Origin: Candidatus Electrothrix scaldis | Lineage (GTDB): Bacteria > Desulfobacterota > Desulfobulbia > Desulfobulbales > Desulfobulbaceae | Assembly: GCA_033584155.1 (NCBI GenBank) | Contig: CP138355.1 | Location: 496,001 to 560,000, forward strand | DNA: 64,000 bases | Direction: 5' to 3' | Shown here: in pieces, positions 1-64,000 of the stretch | Numbering within the stretch: position 1 is the stretch's first letter | Layout: each line of letters opens with the position of its first letter | Notes under the pieces: model-generated | Told to the model about the DNA's origin: nothing | The model's database searches: none | What the model saw: the letters and a program-made list of their open reading frames with translations, nothing else | Translations under genes and position numbers: made by a program

Positions 1-1
1 T

Positions 2-97
2 ACCGATGAAGAACATCTTGATACCTGGATGCTGTTTTTTCTCAATGCGTTGAAACTGGTTACGGTGAAATTGAGTTTGAAGATGAGTAGTCGCTGA
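2..97 (+). other. possible 3' end of an upstream gene
   Basis: The left edge may hold the tail of an upstream reading frame. Frame 2 is open from the edge to a TGA at 95-97, only 7 bases before the ATG of the large trypsin/WD40 gene, which would fit translational coupling because that ATG has no visible Shine-Dalgarno. A shorter alternative in frame 1 (22-90) ends in residues GYGEIEFEDE. Neither tail is recognisable. Genes for small conserved partners (Trypco/EACC-type components) are known just upstream of trypsin-STAND proteins, but that identity is not shown here. Confidence 0.3.
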
Positions 98-104
98 ATC
101 TGCC

Positions 105-3100
105 ATGCATTCCCCCTCCCTTGAATCCGCCCTTGTTCGTATCCTGATTGATAACCAGGAGGCTCGTCGCCCTGTGGGCGCGGGTTTTCTGGTCACGTCC
201 CGGCATATCCTCACCTGTGCCCATGTGGTCAATACCGCTCTGGGAAGAGATGAATATGCTGTTCAGCCGCCGGATACAGCAATCCTTCTCGATTTCCCCC
301 TGCTGACCAATCGGCCTCTGTTGCGGGCAAAGGTTTTGCATTGGTTTCCTGTTCAAGAGAGTAGTTCTGTCGGTGATATTGAAGATATTGCTGTGCTGGA
401 GCTGCTGCCGGACAGCCCTCTGCCCACTGAGGCGCAACCTCTCCCTCTTGTTGTGCCGGAGAAACAGTCCTTTTTTGATCATCGAGTCAGGATGTGCGGT
501 TTTCCCCTCGGCGTTGATAACGGAACCTATGTCAACGGTATCCTGCAAGGAGTAACAGCCAAGGGTTGGGTGGAAATTCACCATCAGGGGAAAGAGCTGG
601 TTGAAGGAGGTTTCAGCGGGACAGTGGTTTACTCGGCTGAAGAACATGCGGCCTTGGGCATGACGGTGAGCATCCTCAACCGGCAGAACGCCCGAGTAGC
701 CTATATGATTCCGGCTGCTCTTTTGTTCCGAGCCTGTCCTGAAATAGATATTTTCAGCCGCTCTCTCAATCCCTACAAAGGATTAGAGGCTTTCCGGGAA
801 AAAGATGCTCAATTCTATTTCGGCAGGGAGCCGGATGCGGATGCACTCAGAGAAACCATTGCCCGGCAGCCCTTGACCGCCGTGATCGGTGCCAGCGGGA
901 GTGGCAAATCCTCCCTTGTCCTTGCTGGCGTGATTCCGGCCCTGCGTAAAACCGGCGACTGGCTTATTGCCGATTGTCGTCCCAAGAAGCAACCCTTTTA
1001 TGAACTGGCCGCCTGCCTTGTGCCCCTACTCTACGATGATGAATTGGAGGTAATCAAAGGGACACGGCAATGCGCTGCCGATCTGGATGCGGGCGAGTTG
1101 TCACTGTCCGACCTGATCCGTCGCATCGTACAGAAAAGCGGAGCGCGGCGGTTCATGTTGGTTATCGATCAGTTCGAAGAACTCTATACCCTGAATACGG
1201 ACAATGAGGCCCGGTGCTTTATAGACCTACTGCTGGCAGCCGGGAAGACAGAGCTGTTGCGCGCGGTGATCACCATGCGGGCGGATTTTCTCGAAACCGC
1301 ACTGCATTATAATGCCTTTGCCGAAGCCCTCAATAAGGCCTCCATCATTATTCCACCAATCAGCGAAAACGGGTTGCGCGAGGCGGTGAAAAATCCCGCT
1401 GAACTCTTCAGGGTTACCTTCGAATCTGGTCTGATTGCTTTGATTATCCGGGATGTGGGGCAAGAACCGGGTAGCCTGCCCCTGCTGGAGTTCTGCCTGA
1501 CCCAGCTTTGGGAACGGCAGGAGTTCCGCCGGATCAGCCATGATGCCTACAAGGCCATCGGCGGGGTGCAGCAGGCCTTGGCCAATCATGCCGATGCGGT
1601 CTATGCCGAGTTTACGGAACAGGAGCAGGAACACCTCCGGCATATCTTTCTCCGGCTGGTCCGTCCGGGACAGGGGACTGAGGATACCCGGCAGGTGGCG
1701 AACCTAGAGCAGATTAGGGCGGAAGATCGGGCTCTGGTCACTCGGCTGGCGGATAAACGGCTCATCGTGACCGGGCGGGATGAGGAGCGCGGGGAAGAGA
1801 CGGTCGAAGTGGTTCATGAGGCATTGATCCGCCGTTGGCGGACGCTGCGGCAATGGGTGGATGAGGAACGGGAGTTTCTGGTTTGGCAGGAAAAACTGCG
1901 GGTGTTGCTGGGTCAGTGGGAGGAAAGCGGGCAGGATGAGGGGGCTTTGTTGCGCGGATTGCCGTTGGATGAGGCGTTGCGGTGGAGGGAAACGCATGAG
2001 GTTCATTTGGCGGATGGAGATCGGGAGTTTATAACAGCTAGTGAGGAACTTCGGGAACAACGGACTCAAGCAAAAGAGAAACAGCGACGGAGAAATATAA
2101 CCGGGCTTGTTGTTGGGCTTATGATTGCAGTACTGCTTTCTCTGTTTTCTGCTGTGCAGTGGAGGAATGCGGATAAGGAACGGCAGCGTGCTGTTAAGCA
2201 GAGCAAAATTGCTGAACAGAAAACTGCTGAGGCGAAAAAAGAAAAAGATAAGGCCGATCAACTACTGGTACTCAAGGATATAGAACGGCTACGTGCCGTT
2301 AAGCAAAAACAACTTGCCAAACAAAACAGTGCTGAAGCAAAATATAATCTCACCAAGGTCTTTGAGGAAAAGGCTTTGAATTCCCTAAAAAAGGCGAAAG
2401 AAAATAACTCTAACCGAACATATCAACAGGCTGTACTCTTTACCTCGGCAGCCTTGAGGCAAACAATTAAAGCAGATAATTCCGCATTGAAGGACCAGAC
2501 CATAAGCACCCTTTTTGCACCTGAAGTGTTTAGGGCCGTACTAGCAGAACTAGCAACTTTTTATGTACATTACCACAGTGCCTCCAGCGTGGCCTTCAGC
2601 CCAGACGGGAAAATACTGGCTTCCGCATTCACGGGTAGAACGGTACGGTTGTGGGATATAGAAACCGGCAAAGAACGCAGTGTCTTCAGAGGGCATGAAG
2701 GGGATCAGAACTATATCTTCGATGTCGCCTTCAGTCCAGACGGAAAAATGTTGGCTTCTGCTTCTAGTGATAAGATGGTACGATTGTGGAATATTGAGAG
2801 TTCTAATGAGTTGATTATTTTCAGAGGGCATGAGGACTTTGTTACCGAGGTGGCCTTCAGCCCAGACGGCAAGATGTTAGCTTCCGCTTCCTCGGATAAC
2901 ACGTTACGATTATGGAATATAGAAAGCGGTAAAGAGTTAAATGTCTTCAGAGGACATGAGAGTTCCGTTAACGGCGTGGCCTTCAGCCCAGACGGCAAGA
3001 TGTTAGCTTCCGCTTCCTCGGATAACACGTTACGATTATGGAATATAGAAAGCGGTAAAGAGTTAAATGTCTTCAGAGGACATGAGAGTTCTGTTAACAG

Positions 3101-4559
3101 CGTGGCCTTCAGTCCAGACGGAGGAATGCTGGCTTCCGCTTCCGGTTACGACGACAAGACGGTACGATTGTGGGATATAGAAAGAGGCAAAGAGTTAAAT
3201 GTCTTCAGAGGACATGAGCATTCTGTTACCGACGTGGCCTTCAGCCCGGACGGAAAAATGCTGGCTTCCTCTTCCTCGTACAGCGACAAGACGGTACGGC
3301 TGTGGGATATAAAGAACGGCAAGGAAATGATCGTATTCAGAGAGCATATGGGCTTTACTGACGTGGCCTTCAGCCCGAACGGAAAAATGCTCGCCGCCGT
3401 TTCCGATGATAATACGATACGTCTGTGGGATATAGGGAGTGTCCAGAAAACGAATCTTCTCAGAGGATACAAGGAGTCTCTCGTCAATGTGACCTTCAGT
3501 CCAAACGGAAAAATGCTGGCTGCTTCGGGGGACAAGAAAGTACGGTTATGGAATATAGAAAACGGTAAAGAGTTAAATGTGTTCAGAGGACATGAAGATT
3601 TTATCGACAGCGTGATCTTCAGTATAGATGGCGAAACATTGGCCTCCGCTTCCAGAGACAAGACGATACGACTGTGGAATATAAAGAGAGGCAAAGAACA
3701 GACTGTCTTCAGAGGACATGAGAGTCATGTTGAGGGCGTGGCCTTCAGCCCGGACGGAAAAACGTTAGCTTCTACTGGAGATAAGACTGTACGGTTGTGG
3801 AATATAAAAAACGGCAAAGAGCTGAATGTCTTCAGAGGATATGAGTATTCTGCCTTCGGTGTTTTCGGTGTCGCCTTCAGTCCAGATGGGAAAACGTTAA
3901 CTTCCGTTTCTCGGCATATGGAGGTGCTTATGTGGGATATAAATAACGGTAACAAGATGAATATTCTAAAAGAATACGAGAACGATATCGTCAACAGCGT
4001 GGTCTTCAGCCCGGACGGCAGGATGCTAGCTTCCGTTTCCGGGGACAAGACGATACGGCTGTGGGATATAAAGAGCAATAAAGAGTTGAATGTCTTCAGG
4101 GGACATGGGAGTCGAGTCGATAGCGTCGCTTTCAGTCCAGACGGAAAGATGCTGGCTTCTACCGGGGACAAGACGGTACGGCTGTGGAATATAAAGAGCG
4201 GCAAAGAGTCGATCATTTTTATAGGACATAAACAAAGAGTCTACGGCGTGGCCTTTAGTCCAGACGGCAAAATGTTGGCTTCCGCTTCCGGGGATAGGAC
4301 GATACGGCTCTGGGATACGGGGGATAGCCCTTATTATACTCTTTTCCTCCACAACTCCAAACCTACCCCCCTCTACCACACCTTCATCGACGCCGTAAAA
4401 TTCCTCTGGCAACGCGATGTACAAGGCTTTGAAATCGTGTATAAGGAACGCACCCCGGCGGACCTGGAAAAATACGGTGCCCTGCTCGCTCCCCCTCCAC
4501 CCGGCCAAAGCAAATTCGACCAAGTCCTCAAATGGGCCGAGAAGCAGCAGGGACAATAG
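105..4559 (+). CDS. trypsin-like protease / STAND NTPase / WD40 protein
   Basis: 1484 residues. Residues 1-215 form a chymotrypsin-fold protease with a complete candidate triad: His40 (in TCAHVV), Asp94 (in DIAVLEL) and Ser171 (in GGFSG, a variant of GNSGG). A STAND-type NTPase follows, with Walker A GASGSGKS at 262-269 and Walker B around Asp355 (LVIDQFEEL). A transmembrane helix lies at about 666-687, then a Lys/Glu-rich coiled coil to about 760, then 14 WD40 repeats from about 826 to 1405, enough for two seven-bladed propellers. An 80-residue tail with a PPPP stretch ends the protein. Known relatives are sensor/effector proteins of bacterial conflict systems, where the propeller is thought to sense and NTPase assembly to switch on the protease. 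The membrane helix would tether it and separate the protease/NTPase part from the propellers. Target and trigger cannot be read from the sequence. Confidence 0.9.
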   Translation: MHSPSLESALVRILIDNQEARRPVGAGFLVTSRHILTCAHVVNTALGRDEYAVQPPDTAILLDFPLLTNRPLLRAKVLHWFPVQESSSVGDIEDIAVLELLPDSPLPTEAQPLPLVVPEKQSFFDHRVRMCGFPLGVDNGTYVNGILQGVTAKGWVEIHHQGKELVEGGFSGTVVYSAEEHAALGMTVSILNRQNARVAYMIPAALLFRACPEIDIFSRSLNPYKGLEAFREKDAQFYFGREPDADALRETIARQPLTAVIGASGSGKSSLVLAGVIPALRKTGDWLIADCRPKKQPFYELAACLVPLLYDDELEVIKGTRQCAADLDAGELSLSDLIRRIVQKSGARRFMLVIDQFEELYTLNTDNEARCFIDLLLAAGKTELLRAVITMRADFLETALHYNAFAEALNKASIIIPPISENGLREAVKNPAELFRVTFESGLIALIIRDVGQEPGSLPLLEFCLTQLWERQEFRRISHDAYKAIGGVQQALANHADAVYAEFTEQEQEHLRHIFLRLVRPGQGTEDTRQVANLEQIRAEDRALVTRLADKRLIVTGRDEERGEETVEVVHEALIRRWRTLRQWVDEEREFLVWQEKLRVLLGQWEESGQDEGALLRGLPLDEALRWRETHEVHLADGDREFITASEELREQRTQAKEKQRRRNITGLVVGLMIAVLLSLFSAVQWRNADKERQRAVKQSKIAEQKTAEAKKEKDKADQLLVLKDIERLRAVKQKQLAKQNSAEAKYNLTKVFEEKALNSLKKAKENNSNRTYQQAVLFTSAALRQTIKADNSALKDQTISTLFAPEVFRAVLAELATFYVHYHSASSVAFSPDGKILASAFTGRTVRLWDIETGKERSVFRGHEGDQNYIFDVAFSPDGKMLASASSDKMVRLWNIESSNELIIFRGHEDFVTEVAFSPDGKMLASASSDNTLRLWNIESGKELNVFRGHESSVNGVAFSPDGKMLASASSDNTLRLWNIESGKELNVFRGHESSVNSVAFSPDGGMLASASGYDDKTVRLWDIERGKELNVFRGHEHSVTDVAFSPDGKMLASSSSYSDKTVRLWDIKNGKEMIVFREHMGFTDVAFSPNGKMLAAVSDDNTIRLWDIGSVQKTNLLRGYKESLVNVTFSPNGKMLAASGDKKVRLWNIENGKELNVFRGHEDFIDSVIFSIDGETLASASRDKTIRLWNIKRGKEQTVFRGHESHVEGVAFSPDGKTLASTGDKTVRLWNIKNGKELNVFRGYEYSAFGVFGVAFSPDGKTLTSVSRHMEVLMWDINNGNKMNILKEYENDIVNSVVFSPDGRMLASVSGDKTIRLWDIKSNKELNVFRGHGSRVDSVAFSPDGKMLASTGDKTVRLWNIKSGKESIIFIGHKQRVYGVAFSPDGKMLASASGDRTIRLWDTGDSPYYTLFLHNSKPTPLYHTFIDAVKFLWQRDVQGFEIVYKERTPADLEKYGALLAPPPPGQSKFDQVLKWAEKQQGQ
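2850..3101 (+). repeat. two near-identical 126-bp WD40-coding repeats
   Basis: Positions 2850-2975 and 2976-3101 are consecutive 126-bp units (42 codons, one blade each) that differ only near their 3' ends (for example gttccgttaacggc against gttctgttaacagc). Neighbouring blades are much more diverged at DNA level, so this pair is a recent in-frame duplication or gene-conversion event inside the propeller region. Confidence 0.85.
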
Positions 4560-4580
4560 GAGCGATTCGCGAAACGCTCC
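4559..4580 (+). terminator. hairpin after the WD40 gene
   Basis: GGAGCG (4559-4564) pairs with CGCTCC (4575-4580) around an inner TTCGCGAA palindrome. It begins directly after the stop codon. There is no T-run, so termination is only a possibility. Confidence 0.3.
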
Positions 4581-4711
4581 CTTACACAACTATGCATCCT
4601 TTGCGCCCTGATTAATCACGCTGTATCCTGTAAATAAGTGCTCAATCAACAATCCGAAGGAAACAGGAAAAAGCACAACATACGACCTACAAAGTAAAGG
4701 AGGGCTGCACA

Positions 4712-5047
4712 ATGGCTCGAACACGTTCAATCCTGACTGATGTCAGTGCCGGAATATCAGAACTGAAAAAAAATCCAATGGCTGTCCTGCAACAGGGCCA
4801 CGGTGCCCCGGTTGTTATCCTCAATCACGATGAACCCGCATTCTATGCAGTACCCGCCGAGATGTATGAACGGCTCATGGAACGACTGGATGATATTGAA
4901 CTTGCCGAAATTGTCCGGGAACGGCAGGATCAGCCCGAAATTGAGGTGGACATTGACGCTTGGTTTGATGCACCGGGAGTTTCCGACGACTTCATGGGAC
5001 AAGGGCGAGACCAGCCCGATGATCAGATTAGGGATACCCTGTCATAG
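4712..5047 (+). CDS. Phd/YefM-type antitoxin, now without a toxin
   Basis: 111 residues. The N-terminal 65 residues have the Phd/YefM pattern: a DVSAGISELKKNP strand/helix, then a GAPVVILNHDEPAFYAVPAEMYE core, which in this family forms the DNA-binding dimer. The C-terminal part is acidic and ends in a SDDFM...RDQP stretch like the toxin-neutralising tails of VapB-type antitoxins. A strong AGGAGG stands 8-9 bases before the ATG. In intact modules a PIN-domain toxin starts right here; instead only a toxin remnant follows (5048-5171). The protein may still repress its own promoter or neutralise related PIN toxins encoded elsewhere. Confidence 0.8.
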   Translation: MARTRSILTDVSAGISELKKNPMAVLQQGHGAPVVILNHDEPAFYAVPAEMYERLMERLDDIELAEIVRERQDQPEIEVDIDAWFDAPGVSDDFMGQGRDQPDDQIRDTLS

Positions 5048-5171
5048 GGCCCGTATGACATGATGATTGCCCGGGCATGCCCGATCATCAGGGCTTATTC
5101 TGGTAACCAATAATACCAAGGAATTTGAACGGGTTTCTGGATTGCGCCTTGAGAATTGGGTAACATGCTGA
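5048..5171 (+). pseudogene. 3' remnant of a vapC (PIN-domain) toxin gene
   Basis: Directly after the antitoxin stop codon the DNA encodes the PIN motif GPYDMMIA (about 5048-5071). After a one-base frame change near 5070-5072 (removing one C from the CCC restores the frame) it encodes GHARSSGLILVTNNT and the tail KEFERVSGLRLENW (5073-5159), with a stop at 5169-5171. The intact VapC at 59029-59421 has the matching GPYDILIAG and VTNNTREFQRVAGLSLEDWF segments. About two thirds of the toxin, including its first acidic residues, is missing, so it is inactive. Confidence 0.8.
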
Positions 5172-5521
5172 AAAAAATCTCCCCACTCCTCCCTGCCCTC
5201 ATAAGCAGTAGCGCCATCCTCTGCGCGACCTTCTTCAGCCACAGCGCCACCCGCATGCTCAACGACTCCATCCAGGAGATGACCGGAGGCGTCCTTCCCA
5301 TCGCAACCACTCTGGCCCTTACCTGCTTTGAATATTATCTGCTTCCCGGCGTAGCAGCCCTTACCCTTTGCATAATCGGCTGGACCGAGTGGAAGGTACA
5401 GGACAGGTCGAAACGACTGGCGGTTCAAGTCTATCTCCTTTCCGCCTTTTTGCTGCTCACCACTGTCCTCTTTGTGGCAACGGCCATCCCCTTTGCCTGC
5501 TTCTGCGCTGAGATTCCATAA
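5165..5521 (+). CDS. small multi-pass membrane protein, unknown
   Basis: About 118 residues from the ATG at 5165; an ATG at 5156 would add three residues. It has hydrophobic segments near residues 5-25, 45-75 (two possible helices, PIATTLALTCFEYYLLPGVAALTLCIIGW) and 90-115, so three or four membrane helices. No family was recognised. The start overlaps the vapC remnant and no clear Shine-Dalgarno is present, which lowers confidence that the annotated start is correct. The hydrophobic pattern over the whole frame still argues for a real inner-membrane protein. It converges with the lipoprotein gene on the other strand. Confidence 0.5.
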   Translation: MLKKISPLLPALISSSAILCATFFSHSATRMLNDSIQEMTGGVLPIATTLALTCFEYYLLPGVAALTLCIIGWTEWKVQDRSKRLAVQVYLLSAFLLLTTVLFVATAIPFACFCAEIP

Positions 5522-5569
5522 CCATGCAAAATGCAGCCTCATTCACCACAGGGCTGATCGAAACGGCAT

Positions 5570-5607
5570 AAAAAAAGCCCGGCACGTAGCAAAAATACGT
5601 ACCAGGC
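5570..5607 (-). terminator. Rho-independent terminator of the heme lipoprotein gene
   Basis: On the minus strand a 12-bp stem (5577-5588 with 5596-5607, two or three G-U pairs) with a 7-base loop is followed by six T residues (5571-5576). It lies 29 bases beyond the stop codon of the 5636-6514 gene. Confidence 0.8.
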
Positions 5608-5635
5608 CTTAGAGCAGATTCTTTTTCTGCGTATC

Positions 5636-6514
5636 TTACTCTGCGTTCTCCTCTCCTTCCTCTTCAGCCGGAGCAGCATCTTCTGGAGCCTCGTCAGCAG
5701 GAGGTGCTACGACTTCCTCGTCAGTCTCTGCCTCAGGTGCAACGGCATCTGATTCACCAGCTTCAGCAGTAGCGGCAGCCGCAGCAGCCATCTTCGCTTT
5801 AACAGTCTCAATCAAGGCACCGAGGTCTGCAAGGGCCTTCTTGTCCTCATCGGTAAGTTCCACCGGCGCACAACGCTTATCGGTCTTTTGCAGGGCAACG
5901 ATCATAGGCCGGGTAATGGGAATCGGCTGACACCCGTGACCAGACTCACAGACCATATCCCATTTCGGCTCTGCCTGGGCATGACAGGAAAGGCAGTTCT
6001 GACCAAAGGGATTTTTCAGCTCTTCGCCACCACGGGCCGCAATCTTGGTTCCCTCTGCTGAGACATCCAGGAGAAAAAACTCCCAGTCATTAGTTGCCTC
6101 ATTAAAGCCAGCCTCTCGTTTTACCATAGCCTCGGTGGGAACAATCTGAATAATGGTTCCCGGAGGATAAACGCCACCTTCCTCGGAATTGGCCACTGCA
6201 ATGGTTGCATCGATATTGCCGAGCAGGTTACCGACATACATGCCACGGATCGCCTCCATATCACGAACACAACCAAAGCCTTCGCCTGTTACCTCGACGG
6301 TTTTTTCGCCAGCACCGGAATCATCAACCAGGACTTCTTCAACTGGCGTAGCATCCTGAGGAGCTGTTTCTGTTGCTTCTGGGGCCTCCGGCACAGTGAC
6401 GGAAACTGCTGGTTCTGGGGCCTCAGCTTGCTCATTGCTGGGTTCTTTGCAAGCGGATAAGGACAGAAGTAATGACAAACTACTGAGTAAAACAAGTGCT
6501 TTTGTAATACGCAT
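5636..6514 (-). CDS. lipoprotein with a single c-type heme motif
   Basis: 292 residues. The first 22 residues are a lipoprotein signal ending in the lipobox LSAC, so Cys22 should be lipidated. A Glu/Pro/Ala-rich linker runs to about residue 70. The folded middle contains one heme-binding site, CLSCH, inside NPFGQNCLSCHAQAE, followed by further cysteines (MVCESGHGCQ, DKRC). The last 70 residues are an Ala/Glu-rich, highly acidic tail. It is probably a periplasmic cytochrome c-like protein anchored to a membrane. The redox partner is unknown. A good sigma-70 promoter and a terminator flank it, so it appears monocistronic. AGAGAGG precedes the ATG. Confidence 0.75.
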   Translation of the reverse strand: MRITKALVLLSSLSLLLSLSACKEPSNEQAEAPEPAVSVTVPEAPEATETAPQDATPVEEVLVDDSGAGEKTVEVTGEGFGCVRDMEAIRGMYVGNLLGNIDATIAVANSEEGGVYPPGTIIQIVPTEAMVKREAGFNEATNDWEFFLLDVSAEGTKIAARGGEELKNPFGQNCLSCHAQAEPKWDMVCESGHGCQPIPITRPMIVALQKTDKRCAPVELTDEDKKALADLGALIETVKAKMAAAAAATAEAGESDAVAPEAETDEEVVAPPADEAPEDAAPAEEEGEENAE

Positions 6515-6573
6515 GTGGATTTTCCTCTCTGGTTTTATAATTAAAATGCACTCTCCTCCTCATAGATAGGTTC

Positions 6574-6603
6574 ATTGTATAGGTAGGAGGTTTTATCTGT
6601 CAA
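6574..6603 (-). promoter_or_regulatory. sigma-70-type promoter of the heme lipoprotein gene
   Basis: Read on the minus strand: TTGACA (6603-6598), an 18-base spacer and TACAAT (6579-6574), about 60 bases upstream of the ATG at 6514. It is one of the best consensus matches in the window. Confidence 0.6.
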
Positions 6604-6639
6604 TTTTTGATTCAATTTTTTTAACATAGTTACATTTTT

Positions 6640-8565
6640 TTAACCATGTAACTTTTCAGCCAGGCCGGAAAAGCGTTGCGTCTTTCTCTTGACCGTTATT
6701 GCGAGCCTTTCTGAGGATGCACAAAGGATAAGTTTGCTGCGAGCCCGGGTAATACCGGTGTAGAGAAGTTCCTGACTGAGCACCCGGCTCTCCTCTTCCG
6801 GCAAAAGCAGCAGGACCTGATCAAACTCCGACCCCTGGGCCTTATGCACCGTAATGGCATAGGCCGTCTCATGCTCCGGTAAGCGCGCAGGACTGATCGA
6901 GATCAGGCTGTTATCTGCCCGGCGAAACCAGGCTCGTAATTTTCCCTGCCCGTCCCGCCAAAGTATACCGGTATCGCCATTAAAAAGCTGCATCTCATAC
7001 TGATTACGGAGGATCATAATCGGGCGTCCTTGGTACCAGTCTGTCTTTTGCGCAGGAATCAGGCCTGCCCGCCGCAGGACCTGAGTCACCAGGGCATTGA
7101 TGCCCTCAACCCCATCCTGTCCCTTGCGCAGGGCGCAGAGAAAGCGAAACTCCTCCATTGCCGTAAATGCCTGTTCCGGCGAAGAGGCTTGCAACATAGG
7201 CAGAAATCCCTTTCGTATCTGCTCCTCCAGCCATTGCGCCCTCTGCCTTCCTGTGTGTTGCACCACCTCCACATCTGGACGTTCATCCGGGTCACCAGCC
7301 AGAATCTGGTGCATCTGCTCCACGGAGCCGCTCTTCACTGCCGCAGCAAGGGCACCGATCCCGCTCTCATCCTGAAAACGATAACTGGTGCGCAGTAGCA
7401 CCAGTGAATCGGCCAGAGGATGACCTGCTGTGGTATCAGTTACATCAGCTTCCTCCTCTGTTTCCTGCATAGAGCGAGACCCCGACATAGAACTCCCGGT
7501 CAACTGCTCCAATTTAGTACAGAGCTGAGGGGACCATCGAGGCTCGCCCTCGCCGCAAAGATCCGCAAAAAGGCTGCCCGCTTCCACCGAGGCCAGCTGA
7601 TGACGGTCCCCAAGCAGGATAATGCGGGTCTTCTCCGGCAGGGCCTCCAGAATGGCGACCATCATCTCCACATCAATCATGGAGGCCTCGTCCAGGATCA
7701 GCAGGTCCAGGTACAGAAGATTCTCCCGGTTAAAACGAAAATCCGCAGCACCGGGCCGGGAACCAAGCAGACGATGCAGGGTCTGGGCCTGTTCCGGGAT
7801 ATCCTGCCGAAGATCCTCGGGCAAAGAGAGCTTAGCCTTGCGGATGGATTCCTCCAGGCGGGCTGCTGCCTTGCCTGTCGGAGCAGCCAGGGCAATCCTG
7901 AGGAGCTTTTTTCTCCGCCCCTTCTGCGCCTGCTCCTCTTTATCCTGCTGCTGAGCATGCTGGGCCTGAATCACAGCCAGGATGCGGGCCACTGTATGGG
8001 TCTTTCCGGTTCCAGGGCCACCGGAGATAATCACCAAGGGTTTCAGCAAGGCCAGAGCAGCAGCCATTTTCTGAAAATCTATGACGTCACCACCCTCTTC
8101 GCTCTGAGGAAAAAGTCGGCTCAGTACTTGAGAGGCAAGCTGCGAATCAAAATCAAGTTGGCTTGCAGCCCGACGTCGCAGGGTTGCGGCAATAAATGCC
8201 TCGTAGCAGGAGAAGCGGTAGAGGTAGAGCCGGTTCTTCTCGTCAAGAATCAGAGGAGATGTCTCACCGGGAAGGCCAACAACCGTGGTGGCCAGCAAGT
8301 CCTTGCGCCACTGTTCCAGATCTGGACAGCGTTCCTGCACAAGCTCTGCCAGGGTTGCCTGCTCAGGTGTTTCTTCCAGGGGATAGCAGACATGCCCGTT
8401 CCCCACTGCGGCACTGGCCAAGGTTGCAGCAAGGAGGAGGGAGGGATGGGTTGGATCTGCCGATCGGGCTGTGGCGAAAGCCTGCTTTTCCAGGAAAAGC
8501 CCGAGATGAAGGTCCAGGAGCCGTATTTCGCCTTGCACACAGGCCTGTTGCAGCTGTTTATGCAT
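6640..8565 (-). CDS. recD: exodeoxyribonuclease V alpha subunit (RecD helicase)
   Basis: 641 residues from the chosen ATG (8565); an in-frame ATG at 8604 lies inside the upstream gene. It is an SF1B 5'-3' helicase: Walker A GGPGTGKT near residue 190, DEAS Walker B (LLILDEASMID), GDRHQLASVEAGSLF (motif III), and C-terminal AITVHKAQGSEFD and YTGITRARSKL (motifs V and VI). Its length and N-terminal MHKQLQQACVQGEIRLLDLHLG segment fit RecD of RecBCD (about 600 residues) rather than the longer RecD2. recB and recC are not in the window. The start codon overlaps the stop of the upstream CrtI-like gene (8558-8560), so translation is probably coupled. Low-complexity insertions (a GRRKK stretch and an acidic segment with TEEEADVTD) are present. 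Confidence 0.9.
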   Translation of the reverse strand: MHKQLQQACVQGEIRLLDLHLGLFLEKQAFATARSADPTHPSLLLAATLASAAVGNGHVCYPLEETPEQATLAELVQERCPDLEQWRKDLLATTVVGLPGETSPLILDEKNRLYLYRFSCYEAFIAATLRRRAASQLDFDSQLASQVLSRLFPQSEEGGDVIDFQKMAAALALLKPLVIISGGPGTGKTHTVARILAVIQAQHAQQQDKEEQAQKGRRKKLLRIALAAPTGKAAARLEESIRKAKLSLPEDLRQDIPEQAQTLHRLLGSRPGAADFRFNRENLLYLDLLILDEASMIDVEMMVAILEALPEKTRIILLGDRHQLASVEAGSLFADLCGEGEPRWSPQLCTKLEQLTGSSMSGSRSMQETEEEADVTDTTAGHPLADSLVLLRTSYRFQDESGIGALAAAVKSGSVEQMHQILAGDPDERPDVEVVQHTGRQRAQWLEEQIRKGFLPMLQASSPEQAFTAMEEFRFLCALRKGQDGVEGINALVTQVLRRAGLIPAQKTDWYQGRPIMILRNQYEMQLFNGDTGILWRDGQGKLRAWFRRADNSLISISPARLPEHETAYAITVHKAQGSEFDQVLLLLPEEESRVLSQELLYTGITRARSKLILCASSERLAITVKRKTQRFSGLAEKLHG

Positions 8566-10048
8566 TAAGACAACACTCTTCTTTAAACGCTTCAGCCCCA
8601 ACAAGCAACTTCACCGTACTGAAGGACCCCATCAGCGTACCGATGACTCCGGGAGCCAGCACATTCTGCCCGGCCAGATACAGACCCTTGACCGCAGTGC
8701 GATTCAGCAAGGCAGCAGCCAGCATCTGGCTGGAAGAGCGCCGCACCCCGTAAGCGCTTCCACCCGGACTGTTCATCCAATCCCGCATGGTCAGAGGCGT
8801 GTAGGCATCAAGAATCTTGGCACCTTTGAAGGTACCAAACAATCTCTCGGCCTCTTTCAGTAATTCCTCAGCATGTTGCATCTTCAGCGTACCATAGTCA
8901 TTCCCGCGCCGCCCGGTACGGGTATCCTGCCAGGGTGCCCATAACTCATCCTTGCCCGATGTGAGGATGGAAAGGAGGTTGGCATCCTTCCTGCCTGTTG
9001 TGCGGATCTGATAATACTTCATATCCGGGACATTCCCCTCTTCATCCGTATCTATCTTGAAAATATTATAGGGAATCTCAGGATGGCTCTCCGCATCAAC
9101 CCGGACATGTACAGAAAAAATCCCGTGGGTATCCAGGAGCCTGCTGATCCGTTGCCGATAGGATGGCTTCACCGCTCCTTCGGGCAACATCCCCAAAACC
9201 ACCTTGGGATGCACGGCCCCGATCACTGTTTCAGCTTCCAGATATTCCCCGGATTGCAAGCGTACCCCCTTAACGACGCGGTCAGCAATATCCAGCCCGC
9301 TAACCTCGGCTCGGGTGATGATCTTCCCACCTAATTCCAGCAGACGCCGAGCAAAGGCATCTGCCATCTCCGACCCACTGCAATCCAGGCGCCAGGAGGA
9401 GGAGAGGTAAGAGGCCAGGGCCATATTATGGTAAAAGGCAGGACAGTCCTGCAAGGGAACGCCGATCCAGCAGGAGGGCACAGCCAGGATACTCCGCAGC
9501 CCTGGAGAACAGCGCAGTTCATTCAGGATTTCACCAAAGGAGTCCGCCTGATCCAGGAGAGTGAAATTGCTTTCCATCCCGTAGAGGAAATCAAGGCCGT
9601 GCAATTGCTCACTGGCCTTGCGCAGGCGGGCAAGAATCTCGACGATGGCCCTCCGCTCCTCAGGAAAGGCCTGCCTGAGATTCTCGGCAAAGGCATCCAG
9701 ACCCTCGGGCACATCAAAGGTTGCGGATCCTTCAGGTTGCTTGTCCGAAGCAGCAAAGAGGTAGCGATCAATAACCCCGCTCTGCCCCATCCTGGTGACC
9801 GGGATACTTTCGGTGACACCGAGATAGTCAAAAAATGTACGCAGGATCTGTCCCTTATCCAGAGAGCCCAGATAATGTATCCCGACCTCACACTCAATGC
9901 CCTCGCGAGGGTAGCTGCGCATCAGCCCCCCTGCCTGGGAATTCTTTTCCAGGACCGTGACCTCGAAGCCCAGCTTTGCCAGAATAATTGCCGTGCTCAG
10001 GCCGCCGATACCAGAGCCGATGATCAGGACCTTCTTCTTTGAGAGCAT
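8558..10048 (-). CDS. CrtI/phytoene-desaturase-family FAD oxidoreductase (copy 1)
   Basis: About 496 residues from the ATG at 10048 (MLSKKKVLIIGSGIGGLS); the longer start at 10075 would overlap the preceding gene. The dinucleotide-binding GSGIGGLSTAIILAKLG motif and following acidic residue (VLEKN) are at the N-terminus, and the family C-terminal FAD motif is GLYLAGQNVLAPGVIGTLMGS. CrtI-like enzymes desaturate, isomerise or saturate polyene and isoprenoid or acyl substrates with FAD. It is one of three paralogous families in this window that travel with ketosynthases, ACPs and a radical SAM enzyme, so an acyl-chain substrate is likely but not proven. It overlaps recD by 8 bases. Confidence 0.8.
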   Translation of the reverse strand: MLSKKKVLIIGSGIGGLSTAIILAKLGFEVTVLEKNSQAGGLMRSYPREGIECEVGIHYLGSLDKGQILRTFFDYLGVTESIPVTRMGQSGVIDRYLFAASDKQPEGSATFDVPEGLDAFAENLRQAFPEERRAIVEILARLRKASEQLHGLDFLYGMESNFTLLDQADSFGEILNELRCSPGLRSILAVPSCWIGVPLQDCPAFYHNMALASYLSSSWRLDCSGSEMADAFARRLLELGGKIITRAEVSGLDIADRVVKGVRLQSGEYLEAETVIGAVHPKVVLGMLPEGAVKPSYRQRISRLLDTHGIFSVHVRVDAESHPEIPYNIFKIDTDEEGNVPDMKYYQIRTTGRKDANLLSILTSGKDELWAPWQDTRTGRRGNDYGTLKMQHAEELLKEAERLFGTFKGAKILDAYTPLTMRDWMNSPGGSAYGVRRSSSQMLAAALLNRTAVKGLYLAGQNVLAPGVIGTLMGSFSTVKLLVGAEAFKEECCLNA

Positions 10049-10056
10049 AGCGTCGC

Positions 10057-11853
10057 CTATAATTCCTCTGTACATTCCTCGGAAAACACCAGTCGTTCAA
10101 ACCCCACCGACACCACACTAAAGCTACGTAGCCTGAGCTGTCCAGCAAACTTGCGCCTCAATTTCTCCTGATAACGGGCCAGCCCCTGCCGAGCTTCCTC
10201 CTGCTTTTTCTGCACAGCAGGCAGCTGCCTGAGTTCTTCTTGAGAGAGTTGCTCAAGCTGCTCACCGCTCAGGCCCGCCTCTTTCAACGAGACATACTTG
10301 AATTCCAACAAAATATCCAGCAGGTCGTACTGGCGCATATCCGGGCGCACGATCATGGTCAGGTCGGCATACGAGCGCTCCAGCGCGGTCTCCGACTCCA
10401 TGATGTAAAAGGTATCGTTAAAGAGCAGGGTCAGGAAGGCGGTCTTAACAGTCAATTCGTTACTCCAGGCATAATCGCGATTATGGAAGACCTTGAAGTA
10501 TTTTTGCTCAACGAAATCGCAGAGAAGTCGAATATCCCCCTGCTGACACAACGCTTCCGCAGCCTCTCGGGCGGTTTCAATACTGCGATTATCCGGCAAG
10601 AATGCGTCCCGGATTCTCTCTGCATAGAGTTTACGGATCACCAGGTTAGGGATCGTCAAAATGATCTTACCGAACTCGTCTTCTCCGCCTATGGTCAGCA
10701 CCCCGAAGTAATAAAGCAGCGAAGCCATGAAAACATCGTCTTTCTTGGCTACAAGCATATCCTGCACGCCGAAGCGATCAGCCAGTTCCACAACACCAAC
10801 AGATGACTGTTCAGCCAAAGCTCCCATGACCAGTTCATGGCCTCCGGGCATTCCGGCAATGCTGCGAATTTTTCCCCGGTCCATTGCCATATTGCTGTCA
10901 AGTGGCTTACGTGGATATTCACAGCTCCTTTGCAAGGACTTGAGGAAATAGAGAGCCAAGGTAGGATTATAGATGCGTTTCTCGGCGCGCGGACTGAAGC
11001 AATAGCCGTTATAAAAGGTACGCATCAGTTCCAGGGCCTCCGTCGTCTTCGCTTCCGGCAGATCACAGTGGGTTGCGACCTGCTCCAGCATTTCCGCGAT
11101 TTCCTCCTGATGAAAGCCGCAGAGATGGTTGAATTCCGGCAGTAGGTAGATATTTTCCGCAACATTATAGCCGCTGGTGATATCGCTCAGCACCACAGGC
11201 GACACCCCGGTGATAAATACCCGGTCCAAGCCCTGCCCGGCAGCAGCGGACTTGATAACCTTGAACAGGACTTTCAACACGCCTTCCCCGGAAAGCAGTG
11301 TCTTATACTGTTCTCTGTCACCATTCTCCGCGCCCATCATAACTTCATTGGCGAAGTTATCGTACTCATCAATAAGTAAATAGAGCTGAGAGGACGTCTG
11401 TCGTACTGCTGCCAGCAACGATTTGAAGGCACTGAACCCATTGCTGGACTCTCGAATGATGCCGGGGGGCAGGACATCCCGGTAGGTCAGCGCAAAATCT
11501 CTGATAGAGTCGTTTAAATAGAGATGCAGATTTTTCTGGATGTCCTCGCTGCTTCCCTGGGGATTTATCTCGGAGAAATCCCATTTCAGAATGAAATAGC
11601 TGTTATGTCGCGGGGTGGGATTTTTTCCGATCTTCAGATGGCCGAAGAGTTGGGCAAAGCTATCTGCCTTAGCCAGATCATAATAGTTCTCCAGCATAGA
11701 CAGGAGCAGGCTCTTGCCGAAACGGCGGGGACGGAGAAACAGGAGTTGATCGCCAGTTTCCTCCAGCAGGAGGATCAGATCGGTCCGGTCGGCGTAGAAA
11801 TAGTCTTGGCTGATAATCTTGTGAAAATCGCAGATGCCGTAGGGAAATTTCAT
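10057..11853 (-). CDS. AAA-ATPase-like / PD-(D/E)XK nuclease protein (tandem copy A)
   Basis: 598 residues from the MKFPYG start at 11853; a longer in-frame start at 11943 reaches into the neighbouring copy and is unlikely. The N-terminal AAA-ATPase-like domain has Walker A RPRRFGKSLL (about 40-50) and Walker B LYLLIDEYDNFANEV. The C-terminal domain has the PD-(D/E)XK signature YDLLDILLEFKY (Asp and Glu-x-Lys). The function of this amplified family is not established; roles in defence or DNA processing have been suggested from domain content. It is a near-identical tandem duplicate of 11864-13648, differing mainly at scattered sites and in the last residues (FSEECTEEL here). Confidence 0.85.
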   Translation of the reverse strand: MKFPYGICDFHKIISQDYFYADRTDLILLLEETGDQLLFLRPRRFGKSLLLSMLENYYDLAKADSFAQLFGHLKIGKNPTPRHNSYFILKWDFSEINPQGSSEDIQKNLHLYLNDSIRDFALTYRDVLPPGIIRESSNGFSAFKSLLAAVRQTSSQLYLLIDEYDNFANEVMMGAENGDREQYKTLLSGEGVLKVLFKVIKSAAAGQGLDRVFITGVSPVVLSDITSGYNVAENIYLLPEFNHLCGFHQEEIAEMLEQVATHCDLPEAKTTEALELMRTFYNGYCFSPRAEKRIYNPTLALYFLKSLQRSCEYPRKPLDSNMAMDRGKIRSIAGMPGGHELVMGALAEQSSVGVVELADRFGVQDMLVAKKDDVFMASLLYYFGVLTIGGEDEFGKIILTIPNLVIRKLYAERIRDAFLPDNRSIETAREAAEALCQQGDIRLLCDFVEQKYFKVFHNRDYAWSNELTVKTAFLTLLFNDTFYIMESETALERSYADLTMIVRPDMRQYDLLDILLEFKYVSLKEAGLSGEQLEQLSQEELRQLPAVQKKQEEARQGLARYQEKLRRKFAGQLRLRSFSVVSVGFERLVFSEECTEEL

Positions 11854-13648
11854 AATGAGTACACTATGCCTCTTCAGCCCAAACCAGTCGCTCAAATCCC
11901 ACCGACACCACACTGAAACTGCGTAGCCTGAGCTGCGCAGCAAACTTGCGCCTCAATTTCTCCTGATAACGGGCCAGCCCCTGCCGAGCTTCCTCCTGCT
12001 TTTTCTGTACAGCAGGCAGTAGCCGGAGTTCTTCTTGAGAGAGTTGCTCAAGCTGCTCACCGCTCAGGCCCGCCTCTTTCAGTGAGACATACTTGAATTC
12101 CAACAGAATATCCAGCAGGTCGTACTGGCGCATATCCGGGCGCACGATCATGGTCAGGTCGGCATACGAGCGCTCCAGCGCGGTCTCCGACTCCATGATG
12201 TAAAAGGTATCGTTAAAGAGCAGGGTCAGGAAGGCGGTCTTAACAGTCAGTTCGTTACTCCAGGCATAATCGCGATTATGGAAGATCTTGAAGTATTTTT
12301 GCTCAACGAAATCGCAGAGAAGTCGAATATCCCCCTGCTGACACAACGCTTCCGCAGCCTCTCGGGCGGTTTCAATACTGCGATTATCCGGCAAGAATGC
12401 GTCCCGGATTCTCTCTGCATAGAGTTTACGGATCACCAGGTTAGGGATCGTCAAAATGATCTTACCGAACTCATCTTCTCCGCCTATGGTCAGCACCCCG
12501 AAGTAATAAAGCAGCGAAGCCATGAAAATATCGTCTTTCTTGGCTACAAGCATATCCTGCACGCCGAAGCGATCAGCCAGTTCCACAACACCAACAGATG
12601 ACTGTTCAGCCAAAGCTCCCATGACCAGTTCATGGCCTCCGGGCATTCCGGCAATGCTGCGAATTTTTCCCCGGTCCATTGCCATATTGCTGTCAAGTGG
12701 CTTACGTGGATATTCACAGCTCCTTTGCAAGGACTTGAGGAAATAGAGAGCCAAGGTGGGATTATAGATGCGCTTCTCAGTGCGTGGACTGAAGCAGTAG
12801 CCATTATAAAAGGTACGCATCAATTCCAGGGCTTCCGCAGACTTCTCTTCCGGCAGATCACAGTGGGTTGCGACCTGCTCCAGCATTTCCGCGATTTCCT
12901 CCTGATGAAAGCCGCAGAGATGGTTGAATTCCGGCAGTAGGTAGATATTTTCCGCAACATTATAGCCGCTGGTGATATCGCTCAGCACCGCAGGCGACAC
13001 CCCGGTGATGAATACCCGGTCCAAGCCCTGCCCGGCAGCAGCGGATTTGATAACCTTGAACAGGGCTTTCAACGCGCCTTCCCCGGAAAGCAAGGTCTTA
13101 TACTGTTCTCTATCACCATTTTCCGCGCCCATCATAACTTCATTGGCGAAGTTATCGTACTCATCGATAAGTAAATAGAGCTGAGAAGGAGTCTGTCGTA
13201 CTGCTGCCAGCAACGATTTGAAGGCACTGAACCCATTGCTGGACTCTCGAATGATGCCGGGCGGCAGGACATCGCGGTAGGTCAGGGCAAAATCTCTGAT
13301 AGAGTCGTTTAAATAGAGATGCAGATTTTTCTGGATGTCCTCCCTGCTTCCCTGGGGATTTATCTCGGAGAAATCCCATTTCAGCATGAAATAGTTACTA
13401 TGGCGTGGGGTGGGATTTTTTCCGATCTTCAGATGGCCGAAAAGTTGGGCAAAGCTATCTGCCTTAGCCAGATCATAATAGTTCTCCAGCATAGACAGGA
13501 GCAGGCTCTTGCCAAAACGGCGGGGACGGAGAAACAGGAGTTGGTCGCCGGTCTCCTCCAGCAGGGGGATCAGATCGGTCCGGTCGGCGTAGAAATAGTC
13601 TTGGCTGATAATCTTGTGAAAATCGCAGATGCCGTAGGGAAACTTCAT
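10078..13648 (-). repeat. direct tandem duplication of about 1.8 kb
   Basis: Segments about 10078-11853 and 11873-13648 align at a constant offset of 1795 bases, with only scattered substitutions over nearly the whole coding sequence. This is a recent head-to-tail gene duplication and a likely substrate for homologous recombination. Confidence 0.9.
11864..13648 (-). CDS. AAA-ATPase-like / PD-(D/E)XK nuclease protein (tandem copy B)
   Basis: 594 residues, start at MKFPYGICDF (13648); an ATG 11 codons upstream (13681) is possible but lacks family support. Domains and motifs equal those of copy A: RPRRFGKSLL, LIDEYDNFANEV and LLDILLEFKY. The C-terminus is WAEEA rather than FSEECTEEL. Copy B ends 10 bases before copy A begins, so they are likely co-transcribed. 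A more distant relative lies at 45169-46863 (Walker A RPRRFGKTLF). Confidence 0.85.
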   Translation of the reverse strand: MKFPYGICDFHKIISQDYFYADRTDLIPLLEETGDQLLFLRPRRFGKSLLLSMLENYYDLAKADSFAQLFGHLKIGKNPTPRHSNYFMLKWDFSEINPQGSREDIQKNLHLYLNDSIRDFALTYRDVLPPGIIRESSNGFSAFKSLLAAVRQTPSQLYLLIDEYDNFANEVMMGAENGDREQYKTLLSGEGALKALFKVIKSAAAGQGLDRVFITGVSPAVLSDITSGYNVAENIYLLPEFNHLCGFHQEEIAEMLEQVATHCDLPEEKSAEALELMRTFYNGYCFSPRTEKRIYNPTLALYFLKSLQRSCEYPRKPLDSNMAMDRGKIRSIAGMPGGHELVMGALAEQSSVGVVELADRFGVQDMLVAKKDDIFMASLLYYFGVLTIGGEDEFGKIILTIPNLVIRKLYAERIRDAFLPDNRSIETAREAAEALCQQGDIRLLCDFVEQKYFKIFHNRDYAWSNELTVKTAFLTLLFNDTFYIMESETALERSYADLTMIVRPDMRQYDLLDILLEFKYVSLKEAGLSGEQLEQLSQEELRLLPAVQKKQEEARQGLARYQEKLRRKFAAQLRLRSFSVVSVGFERLVWAEEA

Positions 13649-13786
13649 GAAGCAATGCTCAATAGTGGTGGAAGAGTTCAACTGGATGGCGCTGCTCTTG
13701 AAATATTCTCAATCAGGTATGGTAGAAAGAGGTGGGGGCTTTGTCAATGGGAAATGCGGAATCCACCAATAAATGGAAGTTGACCC

Positions 13787-13955
13787 GTCCTGAATATAGT
13801 TGACACATTAATGACCATTCAGGAGGGGAATAATATGAAAAAAGAACCTGTCAAACGTTACAGCCAGGCACTTAACTATGGCAAGCCTGCAGAGATTTAT
13901 TTTGAGAAAATTGATGTGAAGTAGTTACTATTTTGGTGTCAACATATTTCAGGAC
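13787..13955 (+). mobile_element. miniature, internally deleted IS3-like relic
   Basis: Imperfect 19-bp inverted ends: gtcctgaatatagttgaca (13787-13805) and, inverted, gtcctgaaatatgttgaca (13955-13937). Between them, after an AGGAGGGG Shine-Dalgarno, is a 29-codon frame (13835-13924). Its first 12 residues, MKKEPVKRYSQA, look like the start of an IS3-type OrfA. Its last 17, from LNYGKPAEIYF, look like the end of an OrfB integrase. The middle of the element, about 1 kb, has been lost. It is non-autonomous but could be moved by a full copy elsewhere. Confidence 0.65.
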
Positions 13956-14231
13956 TTGACACCGACAGTAGAGCTCACTGCCCAGTTAATGGCATCGCGC
14001 GTCATGAACTCAGAACGCGCTGTTCGGCCCCAAGATCTCTGGGATATTGAGCATGCGAGAGTTTCTGCGGCCTATGCCGACGCATTTGTGACAGAAGACA
14101 GGGGCCTCGTTGATCTTCTCAGCTCGCGCACCTCCATTCCTCGGGAGCGAGGATGCCATGTTATTCGAGGTTTAAGCTCCTTTGCTGATCTACTGCGAGA
14201 GTACATACAAGCTACGCCTCAATCTCCATGA
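13956..14231 (+). pseudogene. 3' fragment of a PIN-like gene cut by the IS relic
   Basis: A 91-codon frame opens at a TTG abutting the right inverted repeat of the IS relic and has no Shine-Dalgarno. The segment QDLWDIEHARVSAAYADAFVTEDRGLVDLL resembles the C-terminal half of PIN-like nucleases, with acidic residues in AYADAFVTED. The 5' part of such a gene is not found on the other side of the relic. It is probably a broken gene; the PIN identity is moderate at best. Confidence 0.45.
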
Positions 14232-14246
14232 GGGCCAGACACACAT

Positions 14247-15608
14247 CTAACGAATAAGATACTCCCAGAGAGGCCCGACATACCCCCTTGTATGCATCTT
14301 ACTGACGATCTCGGCAGCCCGAGCCCCTCCTGACCCAACGATCCAGTTGATCCGCTTCCCGGCCCGTTCCGTGACCATCGTATCAATCTGCTCCCGACTG
14401 ATTACATCAGGTTCATAGAAAACAGGCTGGAGGAAATCCGTTGCCGCATTGATCTTCTCCTCTTTCAGGGCGATATCGTACAGCCCTGTACCGGGATAGA
14501 TCCTGATCCCGACAAAGTAAAAGGTCACGGTCTTCTTGAGCTGCTCCCGATGCTCCAGGCTCTCGTTGATCGTGCCCTCAGATTCCCCCGGCCCACCGAG
14601 GAGGAAATAATGGGCCGTATGCAGGCCCGCATCAAGGGCCTGCTGATGCGCCGTAAAGACATCCTGCACCCGGAAGGGTTTCCTATAATTCTTCAGCATG
14701 GTATCGGAGAGGGCCTCGGTGCCGAATTCCACATGGGCAAGCCCGGCATCGGCCATGACCGTGAAATAGTCCGCAGGCAGTCTGACCGGGGCAAAGAAGC
14801 CCCCCCAGGGGATGGACAACCCGGCCTGTTGAAAGGCCTTGGCCACCGCCAGGCTATGCTCGACATCCGAGTTAAAGGCCGAGTCGGTGAGAAAGAGGTA
14901 TTTCGCCCCGGCTGCCTCCAGCTCCAAGGCGGTCTTTGCCACCTCTTGCGGATCAATCAGGCGATGTTTCCTGCCCTCAATATGCGGATAGGGGCAGTAG
15001 ACACAACGGAAGGCGCAGCCCCGTTTGCTCTGGAGATTGAGCATACCGCCATGCTCAAGATAAAAACGATAATGCCCGGCCTCCTGCGGGAAGGTACGAT
15101 TGCGTTGCCCCTCCCAGGGTGGGGCCTTCTCGATAGGGATGTCAGGTGAACAGGAGGTGGCCGCCAGCACGCCGGGGATCTCGCTCGGATCCTGCTGCTT
15201 TTCCAGGGCCTCCACCAGCAGGCCGAAACGCTCGCCCTCGCCCACCAGGCCGTAATCCACATCAAAAGAGGGCAGGATCCTTTCCGGCATGATGTTAAAG
15301 CCGCTACCGCCGCAAACCAGGACAGCCTGGCTCCGCGTGCGTAGCCAGGAGACCAGCTCCTTATAGACATTGATAAAACAGAGCGGATCTCCGGCCTCGG
15401 TATTATCAATATTCCGGCAGGAAATACCGATCACTTCCGGCTGATATTCAACAAGGAGCGCCTCCAGCTCCGCACGGGAAAGGACATTGCAATCCGCAAT
15501 ACGGACCTCATGCCGCGCTGCAATCGAACCTGCCACATAATCAAGGCCGATGGGGTACACCGGGTACGGGACAGTCAGGGTATTCGGGGAGATCAGCAGG
15601 ACTCTCAT
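14247..15608 (-). CDS. B12-binding radical SAM enzyme, lipid-biosynthesis type
   Basis: 453 residues. Residues 1-135 have a cobalamin-binding fold pattern (VLLISPNTL, EVIGISCRNID, VCGGSGFNIMPERIL). The radical SAM domain carries CxxxCxxC at Cys198, Cys202 and Cys205 (GCAFRCVYCPYP). The final 40 residues are family-specific. B12-dependent radical SAM enzymes methylate, cyclise or rearrange unactivated carbons. This subfamily is found with ketosynthases, ACPs and CrtI-like enzymes in the loci proposed for ladderane-type lipids in anammox bacteria and in related loci of some sulfate reducers. The ATG overlaps the stop of the KS fusion by 4 bases (ATGA), so the three genes 18162 to 14247 form a tightly coupled operon. 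Confidence 0.85.
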   Translation of the reverse strand: MRVLLISPNTLTVPYPVYPIGLDYVAGSIAARHEVRIADCNVLSRAELEALLVEYQPEVIGISCRNIDNTEAGDPLCFINVYKELVSWLRTRSQAVLVCGGSGFNIMPERILPSFDVDYGLVGEGERFGLLVEALEKQQDPSEIPGVLAATSCSPDIPIEKAPPWEGQRNRTFPQEAGHYRFYLEHGGMLNLQSKRGCAFRCVYCPYPHIEGRKHRLIDPQEVAKTALELEAAGAKYLFLTDSAFNSDVEHSLAVAKAFQQAGLSIPWGGFFAPVRLPADYFTVMADAGLAHVEFGTEALSDTMLKNYRKPFRVQDVFTAHQQALDAGLHTAHYFLLGGPGESEGTINESLEHREQLKKTVTFYFVGIRIYPGTGLYDIALKEEKINAATDFLQPVFYEPDVISREQIDTMVTERAGKRINWIVGSGGARAAEIVSKMHTRGYVGPLWEYLIR

Positions 15609-17896
15609 GGCTGTCCCTGTCTCTTTGTTCCAGAGTGGAACTCCATCGCTGTGATGTATTCCCCTAAGCCCAGGACAAGGATAGCCTTCTTCTGCTCATT
15701 CAGCAGGATATCCTCTGCTCCTGCTCTTTCTCCTGCTAACGCACCGGGAACACGCCCTGCTGCCATAAAGGAAACGGCAAGGGCCGCTGCCGTTGCTGAA
15801 GCTGAGGCGAACTCACCGATTTGTTTGCGATAGCGCAGGACCGGCACCGTGAGAGCGGCCTGCTCCATGAAGCGGGCAAGCTGTTCTTCCCCCTCTTTTT
15901 CCTGAGCAATCGGGATGCCGACGAGGATCAGGGCGTAGCGACTGAGCTCTTTATCATCTCCAGCTTGTCGCTGGAGTGCCTTGATGAGGGAGCCAACTGC
16001 ATCCTCACGCTTACTGCTCTGATAGAAGGGAAGAGAAATCTGGCAAATCGCCCCTTCCATCTTGCGGCTCACCAGGAGGGCACCGCCGCCATCAGATAAA
16101 TCGGCCAAAGATGTACCCAAGGGGATTGAGGGATCAAAGAGCGGCGAAAACTCCCCGTGCCCCTCATCAGCACCAAGGACCAGGGCCGGGCTGCCCCCAT
16201 CCAGCTCAAGCTGGGCTGCCAACAGGGCCTGCTCAAAGGAGTAATCGCCCCCGCTGGTGGTGATATTGGGGCCAGTGGAACCAAAGAGAATCGCAGCCTG
16301 GCTGGCCGGGCTATTATGCACAGAGCCGACAAAATCCGTAGGGCTAGGAAACTGCTCTTGAGATTCTTGCAGGCGAGCCAGAAAATCATAGGTGTCGGAA
16401 AGTGCTCCCCAGCCAGTACCCATGAACACCGCAGCCGGTTTTTCCGCCTCTTCCCCATTTTCGTTCTGCGCAGAAAGCAGCGCCTCTTGAGACAGGGAGA
16501 GAGTCATTCTCGGCAGCCGCTTCAAACGACGGATCAGGCGAGGGGGGAGATTCCTGGAAATAATATCCTCAGCTACGCAACCAGTAGCGGATTCACCCTT
16601 TTGCAGGCACGCCAGAGTAGCTGCCAGATCACCGGCCCCGGTCAGGCAGGAGTAGCCATGAACAGCCAGCCCTCCCACCGCTTGTTCCTGTTTGTCACCT
16701 TCTTGTTCTGGTTCTTTTCCCGCAAGATCTGGTGTACTGATAACCAGAGAGGCATTATTGCCGCCGAATCCGAAGGAATTGGAGAGCACCGCCTTGGTCG
16801 GTTCCACAAGAGGCTCCGTTAACGGGGAAAGTTCCAGGGCAGGATCCACCTGCTGCAAACCGGTATTGGCAGGACGTAGTCCCTGGGAAATACTCAGGGT
16901 CGAAACCACGGCCTCGATTGCCCCGGCAGCAGCCAAGGAATGACCTGATGCGCCCTTAATAGAGGAAAGCGGAGGAACACTGCTGAACAACCTTCGTACC
17001 GCCTTGGACTCCGCCAAATCGTTATCCGGGGTGCCGGTGCCGTGCAAGTTAATGTAATCGATATCCTCGGGCCTCAAGCCAGCATCAGCCAAGGCTGCCT
17101 CCATCGCTGCAAAAGCGCCCTTCCCTTCAGGATGCGGAGCCGCAGGATGATAGGCATCGCAGGAAAGACCGGCGCCAAGCAAGCGTGCCCGGCAATGCTG
17201 AGGCTTGCGGGTGGAGAGCAGAAGCATGCCAGCTCCTTCGGCCACGGCCATCCCCTGCCTGTCTTGGTCCAAGGGCTTGCAACCCTTCCGATCAACCAAT
17301 TGCAGAGAATGAAACCCGAAATAGGTAAGGCGACAGAGCGAATCCACCCCGCCTGCCAGGACGGTCTCGGCCTGACCGCTGCGGAGCATACGCAGGGCCA
17401 GAGCCAGAGCAACCGCCCCGGAGGCACAGGCTGTGGAGACGGTGAGAACGGGGCCGGTGCATTGGTATGCCTCAGCAAGGCAGGTTGCTATACTGTGCAG
17501 ACCGTGATGCTGAAAACGTGCTTTTTCCCGCACCTGCTCCTGGAGGAGTTCTTCAGTGGTCAGGATACCACCGGTGGTGGTGCCAAGGATAATGGCATCT
17601 GGTCGTATATCAGACCTTATCTCACCAGCCAACTCTGATGGAGCGTCCCGCAGGGCTTGCTCTGCGGCGGCAAGGGCCAGCCGATGGCTACGCGGTAGGG
17701 AATCTGCACTCCCTTCTCCATTTTCCTCCGTCAGAGGAGCCTGCCCTACAGGCAGGGGATTCCCCTGCATCAGAGGAAAAAGCTCCAGCGGTCGGATCGC
17801 AGAATCGCCTTTGCGCAACCGTGTTTCCGTAGCTGCACAATCAGCACCAAGGGCGCTGATGATTCCGGTACCGCAGATATATACGGGCACAGACAT
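15605..17896 (-). CDS. fused ketosynthase / chain-length-factor-like protein
   Basis: 763 residues with two thiolase-fold halves. The first (1-395) is an active-looking KAS II type condensing enzyme: Cys157 (STACASGA), His285 (NLHGTGTPD) and His319 (KGASGHSLAAAG), with SNSFGFGGNNASL near its end. The second half (about 410-763) resembles the 'ketoacyl-synt_2'/chain-length-factor group. It keeps a VHNSPASQAAILFGSTGPN element but has SGGDYSF near residue 550 where the catalytic Cys would be, so it cannot condense. KS and CLF are normally separate subunits of a heterodimer in type II polyketide systems; here they are one chain. It overlaps the ACP stop (TGATG) and the radical SAM start. It likely sets the length of a polyketide or acyl chain built on the neighbouring ACP. 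Confidence 0.8.
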   Translation of the reverse strand: MSVPVYICGTGIISALGADCAATETRLRKGDSAIRPLELFPLMQGNPLPVGQAPLTEENGEGSADSLPRSHRLALAAAEQALRDAPSELAGEIRSDIRPDAIILGTTTGGILTTEELLQEQVREKARFQHHGLHSIATCLAEAYQCTGPVLTVSTACASGAVALALALRMLRSGQAETVLAGGVDSLCRLTYFGFHSLQLVDRKGCKPLDQDRQGMAVAEGAGMLLLSTRKPQHCRARLLGAGLSCDAYHPAAPHPEGKGAFAAMEAALADAGLRPEDIDYINLHGTGTPDNDLAESKAVRRLFSSVPPLSSIKGASGHSLAAAGAIEAVVSTLSISQGLRPANTGLQQVDPALELSPLTEPLVEPTKAVLSNSFGFGGNNASLVISTPDLAGKEPEQEGDKQEQAVGGLAVHGYSCLTGAGDLAATLACLQKGESATGCVAEDIISRNLPPRLIRRLKRLPRMTLSLSQEALLSAQNENGEEAEKPAAVFMGTGWGALSDTYDFLARLQESQEQFPSPTDFVGSVHNSPASQAAILFGSTGPNITTSGGDYSFEQALLAAQLELDGGSPALVLGADEGHGEFSPLFDPSIPLGTSLADLSDGGGALLVSRKMEGAICQISLPFYQSSKREDAVGSLIKALQRQAGDDKELSRYALILVGIPIAQEKEGEEQLARFMEQAALTVPVLRYRKQIGEFASASATAAALAVSFMAAGRVPGALAGERAGAEDILLNEQKKAILVLGLGEYITAMEFHSGTKRQGQP

Positions 17897-18162
17897 CAGG
17901 AGGGTTTATCCGAAGAGTGTTCCTGGATATACTCGGCCAGAGAGACCAAGGAGGAAAAAACCTTCTGTCCCACCTCCTGGTTATTGATGACGATCCCGTA
18001 ATCCTTCTCCACCATAACCACCATTTCCAACACGTCTATGGAGTCTATGCCCAGTTCTCCACCGACCAGTTGGGCATGTTCATCAAAAGTTTCCGGCTGG
18101 ACGTCGCTGAGATTCAGAATATCAATAAGTTTTCGCTTCAGTTCTTCTATCAGTTCCTGCAT
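17896..18162 (-). CDS. acyl carrier protein (copy 1)
   Basis: 88 residues with a four-helix ACP pattern. Ser41 in GIDSIDVLEM is the expected 4'-phosphopantetheine site. The surrounding helices are acidic, as is usual for recognition by ketosynthases. It is the first gene of the ACP / KS-CLF / radical SAM unit, and its stop overlaps the next start by one base. The divergent gene at 18299 lies upstream, so the promoter should be in 18163-18298; no clear -35/-10 pair was identified. Confidence 0.9.
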   Translation of the reverse strand: MQELIEELKRKLIDILNLSDVQPETFDEHAQLVGGELGIDSIDVLEMVVMVEKDYGIVINNQEVGQKVFSSLVSLAEYIQEHSSDKPS

Positions 18163-18298
18163 AATTCTCGCTTGGCTGGTTAGTTAGGATGAAAAATCCG
18201 ATCACGGATGCATAAAGGATGTCAGCTCAACAACAAATATATAAGGGTGACGAAAAAAAGTCATCTTATTGTTGTTGAATATTCTTTCCTCAGGAAGA

Positions 18299-19138
18299 AT
18301 GCCATGTTACTCTCGCGGCATGAAAAGATACACTATACCTCGTTATTCTCGTAAGCAGCCCTTTGGGAAAAAACCTGAATCAGCCAAACATAACAAAGTC
18401 ATTGTGATACTTTCTCTGATTGCAGGTGTTTTTTTTATTCACGGGGAATCCCCCTCAGAACAGAAGCAAAGCAGAAGGAGCCTCTCTGCCCCTGCTGTAT
18501 ATGCAGCCGAAATTCCCCAGAGAGCCAAAGCACCCGGGCAAGTAGATGGGCCATCTTCTAACAAAATAGACCAGATAATTCAGGAAACAGCCATCCGGGT
18601 ACAGCAGAGCAAGATGATGAACAGCTCAACATGTGGACGACCGTGGAAACTGCCCCTGACCAAAATACACGGTAAGATACATAATGTTGAGTATAAAGAG
18701 CAACCCTTTACCAAGCGAAGAGGTCTTCACCTTGATGTGGAAACAGGACCGCAAACCTACACGGTTATCCATATCTACCCGGAAAGGCTCACGTCGCTCT
18801 GCCCGTCTGTCTTTCACTTTAGGGTCGGGGAGACATTAACAGTTACCGGCTCGGAATTCTTTACCGGCCTGAAAGGTATGCAGCAGAATATCTGCGCCTC
18901 AACTATTACAAAGGGAGAGGATGAGGAAGAAGTGCTGAGCATCCGGGACCCGCAGACCGGAGACTTAGAGCAACAATTATGCTGCCAGCAAATATGCGAA
19001 AATAACTGCATAGGACTTCCTCCCATGTGCGGCCAGATATGCGCGATGAACTGCGAACGAAGAGTTATGAAGGCGGTTTTTCAAAACCTTCCCTTCAACC
19101 CCTCCCAGGACAAGCAGTACAGGACAGCGACTTATTAG
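18299..19138 (+). CDS. exported Cys-rich protein of unknown function
   Basis: About 279 residues. The frame is open from a TTG at 18269; an ATG at 18299 follows AGGAAG closely and another ATG (MKRYTIP) is at 18320. An N-terminal basic stretch and hydrophobic segment (VIVILSLIAGVFF) look like a signal anchor or uncleaved signal. The middle region (RGLHLDVETGPQTYTVIHIYPE) is beta-rich. The C-terminal part has clustered cysteines (CCQQICENNC, CGQICAMNCERR), suggesting disulfides or metal binding outside the cytoplasm. No family was recognised. It is divergent from the ACP operon. Confidence 0.55.
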   Translation: MPCYSRGMKRYTIPRYSRKQPFGKKPESAKHNKVIVILSLIAGVFFIHGESPSEQKQSRRSLSAPAVYAAEIPQRAKAPGQVDGPSSNKIDQIIQETAIRVQQSKMMNSSTCGRPWKLPLTKIHGKIHNVEYKEQPFTKRRGLHLDVETGPQTYTVIHIYPERLTSLCPSVFHFRVGETLTVTGSEFFTGLKGMQQNICASTITKGEDEEEVLSIRDPQTGDLEQQLCCQQICENNCIGLPPMCGQICAMNCERRVMKAVFQNLPFNPSQDKQYRTATY

Positions 19139-19177
19139 ATGTTGAAAAACGCTGAGCAACAAGATCACAAAATAAAT

Positions 19178-19316
19178 ACGCCCCCCATGAGGGGTGGCTT
19201 TCTACGATAAATTCACCTCCTTTTTTCAAGGGGGGACATTAACAATAAACTCCCGTCCCGCCCCTTTGGGGCGGGGACACCAAAGCATGAAAGAAAACAG
19301 TGCTTCAAGGAAGCAC
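19178..19316 (+). other. cluster of hairpins between the Cys-rich gene and ychF
   Basis: Three inverted repeats lie in 140 bases: a G/C hairpin around 19180-19200, a strong one at 19255-19278 (GTCCCGCCCC, TTT loop, GGGGCGGGGAC with one bulge), and GTGCTTC-AAG-GAAGCAC at 19300-19316. None is followed by a T-run. They could be a processing or REP-like element, or leader structure of ychF. Confidence 0.4.
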
Positions 19317-19360
19317 CAGTCCCTTTCATATAAACATTTTCAGAAGAAACAGAGAGAGCT

Positions 19361-20458
19361 ATGGGTTTTCAATGCGGCATTGTCGGCCTGCCCAACGTGG
19401 GAAAATCAACCATCTTTAACGCCTTAACAGCAGCAGCGATTGAGGCGGAAAATTATCCTTTTTGCACAATTGAACCCAATGTGGGGGTGGTGCCGGTACC
19501 AGATAAACGACTGGACAAACTGGCAGAGCTGGCCAAGACCCGGAGCAAAGTGCCCACCCAAATGGAGTTTGTTGACATTGCCGGGCTGGTCAAGGGGGCT
19601 TCTCAGGGAGAAGGCCTGGGTAACCAATTCCTCGGCCATATCCGCCAGGTCGATGCCATCCTCCATGTTGTCCGCTGCTTTGAGGACGAGAACATCGTTC
19701 ATGTGGACGGCTCAATTGATCCCATCCGGGACCTGGAAGTCATCACTATGGAATTGATCATGTCGGACCTCGATACCGTCAGCAAACGCCAGAAGAAGGC
19801 CGCGAGCCAGGCAAAATCCGGAGATAAAAAATTTATCGCAGAAGCCGCCTTTCTGGAGCAGCTGCAATCACTCCTTGATGGGGGGAAAGCAGCCAGAATG
19901 ATGGTTGTGGACAACGACCAGCAACGTGAGCTGATGCGTGACCTCTGTCTACTGACCACTAAGCCGGTCCTTTATGTCGCCAATGTCAGTGAAGAAGATG
20001 TTGCAGAGGGGAATGATTTTGTTGAACGGCTCAAGGGTGTTGCCACCAAGGAAGGGGCATCTGTGGTTACCATAGCCGGGGCTATTGAACAGGAACTCAG
20101 CCTGCTCGACAAAGAAGAACAACAGGAATTCCTCGCAGATATGGGCATGAAAGAGCCCGGTCTGCACCGCCTGATTCGCGCGGGCTACGACCTGCTGGGC
20201 CTTATCACCTATTTCACTGTTGGCGAAAAAGAGACCAGGGCCTGGACCATCACCAAGGGAACTACCGCACCCGGAGCAGCGGGAAAAATTCATACCGACT
20301 TCCAGCGCGGCTTTATCCGTGCCGAGGTTATTGCCTATGAGGATTATATCGCCTGCGGCTCTGAATCCGTAGCCAAGGAAAAAGGCCTGATGCGTTCAGA
20401 AGGTAAAGAATACATAGTTAAGGACGGAGATTGTATTCTGTTTCGCTTTAATGTTTGA
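19361..20458 (+). CDS. ychF: redox-regulated ATPase/GTPase YchF (OLA1 family)
   Basis: 365 residues, the usual family length. The N-terminal TRAFAC G-domain has G1 GLPNVGKST (9-17), G3 DIAGLVKGASQGEGLGN, and the altered G4 region (NVSEED) that makes YchF prefer ATP. The C-terminal TGS domain (FTVGEKETRAWTITKGTTAPGAAGKIHTDFQRGFIRAEV) is intact. YchF binds ribosomes and is linked to stress responses and translation control. AGAGAG precedes the ATG. It is followed by argB after 45 bases. Confidence 0.95.
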   Translation: MGFQCGIVGLPNVGKSTIFNALTAAAIEAENYPFCTIEPNVGVVPVPDKRLDKLAELAKTRSKVPTQMEFVDIAGLVKGASQGEGLGNQFLGHIRQVDAILHVVRCFEDENIVHVDGSIDPIRDLEVITMELIMSDLDTVSKRQKKAASQAKSGDKKFIAEAAFLEQLQSLLDGGKAARMMVVDNDQQRELMRDLCLLTTKPVLYVANVSEEDVAEGNDFVERLKGVATKEGASVVTIAGAIEQELSLLDKEEQQEFLADMGMKEPGLHRLIRAGYDLLGLITYFTVGEKETRAWTITKGTTAPGAAGKIHTDFQRGFIRAEVIAYEDYIACGSESVAKEKGLMRSEGKEYIVKDGDCILFRFNV

Positions 20459-20503
20459 GTAAACAGCCAGCACAGTTTTCACGAGAAAAAATCGGAGCAT
20501 ATT

Positions 20504-21388
20504 ATGGAACAAGGAATAGCCAAGGCCAAGGTCTTAATAGAGTCTTTGCCCTATATACGAGAGTTCAACGAGAAGACCGTGGTTATCAAATACGGTGGTC
20601 ACGCTATGGTGGATGAGGAGCTGAAAAAAAAATTTGCTCTGGACGTCATCCTGCTCAAGTATATTGGCCTTAACCCGGTGGTAGTCCACGGGGGAGGTCC
20701 TCAGATCAATAAATTTCTACAAAAAATGCAGATTACCTCCAACTATATCCAGGGAATGCGGGTCACAGACGGCGAGACAATGGATGTGGTCGAAATGGTG
20801 TTGGTGGGGAAAGTCAACAAGGAGATTGTCGGCCTGATCAACCATTGCGGCGGCAAGGCTGTGGGGCTTTCAGGACGGGATGGAGACCTTGTTCAGGCAA
20901 AGAAAATGAAGGTGCTCGGCAAGCCGGAAACAGAAAATGCTCCACCGGAACTCATTGATCTGGGGCGGGTAGGCGAAGTAACCAGGGTGAATTCTGAAAT
21001 TCTGACCACTCTGGATGCACAGGACTTTATCCCGGTCATTGCTCCGGTCGGCGTAGGTGAGGACGGACAGGCCTATAATATCAATGCAGACCTGGTAGCC
21101 GGGGCCATTGCAGCCGAGTTAGATGCTGCCAAACTCATCCTGCTCACTGATGTGGAAGGGGTGAAAGACAGTGAAGGAAAGCTCCTTTCCTCTATCCGCA
21201 AAGATGCCATTGAGCAGATGATTGAGGACGGGGTGATCAGTGGCGGAATGATTCCGAAACTCCGTTGCTGTTCCTCCGCTCTTGAAGGCGGAGTAAACAA
21301 GGCACATATTGTTGACGGAAGGCAGGAACACGCCATCCTGCTGGAAATTTTTACCCATCAGGGTATCGGTACGGAGATTACAGCATGA
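20504..21388 (+). CDS. argB: acetylglutamate kinase
   Basis: 294 residues of the amino-acid-kinase family. It phosphorylates N-acetyl-L-glutamate in the second step of arginine/ornithine synthesis. Signature segments are VIKYGGHAM (24-33), [23 protein letters not shown] and [10 protein letters not shown]. The N-terminal extension [24 protein letters not shown] resembles that of arginine-sensitive ArgB enzymes, so feedback inhibition by arginine is likely. GGAG stands 8 bases before the ATG. It overlaps argD by 4 bases (ATGA). Confidence 0.95.
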
Positions 21389-22599
21389 CAGCAGTAAGTT
21401 TGAACAATACAGAATGGAAGGAAAAAGGTGATGCCGTGTTTGCAGGGACCTATAGTAGATTTCCGGCAGCTATGGTACGAGGAGAAGGTTGTCGGCTCTG
21501 GGATGCGGACGGCAGGGAGTATCTGGATTTCCTCGCCGGTATAGCAGTCTGCTCCTTAGGACATTGTCATCCAGATGTCACAGAAGCAGTTTGCGCGCAG
21601 GCAAAGAAGCTCATGCATGTCTCTAACCTGTTTTACACGGAGCCGCAAACAAAACTGGCTGAACTACTGATTGCCAATAGCTTTGCAGATCGGGTATTCA
21701 TGGCCAATTCCGGGGCTGAGGCTAATGAAGCGGCAATCAAATTGGCCCGTATTCATAGCGGCAAGGGACGCTATGAAATCATCTCCCTCTCCGGCTCCTT
21801 CCACGGTCGAACCCTGGCCACAGTTGCAGCCACAGGCCAGCCGAAATTTCACCAGGGTTTTGAGCCCATGCCTGCGGGCTTCGTCCATGCCGGTTTTGGC
21901 GATCCTGATGAGCTGGAAAAACTCATCAATCCAAGCACCTGTGCAATTCTCTGTGAACCTCTTCAGGGAGAGAGCGGCGTACGGCCTCTGGATCCGGCGT
22001 ATCTTCAAAAAATACGAAGCCTCTGTGATAAGCATAATCTGCTCCTCATCTTTGATGAAGTCCAAACCGGCATGGGGCGGACCGGGACTCTCTTTGCCTA
22101 CGAGCAGCTGGGAGTTACCCCGGACATCATGACCCTGGCCAAGGCCTTGGGCAATGGTCTTCCTATCGGTGCCATGCTCACCCGGGCAGATATAGCCTCT
22201 TCCTTCACCGTGGGTACCCATGCCTCCACCTTTGGTGGCAACCCGGTGGCTGCGGCAGCCGGTGTTGCGGTGATGAAGATCATGTTGGCAGAGGGATTCT
22301 TTGCCAGCATCCAGAAAAAAAGCGCCTATTTTATCAAACAACTGGAGATCGTTGCAGCTGAATTCCCAGAGCTGTGTTCTGGGGTACGCGGGAGCGGCAT
22401 GCTCCTCGCTCTGGTCCTGACGGAAAAGGGGATTGAGCACGGCACAGAGATCGTGCAGCAGCTGTTTGAGCGGGGTTGCCTGATCAACTTTGCCGGGATG
22501 AGGGTATTGCGTTTTATTCCGCCCTTGACGGTTACTCAAGAGGATATAGACTTATTAATTAAAGAATTATCTGATGTATTACGCGCTAAATTGGGATAA
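21385..22599 (+). CDS. argD: acetylornithine aminotransferase
   Basis: 404 residues, a class III PLP aminotransferase. The PLP pocket has [28 protein letters not shown] and the Schiff-base lysine in [30 protein letters not shown] follows. It converts N-acetylglutamate semialdehyde to N-acetylornithine, the step after ArgBC, and may also act on succinyl-diaminopimelate. It is translationally coupled to argB. argC and argJ are not in the window. Confidence 0.95.
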
Positions 22600-22796
22600 C
22601 TCGAAAAAAGAGGAGAAAGTGGACTGCAGGCTGCAAATAGAGAATCCGCCCAAAGCACCCGGGCAATTCACCCAAACAAAATGAGGTATTCACCTTATTG
22701 CAAGGGGAGATTGAACATGCTTCAATAAGAACATAATCAATTGCAGTAAAAAATAGGATCATAGACAACGCACCAAGAGACGACAAGGAGTTTCTC

Positions 22797-23036
22797 ATGC
22801 AAGCACAACATACAACCAGCAAAGCATACGATTGCCCTCTGACCCAAAAGCATGTACTCGTACAGCTGAAAGGCAATCCGCAAGCCATCAATAGCGAGCC
22901 TGAGGTATGCTCAAACATCGGTGAATGTGGTTGTGATGTTGTCGAAATTATTTATGGCATGAGCTATACTGTAGATTGGAAAAAATGTTGTCTCTATTCG
23001 ACCATCAGGGAACAGGACAGCTGCCTTGATAACTGA
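22797..23036 (+). CDS. small Cys-rich protein, unknown
   Basis: 79 residues without a signal peptide, preceded by a good AAGGAG. Seven or so cysteines occur, including CSNIGECGCD and KKCC. This spacing could bind a metal or FeS centre, or form disulfides. Nothing similar was recognised. It stands alone between argD (197 bases upstream) and a strong terminator. The clear ribosome-binding site and own terminator argue that it is real. Confidence 0.6.
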   Translation: MQAQHTTSKAYDCPLTQKHVLVQLKGNPQAINSEPEVCSNIGECGCDVVEIIYGMSYTVDWKKCCLYSTIREQDSCLDN

Positions 23037-23092
23037 GTCGAGAAAGCGTTACCCTCTCTCCTGTTTGATTATACATCCTCAGCTTCCTCTGC

Positions 23093-23133
23093 GGTGACCG
23101 TGTCTCCTCATCTCACACGGTCGCCGTTTTTTT
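23093..23133 (+). terminator. Rho-independent terminator of the small Cys-rich gene
   Basis: An 11-bp stem, GGTGACCGTGT (23093-23103) with ACACGGTCGCC (23115-23125, one G-U pair), is followed by a run of seven T (23127-23133). The rest of the 319-base gap to the PilZ gene is AT-rich and should hold its promoter; no convincing -35/-10 pair was found. Confidence 0.85.
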
Positions 23134-23355
23134 CTTCAGCATATCAATTCTCCCCGTTCTTCTCCCTCATCTCATTTCACGAGTATCTCTAAGAACAAAC
23201 CCTTCCTACAGTATTAATTATCATTAAATTTTTATCGTTTTTTATTGACTTTCTCTCTCTAAGCTTGTTTTGTATATTTTTTACACAGAGTATTTAAAGA
23301 TAAAATATCTGGGACCACGTTGCAAGCAATCTTGTAGACACGCACTTGAACTATC

Positions 23356-23991
23356 ATGTCCTCTATAAATATGGTCGATAAACAAGCAAAACAGTTCCGT
23401 ATTAACGAATTAAAGTCAAAAATTAACTATACAGAAGAGGCGCGAGATAATTTTAAAAATACGCACCCAGGTCTTTACGAAACAAACTCTTATTATCTAA
23501 ACAAATTAAGAGAGGAACTGAGAGAGCTGGAGAAATCCTATCTGGGCATAGTTGAGAGAAACCAACGTAAATTTTCCCGCGTAGAAGTTGAACGGGCTGC
23601 ACATCTTAATTTCTCTTCAGGGCAATACCGAGGGACACTCGAAAATATAAGTCTGGGAGGCGGCTTTATTAAAGGTGCCTTCAAACAGGCAAAAGGGGAT
23701 ATCTGTAAAATAAATCTTACAGAATCAAAAGCTCACTCTGATGTCGTTATTTGCGCACTCGGATCGATAGTAAGGGCCAGTAACAACGGTATCGCATTCG
23801 AATTCATAGCGATGAACGCGAATAGTTACGCAAGATTAGAAACAGAGTTACTTGATCACGCTGACGACCCTTCAATTGTAGGAGATGAAATCTTCGAAAG
23901 CGGCATTTTTGAATTTGACGATGACTTGGTGTACAGCACTGTCTTTAATTATAATATAAACAAGCTGAAAAAATTGCTTTGCCTTCATTAA
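23356..23991 (+). CDS. PilZ-domain protein (candidate c-di-GMP receptor)
   Basis: 211 residues. Residues 1-70 form a charged helical region. The PilZ domain (about 72-165) carries RKFSRVEVER (the RxxxR motif) and ENISLGGGFI (the D/NxSxxG motif), the two c-di-GMP contact motifs. An acidic tail (about 170-195) and a basic hydrophobic end (KLKKLLCLH) follow. Such stand-alone PilZ proteins link c-di-GMP to motility, exopolysaccharide or gene control. No partner gene is adjacent. No Shine-Dalgarno is visible before the ATG, so the start is uncertain; MVDKQAK six codons in is an alternative. Confidence 0.75.
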   Translation: MSSINMVDKQAKQFRINELKSKINYTEEARDNFKNTHPGLYETNSYYLNKLREELRELEKSYLGIVERNQRKFSRVEVERAAHLNFSSGQYRGTLENISLGGGFIKGAFKQAKGDICKINLTESKAHSDVVICALGSIVRASNNGIAFEFIAMNANSYARLETELLDHADDPSIVGDEIFESGIFEFDDDLVYSTVFNYNINKLKKLLCLH

Positions 23992-24094
23992 GCATACAAC
24001 ATTATATACTCATCAACGCGTGACCCATTTTTTTAGACCCTCTTCCCTATAGCGTTCAACCGTCTCACGCGCTACCTGCACTACTCTCCACAAC

Positions 24095-24679
24095 TCAAAA
24101 TTTCTCGCTGTCTTTATCACGTGTTCTCATCATTCCTTGCTCTTCAAAGGCATTTTGCCGTTCCAATTTACTATCGATATATCTCACAGTAATAAATCGC
24201 TTTTCCTGGCAGCGGAACAGCATTGAACTGATGCCGCCCTTATATTTCGTCGTTATCGTAGCGCAGTCATTAAAGGTATCCAACTTATTTTTTATCATTC
24301 CCCTTCCTTCACTCTTTTCATCTTGTATATATTTCTTCCCGAGAGTTTTCGATACCTTTTCATAAAGAGCCTCTCCTCGATCAACATTTTCAATATTTCG
24401 CCAGTCAATTATTATTCCATAAAGCAAACCGGTTTTCTGGGTGAAAACCAGACTCACCGTGGCATCTTCCTGAAAAAGAGAATCATTATAGTCGATTTGA
24501 TTAGCGTTCCCTTTTTTGCTGTTTGCTGCCGTAGCATTTTTCCGTAATTCTATTTTGTTTTTCTTTGCTTTTTCCTGAACCTTCTTCTTCGCCTGCCCTG
24601 TTCTCCATATATCAAACTCAAGTGCATATCCCTGGACAGGCGAAAGGATTATCATCATAATAAGGATTATTTTCTGCAT
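24095..24679 (-). CDS. exported protein, unknown
   Basis: 194 residues from the ATG at 24679, which has a GGGGGA ribosome-binding site; an upstream ATG at 24739 lies in a terminator and is rejected. Residues 1-19 (MQKIILIMMIILSPVQGYA) are a cleavable signal peptide. A Lys-rich helix (about 27-55) is followed by a compact domain (DATVSLVFTQKTGLLYGIIIDW ... FITVRYIDSKLE) with two cysteines. It is predicted periplasmic. No family was recognised. Confidence 0.6.
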   Translation of the reverse strand: MQKIILIMMIILSPVQGYALEFDIWRTGQAKKKVQEKAKKNKIELRKNATAANSKKGNANQIDYNDSLFQEDATVSLVFTQKTGLLYGIIIDWRNIENVDRGEALYEKVSKTLGKKYIQDEKSEGRGMIKNKLDTFNDCATITTKYKGGISSMLFRCQEKRFITVRYIDSKLERQNAFEEQGMMRTRDKDSEKF

Positions 24680-24734
24680 CGTCTTCCCCCCATTTTGTTT
24701 TGAATTATTGAAAAAACGCCGTGCAAGCTGCTCA

Positions 24735-24776
24735 AACAAAAACAGCCCATCCCGTTACGACAACGGCATGAGCTGT
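24735..24776 (-). terminator. Rho-independent terminator of the lipid operon
   Basis: On the minus strand, ACAGCTCATGCCGTT pairs imperfectly with TAACGGGATGGGCTGT across a short loop (24776-24742), followed by TTTTG. It lies about 80 bases past the stop of the CrtI-like gene 24856-26262 and closes the operon that begins near 33.4 kb. Confidence 0.7.
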
Positions 24777-24855
24777 AAAAAACTCTGAAACTCTGCTCTA
24801 AGGCCTTATGATTGCCTGTCCAGCGTGAAGTTAACGCAAAAGTCTACGATCAAAC

Positions 24856-26262
24856 TCAGGATCGCACATAGGCATCCACATCATTAGCCACAATCACACC
24901 ATAATTAATTGCCCCGAGCCATCCGCTCATGATGATCCCCACAGAACCTACATGAAACAGGCCACCTACCTCTTTAAAAATGGTACGGGAAATATCCAGC
25001 CCCTCGAACTTGGTGCCGAAGGAGGTGCCTCTGGTGTGAAGGGTATAGCGATTAAAGGTCTTAGGTGTCGCGGAAGAGATTGTATCCACCTTATCTTGAA
25101 TGCCAGGAATATAGCGTTCCAGATCAACAAAGCAACGCTTTACCATTGCCTCTTTTGCCTCTTTATAGGCTGCTTCATCCAACCCTGCCCAGTCGTCGTA
25201 GTTGGCATTCATAGAGGCCACCACGGTATAGTCAGGCTTCTCAGGACGAGTCTTGGGATAGTAGACTGAGAAGGTACGACTCTTCGTCTCCATGCGCCGC
25301 ATTTCTTCAGAAGAGAACTCTTCTGAGGTTGAAGTAAAGAGCAAGTCACCCACGTCCGGGAAAGCTTCTCCCCTGCGAATACCGAAGTACACCTGGCATG
25401 AGGAGTTATTCACCACCACCTTATCGAAGCGAGAGAGAAAATCATCACGAAAGGCATCTCGACCAGCGAGATTGTCAATGGTGTTGGTGATGCCGGAATT
25501 GGAGACCACAGCCTTGGCCATAATTTCCCGGCCCCCAACAAGGACACCCCTGGTTTTGCCCTTATCGACCAAAATTCTATCCACCTTGGCCCCGGTGCAA
25601 AGGGTTACCCCGTTCTTTTGCAGGTCATCAGCCATCATGCCTATGAGTTTATCCGTACCGCCCTCAAAGGTGAACACACCCTTGCTCATGAAATTAGAAA
25701 AAACAATGCCGTAGGTGATAGCAGGCTCATCCAGGGTTGAGCCGTTTGCATAGGTAATGGGCTCCATAAGCAGGCGATGCACATCAGTCCGACCAGGAAA
25801 GAACTTTTCAAAGAGCTCCCGAGTAGTCATCCCCTGGTCATCGTAAAAATTCATCGCCCTGACGGTGTTGAAAAAATCATCCACTGTCGCGCGATCGATC
25901 TTAAAATCCTCATGCAGGATGCGGGTGAAGTCATCCTTGGAAAAGGTCGTGGTTAGGGAAAACTGAGGATTATCAAAGGCAATATCCTTCAGCTGGACAA
26001 TAGAGTCTCTGATTTCTTTGGACCAGTATTTCTTGCAGGTCTTGATCATACCATGCGGAAAGCCATGCAAGGAAACGTCAAAGATATGCCCTCCCCGCTT
26101 AAACCAGGTCGCTAAACCACCCAACTGGATATGATGCTCCAAGAGAAGGACGCTATGGCCGGACGTGGCAAGACGGTTGGCACAGGTCAGGCCACCAAGA
26201 CCGGAGCCGATAACAATAACATCGTAGCTGTTTTGAACCTTGTCAAGAGGTGTAAAAGGCAT
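24856..26262 (-). CDS. CrtI-family FAD oxidoreductase (copy 2)
   Basis: 468 residues. The N-terminal Rossmann motif is VIVIGSGLGGLTCANRLATSG, followed by LLLEHHIQLGG. The central body contains FEGGTDKLIGMMADDL, and the C-terminal FAD motif is GLFHVGSVGIIMSGWLGAINYG. The family includes phytoene desaturases, carotene isomerases and retinol saturases. This copy differs clearly from copies 1 and 3, so the three are unlikely to be redundant. It is the last gene of the KS/ACP/CrtI operon, 62 bases after the PAS/zinc gene and ahead of a terminator. A substrate held on the adjacent ACP or a released polyene lipid is the most likely target. Confidence 0.8.
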   Translation of the reverse strand: MPFTPLDKVQNSYDVIVIGSGLGGLTCANRLATSGHSVLLLEHHIQLGGLATWFKRGGHIFDVSLHGFPHGMIKTCKKYWSKEIRDSIVQLKDIAFDNPQFSLTTTFSKDDFTRILHEDFKIDRATVDDFFNTVRAMNFYDDQGMTTRELFEKFFPGRTDVHRLLMEPITYANGSTLDEPAITYGIVFSNFMSKGVFTFEGGTDKLIGMMADDLQKNGVTLCTGAKVDRILVDKGKTRGVLVGGREIMAKAVVSNSGITNTIDNLAGRDAFRDDFLSRFDKVVVNNSSCQVYFGIRRGEAFPDVGDLLFTSTSEEFSSEEMRRMETKSRTFSVYYPKTRPEKPDYTVVASMNANYDDWAGLDEAAYKEAKEAMVKRCFVDLERYIPGIQDKVDTISSATPKTFNRYTLHTRGTSFGTKFEGLDISRTIFKEVGGLFHVGSVGIIMSGWLGAINYGVIVANDVDAYVRS

Positions 26263-26324
26263 ATCAATACATTCTTTCTATGTTAACACGTTACCCGGAG
26301 CGCTTCGCCCAAGGCTGTTACATA

Positions 26325-26969
26325 CTACTCTTTCCTGTGCTGAGCCCCGCTTGAATCAGAGAGCGTCAAATTTTTCCCGTTCTTTGAGGATGACTTTATC
26401 TTTTCCATCTCTTTCTCAAAACAATCTGGACAATACCCGTGTGAGCATTCGACATTCCAATTATTTTTGAAATAGGCTTCAACCCGCATCCAGGTTTTCT
26501 CGTCATTCTGCACCTTTCCGCAGACCGGGCAGATAAAAATCATCTGATACAGCTCTGCTATATCACTTATATTTTCTATAACCAGTAGGGCATGAGGAGC
26601 ACCGCCAAAGGAAAACGGTGAGACCGTTACAAGGGCATATATTTCGACCTTCTGATCATCCTGGATCACCTCCATGCGGGTCCGCCGCCGAACAACACGT
26701 TTCCCCCGTAAGGCCTGAATAACAGAGTTTCTGATTATGCATTCCGAGCATTTTACAGATTTTCCACACTCTTTTTTATTTTCTTCCGAATGGATACAGT
26801 GGAGTATTTCCCCGGCGCGATGTTGCAAAATGGTGTCTCTGCCGGAGCGCATGAGCTCCTCTGCGGCTGCATTATACTCCTGAATCCGCACCTCCTGATC
26901 AACCACAAAAATCATGGACGGCAAGGCGTCAAAGATCTCTCTGAGCATTTCACCTTCGTTCATCGTCAT
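26325..26969 (-). CDS. PAS-domain protein with Cys clusters
   Basis: 214 residues from ATG 26969, which follows GGAG at proper spacing; ATG 26981 is an alternative. The N-terminal PAS domain (MLREIFDALPSMIFVVDQEVRIQEYNAAAEEL) contains an inserted Cys set (CIHSEENKKECGKSVKCSEC) of the kind that can hold an FeS or zinc centre. The C-terminal region has CPVCGK and CSHGYCPDCFEKE, a likely zinc ribbon. There is no kinase or DNA-binding output domain. It sits between two CrtI-like genes in the lipid operon. It may sense redox state or a ligand and regulate by protein contact. Confidence 0.7.
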   Translation of the reverse strand: MTMNEGEMLREIFDALPSMIFVVDQEVRIQEYNAAAEELMRSGRDTILQHRAGEILHCIHSEENKKECGKSVKCSECIIRNSVIQALRGKRVVRRRTRMEVIQDDQKVEIYALVTVSPFSFGGAPHALLVIENISDIAELYQMIFICPVCGKVQNDEKTWMRVEAYFKNNWNVECSHGYCPDCFEKEMEKIKSSSKNGKNLTLSDSSGAQHRKE

Positions 26970-27040
26970 TGTGATCTCCAATCCCTACCTATATGGATGT
27001 TTTCTTCTCAGTCGAATAAACGTATTGATCACCCCAATAT

Positions 27041-28429
27041 TCAGGTCAAAAGATGCTGATTCACTATAGTCACACCACTCAGCATGGACCCAACAATCCC
27101 AAGGTATCCCTGATCCGTGCCTGCAATAAAGAGATTCTCAAACGGCGTCTTGCCGCTCTTGATCTTTATTGGGCTGCCGTACACCGCTCCACCACGTTTT
27201 TCTGTAAAACGCTCAATGGTCATGGGCGTAAAGCTGTCCTGAAACACTGCACCCTGATTGTACGTACCGAGAATCTGGCTCACTGCTGCAGTGGAGAGCT
27301 GACCACATTTTTCTTTAAGCTGCCGATACTGTTCTTTATCAGCAGCTGCCTGTTGCCAAAGATCGTAATTAGCGGCATTGGTGACCCGAACCTGGACCGG
27401 CCCATCACTTTTTGGCTCCAGCCCCTGGAAATTATCTGGGAAACAAATCACACCCCAGGAAGGATCAATGGTATCATCAGGCTGATGATAGCGAAGCTTC
27501 TCGTTGAGACTGTAAAACAGGATGGTACGCCCTGCCTTCTCCTGCGGCAGATCCAGTTCCGGGATCATGGAAATGGTTTCCATAAAGGTCATTCTACCAA
27601 CATACCGGTCAATGTCCAAGGGCCAGCCGCTTAATTTTGCCGTTCCCGGAATGCCAACGGTGGACAGGACCGCATCGGCAGTAATTTCTTCACCACTTTC
27701 CAGGCGGATGCCCTGTACTTTCTCATCCCTTGTGAGAATGGCATCAACTGGAGCACGGAAACGGATCTCCCCGCCAAATTGGGCATACTGCGCCATCAGC
27801 ATATCGATGAGATCCTTAATCGTCCCTTCAGGTCGAAAAAAGCCCTCCAAAAAGACCGCACGAAACATGATCGCAAACTGCCCCAGATCCATATCATGCT
27901 CTTCTGCATTGCCGTAGACCATGAGCGGCAGCAGCAGCATATCCTCCAATAGAGGCTCAGCAAGGCGGTCATGGAGAAATGCACGGGCAGACTGCCAAGG
28001 CACTTCGGCAAAAGGATCATAGGCATCAACTTCCTTGGACATTGCCCGAAACCGATCAACGCTTGCAGGAAAAGCGCGAGTTATTTCCTCGCAGAGGAGT
28101 TCAAATTCATTAGAAAAATTGAGTGAAGCCTGGGGAAAGATCACCGCTGAGCCAAGCTGCTCATGGGTAATGAACTTTTTACGCGAAAGTTTGAGTTGGC
28201 GGAAAAGCCTGTTGAGGGGGGCATGCTTTGTCTCTGGACCAGCATAGTTGGTCATGGCATGCAGGCCGGTTTCCAGCAGATAGCCCTGACGGTAGTAATA
28301 AGAATTCAAACCACCGGGTAAGGCATGCTGCTCAACAATCAAAGTTTTTTGCCCGAAACGGGCTGAACGGATACCGGCGGCCAAGCCAGAAAGGCCGCCG
28401 CCGATAATAATGAGCTGGTAATCAGCCAT
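27041..28429 (-). CDS. CrtI-family FAD oxidoreductase (copy 3)
   Basis: 462 residues. The Rossmann motif is LIIIGGGLSGLAAGIRSARFG with LIVEQHALPGGLNSYYYRQG. The C-terminal FAD motif is NLFIAGTDQGYLGIVGSMLSG. It is related to phytoene desaturase/isomerase enzymes and is most similar in layout to polyene oxidoreductases. It lies 89 bases after the ACP gene and 71 bases before the PAS gene on the same strand. Its start has no strong Shine-Dalgarno. The reaction is likely desaturation, isomerisation or saturation of a polyunsaturated chain. Confidence 0.8.
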   Translation of the reverse strand: MADYQLIIIGGGLSGLAAGIRSARFGQKTLIVEQHALPGGLNSYYYRQGYLLETGLHAMTNYAGPETKHAPLNRLFRQLKLSRKKFITHEQLGSAVIFPQASLNFSNEFELLCEEITRAFPASVDRFRAMSKEVDAYDPFAEVPWQSARAFLHDRLAEPLLEDMLLLPLMVYGNAEEHDMDLGQFAIMFRAVFLEGFFRPEGTIKDLIDMLMAQYAQFGGEIRFRAPVDAILTRDEKVQGIRLESGEEITADAVLSTVGIPGTAKLSGWPLDIDRYVGRMTFMETISMIPELDLPQEKAGRTILFYSLNEKLRYHQPDDTIDPSWGVICFPDNFQGLEPKSDGPVQVRVTNAANYDLWQQAAADKEQYRQLKEKCGQLSTAAVSQILGTYNQGAVFQDSFTPMTIERFTEKRGGAVYGSPIKIKSGKTPFENLFIAGTDQGYLGIVGSMLSGVTIVNQHLLT

Positions 28430-28518
28430 AGCAGAAATGCGGGAAGTGTGAGATGTGTTTGCTGTTATTGAAAATTCGCCCTCCCCGCTGCATAATTCAA
28501 CGGAAATATTCTGGTTGA

Positions 28519-28770
28519 TCAGGCGTCTTGCAATTTCGGTTCAAGATAATTGACACAGCTGGTCAGGGTGGCGAGTTCAGGATAATCCTCCTCCGGGATC
28601 TGCAGCTTGTAGCGTTTCCGCAGCTCCATCACGATATCAAGAAAATCCATTGAATCAAGGTCTAACTGATCTCGGAGAGGCTGATCCGCATCCAAACTGT
28701 CAAAATCCGCATCCTCATCTATGTCTTCAATAATTTCAAGGATTATATCCTTGATTTCATCACGGGTCAT
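28519..28770 (-). CDS. acyl carrier protein (copy 2)
   Basis: 83 residues and very acidic. Ser40 in LDLDSMDFLDIVMEL is the phosphopantetheine site. GAGGAA precedes the ATG. It is located between the ketosynthase (117 bases upstream) and CrtI-like copy 3. It differs from ACP copy 1 (GIDSIDVLEM), so each ACP probably serves a dedicated partner. Confidence 0.9.
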   Translation of the reverse strand: MTRDEIKDIILEIIEDIDEDADFDSLDADQPLRDQLDLDSMDFLDIVMELRKRYKLQIPEEDYPELATLTSCVNYLEPKLQDA

Positions 28771-28887
28771 GCCGGTTCCTCAATATAAATACTCTTTAAT
28801 ATTCGTTCGCTATTCTTTCAACCCTTTCTCCTGGCAGCCTCTGCCAGTCGTATTTTTTGGAAAGGGGATAACGTACCATAAAATCGT

Positions 28888-30147
28888 TTAGCTCGCCATA
28901 AATCTCTTAATAATGACGACTGAATTAATCCCTACCATGCCGAATGAATTATTAAGAATTGTCTCGACCTGATCAACTTTTTCTGCGGTTCCGGCAACCA
29001 AACCGGGAAGCACACAGTCGGGATCAAGGCTGTCGATATTAATCGTCGGATGGACAAAATTATCTTCAAAGGCAGAGAGATTAGCAGCCAATTCCAGCAC
29101 TCCGGCAGCGCCCATAGCGTGCCCAATGATGGACTTGGTGTTATTGCTTCTCACATTGGAACAGCCAGAAAAGACCTCAGCAATGGCCTTACACTCCTCT
29201 ACATCACCCTGTTTAGTGCCGGTAGCATGGGTGTTGATGATACTGATATCTTCCGGGGTCAAACCTGCGCGTTCAAGGGCCAGACGTATGCATTCTGCCT
29301 GACGAGGACCGTAGGGCAGGACAAAATCACGGGCATCAGAGTTCATGGCATACCCAGCAACTTCACCGTAGATCTTTGCCCCACGGGCAAGGGCCTTGTC
29401 CAGCCGTTCTAAAGCAAAAACACAACCGCCCTCAGAGATAACAATCCCGTTCCGGTTCTGGTCCAAGGGACGACTGGCCTTAGTCGGGTCATCATGCTCA
29501 GCCAAAGCGCCCTGCGCTCGAAAGCTGGCAAATATCCCAAAAGAACCAACACACTCAGAGAGCCCACCGCAGAGAGCGAAATCAATCTCTCCAAGCCGCA
29601 ACATCTGAGAGCCCTGGATCAAAGCGGCATTACCGGCTGCACAGGCTGCGCCAACCGAGTAATGCGGCCCGGTGATCCCGAACTTCATGGTGATTTCACC
29701 AGCCGGGTTATTGAGTACGGTACGAGGATTATGATGGTGGGTCCAGTAATCGACATTATAGTCAAACTTACTGATATTATAGACCTCATTTTCTGTTTCC
29801 ACGGTCCCGTGTTCAGTCAGGCCCATGTAGACTCCGGTACGACTGCGATCATATTCGGAAAAATCTATGCCCGCATCAGCCAAGGCCTCGCCTGCACAGT
29901 AGACTCCGATGCACCCAGCCCGGGTTCCCCGCTTATTTTCCTTTTTTTTGCGATATTTTGTTTCTGGAAAATCACAGATCCCAGCTGGATATGTATCCAT
30001 ATAGCGCAGATCAATGGTGGAAATTCCGCTCCGGCCCGCAAGAACCTGCTCACGAAAATCCGCTAAGGTATTAGCGCCTCCGGGTGCGGTCAGGCCCACT
30101 CCGGTTATGACTATGCGCTGCGCATCTGACAAAGAGACCTCACTCAT
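28888..30147 (-). CDS. beta-ketoacyl-ACP synthase, FabF-like
   Basis: 419 residues, KAS II type. The catalytic Cys169 is in VGAACAAGN, the histidines are in NTHATGTKQGD and KSIIGHAMGAAG, and the C-terminal segment is NNSFGMVGINSVV. An unusual Lys-rich loop (KYRKKKENKRGTRAG) follows the N-terminal strand. It condenses malonyl-ACP with an acyl-ACP. It starts 4 bases after the alaS stop, with its GGGGAG ribosome-binding site inside the alaS end, so it is transcribed and probably translated together with alaS. It heads the KS-ACP-CrtI-PAS-CrtI block and is probably a pathway-specific rather than housekeeping fabF. Confidence 0.85.
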   Translation of the reverse strand: MSEVSLSDAQRIVITGVGLTAPGGANTLADFREQVLAGRSGISTIDLRYMDTYPAGICDFPETKYRKKKENKRGTRAGCIGVYCAGEALADAGIDFSEYDRSRTGVYMGLTEHGTVETENEVYNISKFDYNVDYWTHHHNPRTVLNNPAGEITMKFGITGPHYSVGAACAAGNAALIQGSQMLRLGEIDFALCGGLSECVGSFGIFASFRAQGALAEHDDPTKASRPLDQNRNGIVISEGGCVFALERLDKALARGAKIYGEVAGYAMNSDARDFVLPYGPRQAECIRLALERAGLTPEDISIINTHATGTKQGDVEECKAIAEVFSGCSNVRSNNTKSIIGHAMGAAGVLELAANLSAFEDNFVHPTINIDSLDPDCVLPGLVAGTAEKVDQVETILNNSFGMVGINSVVIIKRFMAS

Positions 30148-30151
30148 TACA

Positions 30152-32803
30152 CTACTCCCCTAACAGACTGCGGACGATTCCCGGAACAGCCTGGATGGCC
30201 TCCGGTAGTTTATCAGCCATAGGACCGCCAGCCTGTGCCATATCGGGCCTACCTCCTCCTTTTCCACCAACCAGGGCGGCCACCTCACTCACCAGCTGAC
30301 CTGCCTTAATTTTTCCGGTCAGATCCTTAGTGACAATGGCCAAGAGCGCAGCCTTTCCACCGAACTCACCGCCCAGCACAGCAACACCGCTGGTCATCTT
30401 ATCACGGACCTTATCGCCGATCTCCCGCAGAGTCTTCGGTGAATCCAAGGGAAGCTGACCGCAAATCAGCTGCACCCCATTGATATCTACCGCACCGGCC
30501 AACAGGTCATCAAGCCCTCCCAAAGCCTTAGAGGCATTGAGAGCAGCAATCTCTTTTTCCAGCTCCTTTTGTCGTTGCATGAGAGCCTTCACCTTGGACT
30601 GGGCATCGTCAAAAGAACCGGAAAGCAGTTGTCCCAGGCTGTCAGCCTGTTCAGCTAAATCTTGCACCCAATCTACAGCGCCCTGTCCGGTCACAGCCTC
30701 AATGCGGCGTACTCCGGCAGCAATACCTGTTTCCGAGATAATTTTAAAGAGCCCGATAGTACCGGTGGCGCTGGTGTGGGTTCCTCCGCAAAGCTCTTTG
30801 GAGAACTCCGGTATACTGACAACACGGACCTCTTCCCCATATTTCTCTCCGAACAGAGCTGTTGCCCCTCCGGCTATGGCTGCCTCCTTGGAAAGAACCT
30901 CTGTCTTTACCGGAGTATTTCTTCGGATTTCCCTATTCACCAGTTGCTCAATGGCACGAATTTCCTCAGGAGTCACTGGTGAAAAATGGGTGAAGTCAAA
31001 ACGGAGGCGATCAGCCCGCACCAAGGAACCCGCCTGCTTAACATGCTCGCCCAGAATATTTTTCATGGCTGCCTGAAGAAGATGGGTGGCAGTATGATTC
31101 AGGGCCGTGGCCGTGCGCTGCTCGTCCACCTGCAAGCTGACCTGCTGCCCATTTTTAAGGGTTCCTTGGTTGATTGCTCCTGTATGCAGGACCAGCCCCT
31201 CTGCTGTGGCCTTGGTCTTCTGCACCGTAAAGGAGCCACCTTCCCAACTGATGACACCGCAGTCACCAATCTGACCACCGGATTCAGAATAGAAGGGGGT
31301 CTGGGGACAATAAATCTGCACCTCATCTCCGGCAGCAGCTTCCTGTACCAGATTTCCCTGCGCATCAATGATTCCTTCCACCACAGATTCGGCTGAGGTT
31401 GTCGCGTAGCCAAGAAACTCGGTAGTTTTACCCTGCTCCAACAGTATGATCAAACCAGCAGAGAAATGATCGACATCCTTGCCTTTCCAGGAGCGCTTAG
31501 ACTGCTCCCGTTGCCGCTCCATAGCTGCTTCAAATCCGGCATTATCCAGAGAGATGCCTTTTTCCAAGGCCACATCCCGAACAATGTCCTTGGGAAAGCC
31601 GTAGGTATCATAGAGCTTAAAGATAAACTCACCGTTGATAACCGGCTTTTCTTGCTTTTCAGCCAGCAAACGGCTGATCTCCTCGTACAACATCGCGAGA
31701 CCATGATCCAGGGTCTCGCCGAAGCGGGTCTCTTCGTGGTCCGTTACCTTGTCCAACAGTTCACGAGAATCGGCAAGGTGGGGATAGGCATCCTTCATCA
31801 AGTCGATCACCTGACGACAAATGCCCCCGAAAAAGGCATCAGTCAGGCCCAGAGTTCTGCCGTAACGGATGGCCCGCCGCATGACGCGCCGAAGGACGTA
31901 GCCCCGACCTTCGTTGGAGGGCAACACCCCATCAGCCACCAGAAAGGCCGTGGCCCGCGCATGATCGGCAATAACCCGCATTGCTGCGTCATCAGCAGCG
32001 TTATCATTATATGCTCTGCCTGAGAGACGGACGACTGTATCAATGAGCGGAGTAAAAAGGTCGCAGTCAAAGTTATTATATTTTCCCTGCAAAACAGCGG
32101 CAACCCGCTCAACCCCCATGCCGGTATCAATAGAGGGCTTGGGCAGAGGTGTCATAGTGCCGTCTGCATCACGATAGAACTGCATGAAGACCAAGTTCCA
32201 CAGCTCAAGGAAACGATCACAGTCACAACCCAATGCGCAGTCTGCACTGCCACAACCATGCTCTACGCCCTGATCAATATGAATCTCCGAGCAGGGACCG
32301 CAGGGACCGGTATCGCCCATTGCCCAAAAATTATCTGCCTCGCCCAAGCGAACAATACGCCCATTAGGCAGGTCTTCAACCTGCTCCCAAAGCTCATACG
32401 CCTCATCGTCTTCGCGAAAGACAGAAACCCAGAGCTGTTCTGGGTTGATTCCTAAGTCCTTGGTCAAAAATTGCCAGGCAAAATCTATTGCTTCTTTTTT
32501 AAAATAATCACCAAAGGAAAAATTGCCGAGCATTTCAAAAAAGGTATGATGCCGAGCTGTGTATCCTACATTCTCAAGATCATTATGTTTTCCACCGGCA
32601 CGAACGCAACGCTGGCAGGAGACAGCTCGTGTATATTCCCGGTGTTCTTCCCCCATAAAAATGCGCTTAAACTGGAACATACCCGCATTGGTAAATAACA
32701 GGGTAGGATCATCATGGGGAACAAGGGATGATGACTCAACAACGGCATGCCCTTTCTCTTCAAAATAATTAAGAAATTTTTGTCGTATTTCGTTACCGGT
32801 CAT
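30152..32803 (-). CDS. alaS: alanyl-tRNA synthetase
   Basis: 883 residues, normal length. It has the class II aminoacylation core (GNDIRQKF-like start, FTNAGMFQFKRIFMGEE, AGGKHNDLENVG, TGPCGPCSEIHID), the editing domain with the zinc-binding HTATHLLQAA and CGGTH motifs, and the C-Ala domain with GGGRPDMAQAGG. It charges tRNA-Ala and clears Ser/Gly errors. It is followed after 4 bases by the ketosynthase gene, so a housekeeping gene drives, or reads into, the specialised lipid block. Confidence 0.97.
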   Translation of the reverse strand: MTGNEIRQKFLNYFEEKGHAVVESSSLVPHDDPTLLFTNAGMFQFKRIFMGEEHREYTRAVSCQRCVRAGGKHNDLENVGYTARHHTFFEMLGNFSFGDYFKKEAIDFAWQFLTKDLGINPEQLWVSVFREDDEAYELWEQVEDLPNGRIVRLGEADNFWAMGDTGPCGPCSEIHIDQGVEHGCGSADCALGCDCDRFLELWNLVFMQFYRDADGTMTPLPKPSIDTGMGVERVAAVLQGKYNNFDCDLFTPLIDTVVRLSGRAYNDNAADDAAMRVIADHARATAFLVADGVLPSNEGRGYVLRRVMRRAIRYGRTLGLTDAFFGGICRQVIDLMKDAYPHLADSRELLDKVTDHEETRFGETLDHGLAMLYEEISRLLAEKQEKPVINGEFIFKLYDTYGFPKDIVRDVALEKGISLDNAGFEAAMERQREQSKRSWKGKDVDHFSAGLIILLEQGKTTEFLGYATTSAESVVEGIIDAQGNLVQEAAAGDEVQIYCPQTPFYSESGGQIGDCGVISWEGGSFTVQKTKATAEGLVLHTGAINQGTLKNGQQVSLQVDEQRTATALNHTATHLLQAAMKNILGEHVKQAGSLVRADRLRFDFTHFSPVTPEEIRAIEQLVNREIRRNTPVKTEVLSKEAAIAGGATALFGEKYGEEVRVVSIPEFSKELCGGTHTSATGTIGLFKIISETGIAAGVRRIEAVTGQGAVDWVQDLAEQADSLGQLLSGSFDDAQSKVKALMQRQKELEKEIAALNASKALGGLDDLLAGAVDINGVQLICGQLPLDSPKTLREIGDKVRDKMTSGVAVLGGEFGGKAALLAIVTKDLTGKIKAGQLVSEVAALVGGKGGGRPDMAQAGGPMADKLPEAIQAVPGIVRSLLGE

Positions 32804-32875
32804 TACGTTGAATTGAATAAATCGTTTAGGGGTGGTAGAAAACCAGGAAAGCAGATTGTCAGAGCACCTGGAGGG

Positions 32876-33436
32876 TTATTTCAAATAGGGAAGCATGGCT
32901 TTAAAGGCTGGGGTTCCGGCTTTTTGCAGCAATTCGTAGATGATCATTTCAGCCGGGGCAACAACTGCGCCGATCTCGCGCAGGCGCTCTCTTCCGTAGA
33001 CGTCATTTTCCGGGGTACGGGAAGAAACAGCATCCGCAACCACCCGCACATCATACCCGGCCCGCATTGCCCCCATAGCTGTTTGGTAGACACAGATATG
33101 GCTCTCTACTCCGCAGAGCAGAAGAGTATCAACGCTTGCGGGTAACTTACCGAGCATACAACGCACATTCGCATTGTCTAGCCCGTTAAACTCCGTTTTA
33201 TCAATGCATGGCCAATCTGCAAGCAGAGGTATTAGCTCTTCAACAATCGGACCGATCCCTTTCTTATATTGCGTATTGGCGATCACAGGAAAATCCAAGG
33301 TATCTGCAAGGCGGATCATCAGTTCAATATTCCTGATGACTCGTCGTCCCTCATGAATATGAGCCATCAGCCTTTCCTGTGGATCAACGACATAAAGACA
33401 GCATTGGCTGGCTTGTAATGTTTTCCTGAAACTCAT
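32876..33436 (-). CDS. isochorismatase-family hydrolase
   Basis: 186 residues from ATG 33436 (MSFRKTL). The cysteine-hydrolase triad is visible: Asp in YVVDPQERL, Lys in CIDKTEFNG and Cys in LLLCGVESHICVYQTAMGA, which also holds the usual cis-peptide region. The family includes nicotinamidases, isochorismatases and YcaC-like hydrolases of unknown substrate; the lack of the nicotinamidase metal-site pattern favours YcaC-like. It is 72 bases upstream of alaS on the same strand. Confidence 0.8.
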   Translation of the reverse strand: MSFRKTLQASQCCLYVVDPQERLMAHIHEGRRVIRNIELMIRLADTLDFPVIANTQYKKGIGPIVEELIPLLADWPCIDKTEFNGLDNANVRCMLGKLPASVDTLLLCGVESHICVYQTAMGAMRAGYDVRVVADAVSSRTPENDVYGRERLREIGAVVAPAEMIIYELLQKAGTPAFKAMLPYLK

Positions 33437-33719
33437 CTTCTCTCTTTCTCTATATGAAAGGATTTTCTTGTCCCACCCCAAGGTGAGCTACATGTTTATA
33501 TGATTATTCTTCGTATTCACCTTTTAGTGGGCATCAGCGGAATTTGCAACAGAAAATTAATTTCTCCATAGAGCTGAGCACATCCGGTGCAAGCAACAAG
33601 CTATAAAAAAAAGAATACTACCTTTTCCTGCCAGAAAAATCATCAGAGATAACAAAAGGAAAAGACACGTTCCAGGCAATTTCCCGGCATGCCTGGTACC
33701 AGCAGAAAAAAACAGGTAG
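33437..33719 (-). other. non-coding stretch between hydrolase and dsrD
   Basis: This A/T-rich region should contain the promoter of the hydrolase/alaS/lipid transcript. One inverted repeat is visible (CCAGGCA ... TGCCTGG, about 33673-33697). The only open frame is a hydrophobic frame on the minus strand that runs through the dsr terminator and is not credible. No tRNA was seen. Confidence 0.4.
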
Positions 33720-33751
33720 AAAAAAAAAAGCAAAGACCAAGTGGTCTTTGC
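33720..33751 (-). terminator. Rho-independent terminator of dsrABD
   Basis: GCAAAGACCA (33730-33739) and TGGTCTTTGC (33742-33751) form a perfect stem, followed on the minus strand by about ten T residues. It lies 33 bases after the dsrD stop codon. Confidence 0.9.
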
Positions 33752-33783
33752 TTTATACAGCAACAACGGAGGGAGGAAAAAGA

Positions 33784-34029
33784 TTAATTAATCCCTTCGC
33801 TCCCCTCTTCGTCCTTGATACGATCTGGACGAGCGTACATGGTGGTAGAACCAGAGGACCAGAACATCAATTCTCCCTTGGTTACCAGCGCATTAGCGAT
33901 CTTTTTGATATCACGAGGTTTACGATCAGGATCACATTTATAAAAATCCTTTACGTACAACTGCGGCTTTGGCGATTTGGTCGCCTTTTCAATCATCGCA
34001 GCTTCTACTTCTTCAACACTCATTGCCAT
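33784..34029 (-). CDS. dsrD: dissimilatory sulfite reductase subunit/effector DsrD
   Basis: 81 residues from ATG 34029 (MAMSVEEVEAAMIEKA), which has GAGG 8 bases upstream; upstream ATGs lack support. It is the small winged-helix protein typical of reductive-type dsr operons (SPKPQLYVKDFYKCDPDRKPRDIKKIANALV...GELMFWSSGSTTMY). DsrD is known to stimulate DsrAB activity in sulfate reducers rather than act as a DNA-binding regulator. Its presence argues for sulfite reduction as opposed to sulfur oxidation. It is last in the operon, 81 bases after dsrB. Confidence 0.95.
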   Translation of the reverse strand: MAMSVEEVEAAMIEKATKSPKPQLYVKDFYKCDPDRKPRDIKKIANALVTKGELMFWSSGSTTMYARPDRIKDEEGSEGIN

Positions 34030-34110
34030 GACGTGTACCTCTTTGGCTGAGTTGATAAGAACCCGGCCCAAAAAATCCGAGCCGGGTGAAATTGGTTACG
34101 CAGAAGAGTT

Positions 34111-35250
34111 TTACTTGGTGTAAGCGTCTGTCGCGTTGGTGTACTTGAACTGTGTAGATGTCCGCCATGTATCATAAGCCAGACGGTAATCGTCGATAGA
34201 CTTATCGGTAAACGGAATCTCACACTTCTCAAAGAACTTCTCCCAACCGATACGCTCAGCCCACTCGCCGATACGCTCGTACTTCTTGGCATCCTTAGCA
34301 TAGACCTCAACGATCTTGCGGATAGCCTCAACAGTCTCCGGCCAACGCGGCGGGGTGTTAGGCAGGAAGGGGATAACCAGCTTGGAGAATTTCGGAGCAG
34401 ATTTCGCGTTAGAAACCTTACCACCAACCAGAATGGCAATACCATCACCTTCGGGATCAGCCAAAGGCATAGCAGGACACATGGTATAGCAGTTACCGCA
34501 GAACATACAACGATCAGCATTAACCTTTACAGTCTTGATCTCTTCGCCGTTCACCTCAGCCTTAGCAGGCTTAACAGCTCCGAGCGGACAAGCAGAGATA
34601 GCCAAAGGCAACTCACAAACACCGGTAATACGGGTGTGGTCAATCATCGGCGGCTTACGATGCACACCGAGAATAGCGATATCAGACGCATGAACAGCAC
34701 CACACATGTTCAGGCAGCAAGCCAGAGCAATACGTACCTGCGCAGGCAGTGTCATGGAACCAAAGTACTCGAACAGGTCATCCATAACAGCCTTAACCGG
34801 ACCGGAAGCATCGGTTGCCGGGGTGTGGCAGTGTACCCAACCCTGGGTGTGAACGATGTTGGTTACACAAGCACCTGTACCACCAACGGGCAGTTTTGTC
34901 TCACGGCTCTTCAGGTCTTCAACCAGAGCATCGCATTTTTCTTTGGAGTCGATCATGAACTCCACGTTGTTACGGGTGGTGAAGCGCAGGTAACCATCAC
35001 AGAACTTATCTGCGATGTCACACAGTTCACGAACATACTCGATGGAAACCAGACGAGGAGAACCAACACGTACGGTGTAGCACTCATCTCCGCTCTGACC
35101 TACATGGAGCAGGATGCCGGGAGCCAGGATTTCATGGTAATCCCATTTTCCCTTGTTGGCCGCGATAACCGGCGGCAGCATTTCCGTGTATGAACGAGGC
35201 CCTAAGTCGGTAATCCGGCCTTCCATAGGATTTTTAGGATCGTAACCCAT
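34111..35250 (-). CDS. dsrB: dissimilatory sulfite reductase beta subunit
   Basis: 379 residues. The siroheme/[4Fe-4S] ligand region is [13 protein letters not shown] with [13 protein letters not shown], and the ferredoxin insert is [12 protein letters not shown]. With DsrA it forms the alpha2beta2 enzyme that reduces sulfite, delivering sulfur to DsrC, in the cytoplasm as the last step of sulfate respiration. AAGGAG precedes the ATG. The gene is 58 bases after dsrA. Confidence 0.97.
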
Positions 35251-35308
35251 TGCACAATCTCCTTATATAGTTGTCTATTTCAAATTTTAAGTAAAATCGG
35301 TCAACGAC

Positions 35309-36589
35309 TTACGCTGCATGCCTCTTGCGGAACGCTTGAACGTCACGCTCAAATCCGCCTTCGACTTCCTCTTCCTTCCAGAAAACGTAGGGGTTAGAAC
35401 GCGGCTCTTTCACATGCTGCGGCATAGCCTCAACTTCCATAACCTTCAGGAAGGTAGGCAGGCCGATGCGCTGCATGGTCTCACCAACACGCTCACGGTT
35501 CTTACCAACTTCCATCCACCAGTCCCAAACCTGCTCGATGACATCGATCACGTTCTCGTACTCGTTCTCTTTGGAAACTTCGATGAAAGGAATAACCATG
35601 GTAGCGAACTGCGCACCATCCAGGATCGGAGCCTTCGCACCGATGCAGATGGTAGCGCCTTTCTCTTTACCCGGCTTCAGAGCGCGAGGCATAACGTTGA
35701 TGCAATGCATACAACGGGTACACTCAGAGTTATCGATTTTCAGCTCATCGCCTTCCATCCACATGCAGTTGGTCGGGCAGATATCCAGAACTTCTTTCTG
35801 AATGTCGAATGCACCCCAGTCACGACCAGCATGCGCACCACCATTTGCAGGGTAGTTACCAGCCATGTACTCTTTTACACCAGCCTGATCAACCTGGATA
35901 TCATCTTTCCAGGTACCGATTACTGCAAAGTCAGAACGTGCGATAGAAGCAACACAGTCGTTCGGGCAACCGGAAAATTTGAATTTAAACTTATAAGGGA
36001 AAGCAGGACGATGGATCTCATCCTGATAATGCATGGTCAAATGATAGCAAACATCCTGCGCATCGTAGCAAGACCACTCACAGCGAGAATCACCCAGACA
36101 ACAAGAAGGGGTACGCAGGTTAGAGCCAGAACCACCAAGATCCTGATCCAGATCATGGGTCAGATCCCAGAACAGCGGCTCCAGATTTTCGGTACGGGTA
36201 CCGAGGAGAATCATGTCACCGGTAGAACCATGCATATTGGTCATACCAGAACCGTACTTATCCCACAGATCCATCAGAGAACGCAGGTTCTTGGTGGAGT
36301 AGTACAGACCAGAAGGCTGTGCAATACGAACGGTGTGGAAGTGCTCTACGCCGGGGAACCTATCAGGAACGTCAGAGTAACGTCCTACGATACCACCGCC
36401 ATATCCAAAAACACCAACGATACCGCCATGCTTCCAGTGTGTAATTCTGTCTTTGAACGAAAGCTCCAGCTGACCGAGAATATCCCAGCATTCTGGGTGT
36501 GTCTCTGCCTGGCGCTTCATGTCGGTAACGAAACTTGGCCAAGGGCCGTTTTCCAGTTCGTCCAACAAAGGCGTATCATGCTTTGCCAT
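35309..36589 (-). CDS. dsrA: dissimilatory sulfite reductase alpha subunit
   Basis: 426 residues. The siroheme-binding and [4Fe-4S] cysteines appear in [15 protein letters not shown] and FSGCPNDC, and the ferredoxin domain has CPTNCMW and [12 protein letters not shown]. It is the catalytic partner of DsrB. AGGAGG is well placed before the ATG. A sigma-70-like promoter lies about 140 bases upstream. Gene order A-B-D with its own terminator marks it as a reductive sulfate-reducer operon, the best taxonomic marker in the window. Confidence 0.97.
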
Positions 36590-36728
36590 CGGTGTTCCTC
36601 CTCGAGAAAGTTATAAAATTAAGGTAAACGTAAAAACGCAAAAAACTTACTGAAAATCCAACAGGTATGCAGGTGTTTTTCAGGAAAACAACAACGCTTT
36701 ACCTTATTGATTACTTATTTAGCTGGCG

Positions 36729-36757
36729 AACTTAAACAGATGTATCATTTTTGTCAA
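36729..36757 (-). promoter_or_regulatory. candidate sigma-70 promoter of dsrABD
   Basis: On the minus strand TTGACA (36757-36752), a 17-base spacer and TAAGTT (36734-36729). The start would leave a leader of about 130 bases before dsrA. The rest of the 348-base gap (36590-36937) is AT-rich, with no other gene or clear structure. Confidence 0.5.
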
Positions 36758-36937
36758 CTAAAAAGAGTAAAAACTATTGGCAAGTCCGTTGGAAAAATGC
36801 TTTGACTACTGTCAGTAAGTACCTCTCTCTCTTTTCTCTTCTCATGAGTTTTTTGCTGTGCATTGAAAAAATAAATCGGCGCGGGCCTCACCTCTCGAAG
36901 CAACAGATTTCTATTTACATTATAGAGTATTGCACGA

Positions 36938-37711
36938 CTAACAGGCATGATTCTTGTGAAATTCCACGACCTCCTGATAGGTACACCCTGTGCCACCAAA
37001 AATATCTAATGCACTTCCAACTGTTGCGTCCAACCTGGACTTCCCAGCTTTATTAATAAGCTCCAGATCATTCAGGTTCGTAACTCCGCCAGCATACGTG
37101 ACCGGTTTACTGATCTCAGCTGCTGCCAGAAGCGCAATCAGCCGTTCATCAACTCCCATGCATTTTCCCTCGACATCAACCGCATGAATTAAAAATTCAT
37201 CGCAGCGTTGTTCAAGCTGCTCAAGAAGCTGAGAACTGATTTTCAGGTTCGTGAATTTTTGCCATCGATCTGTCACAACGTAGTATCCATCATCCTTCCA
37301 GCGACAACTCAAATCCAGCACTAAATGCTCTTTACCTATGAGCTGACAGAGCTTATCCAGACGTTCCCCATCAAGCTGTCCATCATGAAAAACATGAGAT
37401 GTAACAATGACATGAGATGCACCACGTTCCAGCCACACCTCTGCATTTTCTGCTGTTATCCCACCCCCGATCTGTAACCCATCCGGCCAGGCCTGCAAGG
37501 CCTCTGTTGCCGCCTCTTCATTACCAGGTCCCAGCATAATGACATGGCCTCCGGGAAGATTGTCTTCGCGGTACATCTGGGCATAGTGGGCCGAGGAAAA
37601 TTGTGAAGAAAAATTGGTGCGCAGGTTTGCAGAATCGCTGTCACTCAGCGTGGATCCAACAATTTGTTTGACCTTGCCGCTATGCAGGTCAATGCAGGGA
37701 CGAAAACGCAT
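36938..37711 (-). CDS. hisA: HisA, eukaryotic-type ProFAR isomerase
   Basis: 257 residues from ATG 37711 (MRFRPCIDLHSGKVKQIVG). It isomerises ProFAR to PRFAR in histidine synthesis. The TIM-barrel halves show the catalytic Asp in CIDLHSGKV, a phosphate site GGGI in the first half, and YAGGVTNLNDL in the second. The overall pattern (IDLHSGKVKQIVGSTL at the start, HVIMLGPGNEEAA, VTSHVFHDGQLD) is that of the fungal/plant HIS6 type rather than the common bacterial HisA. No other his gene is near. It is preceded by a palindromic repeat element and followed by the long dsr promoter region. Confidence 0.85.
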   Translation of the reverse strand: MRFRPCIDLHSGKVKQIVGSTLSDSDSANLRTNFSSQFSSAHYAQMYREDNLPGGHVIMLGPGNEEAATEALQAWPDGLQIGGGITAENAEVWLERGASHVIVTSHVFHDGQLDGERLDKLCQLIGKEHLVLDLSCRWKDDGYYVVTDRWQKFTNLKISSQLLEQLEQRCDEFLIHAVDVEGKCMGVDERLIALLAAAEISKPVTYAGGVTNLNDLELINKAGKSRLDATVGSALDIFGGTGCTYQEVVEFHKNHAC

Positions 37712-37746
37712 TTTTCTTAGATAAGATGCTCCTTTCTGGGTGCAGC

Positions 37747-37809
37747 TGTAGGGGCGATCCTCTCTGTTCACCCTTTCACGCAGGGGCAGACACGCAGGTC
37801 TCCCCCTAC
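37747..37809. repeat. palindrome-ended interspersed repeat (copy 1)
   Basis: A 63-bp element opening with TGTAGGGGCGA and closing with GGTCTCCCCCTAC, so its ends are inverted repeats. It contains an inner GGGGCAGACACGCAGG segment very like that of the element at 50336-50411. It is intergenic, between hisA and the RecA-like gene. It looks like a REP/MITE-type repeat. Confidence 0.65.
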
Positions 37810-37883
37810 CCGTCCTGCATCAAAAAGAATTTTTTATTGATAGCCTGGAGTTACCACCCGGTAGATCGGCCTTACTGTTTGAC

Positions 37884-37917
37884 AAAAAAAAGCAAGATGC
37901 GAACTCTCGCACCTTGC
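37884..37917 (-). terminator. Rho-independent terminator of the RecA/KaiC-like gene
   Basis: Minus strand: GCAAGGTGCGA pairs with TCGCATCTTGC (37917-37907 and 37902-37892, one G-U), followed by seven or eight T (37891-37884). It begins 23 bases past the stop of the 37941-38639 gene. Confidence 0.85.
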
Positions 37918-37940
37918 TTTGTACTACAATATATACCTAC

Positions 37941-38639
37941 TTATCCTTCCAGCTTCACCATCATGGTTGCAGGATCAAGGCTCAGCTGACAGGAGTCGCC
38001 GCTACAGGCGTCACTGTTATGACGAATGATCTCCAGCTGAATGTTCTCCTGCTCAGGCTTGAGCAGAACAACTGTCTCAAAAAGATCATCAAGCTCGTGA
38101 CAAGGAGCAGGTACCCCGGAAGGAGAAACCCGATCATCCTCACGATGGCTGGTTGCGGAAAACCAAGTCTGTAACCGGAGGTTTTCCATCAGATTTTTGA
38201 CATCTTCCAGATGTGCATGATCCATACTGGAAAAATCAAAACCATCAATAACCACGCAGTCCGGCTTAAAGATGTCCTGCAAGATCAGATCGTTCAAACG
38301 CTCTTCCAGACGATCGCGATCAAAGGCAGCAGCCTTAAAGCTCATAATCATCCGGTGCTGCTGCACCATCTCAACCAGCTCATGAGGCTTGGCCACAGAG
38401 CACTCCTGAAGGATAACTTCCAGAATATCATCGTACCAGAGTTTGGTCTTTTCCAGGTTCTCACCAATGCTGATGTGAACAACCCGTTTTCCACGCAGAA
38501 TAGCATCCAAAGCAATCTGGACCAGAAGAGCGGTTTTTCCCAATCCTGCCCGGGCCATAATCAGACCCATTTTCTTATCATTTCCGGCTAACTTCAAAAC
38601 CCGTAAAGGATTTTTTTTCACCAACGGTTCATATCCCAT
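37941..38639 (-). CDS. RecA/KaiC-superfamily ATPase, unknown role
   Basis: 232 residues. Walker A is ARAGLGKTALLVQIAL (about 29-44) and Walker B is DCVVIDGFDF, the layout of single-domain KaiC/DnaB-like ATPases. No DNA-binding or partner domain is attached. The C-terminus has CSGDSC. GAGGTGG precedes the ATG. It stands 86 bases after fusA on the same strand and has its own terminator. Similar proteins are conserved in sulfate reducers without known function. Confidence 0.65.
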   Translation of the reverse strand: MGYEPLVKKNPLRVLKLAGNDKKMGLIMARAGLGKTALLVQIALDAILRGKRVVHISIGENLEKTKLWYDDILEVILQECSVAKPHELVEMVQQHRMIMSFKAAAFDRDRLEERLNDLILQDIFKPDCVVIDGFDFSSMDHAHLEDVKNLMENLRLQTWFSATSHREDDRVSPSGVPAPCHELDDLFETVVLLKPEQENIQLEIIRHNSDACSGDSCQLSLDPATMMVKLEG

Positions 38640-38725
38640 GATACCACCTCATATTTTTTCGTCTCTCTCAACGCAGTTCACGCAATCAGGTGCAAGCTGC
38701 TGTTTTTACCCAAATGCCGTCGGCA

Positions 38726-40810
38726 TTAGCCGTTCTTCTTGGATTCTTCGTATTCCTTAATCAGCTCCTCAGAAACACTCTTTGGAACCTGCTTATAGGT
38801 TGAGAATTCCATCGTGAATTCAGCCTTACCCTGGGTCAGAGAACGCAGGGTGGTTGAGTAGCCAAACATCTCGGACAAAGGCATCTCCGCCTCAACAACG
38901 GTGTAGCTCCCCTCTTCTGAGGTACCAACAATCATACCACGTCGCTGGTTCAGGCTGCCCATAATTGCTCCCTGGAACTCAGAAGGACCTTCTACGGCCA
39001 CCTTCATAATAGGCTCCATAATGACAGCACCGGCCTTTTTATAGCCCTCTTTAAAGGCACCCTTGGCAGCCTGTTGGAAAGCCATATCCGAGGAGTCAAC
39101 AGCATGGAAGCTACCGTCATTAATAACGCAGCGCACGCCGGTAACCGGAGCACCGATAAGAACACCTTTTTCCATAGAAGCCTGGAAGCCCTTATCACAG
39201 GAAGGAATATACTCTCGCGGGATAACACCACCCACGATCTCATCAACAAATTCGTACTCTTCCTCTTCCAACGGCTCCATATAGCCGCCCACACGACCAA
39301 ACTGACCAGAACCACCGGTCTGTTTCTTATGGGTGTAGTTGAATTCGGCCCGTTGGGTAATGGCCTCGCGGTAGGCAACCCGAGGAGCACCAACCTCAAC
39401 TTCAGCCTTGTACTCACGCTTCATGCGCTCAATATAGACCTCAAGATGCAGCTCACCCATACCGGAAATAATGGTTTCACCGGTCTCATGATCAACAAAG
39501 GTCTGGAAAGTTGGATCTTCTTTACCAAATCTATTCAGAGCCTTGGACATATTATCCTGGGCCTTATTGTCTTTCGGGGTAATGGCCAGAGAGATAACCG
39601 GTGCAGGAATATGCATGGAGCTCATGGACCAATTCACCTTGCTATCACAGAAGGTATCACCAGAGGCACAATCAACACCGAAGAGACCAACGATATCACC
39701 GGAACCAGCCTCGTCAATTTCCTCCATCTCATTGGCGTGCATACGTACCAGACGTCCGACCTTGACCTTCTTGCCGGTTCTGGTGTTGTAGATGGTCTCA
39801 CCTTTCTTCAACACACCCTGGTAGGTCCGAACATAGGTCAACTGACCGTAGCGTCCATCTTCCAATTTAAAGGCCAGAGCCACCAGAGGATCATTCGGGT
39901 CATTAGAAACCTTTCTTTCCTCTTCATCTTTATCCAGATCAAGGGCTGTATTTTCTACATCGGTCGGGCATGGCAGGTATTTCTCAACCGCATCCAGCAA
40001 AGGCTGAACACCCTTATTCTTATATGCAGAACCTATCATAACTGGAGCCAGTTCCAGGGCCAAGGTCCCTTTACGGATGGCCTCATGGACCAACTCTTCA
40101 GGGATGTCCTCTTCCTCCAGCATAGCCTCCATCAGCTCATCAGAGAACATGGAAACTGCATCCAGCAGTTCTTCCCGTTTCTCTTCCGCCTTATCTTTCA
40201 GGCTCTCAGGAATCTCCTCATAGCGGATTTGGTCTCCCTGCTCGCCATCAAAATAGATAGCCTTCATGGAAACTAAATCTACCATGCCTTCCAGATCTGA
40301 TTCCAAACCGATAGGCAACTGAATCATAACAGCGTTAAGGTTCAGCTTATCCCGCAGCTGTTGGGCAACACGCTCTGGGTTAGCACCTGTCCGATCACAT
40401 TTATTAATAAAGGCAATACGGGGAACATTGTACCGAGTCATCTGACGGTCAACCGTGATAGACTGTGACTGCACACCACCAACAGAGCAGAGAATCAGAA
40501 TAGCACCGTCAAGTACCCGCAGAGCACGCTCAACTTCAACGGTAAAGTCCACATGACCTGGTGTATCAATGATATTGATATCAATATCTTTCCATGTACA
40601 GTAGGTGGCTGCCGACTGAATGGTGATACCACGCTCTTTTTCCAACTCCATGGAATCCATCGTCGCACCAACACCATCCTTACCACGTACCTCATGGATA
40701 GCATGGATACGCTGTGTGTAGAAAAGGATTCGCTCGGTAAGTGTTGTCTTGCCCGAATCGATATGGGCACTGATGCCTATATTCCGTACTTTCTCCAGAT
40801 CTTTGTTCAT
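38726..40810 (-). CDS. fusA: elongation factor G, mitochondrial/spirochaete-like type
   Basis: 694 residues with all five EF-G domains. The G1 loop is AHIDSGKTT (15-23), with Ser where most bacterial EF-Gs have Ala. The switch region reads [31 protein letters not shown], which matches the mtEFG1/spdEFG1 subclass rather than EF-G I of the str operon. G3 is DTPGHVDF and G4 is NKCD. It promotes tRNA-mRNA translocation on the ribosome; in the subclass, translocation and ribosome recycling can be split between two EF-Gs. It is not in an rpsL-rpsG-tuf context here, which fits that subclass. GAGGAA precedes the ATG. Confidence 0.93.
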
Positions 40811-41004
40811 CTCTTATTCCTCTGTTACAGCTGCCTGGCCGCTGGTTCTATCCGGCTCCCGCTGATTTCCTCGGAATTCGGATAAAAAAACTCGCTGTTT
40901 GCCGAGCAAACAACCATTTCAAAATAAAAAAGGAGTCACAGCGAATTCTGTAACCCCTCAACACATATCCTGTATTCGGGATGCTGTCGACAACAGCACC
41001 AAAC

Positions 41005-41026
41005 AAATACCTAAAAACAGGTATTT
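41005..41026. other. perfect 8-bp inverted repeat upstream of fusA
   Basis: AAATACCT (41005-41012) and AGGTATTT (41019-41026) flank a 6-base loop. It lies between the fusA promoter region and the IS1380-like element. Its bases resemble the AAATACxTGTATTT core of the repeats at 54774-54865. Confidence 0.35.
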
Positions 41027-41094
41027 TAAAAACAGGGAGTCAGTATCAATACTCAAAAAAGATTTTATATACCCTATATAACAGAGATGTGCAA

Positions 41095-42768
41095 CCTAAA
41101 TCCTGCAATTAGTTGAAAGGGTATCGTAAAAATAGTATAATCCTCAATATGTTAAAGGTAAAATTACTACAGAAGAGGGTCACTATTTTTATGAAGTCTA
41201 AACAGAATAAACGATCTGCCCGAGTCTCGCCCAAAAAAATACAAATTAATAAAGGAGCAAAAGGGGTTACAGCACAGGCAGGCTTGATTCCTGCCGTAAA
41301 GTTCCTGCAAAAACATAATGTTGGCCAGCTTATCCAGGAAACTTTAGAACATCAACGCGGAGCCACCGCCACTTATGATGCAGTTGATATAATATTTCTC
41401 CCTTTGATAGCTATTATCGGCGGAGCTCGTTCTATCAGCAATATTGCAACAGTCTGGGCAGATAGCGTACTTTGCCGGATAGCAGGATGGCGGTTAATCC
41501 CGGACGAAACAACCTTTGGCCGCCTTTTTCGAACATTCAGCTATCGTCATATCAATAACCTGGAAGTTCTTAATCATCGGTTGCGTGCTCGCATGTGGCG
41601 TAAGGGATTGCGATCCGGGAAAAGTAAAGTCGGTGCAGCCCACTGTCTGGTTGTTGATGTGGATTCCACAGAAAAGACGGTATACGGTTCTCAGCAAGGA
41701 GCGGCCAAAGGGTTTAATCCACATAAACGCGGTGCAAAATCGTATCATCCTCTGCTTGCATTTTGCGCTGAAAGCAAAGAGATATTGCAAGGGTGGCTTC
41801 GATGCGGCAATGCCTATACAAGTAATGGTATTGTCGAGTTTACCAAGCAACTTCTGGCACACCTTCCCAATGGAACCCGGATTTTGTTCAGGGGCGACAG
41901 CGGTTTTTTTGTTGGTGCCCTGCTTGATCTTTTGGATCAGTATGGTCATAGTTACCTGATCAAGGTTAAGCTCAAGGGGCTGGTCACCCTTCTGTCCAAA
42001 CAATCCTGGGAGCCGGTCCCCGGGCAGGCCGGTTGGGAACAATGTATCTTTTTTCATAAATGTACGACCTGGTCTTCGACCCGACTCTTTGTTGCGGTCC
42101 GCAGAGAGAAACCGGCTGACCCGGCAAAACCAGCGACCCTGTTTGAGATGAAGGAGTTCGATTACTTCTGTTATGTGGTCAGTGAGATTGCTGATCCATG
42201 GCAGGTCCACAAACGATACGGCCAACGAGCAACTTGTGAAACCTGGATTGAGGAAGCAAAAAACCAGACTGCGTTGGTACATATCAAGACAGAAGATTTC
42301 TGGGCAAATAGTGTGTTGTTTCAAACTGCTATTCTGGCATACAACACGATACGATGGATGGCTTTATTGAGCGGTAATGCTGTATTACGTCGCTGGGAGC
42401 CAGGTACAATTCGTACATTTCTCGTTCGGGTGGCTGGGAAGTATACTACTGGTGGACGGCAGCAAAAGCTATTTGTTCCCGAACGAATGCTGTATTCCAC
42501 TCAGTGGGATGACTGGGTGGCGGTGGGGCTGTACTGACCAGCACTACTACCTCTTTTTTTGAAATATTTTTTTCCATCAACAGGATTAGTGCGTCTTGTG
42601 GGGCAAAATATTCTACTTGATCAGCCTTAAAGAGGCATCTGCTTATCTGGAAACAGCACTTTTCGGTGTTTTTTACTATCAACTGATAACTATTTTCAGA
42701 ATTTTTGGTTTTCTACAACACCAAATGGTTAGTCATTTGAGCCAAAAAGATCAATTGCAGGATTTAGG
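41095..42768 (+). mobile_element. complete IS1380-family insertion sequence
   Basis: A 1674-bp element bounded by perfect terminal inverted repeats CCTAAATCCTGCAATT (41095-41110 and, inverted, 42768-42753). A 5-bp target duplication TGCAA stands outside both ends (41090-41094, 42769-42773). It carries one intact transposase. Perfect ends and matching target repeats indicate a recent insertion. Confidence 0.92.
41191..42537 (+). CDS. IS1380-family transposase
   Basis: 448 residues from ATG 41191 (MKSKQNKRSARVSPKK); the frame is open further upstream from 41113, but that lies almost at the inverted repeat. The DDE catalytic residues are visible: Asp156 or Asp158 (VVDVDSTEKTVYG), Asp236 (FRGDSGFF) and Glu354 or Glu355 (WIEEAKN). 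QQGAAKGFNPHKRGAKSYHPLLAF is the family hallmark stretch. The reading frame is unbroken, so it may be active. About 215 non-coding bases separate its stop from the right end of the element. Confidence 0.92.
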   Translation: MKSKQNKRSARVSPKKIQINKGAKGVTAQAGLIPAVKFLQKHNVGQLIQETLEHQRGATATYDAVDIIFLPLIAIIGGARSISNIATVWADSVLCRIAGWRLIPDETTFGRLFRTFSYRHINNLEVLNHRLRARMWRKGLRSGKSKVGAAHCLVVDVDSTEKTVYGSQQGAAKGFNPHKRGAKSYHPLLAFCAESKEILQGWLRCGNAYTSNGIVEFTKQLLAHLPNGTRILFRGDSGFFVGALLDLLDQYGHSYLIKVKLKGLVTLLSKQSWEPVPGQAGWEQCIFFHKCTTWSSTRLFVAVRREKPADPAKPATLFEMKEFDYFCYVVSEIADPWQVHKRYGQRATCETWIEEAKNQTALVHIKTEDFWANSVLFQTAILAYNTIRWMALLSGNAVLRRWEPGTIRTFLVRVAGKYTTGGRQQKLFVPERMLYSTQWDDWVAVGLY

Positions 42769-42807
42769 TGCAAGGTAAAACTGCGAAAGAAATACAGGGA
42801 GAAAGAA

Positions 42808-42897
42808 ATGAAATCTTGGGTTACGCGCCAGGCTGGGTCGGTTATTGGTTGGCGAATCTATGCTACCGGCAGGCATGCTTTCCCAGAGCAACGGTAA
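42808..42897 (+). CDS. possible 29-residue peptide or gene fragment
   Basis: An ATG with a good GGGAGAAAG ribosome-binding site opens a 29-codon frame (MKSWVTRQAGSVIGWRIYA...). It lies 35 bases past the IS target duplication. It may be the 5' stub of a gene lost next to the IS, or a chance frame. The remaining gap to 43028 is AT-rich and empty. Confidence 0.25.
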   Translation: MKSWVTRQAGSVIGWRIYATGRHAFPEQR

Positions 42898-43027
42898 TTT
42901 TTTATTTACTTGTTGAAATCAGTATGTTCTTTTGAAGCATATGATTAAAGTAGGAACTCTCTCTGATGTTCCAGCAGCCCAGCTTGACCTTTTCGCACAG
43001 TATTTATTACTATAAAATCAATTCAAT

Positions 43028-43951
43028 ATGACACGTCTCTTCATAAGCGGATATAATCTTGACTATGCTTACCTCCAGGCTCAACTTCCAACGATCCACA
43101 GCCCATCGCTCAGGTCAACTCAGCTTCGAAGAGTAAAGCGTGCTTATTTTTCTGGAAAAATTAGTTCTACAAATAAAGTAATCAATTTTCTGGAGGCTCA
43201 AGAAGAGTTGATTCAATGGCTCTCCAGTAATAGAACGAGTATACAAAATATCAGAAACCATCATGATGGTATCGTAGTTAAAATACATCTTCAATATCGA
43301 GAAATTCTTTACTTATCTGCTCATCCAATACCTCATTTTGTCAGCCCCGCCCTTTCAGGACTCTTGGGTGAAAATGAGATTATTCTTGCATTAAGACCAG
43401 ATTATAAGATTTTTTCCCCGAATGAAGAAATCGATATTCAACCACTTACGGGTACCAGAGAGGAGTTAGTAAGCTATCGTAGATCATGGGATAAGGAGAT
43501 TGAAACAATATTAAATCATAAAGATTCCTACCTATATGCAAGGATACAGGACTTTGATTTTAATGAATTACGATGTATCAGTAGGCAATGGATAGAGCTT
43601 CATCGACAACTATCTCATGACCAGTTCCTTCTTTGCTTAGAAGGAGAACAGCTTTGCTTTATGTATAACACAGCTGTGAGTACAATAATTATATTTTATA
43701 AAGACTTACGTAAAGAATTTTTTTTAAGGCCAAACACATGTCTTTTTACAGTGTACAGGCTATTGCTTGTTTTTTGTACAAATGAAGAAAAGGCACTCAA
43801 CCTGTTGAAGAATAAAGAGCATTCTTACCATACAAAGGAGATGTTAGGTAGTGTAAGTCGGATTGAGGAAATGAAAAAATCTAAACTTACCAAAGATATC
43901 GCAAATCGTGATTTCTCCGCATTAAACCTTCCTCAAAAAAAACTCTGTTAA
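43028..43951 (+). CDS. unknown protein in AT-rich segment
   Basis: 307 residues, cytoplasmic, without recognised motifs. The N-terminus (MTRLFISGYNLDYAYLQAQLP) and the middle (DFDFNELRCISRQWIELHRQL) suggest a mixed alpha/beta fold. Codon use is clearly more A/T-rich than in the surrounding housekeeping genes, and no Shine-Dalgarno is visible. It lies just right of an IS, so it may be imported. No function can be given. Confidence 0.5.
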   Translation: MTRLFISGYNLDYAYLQAQLPTIHSPSLRSTQLRRVKRAYFSGKISSTNKVINFLEAQEELIQWLSSNRTSIQNIRNHHDGIVVKIHLQYREILYLSAHPIPHFVSPALSGLLGENEIILALRPDYKIFSPNEEIDIQPLTGTREELVSYRRSWDKEIETILNHKDSYLYARIQDFDFNELRCISRQWIELHRQLSHDQFLLCLEGEQLCFMYNTAVSTIIIFYKDLRKEFFLRPNTCLFTVYRLLLVFCTNEEKALNLLKNKEHSYHTKEMLGSVSRIEEMKKSKLTKDIANRDFSALNLPQKKLC

Positions 43952-44069
43952 GCCACGTAGGTTTGATTGAGTGAAACGAAATCAGACAGTTTTGTTAAAA
44001 AACAAAAATGCAACGTGTTTGGCACAAGAAATGTAAAAAAATTATTTCTTATCAGGAGGTAATCACTCT

Positions 44070-45089
44070 GTGCCACTGAAATATGAAGACGAAGTTATAG
44101 CGGCAGTAAAAAAGCTTGCTCATTCTGTTAATTCGGATGGCAAAGCTGCTGACCTGTCATCACTCATCGATATAACGTCTCGTCTTCCATTAACCAATTT
44201 AGAAAGTTGGGAGTCTTTACTCCGTTGGCAGTTTATCAGAACAGAGGAATGCTCTTCATCGTCTTTCCGCTGGAAGTTCTGGAGCAAACCGCAACCGAGG
44301 CCAAAACCGGCACCGCCTTTAACCTGGATAGATATATGCAACCGTGATGGTTTTAAACGTGAAAAGGCGTTGCGTAGCTTATCTGGAGCTGCTCCGAATA
44401 GTTTTTTCTTCGCCTTAGTTACCCGTCGACTGAATGATTGGGTACCGCAGGTTCGATGTGCAGCGCGTGAAAGTCTCCCGGCAATTGCTCAAGCTTCAGA
44501 CCCAGAACATGTTGTTGATGTGTTGTGTATCATACTCCCTCATTGGAATTCGTGGGGACGCATGGAAGATGCAGATAAACAAGTAATACTGGATACTATT
44601 TCTCTTAAAAAAGTGGCTCATGCACTTAAATTAAGAATAATATCTACAGCATCAGGACCAATGACATCAATATTAGCGCAAACAGGTCGTACAGCTGTAC
44701 TTGATTCCCATTTGGATGAGATTGCACAAAAGGCTATTCAGCCAGCGGTGCGGGCAAAAGCGTATAGATGCCAGCTTGAAGGAAAAATGGTTTGGTTTGC
44801 CGGAAAAAAATGGCAGTGGACAAATAAACCTTACGGTAAGGGACGGCTCCAGCCAATATTATGTGAACGCGCTCTATCCGCTACCAAGCCTTTTGAAGAA
44901 ATTTTACAACTGGCAGCAAGAGATCGGTCACCAATTGTTCGGCGTGTTGCTGGAGAAATGCTTATCCGAGAGTTGCAGCGTGTTGGATCTGAGGCGAAAA
45001 ATCTGGCAACGATGCTGGCTTCGGATTCCTCCCCTTCTGTCGCCGAACGAGGGAGATTCGTCTTGAAACGGTTAGGCTCAGCTATGTAG
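44070..45089 (+). CDS. HEAT-like repeat protein, unknown
   Basis: 339 residues from a GTG start preceded by AGGAGG. Helical pairs such as FFFALVTRRLNDWVPQVRCAARESLPAIAQ and ILQLAARDRSPIVRRVAGEMLIREL, DSSPSVAERGRFVLKRL, have the HEAT-repeat look. A Pro-rich linker (KPQPRPKPAPP) is at about residue 75. HEAT proteins are binding scaffolds. It follows the unknown AT-rich gene by about 120 bases. Confidence 0.6.
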   Translation: MPLKYEDEVIAAVKKLAHSVNSDGKAADLSSLIDITSRLPLTNLESWESLLRWQFIRTEECSSSSFRWKFWSKPQPRPKPAPPLTWIDICNRDGFKREKALRSLSGAAPNSFFFALVTRRLNDWVPQVRCAARESLPAIAQASDPEHVVDVLCIILPHWNSWGRMEDADKQVILDTISLKKVAHALKLRIISTASGPMTSILAQTGRTAVLDSHLDEIAQKAIQPAVRAKAYRCQLEGKMVWFAGKKWQWTNKPYGKGRLQPILCERALSATKPFEEILQLAARDRSPIVRRVAGEMLIRELQRVGSEAKNLATMLASDSSPSVAERGRFVLKRLGSAM

Positions 45090-45168
45090 ATCTACCCGAG
45101 TAAAACGGAACCGGACAACTGAAATCTCCAAAACTAACTGATTCACCCATCGATTTTTTGAAAAAAAC

Positions 45169-46863
45169 ATGAAAACCCCGTACGGCATCAGCAACTTCAA
45201 ATCCCTCATCACAGAGGGATACCTCTACGTTGATAAAACTCCCTTTATAGAGACCCTCGAAAACCAGGGAAAATACAACATCCTGCTCCGTCCCCGCCGT
45301 TTCGGCAAAACCCTTTTCCTCTCCACCCTCTGGCATTATTACGATATTCGTTTTAAGGACTCGTTCGAGGAACTTTTCAGCAGGCTTGCCATCGGCAAAA
45401 ATCCAACTCCACCACGAAACAGCTACCAGGTTCTGTTCATGGAGTTCAGCGGGGTCAGTATCAAAAACGAAGAGAGCATTGAGCGCGACTTCGCTTTTGA
45501 GGTGAGCAGACGCTTACGCAATTTCCTCGAAGAGTATGAGTATCCCGCTGAAGCAATCCGTCGTGTGGAAGCCCAATCCACGCCAGCCTTAATGATGAAG
45601 GCTTTTTTAGGGATCGTAAAAGACGCAAAAATCTATCTGCTTATTGACGAATATGATCATTTCGCCAATGCCGTGCTTGGCGAGGATCAGGAGCTCTTTT
45701 GTGCCATCGTAGGAAAAGGCGGGTTTGTCCGGGCCTTTTATGAGACCGTCAAGACCGCCACGATGGAGGGAATTATTGATCGCCTCTTCATCACTGGAGT
45801 GACCTCCATTACCTTGGACAGCATGACCAGTGGCTTCAACATAGGCAAGAACCTTTCTCTCGACAAGGAGTTCAATCAGGCAATGGGTTTCACCCGTCAG
45901 GAAGTGACTGACATGATAAGCCCTCTCGTTGATCTCTGCGGACTTGATTCTACAGAGATTATACAAACCCTCAGAGCTTGGTATAACGGTTATCTCTTCA
46001 GCAGCCGCGCAGAGGAAACGGTTTATAACCCAGACATGATTCTATATTTTGTCGATAGATTTGATGCTGTTGAATGCCGCTTTCCAGAGCGAATGCTGGA
46101 CGACAATATCGCCTCGGATTACGGAAAAATCATGCGGCTCTTCGGCATCGGCGATCGGGAAAAGAATTTTCAGATCCTTGAAGAATTAATCACCGAAGGT
46201 GAGATCATCGGGCGACATAAGGGGAAACTTGACCTGGACACAAACAAACCCTTTGAACGCAACGACTTCATCAGCCTTCTCCTCTACATGGGCTTTATCA
46301 CCCTCAGCGGCAGCGTTCTGAGCCAGTATCGCTATAGGGTGCCAAATTATGTCGTCCAGAAATTATATTACGATTACTTCAGAACAGAGATTGAGCAACG
46401 TGGTCGAATCACCGTTTCAAGCCAGGCCATTGAAAACGCTGTGGCAGAACTGGCTTTGCATAATAATATCAATCCTCTGATTGAGGAAATCAGTAACGTG
46501 CTGGCTCTGTTTTCCAATCGTGATTTTATGCGTATGGATGAAAAACACATCAAGGCCGTTATCCTGACTCTGCTGTACCAGTCTGAGGTCTATTTTATTC
46601 AGAGTGAGACTGAGATGAACAACCGCTACCCGGATATTCTTCTATTGGAGCGCAACCCTATTGAGGTGCGCTATCAGTTTCTCTTTGAGTTGAAGTACAG
46701 CAAGAAAAAGGCAGGTCAGCGTGGTTTGGAGGAAAAACGGACTGAAGGAATCGAGCAAATCAAAGCCTATCAGCAGCTTGCAGAGGTCAAAAAACTGCCC
46801 AAGCTGAAATCCTACCTCCTGCTCACTGACGGCAGTACGATTGAGGCTGTGGCTATAGAATGA
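45169..46863 (+). CDS. AAA-ATPase-like / PD-(D/E)XK nuclease protein (divergent copy C)
   Basis: 564 residues. Walker A is RPRRFGKTLFLSTL (about 43-56), Walker B IYLLIDEYDHFANAV, and the nuclease signature is in YPDILLLERN and FLFELKYSKK (Asp ... Glu-x-Lys). It starts MKTPYGISNFKSLITEGYLYVDKT, parallel to MKFPYGICDFHKIISQDYFYADRT of copies A and B, but similarity is only moderate. It is thus an old paralogue, not part of the recent tandem duplication. It converges with the sigma-54 activator gene. Confidence 0.85.
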   Translation: MKTPYGISNFKSLITEGYLYVDKTPFIETLENQGKYNILLRPRRFGKTLFLSTLWHYYDIRFKDSFEELFSRLAIGKNPTPPRNSYQVLFMEFSGVSIKNEESIERDFAFEVSRRLRNFLEEYEYPAEAIRRVEAQSTPALMMKAFLGIVKDAKIYLLIDEYDHFANAVLGEDQELFCAIVGKGGFVRAFYETVKTATMEGIIDRLFITGVTSITLDSMTSGFNIGKNLSLDKEFNQAMGFTRQEVTDMISPLVDLCGLDSTEIIQTLRAWYNGYLFSSRAEETVYNPDMILYFVDRFDAVECRFPERMLDDNIASDYGKIMRLFGIGDREKNFQILEELITEGEIIGRHKGKLDLDTNKPFERNDFISLLLYMGFITLSGSVLSQYRYRVPNYVVQKLYYDYFRTEIEQRGRITVSSQAIENAVAELALHNNINPLIEEISNVLALFSNRDFMRMDEKHIKAVILTLLYQSEVYFIQSETEMNNRYPDILLLERNPIEVRYQFLFELKYSKKKAGQRGLEEKRTEGIEQIKAYQQLAEVKKLPKLKSYLLLTDGSTIEAVAIE

Positions 46864-46893
46864 TACAAGTGATACAGGACAATACAGAATATT

Positions 46894-48990
46894 CTACAGA
46901 TAGCGCTGTTTCCCATAAGGAATGCCAAGCTTCTTCATTCTATTCCTCAACGTACTGGGATTAACTCCCAAAAGAGCAGCTGCCCCATCTTCCCCATTCA
47001 CCTTCCCATCTGTTTGAGACAAGACAGAACGAATATGCCGTGAGATAACACTATCCAGGTCAAGAGCTTGCTCTCTCTGATGCGATGGCATATCCTCCGT
47101 ATTTTTCTTTGTATCTACGGGATTAAGATGATCAAACGTCAACGGTCCTGCCGGGCTCAGGATCATGGCCCGCTCAACGATATTGCCCAACTCCCTGACG
47201 TTACCTGGCCAAGAGTAGCTCAGGAGAAAATCTATAGCTCCAGGAAAAATACTGGGCACTGCGGGTAAATTCAGTTCTTTGGTCTTTTGCCGAATAAAAT
47301 ATTGCAGCAAGGCCGGGATATCTTCTTTTCTCTCGCGAAGCGGTGGTATCTGGATGGGAAATACATTGAGGCGAAACCAGAGATCTTCACGAAATGTATT
47401 CTGTGCAACCATTTTCTCTAAATTGCGATTTGTCGCGGCAATAATTCGGATATCAAGAGGAATGGTTTCTACGCCTCCAACCCGCTCAATCTCTTTGCTC
47501 TGTAAGACCCGCAGCAAACGAACCTGGGCCTGAAGAGGAAGCTCCCCTATTTCATCAAGAAAAATTGTTCCCTTATTTGCCCGCTCAAAGCGACCACGTT
47601 TTTGCGTTACCGCTCCAGTAAACGCACCTTCTTCGTGCCCGAACAACTCACTATCGATCAGGCTCTCTGGAATTGCCCCACAGTTTACGCTCACAAAAGG
47701 GCCATCACTGCGGGATGAGGAATAATGAATAGTTTGGGCGATCACATCCTTGCCAACGCCGGTCTCTCCTAACAACAACACCGGGCTGTTCAGAGCCGCA
47801 ACCTGCTGGACTTTATACATGACATCCCGCAATCCGAAGTTCGCTCCAACTATTTCGTCGCCTGACAAACGGCGTAGCTCCCCCTGCAGGTAGCGATTGT
47901 CATCGGCAAGCAAGTCCTTGAGTTTAATTATTTCTCTATGTTTCAGAGTGTTTGACACGGCTACAAAAAATGGCATCCTCAGGTTGGAATAGAGCTTTGC
48001 GTGTTGTTCGCTAAATCGGTTGTCTCCCTCGGCTATAACGACCAATGCTCCGGCGATTTCATCTTTGAGGAAGAGGGGCAGGCTCATGACAGATGAAGGT
48101 GGTTCACCAAGAGTCTTGAGCAGCTGTTTTGTAACAGGTTCTTCTCGTGGGTTGTTGATGACCAGGACTGAAGGAAATGTTCCCTTTATCCACTCCTGGG
48201 CCAACATTGCCATTTTTGCTTTGCCCTCTTCGGTAAAGGGGATCAGCACATCCATTTTTTCACTCTTGTCGGCTGTTGCCCTTGCTATCATATGCATCGC
48301 ACCAAAGTTCCTTTCGTGCCTTTCCAGGTAAAGGCTGTCTGCTGGCATGTATTGGGAGAGGAGTTCCAGGCAGGATCGGAGTCCTTCTTCAATTTCCAGG
48401 TTTCCGCAGATTCGTGTAGTAATCTCCCAAAAAAAATCCCTGTCATAGAGTTTAAGTTCACTTCTGTGTTTGAGGGCATTGGACAGAGCAATTGCAAAGG
48501 GTTCTCGGACCAGCGAGAGTAGCTCGACATGTTGTTGACTAAACTTGCTTTCACTTTCAGAGGAAAGAATAAGTGAGCCGCCCCCAAGTAATTCCTGGAA
48601 TTTAAGGCCTAAAGGGAACACCATAAGAGAAGTTGTTGAATACCCAAGCGAGTTAAATATCTCATCTGTAAGTTTCTGCTTTCTTGGGTTGTCTCGAAAG
48701 AGCCATACAAATTTTGACTTTTTGTGCCTGAATTCCTCTCGAAACTGCATCAACTCCTGTCTGGCTCCGACAGATAATTTCACCTGCAGATCAACGATCC
48801 GGCCACACTCTGGCGAAGCATCAGCAAGGATATGCATTGCATTATGTTCCTCGTCATAAAACTGAAAGAACATATGATCAACCGGCATTACCTGTCGCAT
48901 GTATTTTAAAGCGGAAAAAAGTGCTTTTTCGATCTCCAGATTGCCACAGATCCTCAATGTCGCTTCCCGAAAAAATTCATTCTCATCCAT
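46894..48990 (-). CDS. sigma-54-dependent activator with two GAF domains
   Basis: 698 residues. Two GAF-like sensor domains (about 5-175 and 180-355) repeat the pattern FxxATLRICGNLEIEKAL / FWEITTRICGNLEIEEGL. The AAA+ domain has Walker A GETGVGKD near 405, the sigma-54 contact loop GAFTGA near 455, and FLDEIGELPLQAQVRLLRVLQ. The C-terminal Fis-type helix-turn-helix (about 655-690: GAAALLGVNPSTLRNRMKKLGI) binds DNA. It activates RNA polymerase-sigma-54 from upstream sites in response to a small molecule sensed by the GAF domains. It is divergent from 49235, with candidate binding sites and a -24/-12 promoter between them. Confidence 0.92.
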   Translation of the reverse strand: MDENEFFREATLRICGNLEIEKALFSALKYMRQVMPVDHMFFQFYDEEHNAMHILADASPECGRIVDLQVKLSVGARQELMQFREEFRHKKSKFVWLFRDNPRKQKLTDEIFNSLGYSTTSLMVFPLGLKFQELLGGGSLILSSESESKFSQQHVELLSLVREPFAIALSNALKHRSELKLYDRDFFWEITTRICGNLEIEEGLRSCLELLSQYMPADSLYLERHERNFGAMHMIARATADKSEKMDVLIPFTEEGKAKMAMLAQEWIKGTFPSVLVINNPREEPVTKQLLKTLGEPPSSVMSLPLFLKDEIAGALVVIAEGDNRFSEQHAKLYSNLRMPFFVAVSNTLKHREIIKLKDLLADDNRYLQGELRRLSGDEIVGANFGLRDVMYKVQQVAALNSPVLLLGETGVGKDVIAQTIHYSSSRSDGPFVSVNCGAIPESLIDSELFGHEEGAFTGAVTQKRGRFERANKGTIFLDEIGELPLQAQVRLLRVLQSKEIERVGGVETIPLDIRIIAATNRNLEKMVAQNTFREDLWFRLNVFPIQIPPLRERKEDIPALLQYFIRQKTKELNLPAVPSIFPGAIDFLLSYSWPGNVRELGNIVERAMILSPAGPLTFDHLNPVDTKKNTEDMPSHQREQALDLDSVISRHIRSVLSQTDGKVNGEDGAAALLGVNPSTLRNRMKKLGIPYGKQRYL

Positions 48991-49019
48991 TCGTTAGCCA
49001 ATTCCCCTGATCAACTATT

Positions 49020-49062
49020 GTCGTATATGATAAAACACCGCAAAGATTACCATATACGGTAA
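49020..49062 (+). promoter_or_regulatory. two candidate activator-binding sites (UAS)
   Basis: Site 2, TTACCATATACGGTAA (49047-49062), is a near-perfect 16-bp palindrome. Site 1, GTCGTATATGATAA (49020-49033), read inverted, is TTATCATATACGAC and matches site 2 in ten consecutive positions. Centres are 28 bases apart, about 75-115 bases upstream of the -24 element at 49136. They also lie just before the activator's own start, allowing autoregulation. Confidence 0.5.
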
Positions 49063-49135
49063 CAGAGATTATCTTATTCGACAACCTTCAGACATCTTTC
49101 CAGGCAACATCTTGTTATTATACTACTAAAAATTC

Positions 49136-49151
49136 TGGCATACTCCGTGCT
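49136..49151 (+). promoter_or_regulatory. candidate sigma-54 (-24/-12) promoter
   Basis: TGGCATACTCCGTGCT has the required GG (49137-49138) and GC (49149-49150) exactly ten bases apart and agrees with TGGCAC-N5-TTGC at most positions. It points toward 49235 and the exporter operon, next to a sigma-54 activator gene. Confidence 0.6.
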
Positions 49152-49234
49152 ATATCAAAATTAAAATAGTTCCGACTACAGAAGTCATCCATCGGACCCA
49201 TGAAATAAGAGGTATCTGAACGCCTAGATTAAAT

Positions 49235-49519
49235 ATGAAATATCTGGAAATTATTGAGCTCCGCTCGATGACAAAAAATAAAGCTATACTGATATCGCAA
49301 ATAGAACAAATACTCCGTGACTTGCGGCAAGAATTCAAAGAGCAAGATGTCCATACCTATAGCCGCATACACATCGAGACAGATTATAGCATCCACCTTT
49401 TCCATGAGGCAGAAACCATTGAGCCCTATGGAAGTGAGATTGGACTCCGCTTAGCAACGATATTGAAAGAGTACGGACTGGTAAATCACAGCATCTGGAA
49501 AGAAACCCCGTATTCATAA
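49235..49519 (+). CDS. small conserved-looking protein, unknown
   Basis: 94 residues (MKYLEIIELRSMTKNKAILISQIEQIL...). The predicted fold is alpha+beta with an IHIETDYSIHLFHE core; no signal peptide. No family was recognised. It is the first gene after the sigma-54-like promoter and ends 35 bases before the LolA-like gene, so it is likely the operon's first member. A second possible start is at MTKNK (residue 12). Confidence 0.6.
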   Translation: MKYLEIIELRSMTKNKAILISQIEQILRDLRQEFKEQDVHTYSRIHIETDYSIHLFHEAETIEPYGSEIGLRLATILKEYGLVNHSIWKETPYS

Positions 49520-49554
49520 GAGATAATAACGCATCTTTTCAAGGAGAATAAATA

Positions 49555-50325
49555 ATGGGACAACATAGAAGACGACACAGAGCAACACACTTGGCAATAG
49601 TAGCGATGCTGCTTACCCTGCTGCCTGTATCATCTTTTGCTGATGAGGCCGCAGAGATCATCAAAAAGGTTGAGGATAACCTGAACGGCAAAACAGCAAC
49701 CATGAAGATCACTATGACGGTCAAGACCAAGAGGGCCGAGCGGACCATGAAGATGCAAAGTTGGTCCGTGGGTAAGGATAAATCCTTTATCAAGATCCTC
49801 TATCCGGGCAAGGACAAGGGTATCACTTTTCTGAAAATGGATAATTCCATGTGGCAATATGTGCCCCGCATAGAAAAAACCATAAAGATCCCAGCCTCCA
49901 TGATGTTGCAGAGCTGGATGGGCAGTGATTTCAGCAATGACGATCTGGTGCGGGAAAGCTCCATCAGTGAGGATTACACGGTCAGGCTGCTGAACGAGAC
50001 GGAAGAGGTGTATACCGCAGAGCTACTCCCCAAGGAAGAGGCTGCGGTTGTCTGGGGAAAGATTGTCATGGATATATCAAAGCAGTATTACCTGCCAAGC
50101 AAGGTTCGCTATTTTGATGAAGAGGGGGAACTGATCCGGGAACTAGCCTATACCGAGGTTCAGCCCTTTGGCGAACGTTTTTATCCCACCAAATGGATTA
50201 TGGACCCCAAAGAGCCGGAAAAAGCGGGGCATCAAACGGTGATGGAGGTTTCTGATGCGGTTTTTGACGCCCCGATCAGTGCATCTTATTTCACGAAAAG
50301 GGCCCTGAAACGTTATTCTGATTAA
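49555..50325 (+). CDS. LolA-like outer-membrane lipoprotein-sorting protein
   Basis: 256 residues with a signal peptide (about 1-29, ending SSFADEA). The remainder matches the LolA-like fold group of periplasmic lipid/lipoprotein carriers: repeated beta strands (ATMKITMTVKTKRAERTMKMQSWSVG, GITFLKMDNSMWQYVPRIEKTIKIP) and the SMMLQSWMGSDFSNDD stretch typical of this family. AAGGAG precedes the ATG. It probably accepts a lipid or lipidated protein from the FtsX-type permeases encoded next. Confidence 0.85.
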   Translation: MGQHRRRHRATHLAIVAMLLTLLPVSSFADEAAEIIKKVEDNLNGKTATMKITMTVKTKRAERTMKMQSWSVGKDKSFIKILYPGKDKGITFLKMDNSMWQYVPRIEKTIKIPASMMLQSWMGSDFSNDDLVRESSISEDYTVRLLNETEEVYTAELLPKEEAAVVWGKIVMDISKQYYLPSKVRYFDEEGELIRELAYTEVQPFGERFYPTKWIMDPKEPEKAGHQTVMEVSDAVFDAPISASYFTKRALKRYSD

Positions 50326-50335
50326 GATTTTTTTT

Positions 50336-50411
50336 TGTAGGGGTAAACCTGTGTGTTTACCCTTGCCGCCATCCAGAAAATAAAGGGCAGACACATAGGT
50401 CTGCCCCTACA
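50336..50411. repeat. palindrome-ended interspersed repeat (copy 2)
   Basis: 76 bp with inverted ends TGTAGGGG and CCCCTACA. It holds two hairpins: GGGTAAAC/GTTTACCC (50341-50362) and GGGCAGAC/GTCTGCCC (50385-50406). It is closely related to 37747-37809. It lies between the LolA-like gene and the first permease and could form processing or attenuation structures in the operon mRNA. Confidence 0.7.
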
Positions 50412-50483
50412 CCCTGTCCGGTATGAAGAGGGCGAACACAGAGATAACATTTTGATAACACAGAGATTCGCGCCTTAATAATA

Positions 50484-50502
50484 GGGCAACCGCCGGTTGC
50501 CC
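50484..50502. repeat. short related palindrome
   Basis: GGGCAACC-GCC-GGTTGCCC followed by CCTAC, 40 bases before the first permease. It has the same GGGC...GCCCCTAC style as the longer repeats and may be a half copy of the same family. Confidence 0.55.
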
Positions 50503-50541
50503 CTACCGCACCGAAAAAACAGAACACCGAGGGACTTTCCC

Positions 50542-51756
50542 ATGAAAATGGCCTTGAGAAACATCGCAGCCTATAAAAAACGGACCATTGTCACGGTGCT
50601 GCTGACCAGCCTGACAACTGCCCTGCTCGTCTTTGCTTCAGCCTGGATGGACGGCTCGCATCAGACCATGATTAAAAACGCCGTGGAAATATATCCGGGC
50701 TACCTCCAGATTACAGGCAAAGAGTTTCGTGACAAACCGAGTTATGAACACCTGATCTTTGATAGCACCGCCATCAGGGAAAAACTGGCCGACATGGAAG
50801 GCATTGCTCTTCTTGCTGCCCGCTTTGAATCCTTTGTTCTTTATTCTGCTGGAGAAAAGGCTGTGGGCGGGATGCTCACCGGTATTGAGCCGGAAAAAGA
50901 GGCTGGCCTATCCCGGCTCAGTGCCTCTTTACAGAGCGGAGAATACCTCAGTGCTGAGGATACCAATCAGGTGTACATCGGGAATGAGCTGGCCAAGCGG
51001 CTCAAGGTCGGGATAGGGGATGAGATCGCCTTTGTTGGCAACGGGGCTGATTACTCCTTTGCCGCAGATAACCTGATCGTCAAGGGCATTTTTCAGACCG
51101 GTCTGTACGAGTTCGACACCTCCACGGCATTTCTTAATCTGGCCTATTTTGAGAAGATTATGGCGGCTACCAACTATGCCACCCATTTTATTGTCATGCC
51201 GGAGCATCCTGAGGAGGTTCAAGCATTGGCAGCAGAGATCGGCACAGCCCTTGGCAAGGAATACGCAGCAGAAAGCTGGCGGCAGATCATGGCCCAATTG
51301 GTCAAGGCCATGCAGATGGATTCAATCTTCGGCTATATCACCTTGGGGATCTTTTTCATCGTGATTTTTTTCGTGATTACGATCTACACCCTGCTGACGG
51401 TCTATTCCCGGATTCGGGAAATCGGGGTGCTGCGGGCCATCGGCACCACGCCGCTTCAGATATTGGGGATGCTGGTGCTGGAGAGCAGCCTGCTGGCCGT
51501 AGTGAGCGTGGTTCTTGGCGGGCTGCTTGGGGGAGTTGTGGCCTATTATTTTCATCTCAACCCCATCTCCATGTCCGGCTTTGAAGAGCAGTTCAAACAG
51601 TATGGGCTGGCTGCCTCGAAAATACCAACAGCGTTTCAGCCTCTGGTGATTTTTCGTGACATGATGGTGATGTTTGTCCTCTCCGTGCTGTCTACGCTGT
51701 ATCCGATCCTGAAGATTAATCGGTATCGACCGATTGAGGCTATGCGGCATGTGTAG
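50542..51756 (+). CDS. ABC transporter permease, FtsX/LolC-E type (1)
   Basis: 404 residues from ATG 50542 (MKMALRNIAAYKKRT), preceded by GAGGG; an upstream in-frame ATG at 50497 lies in the repeat area. Topology is one N-terminal membrane helix (about 18-40), a large periplasmic MacB-like domain, then three C-terminal helices (GYITLGIFFIVIFFVITIYTLL onward). The cytoplasmic coupling helix region has SRIREIGVLRAIGTTPLQI. It would work as a heterodimer with the next permease in extracting lipid substrates from the inner membrane. Confidence 0.88.
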   Translation: MKMALRNIAAYKKRTIVTVLLTSLTTALLVFASAWMDGSHQTMIKNAVEIYPGYLQITGKEFRDKPSYEHLIFDSTAIREKLADMEGIALLAARFESFVLYSAGEKAVGGMLTGIEPEKEAGLSRLSASLQSGEYLSAEDTNQVYIGNELAKRLKVGIGDEIAFVGNGADYSFAADNLIVKGIFQTGLYEFDTSTAFLNLAYFEKIMAATNYATHFIVMPEHPEEVQALAAEIGTALGKEYAAESWRQIMAQLVKAMQMDSIFGYITLGIFFIVIFFVITIYTLLTVYSRIREIGVLRAIGTTPLQILGMLVLESSLLAVVSVVLGGLLGGVVAYYFHLNPISMSGFEEQFKQYGLAASKIPTAFQPLVIFRDMMVMFVLSVLSTLYPILKINRYRPIEAMRHV

Positions 51757-51817
51757 GAGTGGATCAGCAAACGAAGAAAACCGCGCAGAAACAAAGAAAT
51801 ATATAGAGGACATAAAT

Positions 51818-53047
51818 ATGTTGCACATGACAGCCAAAATCGCCTGGGCCTCGTTGATCCGGCGTAGCGCCCGTTCGATCCTGCTGGTGCTGATGATCGC
51901 AGTCAGCCTCTGGGGTCTGCTTTTCATGGAGGGCATCTATGACGGCATGACCGAACAGATGATAGGCAATGCCATCCGCAGCGACAGCGGTCATATCTCG
52001 CTGTTCGGCAAAGGGTACCGCTTGGACCCAGACCTGTCCCGCTGGATCGGCAAAGAGAAAGAGCTGCTGGCGGCATTAGACACGAACCCACGGGTCAAGA
52101 GCGCAATCACCCGCCTGAAACAAGACGGCCTAGTGGCCACGGCCCATTATTCACGCGGTGCGGTGCTGCTCGGTATCGACTTGGAGGCCGAAGAACAGCA
52201 TGGCCGCTTAGGCGGCTATCTGCATCAGGGGACGTTCAGTTTCGGCGCAAAAGGACAGGGCGCGATCATCGGCTATAAGCTGGCTGAAAAGCTGCAGGTA
52301 CAGGTGGGCGGCAAGATCATCGTCTCGGCCCAGGACAGCCTGCATGAGGTTTCCTCGGTAGCGCTCAGGATCAGCGGTATCCTCAAGACGAATAATATGG
52401 CCCTGGATGAAAATGCCGTACTGCTCAGTCAGGAGCGGATGCGCAAGCTGCTGGCTGTGCCCGAGGATATGGGTGCGGCCCAGATCGCAGTCCTGCTCCA
52501 TGATGAAGGCGAAATTGCCCGATTGCAGCAGGAACTGCGCGAAAAATTCCCTGGCCTGGATGTGCTGCGCTGGGACGAACTCTACCCTGCCCTGCTTCAG
52601 TCCAGAGAGATGATGCGGGTCTTTAACCTGGTCACTAACCTGCTGATCTTCTGCGTGGCCGCTCTGGGGATATTCGGCGTGATGCTGGTCTCGGTCCTGG
52701 AACGGCTACGGGAGTTTGGGATCATGCTCGCCGTCGGCACCCGCTTCCGCGAAATTTGCCAGATCATTCTGGCCGAGTCCTTGTTCATGGGCTTTATCGG
52801 TTTCGGCTTGGGTGCCCTGATCGGCGGCAGCACCCTGTACTATTTCAAAATCTACGGTCTTGATCTGAGCGTTTTCAGCGAGGCCTTTGAGGAGTTCGGC
52901 ATGGACGCGGTCACCTACGCACTTATCCGTCCGAGTTATTTCATCACCGCCTTGCTGGCCGTGACAGCGGCCACTTTGTTGAGCATCGTCATCCCATTGC
53001 GGATACTGAACAAGGCCAAACCCATCGAGGCGATCAACAGCATATAA
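51818..53047 (+). CDS. ABC transporter permease, FtsX/LolC-E type (2)
   Basis: 409 residues from ATG 51818 (MLHMTAKIAWASLIRR) with GAGG 9 bases upstream. It has the same architecture as the preceding permease: an N-terminal helix (SILLVLMIAVSLWGLLFMEG), a periplasmic domain with LLGIDLEAEEQ, three C-terminal helices, and the coupling motif ERLREFGIMLAVGTRFREI. The two permeases are clearly different from each other, as LolC and LolE are. Confidence 0.88.
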   Translation: MLHMTAKIAWASLIRRSARSILLVLMIAVSLWGLLFMEGIYDGMTEQMIGNAIRSDSGHISLFGKGYRLDPDLSRWIGKEKELLAALDTNPRVKSAITRLKQDGLVATAHYSRGAVLLGIDLEAEEQHGRLGGYLHQGTFSFGAKGQGAIIGYKLAEKLQVQVGGKIIVSAQDSLHEVSSVALRISGILKTNNMALDENAVLLSQERMRKLLAVPEDMGAAQIAVLLHDEGEIARLQQELREKFPGLDVLRWDELYPALLQSREMMRVFNLVTNLLIFCVAALGIFGVMLVSVLERLREFGIMLAVGTRFREICQIILAESLFMGFIGFGLGALIGGSTLYYFKIYGLDLSVFSEAFEEFGMDAVTYALIRPSYFITALLAVTAATLLSIVIPLRILNKAKPIEAINSI

Positions 53048-53061
53048 GGGAGAAGAACAAA

Positions 53062-53754
53062 ATGAGTGATTTTCTTGAAGCACAGCAGATCGGCAAGACA
53101 TTCCGCCCTGATAAGGAAGTGGAGGTCGCTGCCCTGCGCAATATCAACCTGACAATCAGGCAAGGCGATTTCGCCGTGCTCTCCGGCCCGTCCGGCAGTG
53201 GGAAGACCACTCTGCTCAACATCATCGGCTGCCTGGATGCAGCCACGGAGGGACAGGTTTTCCTGACCGGGGAGCAGCTCACCGGCCTGCCCGAAAAAAA
53301 GCTTTCCCTTATCCGCCGGGATCAGATCGGCTTTGTCTTTCAGGCCTATAACCTCATCCCGGTGCTTACGGCCAGGGAGAATATTGAGTACATCATGAAG
53401 CTCCAGGGGCGCAGCCAGGAGGAATGCGATGCACGGGTGACCGAGGTGGCCCGCAAGCTGGAAATCCATACCCTGCTCGACAAACTGCCCGGCCAACTCA
53501 GCGGCGGCCAGCAGCAACGGGTGGCCGTGGCCCGTGCCGTGGCGGCCACACCTAAGCTGATTCTTGCTGATGAACCGACCGCCAACCTAGACTCCAAAAC
53601 CTCTGCCTCGCTCATGGACATGATGGAACGGCTCAATGAGGACGAGGGGGTGACCATCATCTTTTCCTCGCACGACCCGCTGGTCATCGGCAAGGCACGG
53701 CATTCTATCGTCCTCAAAGACGGGGAAATTATTTCTGATGAGCGCATTCACTGA
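53062..53754 (+). CDS. ABC transporter ATP-binding protein, LolD/MacB type
   Basis: 230 residues. Walker A is GPSGSGKTT, the Q-loop is in FVFQAYNLIPVLTARENIEY, the signature motif is LSGGQQQRVAVARAVA, Walker B LILADEPTANLD, and the H-loop is in IIFSSHDPLV. It powers the two permeases. AGGGAGA precedes the ATG 14 bases after the permease stop. Its end overlaps the next gene by 17 bases. Confidence 0.93.
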   Translation: MSDFLEAQQIGKTFRPDKEVEVAALRNINLTIRQGDFAVLSGPSGSGKTTLLNIIGCLDAATEGQVFLTGEQLTGLPEKKLSLIRRDQIGFVFQAYNLIPVLTARENIEYIMKLQGRSQEECDARVTEVARKLEIHTLLDKLPGQLSGGQQQRVAVARAVAATPKLILADEPTANLDSKTSASLMDMMERLNEDEGVTIIFSSHDPLVIGKARHSIVLKDGEIISDERIH

Positions 53755-54697
53755 GCTGTTCCTGGCCGGGTTACTGGGGATCAGCCCGGAGCTTGCTCTG
53801 GAAAACACCAATATCCTCAGCTATGACCAGGAGCAGTATACTGCCGATTTCAATCGCCTGCGGGCGGACCTGTCGCTCTCTCATGAAGACCACCCGGATG
53901 TTATCGGCAAGGTCATTGTGGACAACAAAACCCGCTTCACCGCCAGCCCGGACAGTCTGGGCAACAAGACCTCCATCTATCGGGCCTATCTCCAGTACAG
54001 GGGAGCAAAACATTTCTGGTCTGCGGGCAGACAGCGTATCCCGCTGGGCGTGGGCCGGATCTGGAATCCCGTTGATGTGTTCAATCCGGTGGATTCCGAG
54101 GCCGTGGAACCGGACGAACGGGTCGGTACCGAGTCCCTTCGCTATGAGTACGCCCTGAGCGAGCTGGCCAATCTGGACGCCACCCTGGCCCGTGACAAGG
54201 CGGCAGTACGGCTCAAGGGCTATTTGGAATACGTGGATGCGGCCCTGGTCGGGTTGCGGGACGAGGATAATGACCGAGATATTATAGGCTGGGAGCTGGC
54301 AGGCCAGCTTCTGGGCACCGGGGTCGAACTGCGTAGCGAGGGCGGTAGTTTCCATGACCGTGCAAGCGGTGAACGTTATACCGAGTTCATTGTTGGGGGC
54401 GAATACGGCTTTGCCGATTCCCTGACCCTGCTTGCCGAATACAAGTTCTCCGATCAGGAGCAGGGCGATTCCCTGGGCGGCATTATGAGCTATCAGCCCG
54501 CCATGCTCTGGACATGCAGCCTGCTCGCAGTCACCTCCCTTGAGGACGGTTCCGGCTTTCTGGCTCCGTCCGTGGAGTACAGCCTGAGCAATGAAATGAC
54601 CCTCAGCGCCGGGGCCTTTCTCTATTACGGGGATGAGACGGACAGCTTCGGCAGTGCAGTGGACCGGTACTACCTGCGCTGGTTTGTCCATTTCTGA
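53738..54697 (+). CDS. probable outer-membrane beta-barrel protein
   Basis: 319 residues. The start overlaps the ATPase gene. A short hydrophobic N-terminus (FTELFLAGLLGISPELALE) could be a signal peptide. The rest has alternating beta strands with aromatic ends (GAKHFWSAGRQRIPLGVGRIWNPVDVFNPVD, YTEFIVGGEYGFADSLTLLAEYKFSD) and terminates in ...RYYLRWFVHF, a terminal aromatic as in barrel proteins recognised by BamA. In this operon it may be the outer-membrane destination or exit of the exported substrate. Confidence 0.65.
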   Translation: MSAFTELFLAGLLGISPELALENTNILSYDQEQYTADFNRLRADLSLSHEDHPDVIGKVIVDNKTRFTASPDSLGNKTSIYRAYLQYRGAKHFWSAGRQRIPLGVGRIWNPVDVFNPVDSEAVEPDERVGTESLRYEYALSELANLDATLARDKAAVRLKGYLEYVDAALVGLRDEDNDRDIIGWELAGQLLGTGVELRSEGGSFHDRASGERYTEFIVGGEYGFADSLTLLAEYKFSDQEQGDSLGGIMSYQPAMLWTCSLLAVTSLEDGSGFLAPSVEYSLSNEMTLSAGAFLYYGDETDSFGSAVDRYYLRWFVHF

Positions 54698-54773
54698 TTT
54701 CTGATGCCCTGTTTTGCCGATGCCCGAGTTCTGCTTAGGCAACTAACAAAAAAACAGCATAGATTTTGCCTTT

Positions 54774-54865
54774 CAAAATACATGTATTTTGGTTTGTGGA
54801 ATACCTGTATTTCGTGATTCAAAATATAGGTATTTTGATATACAAAATATGGGTATTGTGATTCA
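54774..54865. repeat. four 23-bp iteron-like palindromic repeats
   Basis: Four units start at 54774, 54797, 54820 and 54843, a regular 23-bp period. The first core, CAAAATACATGTATTTTG, is a perfect 18-bp palindrome; the others vary it (GGAATACCTGTATTTCG, CAAAATATAGGTATTTTG, CAAAATATGGGTATTGTG). They lie in the 352-base gap after the beta-barrel gene and before the nitroreductase. About two helical turns per unit would place bound dimers on one face of the DNA. Confidence 0.8.
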
Positions 54866-54906
54866 CGAAAAATATAAAAACTCGTAGGTTGCGGATAAAG
54901 AGCAAG

Positions 54907-54940
54907 GGTTCCCAAGCTGGAGCTTGGGGGCTTGGGAACC
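54907..54940. repeat. nested inverted repeat
   Basis: GGTTCCCAAGC (54907-54917) and GCTTGGGAACC (54930-54940) are perfect inverted repeats. The inner CCAAGCTGGAGCTTGG is itself an inverted repeat. It has the form of the GTTCCCAAGCTGGAGCTTGGGAAC-like interspersed repeats known from many large bacterial genomes. It stands about 110 bases before the nitroreductase gene. Confidence 0.65.
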
Positions 54941-55049
54941 AGGAAAACCAGGAAAGAGCGTTTACATGTCTGAATACAGTATTTGAACAGAGCATTCAGA
55001 CGTGGAAGAGCTGATAGTCAACAAAGAAAACAGAGAGGTAGACAACCTG

Positions 55050-55616
55050 ATGACCTTTGATGAATTATTGAAAAACCGACGATCCGTAAGAAAATACCAG
55101 GACAAACCTGTTGCGGTCGAGCTTATCCAGGAGATGATCAGGGAAAGCACGTTTGCCCCCAATGCAGGCAACGAGCAACCGTGGAAGTATATCATCGTCA
55201 ACAATAAAGAGATGCTGCAGAAAATCTCGGATGAGAGCAAGAAAAATATCCTGGCCCGCATTGCCGCGAATCCCGATGATTATGCCAAAAAGTATCAGGG
55301 GATGCTGGAGAATGAGTCCTTCAATGTCTTTTACAACGCACCGTGTCTGGTGATGATTCTCGGACTTTCTCATCTGAAGAATCTCTCTGTCGATTGTGCC
55401 TTGGCAGCCGGTTATTTCATGCTGGCTGCAAGCTCCAGAGGTCTGGGAACATGCTGGGTGAACCTCGGCACTGAAATACATGACCCGGAGATGCTCAGGG
55501 AGCTGGCGATACCCGACAACTGCACTATTGTGGCTCCGATCATCCTGGGCTACCCGGAAAATATCCCTTCTGTGCCCAAGAGAAAGGAAGCGGAGATCGT
55601 AAAAATTATCAGATGA
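55050..55616 (+). CDS. nitroreductase-family protein
   Basis: 188 residues from ATG 55050 (MTFDELLKNRRSVRKYQDKPV). It has the FMN-binding N-terminal RRSVRKY motif and the C-terminal GLGTCWVNLGTEIHDPE segment of small nitroreductases. It uses NAD(P)H to reduce nitro compounds, quinones or similar. It overlaps the following methyltransferase gene by 4 bases (ATGA), so they are co-translated. Confidence 0.85.
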   Translation: MTFDELLKNRRSVRKYQDKPVAVELIQEMIRESTFAPNAGNEQPWKYIIVNNKEMLQKISDESKKNILARIAANPDDYAKKYQGMLENESFNVFYNAPCLVMILGLSHLKNLSVDCALAAGYFMLAASSRGLGTCWVNLGTEIHDPEMLRELAIPDNCTIVAPIILGYPENIPSVPKRKEAEIVKIIR

Positions 55617-56467
55617 AGCACAACAAACCGAGCATGACGGCCCGCAAGGTCGCTCTGAACATTGTCACTCTTGGCTCACAATCCGGAATGGACACGGTTC
55701 TTCCTCGCGGGATTGTTGATGCCACGGCAAGGTTACTTGTTGCATCAGGTGCTGCCGGGGAAAGGACAGTCCGGTTGGCTCGCTCTCCCCGAATGATTGC
55801 TGTGTATGAAGCCTTTGACTGGATGCTGCCGGGCCAGTTTGAGGCATTTGCCCATCGCAAGGCCTTCTGTGAACAGCAGGTACAGGACAGTATCAGCAGC
55901 GGAGCGACCCAGGTGCTTGTCCTCGGAGCTGGATACGATACCTTGTGCTGTCGATTGGCACCGGAGTTTCCGGGGGTACGTTTTTTCGAGATTGATCATC
56001 CGGCCACATCTTCTCTGAAACAGAAAGGGGGTGAGGCGTTAGGAGCGAGTGAGAATTTGCATCTGATTGCGGAAGATTTGGGTGAAAAGGAACTGTCTGA
56101 TGTGCTGAGAACAAATGCGAATTGGGACGTAACTGCGCAAAGCGTTATCCTTGCCGAAGGGCTTGTCATGTATTTAGCAACAGAAGCTGTGCAATCCTTG
56201 TTCAGGCAATGCGCGGCAAGTGTCGGTCAGGGATCGCGCATCGCCTTTTCCTACATTCCCAGCGGCGAAGATGGTCGGCCAAACGTCGGGCGATGGACCG
56301 GGCTGATGCTTTGGTTGCAGAAAGTTGTCGGCGAGCCGTGGGTGTGGAGTATCCGGCCTGAAGAGCTTTCATCGTTTCTACAGCAGCATGGCTGGAGAGA
56401 GGCACCGGAGTTAATCAAGGGGTCAGATCGATACGGGGTGGAGTTTTTTGCTGTTGCGGCGGTGTGA
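55613..56467 (+). CDS. SAM-dependent methyltransferase, leucine-carboxyl-methyltransferase family
   Basis: 284 residues. The SAM-binding motif is VLVLGAGYDTLCCRLAPEFPGVRFFEIDHP, typical of the LCMT/PPM1-type bacterial proteins, with LAEGLVMYL as the following motif. Members methylate carboxyl groups of small molecules such as polyketide intermediates, but most bacterial ones are uncharacterised. It overlaps the nitroreductase gene, and the two may modify the same metabolite. Confidence 0.83.
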   Translation: MKHNKPSMTARKVALNIVTLGSQSGMDTVLPRGIVDATARLLVASGAAGERTVRLARSPRMIAVYEAFDWMLPGQFEAFAHRKAFCEQQVQDSISSGATQVLVLGAGYDTLCCRLAPEFPGVRFFEIDHPATSSLKQKGGEALGASENLHLIAEDLGEKELSDVLRTNANWDVTAQSVILAEGLVMYLATEAVQSLFRQCAASVGQGSRIAFSYIPSGEDGRPNVGRWTGLMLWLQKVVGEPWVWSIRPEELSSFLQQHGWREAPELIKGSDRYGVEFFAVAAV

Positions 56468-56539
56468 TTGAAGTGGTTGGCTGAGGGCTGGAAGTGGAAC
56501 CCTTTTGATTAATTATTAATAATGTCAGGTGATAAAAAC

Positions 56540-57115
56540 ATGAACACCGATATAGAAAAATTCTGTGGTCTGATTAGAAAAAGAACCAAAGAAAACCAAA
56601 CAGCTCTGAGCTCATTTTCATCTGTACACAGTGTGTTGAGTCCGGCATTTTCAATTCTTCGTCAAGAATTGGACTCAATGGTTAGGGTGATATATCTTCT
56701 CTCCATTGCAGATCTACATGAACGCTACAGACTTGTAACCCTTACGCTGAGTGGTAAAAAATGGAAAGTTCTTACGCAGAAAGGAAAATGGAAAAATGTA
56801 ACAGATCGAGATATGGTCGATTTGGCTCAACAACTGCAAGGATGGACACAATCGGTGTATAAATTTGGATGCGCATTCGTTCATCTCTCTGATTTTCACA
56901 ATCACTCTTCAGAAAACCCCTTTGAAAAACTTGAGAAATCGGAGCAACAAGATGTCCTTTCGCATATGCGCTACTATCACGGTGGTCCTCTAGGAGATAA
57001 TCTCAACATGGAGGAGCTTTCCCATTATTTGCCAGACGTACTGAAAAAGATTTCAAGCAACCTTGAGTGCTACCTGCAGCAACTTGAGCAAGACAAGACT
57101 ATTGATGAGTATTAG
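56540..57115 (+). CDS. unknown helical protein
   Basis: 191 residues from ATG 56540 (AGGTGA spaced 6); ATG 56522 is possible. It appears mostly helical: SPAFSILRQELDSMVRVIYLLSIADLHERY and QSVYKFGCAFVHLSDFHNHSSENPF. The His-rich stretch could be functional, and a HEPN-like helical bundle is a weak possibility. No family was recognised. It stands alone. Confidence 0.5.
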   Translation: MNTDIEKFCGLIRKRTKENQTALSSFSSVHSVLSPAFSILRQELDSMVRVIYLLSIADLHERYRLVTLTLSGKKWKVLTQKGKWKNVTDRDMVDLAQQLQGWTQSVYKFGCAFVHLSDFHNHSSENPFEKLEKSEQQDVLSHMRYYHGGPLGDNLNMEELSHYLPDVLKKISSNLECYLQQLEQDKTIDEY

Positions 57116-57140
57116 CAACACAATAAGTAGGTCACCTTGA

Positions 57141-57210
57141 ATAATCGACACTTCTTGTGGTGTAACATGCCGACAGGTCAGCTTGGGAGCCAAACAGGAG
57201 TGTCGATTAT
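57141..57210. repeat. 70-bp element with 14-bp inverted ends
   Basis: ATAATCGACACTTC (57141-57154) and GGAGTGTCGATTAT (57197-57210) are inverted with one mismatch, enclosing 42 bases. It fills most of the gap before the GNAT gene. It could be a small MITE-like repeat, a structured leader, or a pair of regulator half sites. Confidence 0.5.
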
Positions 57211-57247
57211 ATATGGTTGAGTACTTATAAAACCGAAAAAAAATTTC

Positions 57248-57787
57248 ATGAAGGCACAAAACGTTCTGATCAGAGACGAAAAAGACACAGACCATAGCGT
57301 CATCTCGGATGTGACGCAAGCAGCGTTCGAGACGCTGGAGATCAGCAACCACACTGAACAGTTCATCATTGAGGCATTACGAACTGCCAATGCCTTGACA
57401 ATCTCATTGGTTGCAGAAATAGACGACCGCGTTGTAGGCCATATTGCCTTCTCTCCTGTCACCATGTCGGACGGCACCACAGACTGGTACGGACTCGGCC
57501 CGGTTTCCGTGCTCCCGGACGTTCAACGCCAAGGGATCGGCAAGGCACTTATCCAGGAAGGGCTGTCATGCTTGCGAGCACTTCACGCGAAAGGCTGCTG
57601 CCTGGTCGGGCACCCGGAATACTACCGACAATTCGGGTTTAAGAATGTTGACGATCTCGCTCTTGAAGGCGTTCCGCAGGAAGTGTTCTTTGCTCTTTCC
57701 TTTGACGGCAACATACCGCAGGGCAATGTCATGTTTCACAAAGGATTTACAGCAACCGGCCCGAAAAACGGTACAGTTGACAACTAA
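57248..57787 (+). CDS. GNAT-family N-acetyltransferase
   Basis: 179 residues. Acetyl-CoA binding motif A is VSVLPDVQRQGIGKALIQEGL, followed by GCCLVGHPEYYRQFGFK, typical of the YhbS-like subgroup. VGHIAFSPV is the preceding strand. The substrate is unknown. No Shine-Dalgarno is evident. Confidence 0.88.
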   Translation: MKAQNVLIRDEKDTDHSVISDVTQAAFETLEISNHTEQFIIEALRTANALTISLVAEIDDRVVGHIAFSPVTMSDGTTDWYGLGPVSVLPDVQRQGIGKALIQEGLSCLRALHAKGCCLVGHPEYYRQFGFKNVDDLALEGVPQEVFFALSFDGNIPQGNVMFHKGFTATGPKNGTVDN

Positions 57788-57834
57788 ACACCGCTCCAGA
57801 ACCCGGCGTTCTGGGGAAGAATGAGGAAAATACC

Positions 57835-58674
57835 ATGTTTGAAGAATTAGAGAAGATCAATCAACGCCCTGAACCGTTCCAGTATTACACGGCAAGTGAT
57901 CTGTGGACAGATGAGCATACGTCAAAACAGATGCTTTCATACCATCTTAATGGGGACATCGATGTTTCTTCGCGAAATGCGGAGTTCATCAAGCGATCAG
58001 TGGAATGGATCGCGGCTCAGTTCAACATCGGCAAGGACACCAGGATAGCTGATTTCGGCTGTGGTCCCGGACTCTATGCAACAGCTTTGGCAAGACACGG
58101 CGCAAAGGTGACCGGTATCGATTTCTCCAGGAGCTCCATCGATTACGCAAAAGAAGTTGCAGACCGTGAGCAGTTGAATATCAACTATCTGAATCAGAAC
58201 TACCTGGAATTTGAGCCGGAAGAGCAGTTCGATCTTGTTGTGATGATTATGTGTGATTTCTGCGTCCTCAGCCCGACGCAACGCAAGATGCTTCTGAGCA
58301 AGTTCCATAACATGCTCAAATCAGGAGGCTCGGTCCTGCTTGATGTGAACTCTCTCTCGGCGTTTGAACAACGGCAAGAGAGCGCGACATACGAGCTGAA
58401 CCAACTCAACGGATTCTGGTCGCCGAACAAGTACTACGGTTTTGTGAATACCTTCAAATACGATGAAGAGAAAGTCATCCTTGATAAGTACACAATCATT
58501 GAGCCTGAACGCACCAGAGAGGTCTACAACTGGTTTCAGCATTTTACCCCTGAAGACCTTGAAAACGAATTTGTTGCGGCTGGCTTTTCCATCAAAGGGC
58601 TGTATTCCGACGTTGCAGGCAGCGCTTATGATCAGAAATCCAGCGAATTTGCCGTGATTGCCAGGAAAGCCTAA
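57835..58674 (+). CDS. class I SAM-dependent methyltransferase
   Basis: 279 residues. Motif I is IADFGCGPGLYATALARHGAKVTGIDFSRSSIDYAKE, and the post-motif region has DLVVMIMCDFCVLSP. An N-terminal cap of about 70 residues precedes the Rossmann core. GAGGA precedes the ATG. It is 47 bases after the GNAT gene. The substrate is unknown. Confidence 0.85.
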   Translation: MFEELEKINQRPEPFQYYTASDLWTDEHTSKQMLSYHLNGDIDVSSRNAEFIKRSVEWIAAQFNIGKDTRIADFGCGPGLYATALARHGAKVTGIDFSRSSIDYAKEVADREQLNINYLNQNYLEFEPEEQFDLVVMIMCDFCVLSPTQRKMLLSKFHNMLKSGGSVLLDVNSLSAFEQRQESATYELNQLNGFWSPNKYYGFVNTFKYDEEKVILDKYTIIEPERTREVYNWFQHFTPEDLENEFVAAGFSIKGLYSDVAGSAYDQKSSEFAVIARKA

Positions 58675-58749
58675 TCGGGTAAACTTTGGCATCGAACTAT
58701 ATGATCCGGCGGAACTAAGTGCAGCTTTGACAAAACGCCACTCAGCAAT

Positions 58750-58765
58750 TATAATTCCAATTATA
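58750..58765. promoter_or_regulatory. palindromic operator-like site before vapBC
   Basis: TATAATT-CC-AATTATA is a perfect palindrome, 28 bases before the antitoxin start, in a run of TATATTATAAATAATTATA that can also supply a -10 box. RHH antitoxins typically repress through such sites. Confidence 0.5.
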
Positions 58766-58793
58766 TTATAAATAATTATATGGAGGCGAGCGT

Positions 58794-59027
58794 ATGGGTC
58801 AGGTAACCATTTATCTTGATAATGAAACTGAGAACAAACTAAAAAAAGCTGCCAAATCAAGTCGTCTCTCTGTCAGCAAGTGGATCGCGGAGCTTATTAA
58901 GGAAAAAATTACGACTGAATGGCCTCAGGATGTTGTGAAGCTGGCAGGAAGCTGGAAAGATGATTTTCCAAGCATTGAAGAAATCAGGTCAAATGTCGGC
59001 CATGATAACCCGAGGGAAGGTTTGTGA
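58794..59027 (+). CDS. ribbon-helix-helix antitoxin (VapB-like)
   Basis: 77 residues. QVTIYLDNETENKLKKAAKSSRLSVSKWIAELIKEK is a clear RHH DNA-binding segment. The tail (VKLAGSWKDDFPSIEEIRSN) should wrap the toxin. GGAGGCGAG precedes the ATG. The toxin gene begins after a single base, the normal antitoxin-toxin layout. Confidence 0.88.
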   Translation: MGQVTIYLDNETENKLKKAAKSSRLSVSKWIAELIKEKITTEWPQDVVKLAGSWKDDFPSIEEIRSNVGHDNPREGL

Positions 59028-59028
59028 A

Positions 59029-59421
59029 ATGTATCTTCTTGACACAAATACATTGATTTACTTTTTTAAAGATATTGGCAATGTGGCCGAAACCTTACTG
59101 TCTAAGTCGCCAAAAGATATCTCTATTCCCTCAATCGTTCTCTATGAGCTTGAAGTAGGCATTGCAAAATCAAACAAGCCTGAGAAAAGAAAAAAGCAAC
59201 TTGAAGCACTGACTTCAAGAATTACCGTTCAACCTTTTGCCTCGCGTGAAGCTGAAGCGGCAGCAATGATCAGAGCGGATTTAGAAAAAAAGGGAACGCC
59301 TATAGGCCCGTATGATATCCTTATTGCAGGAACAGCTTTGAGTTTGAACGCCACACTGGTCACCAATAACACAAGAGAATTTCAAAGGGTTGCTGGTCTG
59401 TCGCTAGAAGATTGGTTCTGA
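59029..59421 (+). CDS. vapC: VapC-type PIN-domain ribonuclease toxin
   Basis: 130 residues from ATG 59029 (MYLLDTNTLIYFFK); a longer in-frame start lies inside the antitoxin gene. PIN active-site acidic residues are present: Asp5 (LLDTN), Glu in LYELEVGIAKS, and Asp in GPYDILIAG, with the VTNNTREF region after. VapC toxins cleave tRNA or rRNA and are held inactive by the antitoxin. All key residues are intact. Its C-terminal half is the reference for recognising the remnant at 5048-5171. Confidence 0.9.
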   Translation: MYLLDTNTLIYFFKDIGNVAETLLSKSPKDISIPSIVLYELEVGIAKSNKPEKRKKQLEALTSRITVQPFASREAEAAAMIRADLEKKGTPIGPYDILIAGTALSLNATLVTNNTREFQRVAGLSLEDWF

Positions 59422-59495
59422 AGAGATCATAGACCACTATCTATTGGGAATGTCTGCCCCAAATTTATTCGCTTCAAACAGAGAGGGCGGAAATT

Positions 59496-60383
59496 ATGAA
59501 CACAATATCTCATTTTATACCGCAAATCGTCCACAACGGATCAGTCAAACTCTACGCTGAAAGCTTTGGCAGTAAAGACGATGTTCCGGTCCTATTGATA
59601 GCCGGGGCTATGGCTCCCGCTCTCTTTTGGCAAGACAGCTTCTGCGCAAGACTGGCTGCCAATGGATATTTCGTTATCCGATTCGACAACCGGGACATGG
59701 GCCGCTCAACCCATTTTCCCCAGAACGCACCTGACAGCGGCATTGAGCTTCCCTATTCGATCAATGATATGGTGGACGATGCTGCTGCCGTTCTTGCTGC
59801 GCACTCAAAGCAACCGGCGCATATCATCGGCCATTCTCTGGGAGGCTCCATTGCCCAGCTCTTTGCGCTGGCGTATCCAAAGCAAACCAGATCAGTGACA
59901 GCAGTGAGTAGCCCTGTCCTGGCCAAAAGCAATCTGCCATATATTGCAACACCTCCTGAGATTACGGAAAAAATCTGGGGGATATTTATGGCAAACCCCA
60001 TGTACCAGGATCTTGAGAGAGGTGCGCCGGAATTCCTCAAGGTATGGCGTTATCTGAACGGGGACTGGGAGTTTGATGAGAACATGGCCTACCGATATAC
60101 CGAGGCTATCTATGCCACAGAAACAATCGGCCCGGCTTGGAATCACACCAATGTACAGACTGGTATCCGGGATATCTGGGAAGAACTGAATCGCCTCAAC
60201 AAACCCCTGCTCTATATTCACGGGGAAAAGGACTATCTTCCGGCCAACCCGGAAAACACAAAGATCCTTGCCCACGCCCTCGACAATGCGGATGTCTTTA
60301 TCATCAAAGGCGGAGGGCACATGTTTTTCAACAAAGAACTCTGGGAACTTCTGAGTCAAAAAGCCCTGCAACATATCCAGTAG
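59496..60383 (+). CDS. alpha/beta-hydrolase
   Basis: 295 residues. The nucleophile elbow is GHSLGG (Ser about 110), the acid is in IHGEKDYLP and the base His in GGGHMFF, completing the triad. The oxyanion region is LLIAGAMAPALFW and FDNRDMGRS follows. Similar proteins are esterases or methyltransferase-linked hydrolases of polyketides; specificity cannot be read. GAGGG precedes the ATG. Confidence 0.88.
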   Translation: MNTISHFIPQIVHNGSVKLYAESFGSKDDVPVLLIAGAMAPALFWQDSFCARLAANGYFVIRFDNRDMGRSTHFPQNAPDSGIELPYSINDMVDDAAAVLAAHSKQPAHIIGHSLGGSIAQLFALAYPKQTRSVTAVSSPVLAKSNLPYIATPPEITEKIWGIFMANPMYQDLERGAPEFLKVWRYLNGDWEFDENMAYRYTEAIYATETIGPAWNHTNVQTGIRDIWEELNRLNKPLLYIHGEKDYLPANPENTKILAHALDNADVFIIKGGGHMFFNKELWELLSQKALQHIQ

Positions 60384-60432
60384 AAATAGAACAATATTTC
60401 TTGATCTAGAAGCAATAATCTCCTTAGAAATT

Positions 60433-61176
60433 ATGAAACAGATCTTCCTTACATTCCTGATCAGTCTTCTTATGATCAGTGGTAACGTGCCACCTGCTTT
60501 CAGCGATGTACTCTCACAAGCTGATGACGAAATAGATTTTCTCGATGATGCCTATTATGACACGTCCAACGAAGAAAGCAGGGTAAACGATCCCTTGGAA
60601 GGAATTAACCGAGCTGTCTTTGTCTTTAATGATTACGTCTTCTTGTGGATTCTTAATCCCATAGCCACAGGATATAGCGAAATTGTCCCCGCAGATATCC
60701 GAGGGGCTTTTGCAAATTTCTTTTACAACTTGCAGGAACCTGTACGGATTATCAATACGCTCTTACAAATCAGGTTATCAGACACAGGAACCTTACTGGC
60801 TCGTTTCACGATCAACAGTATTGGCGGTGTTGCCGGACTTGGAGACCCGGCTGCTATGCTGGGATTCCAGAGAGTCGAGGCAAATTTGGGCCAAACACTG
60901 GGATCCTGGGGCGTACCTGATGGTTTCTTTCTTATGGCTCCCCTCCTGGGACCAACGACACTGCGTGATCTTTCCGGCAGGCTGGCTGATAGCTTCACCC
61001 TCACCTATATTTATTCCTGGGCAGCAACGGAGCAAGAACTCACCATTGCCTTTGCAGGCGAGGACGTTAACGGACTATCCCTCCACCGGGGAGAATATGA
61101 AAAGTTGAAAAAAATGAGCGTCGATCCTTATACAGCCTTTCGCAGCGGCTTTTATCAGCATCGCGAAAAAAAATGA
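60433..61176 (+). CDS. mlaA: MlaA/VacJ-family outer-membrane phospholipid protein
   Basis: 247 residues. Family hallmarks are NDPLEGINRAVFVFNDYVFLWILNPIATGY near residue 52, NFFYNLQEPVRIINTLLQ, and LGQTLGSWGVPDGFFLMAPLLGPTTLRD. MlaA removes mislocalised phospholipid from the outer leaflet of the outer membrane. The signal peptide (to about PPAFSD) has no lipobox Cys, whereas most MlaA proteins are lipoproteins; the protein would sit in the membrane without a lipid anchor. mlaB-F are not nearby. It is 49 bases after the hydrolase and 46 bases before the DUF4091 gene. Confidence 0.9.
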   Translation: MKQIFLTFLISLLMISGNVPPAFSDVLSQADDEIDFLDDAYYDTSNEESRVNDPLEGINRAVFVFNDYVFLWILNPIATGYSEIVPADIRGAFANFFYNLQEPVRIINTLLQIRLSDTGTLLARFTINSIGGVAGLGDPAAMLGFQRVEANLGQTLGSWGVPDGFFLMAPLLGPTTLRDLSGRLADSFTLTYIYSWAATEQELTIAFAGEDVNGLSLHRGEYEKLKKMSVDPYTAFRSGFYQHREKK

Positions 61177-61222
61177 TGCCTTCGCAAATCCCAAATCACC
61201 TCCCGAGACAAGGAACTCAGTA

Positions 61223-63637
61223 ATGACATTCTCTCACCGATTCCAATACATCATTATCTGCCTGCTGGCAGTGCTGCTCCCTGCTCAAGCCTTTGCTGCC
61301 AATGATCTGGAGCTGTACACCTACAAATTAACCGAATCAACCTCTGCATATCAACTCTGGACAGCCCCACCCAGCCATCGTGTGTTCAAGGAGGAGAGCA
61401 TCCCCACGGAAAACGGCTCCGGGGTCAAAGTCTATGCGGCAAAGAACGAATTCGAACCCTTCCTGGTGATTGTTCAACCTGCGACCTCCGGCCCGGTAGA
61501 TATTTCTGTGAGCAATTTCGGCACCGGTATCAGCGCCGAGATCTATCAGGTCAAATATGTGCCCATCACCCAGGCCACAGACAACCTGGGTAAGAGCGGC
61601 CCCTATCCAGACCCGCTCTGGCCTGTGGAAAACGGAGCCACGGTCCAGCTCACGACAGGAGAGAACACCGCCTTCTGGATCAGCCTTGCCGTGGATGGAG
61701 ACACAACAGCCGGTAACTATCCCGGCACCGTGACCATCTCCGGGACATCCGTGCCAGTTAACCTCCAGGTTTTCGACTTCGCTCTTCCAGCTGATCCCCT
61801 TGTCAAATCGCAGATGAATTTTTCCCATAACACGATATTGGATACATACGGGGTCAGTGATTTTGGAGCTGACTATTGGGATTATGTGGATGCCATGAAG
61901 CAGTATTTTATCGACCACCGCCTAACCCCCAAGAGCGCACTCTGGTCCGGTGGCCTGACCAGCAGCGGCGGGGCACCGTATATCGACTATGACTGCGACA
62001 CCGCAACCCTGAGCGACCCGCATGGGATCTGGGGCTTTGAAGAACCGGCAGCCCGTTATCTGGATGGCACCGGCCTGATGGACGGCACCTTTGCTGATCC
62101 TTTTAATGATGGCATAGGCTTTCCCTCCTTTATGACCATGACCTTTCAGAACAACGATGCCTCGGCAGACCAACGCCCATCCACCTTTTGCGGGTTAAGC
62201 AGAGGAGGCGGGGACTGGTACACGGCTGATACCCCCACCAGCGCCTTTAACCTGAAATGGTTTGAATATATCTCGTCCATCCAGAGTTATCTGAACACGA
62301 TGGATTACCTGGACAAGGCCTATTATTACTTTGCCAATGAACCCCAGGATCAGGCGGATTATGATGCTGTGGCCTGGTATTCCAGGTACCTGAAACAGGC
62401 TGCCCCGAACCTTAAACTCATGGTCTCGGAAAACCCGCGTAGCGAGATCTATGAACATGCGGATTATGTGGAGGACGGTCAAATCGACATCTGGCTGCCC
62501 GTGCTCAATGAGTATGACCCGGCAATCTCCTGGAACCGGGAAAAAGAGCACGGCGAGGAGAGCTGGGTCTATTTCCTTCACGGTACCAGACCACCCTATT
62601 TCAATCCCATCACCCTGGATCATCCGGGCATTGAAAGCAAATTTACGGGCTGGTTCCTCTGGAAATACCGGGTCCGGGGCATTGCCTATTATTCGCTCAA
62701 CAACTGGAGCAAGAATCCCTGGACCGACCCACTCAATGACGGTCATAACGGCGACCTGTTCATGCTCTATCCGCCCTCGGAGGACAATACCCCCATCAGC
62801 TTTGGCAGCAATAACCACCGTTTTGTCCCCTCTATCCGCTTTGAGCTGATGCGCGACAGCCTGGAGGACTATGCCTATCTCTATATCCTCAATAACAGCA
62901 ACCGCCCGGAGGTGGGGCTGGTGAATCCGGCAGATAGCCAGGTGAACAAGATCATCACCGGCCTGACCTCTTACACCCGCAGTGATGAATTCCTCTACAA
63001 CCTGCGTCGCCTGATCGGCCTGAAGAATGGAGGGGAGATTGCGGAAATCCCGGATATTGAACCGCCGCCGGTCCATCCCAGAGCAGAAGGGGAGCCCGGA
63101 GATTACTTTATAAATTTCCAGGAGGTGACCGGTTACCCGCTTGCCGACCCGCTCATTGTGGGCGGCAAGGAATACATGAAGATCGGCTGGAATACCTATG
63201 ACGCAGGTCTGGGCTACGGCTGGTACGGAGACATGGATCATGTCATGTACCGGTATATCTCCAACGGCCCTGATGAACTGCGCAAAAGTATCATCTATGA
63301 TGACTGGGGCAGGCAGAAGACCTTTGAGTTCGATCTGCCCAACGGCACCTACACCGTCACCGCTTCAGTGGGTTGGCAGGACAAAACCTACAGCCGTCAG
63401 TATATCAGCATTGAAGGTGTTAATTTTATCAATGATGAGGCCACCACACCCGCTGTGCCCTATCTGGTGCGTAGCCATGAGGTCACGGTCAGTGATAATA
63501 AACTAACCATGTCTATGGGCATATTTGATGAGTACACCATGCTCAATTATCTCGATATTGAGGCAATTGCTCCATCGAGCACACCACCCAAGGTCATGCC
63601 TTGGCTCTATCTGCTGTTACTGGGCGGAGATAATTAA
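61223..63637 (+). CDS. secreted DUF4091/GH123-like glycosidase
   Basis: 804 residues with a signal peptide ending at AFAAND (about 26). The N-terminal beta domain (about 30-190: VYAAKNEFEPFLVIVQPA, TVQLTTGENTAFWISLAVDGDTTAGNYPGTVTI) and the barrel with DUF4091 features (WFLWKYRVRGIAYYSLNNWSKNPWTDP, RFELMRDSLEDYAYLYIL) match GH123-related proteins, which act on N-acetylgalactosamine glycans in known cases. Residues about 630-790 form a malectin-like beta domain (GTYTVTASVGWQDKTYSRQYISIEGV). It ends PPKVMPWLYLLLLGGDN, a short hydrophobic tail that may be an anchor. Gene start has AAGGA. Confidence 0.8.
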   Translation: MTFSHRFQYIIICLLAVLLPAQAFAANDLELYTYKLTESTSAYQLWTAPPSHRVFKEESIPTENGSGVKVYAAKNEFEPFLVIVQPATSGPVDISVSNFGTGISAEIYQVKYVPITQATDNLGKSGPYPDPLWPVENGATVQLTTGENTAFWISLAVDGDTTAGNYPGTVTISGTSVPVNLQVFDFALPADPLVKSQMNFSHNTILDTYGVSDFGADYWDYVDAMKQYFIDHRLTPKSALWSGGLTSSGGAPYIDYDCDTATLSDPHGIWGFEEPAARYLDGTGLMDGTFADPFNDGIGFPSFMTMTFQNNDASADQRPSTFCGLSRGGGDWYTADTPTSAFNLKWFEYISSIQSYLNTMDYLDKAYYYFANEPQDQADYDAVAWYSRYLKQAAPNLKLMVSENPRSEIYEHADYVEDGQIDIWLPVLNEYDPAISWNREKEHGEESWVYFLHGTRPPYFNPITLDHPGIESKFTGWFLWKYRVRGIAYYSLNNWSKNPWTDPLNDGHNGDLFMLYPPSEDNTPISFGSNNHRFVPSIRFELMRDSLEDYAYLYILNNSNRPEVGLVNPADSQVNKIITGLTSYTRSDEFLYNLRRLIGLKNGGEIAEIPDIEPPPVHPRAEGEPGDYFINFQEVTGYPLADPLIVGGKEYMKIGWNTYDAGLGYGWYGDMDHVMYRYISNGPDELRKSIIYDDWGRQKTFEFDLPNGTYTVTASVGWQDKTYSRQYISIEGVNFINDEATTPAVPYLVRSHEVTVSDNKLTMSMGIFDEYTMLNYLDIEAIAPSSTPPKVMPWLYLLLLGGDN

Positions 63638-63810
63638 CAGAGGACCCGGAAAGTTCGGCCATCAACGCCGGGACAGGAACGGGAGCCCAGGCAACAGACC
63701 AACGTGGTTTTTCCCGGGATGCGCAGATTGATATAGGTGCCTACGAATACCTTGCAGAGAGCAAGAAGTCACCATATATTGTTATGATTCTCAAGATGCT
63801 GCTCTTGTAG
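63634..63810 (+). pseudogene. 3' relic of a surface/beta-helix protein gene
   Basis: Reading from about 63643 without any start codon, the frame gives SSAINAGTGTGAQATDQRGFSRDAQIDIGAYEY and a hydrophobic tail (SPYIVMILKMLLL) to the stop at 63808-63810. The TDQRG.xRD...DIGAYEY pattern is the usual C-terminal end of right-handed beta-helix surface proteins. The front of the gene is missing, probably replaced when the neighbouring gene arrived or by deletion. Confidence 0.65.
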
Positions 63811-63934
63811 AAAATTTTCTCTTTTGGAGAGCACACCTAAAAGGAGCGACCACGTATACCAGAGGCAACAGAGCTTGGCGGGGATATTCCCCAAAAAAAT
63901 CTAGGGAAAAAACAATCATAAGGGGACTAGAAAT

Positions 63935-64000
63935 ATGAGCTTATTCGAAGTGAATACTGCAACATGCAATAAAGACGGAATATGTGCGGCTGTTTGTCCA
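63935..64000 (+). CDS. ferredoxin-domain protein, cut by the window edge
   Basis: Only the first 22 residues are present: MSLFEVNTATCNKDGICAAVCP. The CxxxxxCxxxCP start is that of a bacterial 4Fe-4S ferredoxin domain. The same beginning occurs in nitroreductase proteins carrying an N-terminal ferredoxin. AAGGGGA precedes the ATG. Confidence 0.75.
   Translation, partial: MSLFEVNTATCNKDGICAAVCP

Follow-up and report, generated by a model that had tools for sequence, protein, structure and literature searches.

Why should an anaerobe carry a ketosynthase (KS) and a chain-length factor (CLF) as a single polypeptide, and what might such a protein make? The question is raised by a gene at 15605..17896 on the minus strand of the window, by which we mean the whole stretch of 64,000 nucleotides of Candidatus Electrothrix scaldis DNA that was analyzed. 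The open reading frame lies exactly where a sequence-only reading had put it, starts with ATG and runs without an internal stop for 763 aa, and we confirm that its product is a ketosynthase joined to a CLF-like half. Sequence, conservation, predicted fold, approximate packing and gene neighborhood make it quite probable that we are dealing with a condensing enzyme whose KS and CLF are covalently linked and which belongs to a dissociated (type II) system of aryl-polyene-like character; its product we infer to be an unsaturated or polyene acyl chain.

Two halves of one protein

The KS half (residues 1-390; 16727..17896, minus strand) matches PF00109 (residues 4-230) and PF02801 (237-346). Its Cys157, His285 and His319, found at the places where they had first been read, are invariant in all 27 aligned fused proteins. 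Against NF006618 (PRK09185), which we take to be tied to aryl polyenes, this half scores 365 bits, under the cut-off of 407. The linker (residues 391-407; 16676..16726, minus strand) is modeled with low confidence, falling below pLDDT 50 at residues 397-405, and varies in length and letters in the alignment of fused proteins. The CLF-like half (residues 408-756; 15629..16675, minus strand) matches PF13723 over residues 448-596 at 37 bits against a cut-off of 25; we take PF13723 to be the family of ApeC-type CLFs, although its Pfam text itself reads just 'beta-ketoacyl synthase, N-terminal domain'. Pfam families across the 763 aa are of ketosynthase/thiolase type only, without further domains. 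Compared with three copies from the same genus, both halves show low dN/dS, the KS half at 0.07-0.12 and the CLF half at 0.12-0.23.

The stretch SGGDYSF had been proposed to replace the region of the catalytic Cys in the second half, and it does overlie the KS Cys motif: the joint alignment puts Asp551 in the Cys column and Gly660 and Glu695 in the two His columns. Across the 23 CLF halves that share the window's type, the residue in the Cys column is Asp in 20, Glu in two and Asn in one; the first His column is Gly in 21, with one Asn and one Asp; and the second is Glu in 17, Gln in four and still His in two. All 27 aligned fused proteins share an Arg-Arg pair in the CLF half, here Arg456-Arg457, and we liken it, by a rough position count without residue alignment, to that of ApeC. 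For AbApeC, the text available from PMC8358021 describes Arg30-Arg31 as conserved and proposes them for ACP contact. No confident counterpart position could be placed in the fused protein for the pocket residues AbApeO His138 and AbApeC Glu142.

Predicted fold and solved relatives

The best Foldseek match to the full-chain AlphaFold2 model (pLDDT 90, pTM 0.94) is 6riw, the KS-CLF of the polyunsaturated fatty acid (PUFA) synthase protein PfaC, with 907 alignment columns and a TM of 0.78 by query length; the other 49 chains among the matches listed lie at 0.44-0.48. The predicted chain thus resembles a KS-CLF pair along its entire length, and its halves may form a pseudo-symmetric heterodimer; the geometry between them is only approximate because the 6riw match has an rmsd of 7.9, at 18% identity. 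PfaC, like the window's protein, has KS and CLF in one chain, and its KS-CLF didomain is a precedent: the arrangement is not new. The earlier view that KS and CLF are normally two proteins needs correcting in the light of PfaC and of the fused forms in Verrucomicrobiota and Bacteroidales. PfaC presumably belongs to a multidomain megasynthase with dehydratases on the same chain, whereas the window's protein is a stand-alone chain with a free acyl carrier protein (ACP) gene.

Taken separately, the KS half has 6kxd_A as its top VIA-align match (Z 57.4, rmsd 1.8, 376 aligned) and 7f28_B and 6qsp_A as its best solved relatives by sequence. The CLF half, for which a fold unrelated to the thiolases would have counted against the first reading, has a complete thiolase-type fold, its best rows reaching Z 33.8-33.9 with 331-339 residues aligned to FabF chains. 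Its structural lists from both VIA-align and Foldseek are headed by FabF/KasA chains, with CLF chains such as 6kxd_B lower, so that a CLF cannot be recognized from its fold by itself and the list order is uninformative. By sequence, three solved chains match the CLF half at E<=1, namely 6kxd_B, the ApeC chain 6qsp_B (E 0.0013) and 9s5h_C, whose companion 9s5h_B matches the KS half. The entry 6kxd is the ishigamide KS/CLF, Iga11-Iga12, which is two proteins where the window's KS-CLF is one; we know of no radical SAM neighbor of that pair. The title of 6qsp identifies it as the ApeO-ApeC complex; 7f28 appears by name in the aryl-polyene paper on A. baumannii (PMC8358021). ApeO-ApeC (6qsp; 7f28) thus provides the closest solved sequences to the KS half, and ApeC has an Arg-Arg pair like that of the CLF half; ApeO and ApeC are separate chains, where the window's pair is fused. 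According to that paper, ApeC has lost most of its second thiolase domain, unlike the window's full-length CLF half.

The replaced Cys and His residues would also suit an inactive ketosynthase that serves structure or recruitment, by stabilizing the KS or by bringing in a radical SAM enzyme or an odd acyl unit, and does not set chain length. An excerpt of PMC2649909 proposes that the non-canonical FabF paralogues of Kuenenia may recruit products from outside FASII, and a radical SAM gene overlaps the KS-CLF stop. Against such a role, the CLF half matches CLF chains by sequence and the whole chain matches a KS-CLF pair, though most of this counter-evidence would fit equally a CLF that also recruits. 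We consider a purely structural or recruiting half unlikely.

Gene neighborhood and a putative ladderane-type gene set

Immediately upstream, the gene for an 88-aa ACP (17896..18162, minus strand; PF00550; nearest NCBIfam NF006617 at 68 bits, just under the cut-off of 70) shares 1 base with the start of the KS-CLF gene (TGATG), and downstream the gene for a 453-aa B12-binding radical SAM enzyme (14247..15608, minus strand) overlaps its stop by 4 bases (ATGA). Both overlaps are as the sequence-only reading gave them, and they suggest that the three genes may be coupled, which falls short of the strict co-expression first proposed. The radical SAM protein narrowly clears TIGR04072 (rSAM_ladder_B12), with 371 bits against a cut-off of 360; members in nine other genomes of the order score 555-607 bits. 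Also on the minus strand, at 8558..10075, lies the gene for a 505-aa phytoene-desaturase-like FAD oxidoreductase (PF01593), and in the relatives L036 and L037 a gene for a desaturase-like oxidoreductase directly follows the radical SAM gene. The ACP, the TIGR04072 B12-radical-SAM enzyme and the desaturase-like oxidoreductase are the marks of a gene set for ladderane-type lipids. The sequence-only reading had not recognized that the locus belongs to a larger set of this kind.

In this genome the set is spread over four sites. Relatives such as L036, L077 and L110 have in one place an ACP, the KS-CLF, the radical SAM enzyme and a second ACP, to which the same loci add two radical-SAM-like proteins, two FabF, a thioesterase and a dehydratase, as well as a divergent arm with FabG, a LolA-like protein and an acyl ligase. 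This genome encodes, at about 934 kb, a relative of the L036 ligase. Because ketoreductase, dehydratase and ligase are encoded here at sites away from the KS-CLF, their joint action with it is something that we infer.

The accessory genes, some of them aryl-polyene-like, bear on whether the protein is an ordinary ApeO/ApeC-type enzyme, merely fused, that makes an aryl-capped pigment. The KS half is ApeO-like and the CLF half ApeC-like, and the wider L036 cluster encodes a FabG closest to flexirubin FlxB, a LolA-like protein, an AMP-binding ligase and an ApeP-like dehydratase, the last of these, like the small radical-SAM-like proteins, a weak assignment below Pfam cut-offs. Such a pigment enzyme nevertheless seems rather improbable, given the sub-threshold NF006618 score and the presence in the gene set of the B12-radical-SAM enzyme and further radical SAM genes.

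If the protein is instead the KS-CLF of an aryl-polyene-like system for an unsaturated chain, the growing acyl chain would pass from the neighboring ACP to Cys157, His285 and His319 would decarboxylate malonyl-ACP, and the KS half would add two carbons. The CLF half, its catalytic residues gone, would complete the dimer, help to dock the ACP through Arg456-Arg457 and seal the acyl pocket at its far end; it may also set chain length, so that the dedicated length hinted at in the first reading is a prediction. Each round would be processed by a ketoreductase and a dehydratase that the genome encodes at other sites, and the B12-radical-SAM enzyme and desaturase-like oxidoreductase may then modify the chain. 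The covalent fusion would hold the halves at 1:1 and disfavor KS homodimers.

Distribution of the fusion and the ladderane question

Of 57 genomes of the order, 18 have the same fusion (the window's genome is one of them; one copy is cut by a contig end), and it occurs in 17 of 345 genomes of the phylum, two samples with some genomes in common. In a genome scan whose patterns were derived from, and are hence biased to, the window's type, it accounts for 41 of the 80 named loci among the matches listed; anammox sequences are not named among these 80. That two genes were joined by an error of sequencing or assembly, a possibility for which the sequence-only reading had allowed, is ruled out by this recurrence in many independent genomes and is scarcely conceivable. 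The window's type is also found in Spirochaetota, Myxococcota and Thiorhodococcus, where the cultured Thiorhodococcus mannitoliphagus DSM 18266 is the carrier of locus L077, and Verrucomicrobiota and Bacteroidales have other fused KS-CLF groups. In the accessible portions of the open-licence full-text literature, including PMC12664062, PMC9582728 and PMC10132072, no fused KS-CLF outside PUFA synthases was found, which does not prove absence from print.

A single clade of all three fused groups (F1, F2 and F3) is rejected (AU test, p 1.0e-6), and one of F1 and F2 is not (p 0.25). F2 holds together as a clade on the KS tree; on the CLF tree it breaks up, with L119 grouping among split forms. The analysis shows that fused and split versions of the pair have interchanged more than once; the trees do not separate fusion from later splitting, and an old fusion since lost in several lines is compatible with them.

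To our knowledge, ladderanes come only from anammox bacteria. The Kuenenia candidate loci kuste3603-3608 and kuste2802-2805 contain genes for ACP, FabF, non-canonical FabF/FabB, phytoene-desaturase-like and radical SAM proteins, according to the parts available of PMC4790861 and PMC2649909; the latter excerpt also describes loci in Desulfotalea that are syntenic with these candidates, and reports no ladderanes detected there. Kuenenia encodes its two KS-like proteins separately, FabF beside 'non-canonical' FabF. As far as comparison by published table allows, the non-canonical FabF and the window's CLF half both lack the Cys and both His, the last His being Glu in each, whereas at the Cys position Kuenenia has Val or Phe against Asp in the window's half, at the first His position it has Asn against Gly, and it keeps a Lys that is Arg here. 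By analogy, it is possible, and we advance it tentatively, that Kuste3606 and Kuste2805 are the CLFs of the adjacent Kuste3605 and Kuste2804. The fusion might then be a one-chain version of that pair, at work in a polyene-lipid pathway that is widespread among anaerobes and has ladderane synthesis as one of its branches, with KS-CLF building a fixed-length polyene and radical SAM enzymes cyclizing or decorating it.

The fusion bears on the question of how anaerobes synthesize ladderane lipids. Where 'ladderane' clusters occur beyond the anammox bacteria, PMC9902471 describes them as having no known function, and in tests in E. coli the majority of the Kuenenia candidates could not be found in the soluble fraction, according to PMC4790861. 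The fused form offers a single protein for expression; moreover, a natural fusion shows which KS pairs with which inactive partner, and it therefore points to the condensing enzyme of ladderane-type clusters.

A ketosynthase and a chain-length factor in one chain

The 763-residue ORF at 15605-17896 (minus strand) had been described in the sequence-only reading as a ketosynthase (KS) and a chain-length factor (CLF) fused in one protein; that observation holds, and the fusion is genuine, occurs widely and is no isolated case. In a Pfam search, the ketosynthase families PF00109 and PF02801 cover residues 4-346, and PF13723 (Ketoacyl-synt_2), which we take to be the family of ApeC-type CLFs, matches above its cut-off at residues 448-596. 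The Cys157, His285 and His319 ascribed to the KS half are invariant across all 27 aligned fused proteins, and the CLF half indeed lacks the catalytic Cys, with Asp551 occupying the KS Cys column when the two kinds of half are aligned together. Among the CLF halves of the window's type (F1; n=23), this column holds Asp in 20, Glu in two and Asn in one. The KS His columns correspond to Gly660 and Glu695 in the window's protein, and the last of them is Glu in 17, Gln in four and His in two. The short overlaps reported with both neighbours are likewise present, namely 1 base with the ACP gene (TGATG) and 4 bases with the radical SAM gene (ATGA). Relative to three same-genus copies, dN/dS is 0.07-0.12 for the KS half and 0.12-0.23 for the CLF half.

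An AlphaFold2 model of the whole chain (27-row alignment) has a mean pLDDT of 90 and a pTM of 0.94, with pLDDT below 50 at the linker (397-405), two short loops and the C-terminus. Its best Foldseek match is 6riw, the KS-CLF of PfaC (907 alignment columns, TM 0.78 by query length, rmsd 7.9). The remaining 49 chains among the matches listed reach TM 0.44-0.48. On the 6riw match, the halves appear in the model to lie roughly as they do in a KS-CLF pair, and the rmsd makes this a loose fit. Far from being unrelated to thiolase folds, a prospect raised beforehand, the CLF half modelled alone (pLDDT 92) has the complete thiolase-type fold, and VIA-align ranks FabF chains highest for it (Z 33.8-33.9, 331-339 residues aligned). 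With the same tool, the KS half aligns with the ishigamide KS 6kxd_A (Z 57.4, rmsd 1.8, 376 aligned), and its nearest solved chains by sequence are 7f28_B and the aryl-polyene KS ApeO, 6qsp_A. Only three solved chains match the CLF half at E<=1: 9s5h_C, 6kxd_B (ishigamide CLF) and 6qsp_B (ApeC). We infer a KS-CLF-like function for the fused protein. In the strict sense it falls outside the ApeO/ApeC class, being fused, with a full-length CLF, and below the NF006618 cut-off, and also outside the PfaC class, having no further domains.

Distribution and history of fused forms

Surveyed across genomes, as the sequence-only reading had proposed, KS and CLF occur both fused and split. The fused protein is found in 18 of the 57 genomes of the window's order, its own included (in G035 the contig ends within the gene), additionally in two contig-edge pieces in genome G040, and in 4/8 genomes of the genus. 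A phylum sample of 345 genomes, partly overlapping that of the order, contains it in 17, again including its own, at E below 1e-170; genome G181 of this sample carries a remote fused form (L065). Other matches listed in the phylum search end at or before query residue 420. In all 12 of these inspected (L058-L064, L066-L070) the KS is a separate ORF, adjoined by a CLF ORF above the profile threshold in six and by an ORF of weaker CLF-half similarity in four more.

A genome scan kept 80 named loci among the matches listed, with one-frame fusions of F1 (41), the mainly verrucomicrobial F2 (7) and the shorter Bacteroidales F3 (8), shares that are biased because the scan patterns were derived from F1. 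Another 24 are not in one frame, among them two F1 loci (L111, in two overlapping frames, and L120, at a contig edge) and the ambiguous L121. The F1 members listed belong to Desulfobacterota, four Spirochaetota, Thiorhodococcus and one Myxococcota. The F3 loci (L122, L123, L124, L126, L127, L130, L131, L135) are from Bacteroidales, mostly rumen by their titles; their open frames of 580-682 aa are next to an ACP, and further neighbours are KS-like or acyltransferase-like. The contig bearing the fused KS-CLF of genome G020 also holds a separate KS and, after it, a CLF-like ORF (L033:15048-17110); this KS is very divergent and forms the longest branch of the KS tree.

In that tree (83 rows), F1 forms a single clade (SH-aLRT 99), F3 is nested among split Bacteroidota forms, and four changes between fused and split states are required. 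The CLF tree (59 rows) agrees on F1 and F3 (support 100 for each), disagrees on the grouping of F2 and requires five changes. A single clade of F1, F2 and F3 is rejected (p 1.0e-6), and one of F1 and F2 is not (p 0.25). Either KS and CLF were fused at least twice in the family, or an older fusion was split again in several lines.

Gene neighbourhood

The radical SAM neighbour narrowly passes TIGR04072 (rSAM_ladder_B12; 371 vs a cut-off of 360 bits), a model titled 'lipid biosynthesis B12-binding/radical SAM protein'. Members above the cut-off occur in 23/57 genomes of the order. In nine of these genomes the score is 555-607 bits, and the three clusters inspected from this group (L039, L040, L042) each encode KS and a short CLF separately. 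A second TIGR04072 protein of the window's genome (G000:C1:2869094-2870449, L163) scores 386 bits, above the one beside KS-CLF, and none of the other cluster genes searched for was found in the surrounding 20-kb region.

Among the 41 F1 loci, counting those where the contig leaves room, an ACP lies upstream of the fused gene in 30/34, a TIGR04072-like gene directly follows it in 27/36, and both further radical-SAM-like genes have relatives in 21/27. The 7 F2 and 8 F3 loci yielded no TIGR04072-like relative. Relatives such as L036, L077 and L110 hold the set at one site in two arms, one with weak ApeP-like, FabG, LolA-like, weak B12/radical-SAM-like, acyl ligase and FakA/DegV-like genes, the other with ACP, KS-CLF, radical SAM, a second ACP, two radical-SAM-like genes (below the Pfam cut-off in L036), two FabF, thioesterase and dehydratase. 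The window's own genome has its relatives of this set dispersed over four sites, at ~505-514 kb (the window), ~686-697 kb (L028), ~932-937 kb (L162) and ~1003 kb, the last with dehydratase-like and FabG proteins 60% and 79% identical to those of L036.

Between the window's radical SAM and desaturase genes lie two very similar tandem AAA-ATPase_like genes (10057-11943 and 11864-13681, minus; PF09820 domain, weak PDDEXK_9 match), which look like a duplicated insertion in the lipid operon. Same-genus loci have one copy there (L044, L045) or two (L046). Another group of lipid genes (24856-30147, minus), some 7 kb away from the KS-CLF operon, adjoins alaS and comprises two additional phytoene-desaturase-like oxidoreductases (24856-26262 and 27041-28429), an ACP (28519-28770) and a FabF-like KS (28888-30147), all on the minus strand, with a PAS-domain ORF between its genes. 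Together with 8558-10075, the window has three desaturase-like genes, the number also given for Desulfotalea (PMC2649909).

Kuenenia, Desulfotalea and a possible ladderane link

According to PMC4790861, Kuenenia has one locus with kuste3603 (ACP), 3605 (FabF), 3606 (non-canonical FabF), 3607 (phytoene desaturase) and 3608 (radical SAM), and another with kuste2803 (radical SAM), 2804 (FabF) and 2805 (non-canonical FabB). Kuste3606 and Kuste2805 are described as lacking all three residues of the Cys-His-His set, with Glu in place of the last His (PMC2649909). They share that Glu with 17/23 CLF halves here, but have Val/Phe, Asn and a kept Lys where Asp, Gly and Arg stand here. Because the gene content of both loci is that of the window but with KS and CLF split, we read Kuste3606 and Kuste2805 as putative CLFs.

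Desulfotalea, syntenic with Kuenenia, contains polyunsaturated C31 hydrocarbons, and no ladderanes, the ladder-shaped lipids of anammox, were found there according to PMC2649909; the product common to clusters of this type may therefore be an unsaturated chain. The interest of the fusion lies in its link to ladderane-type clusters.
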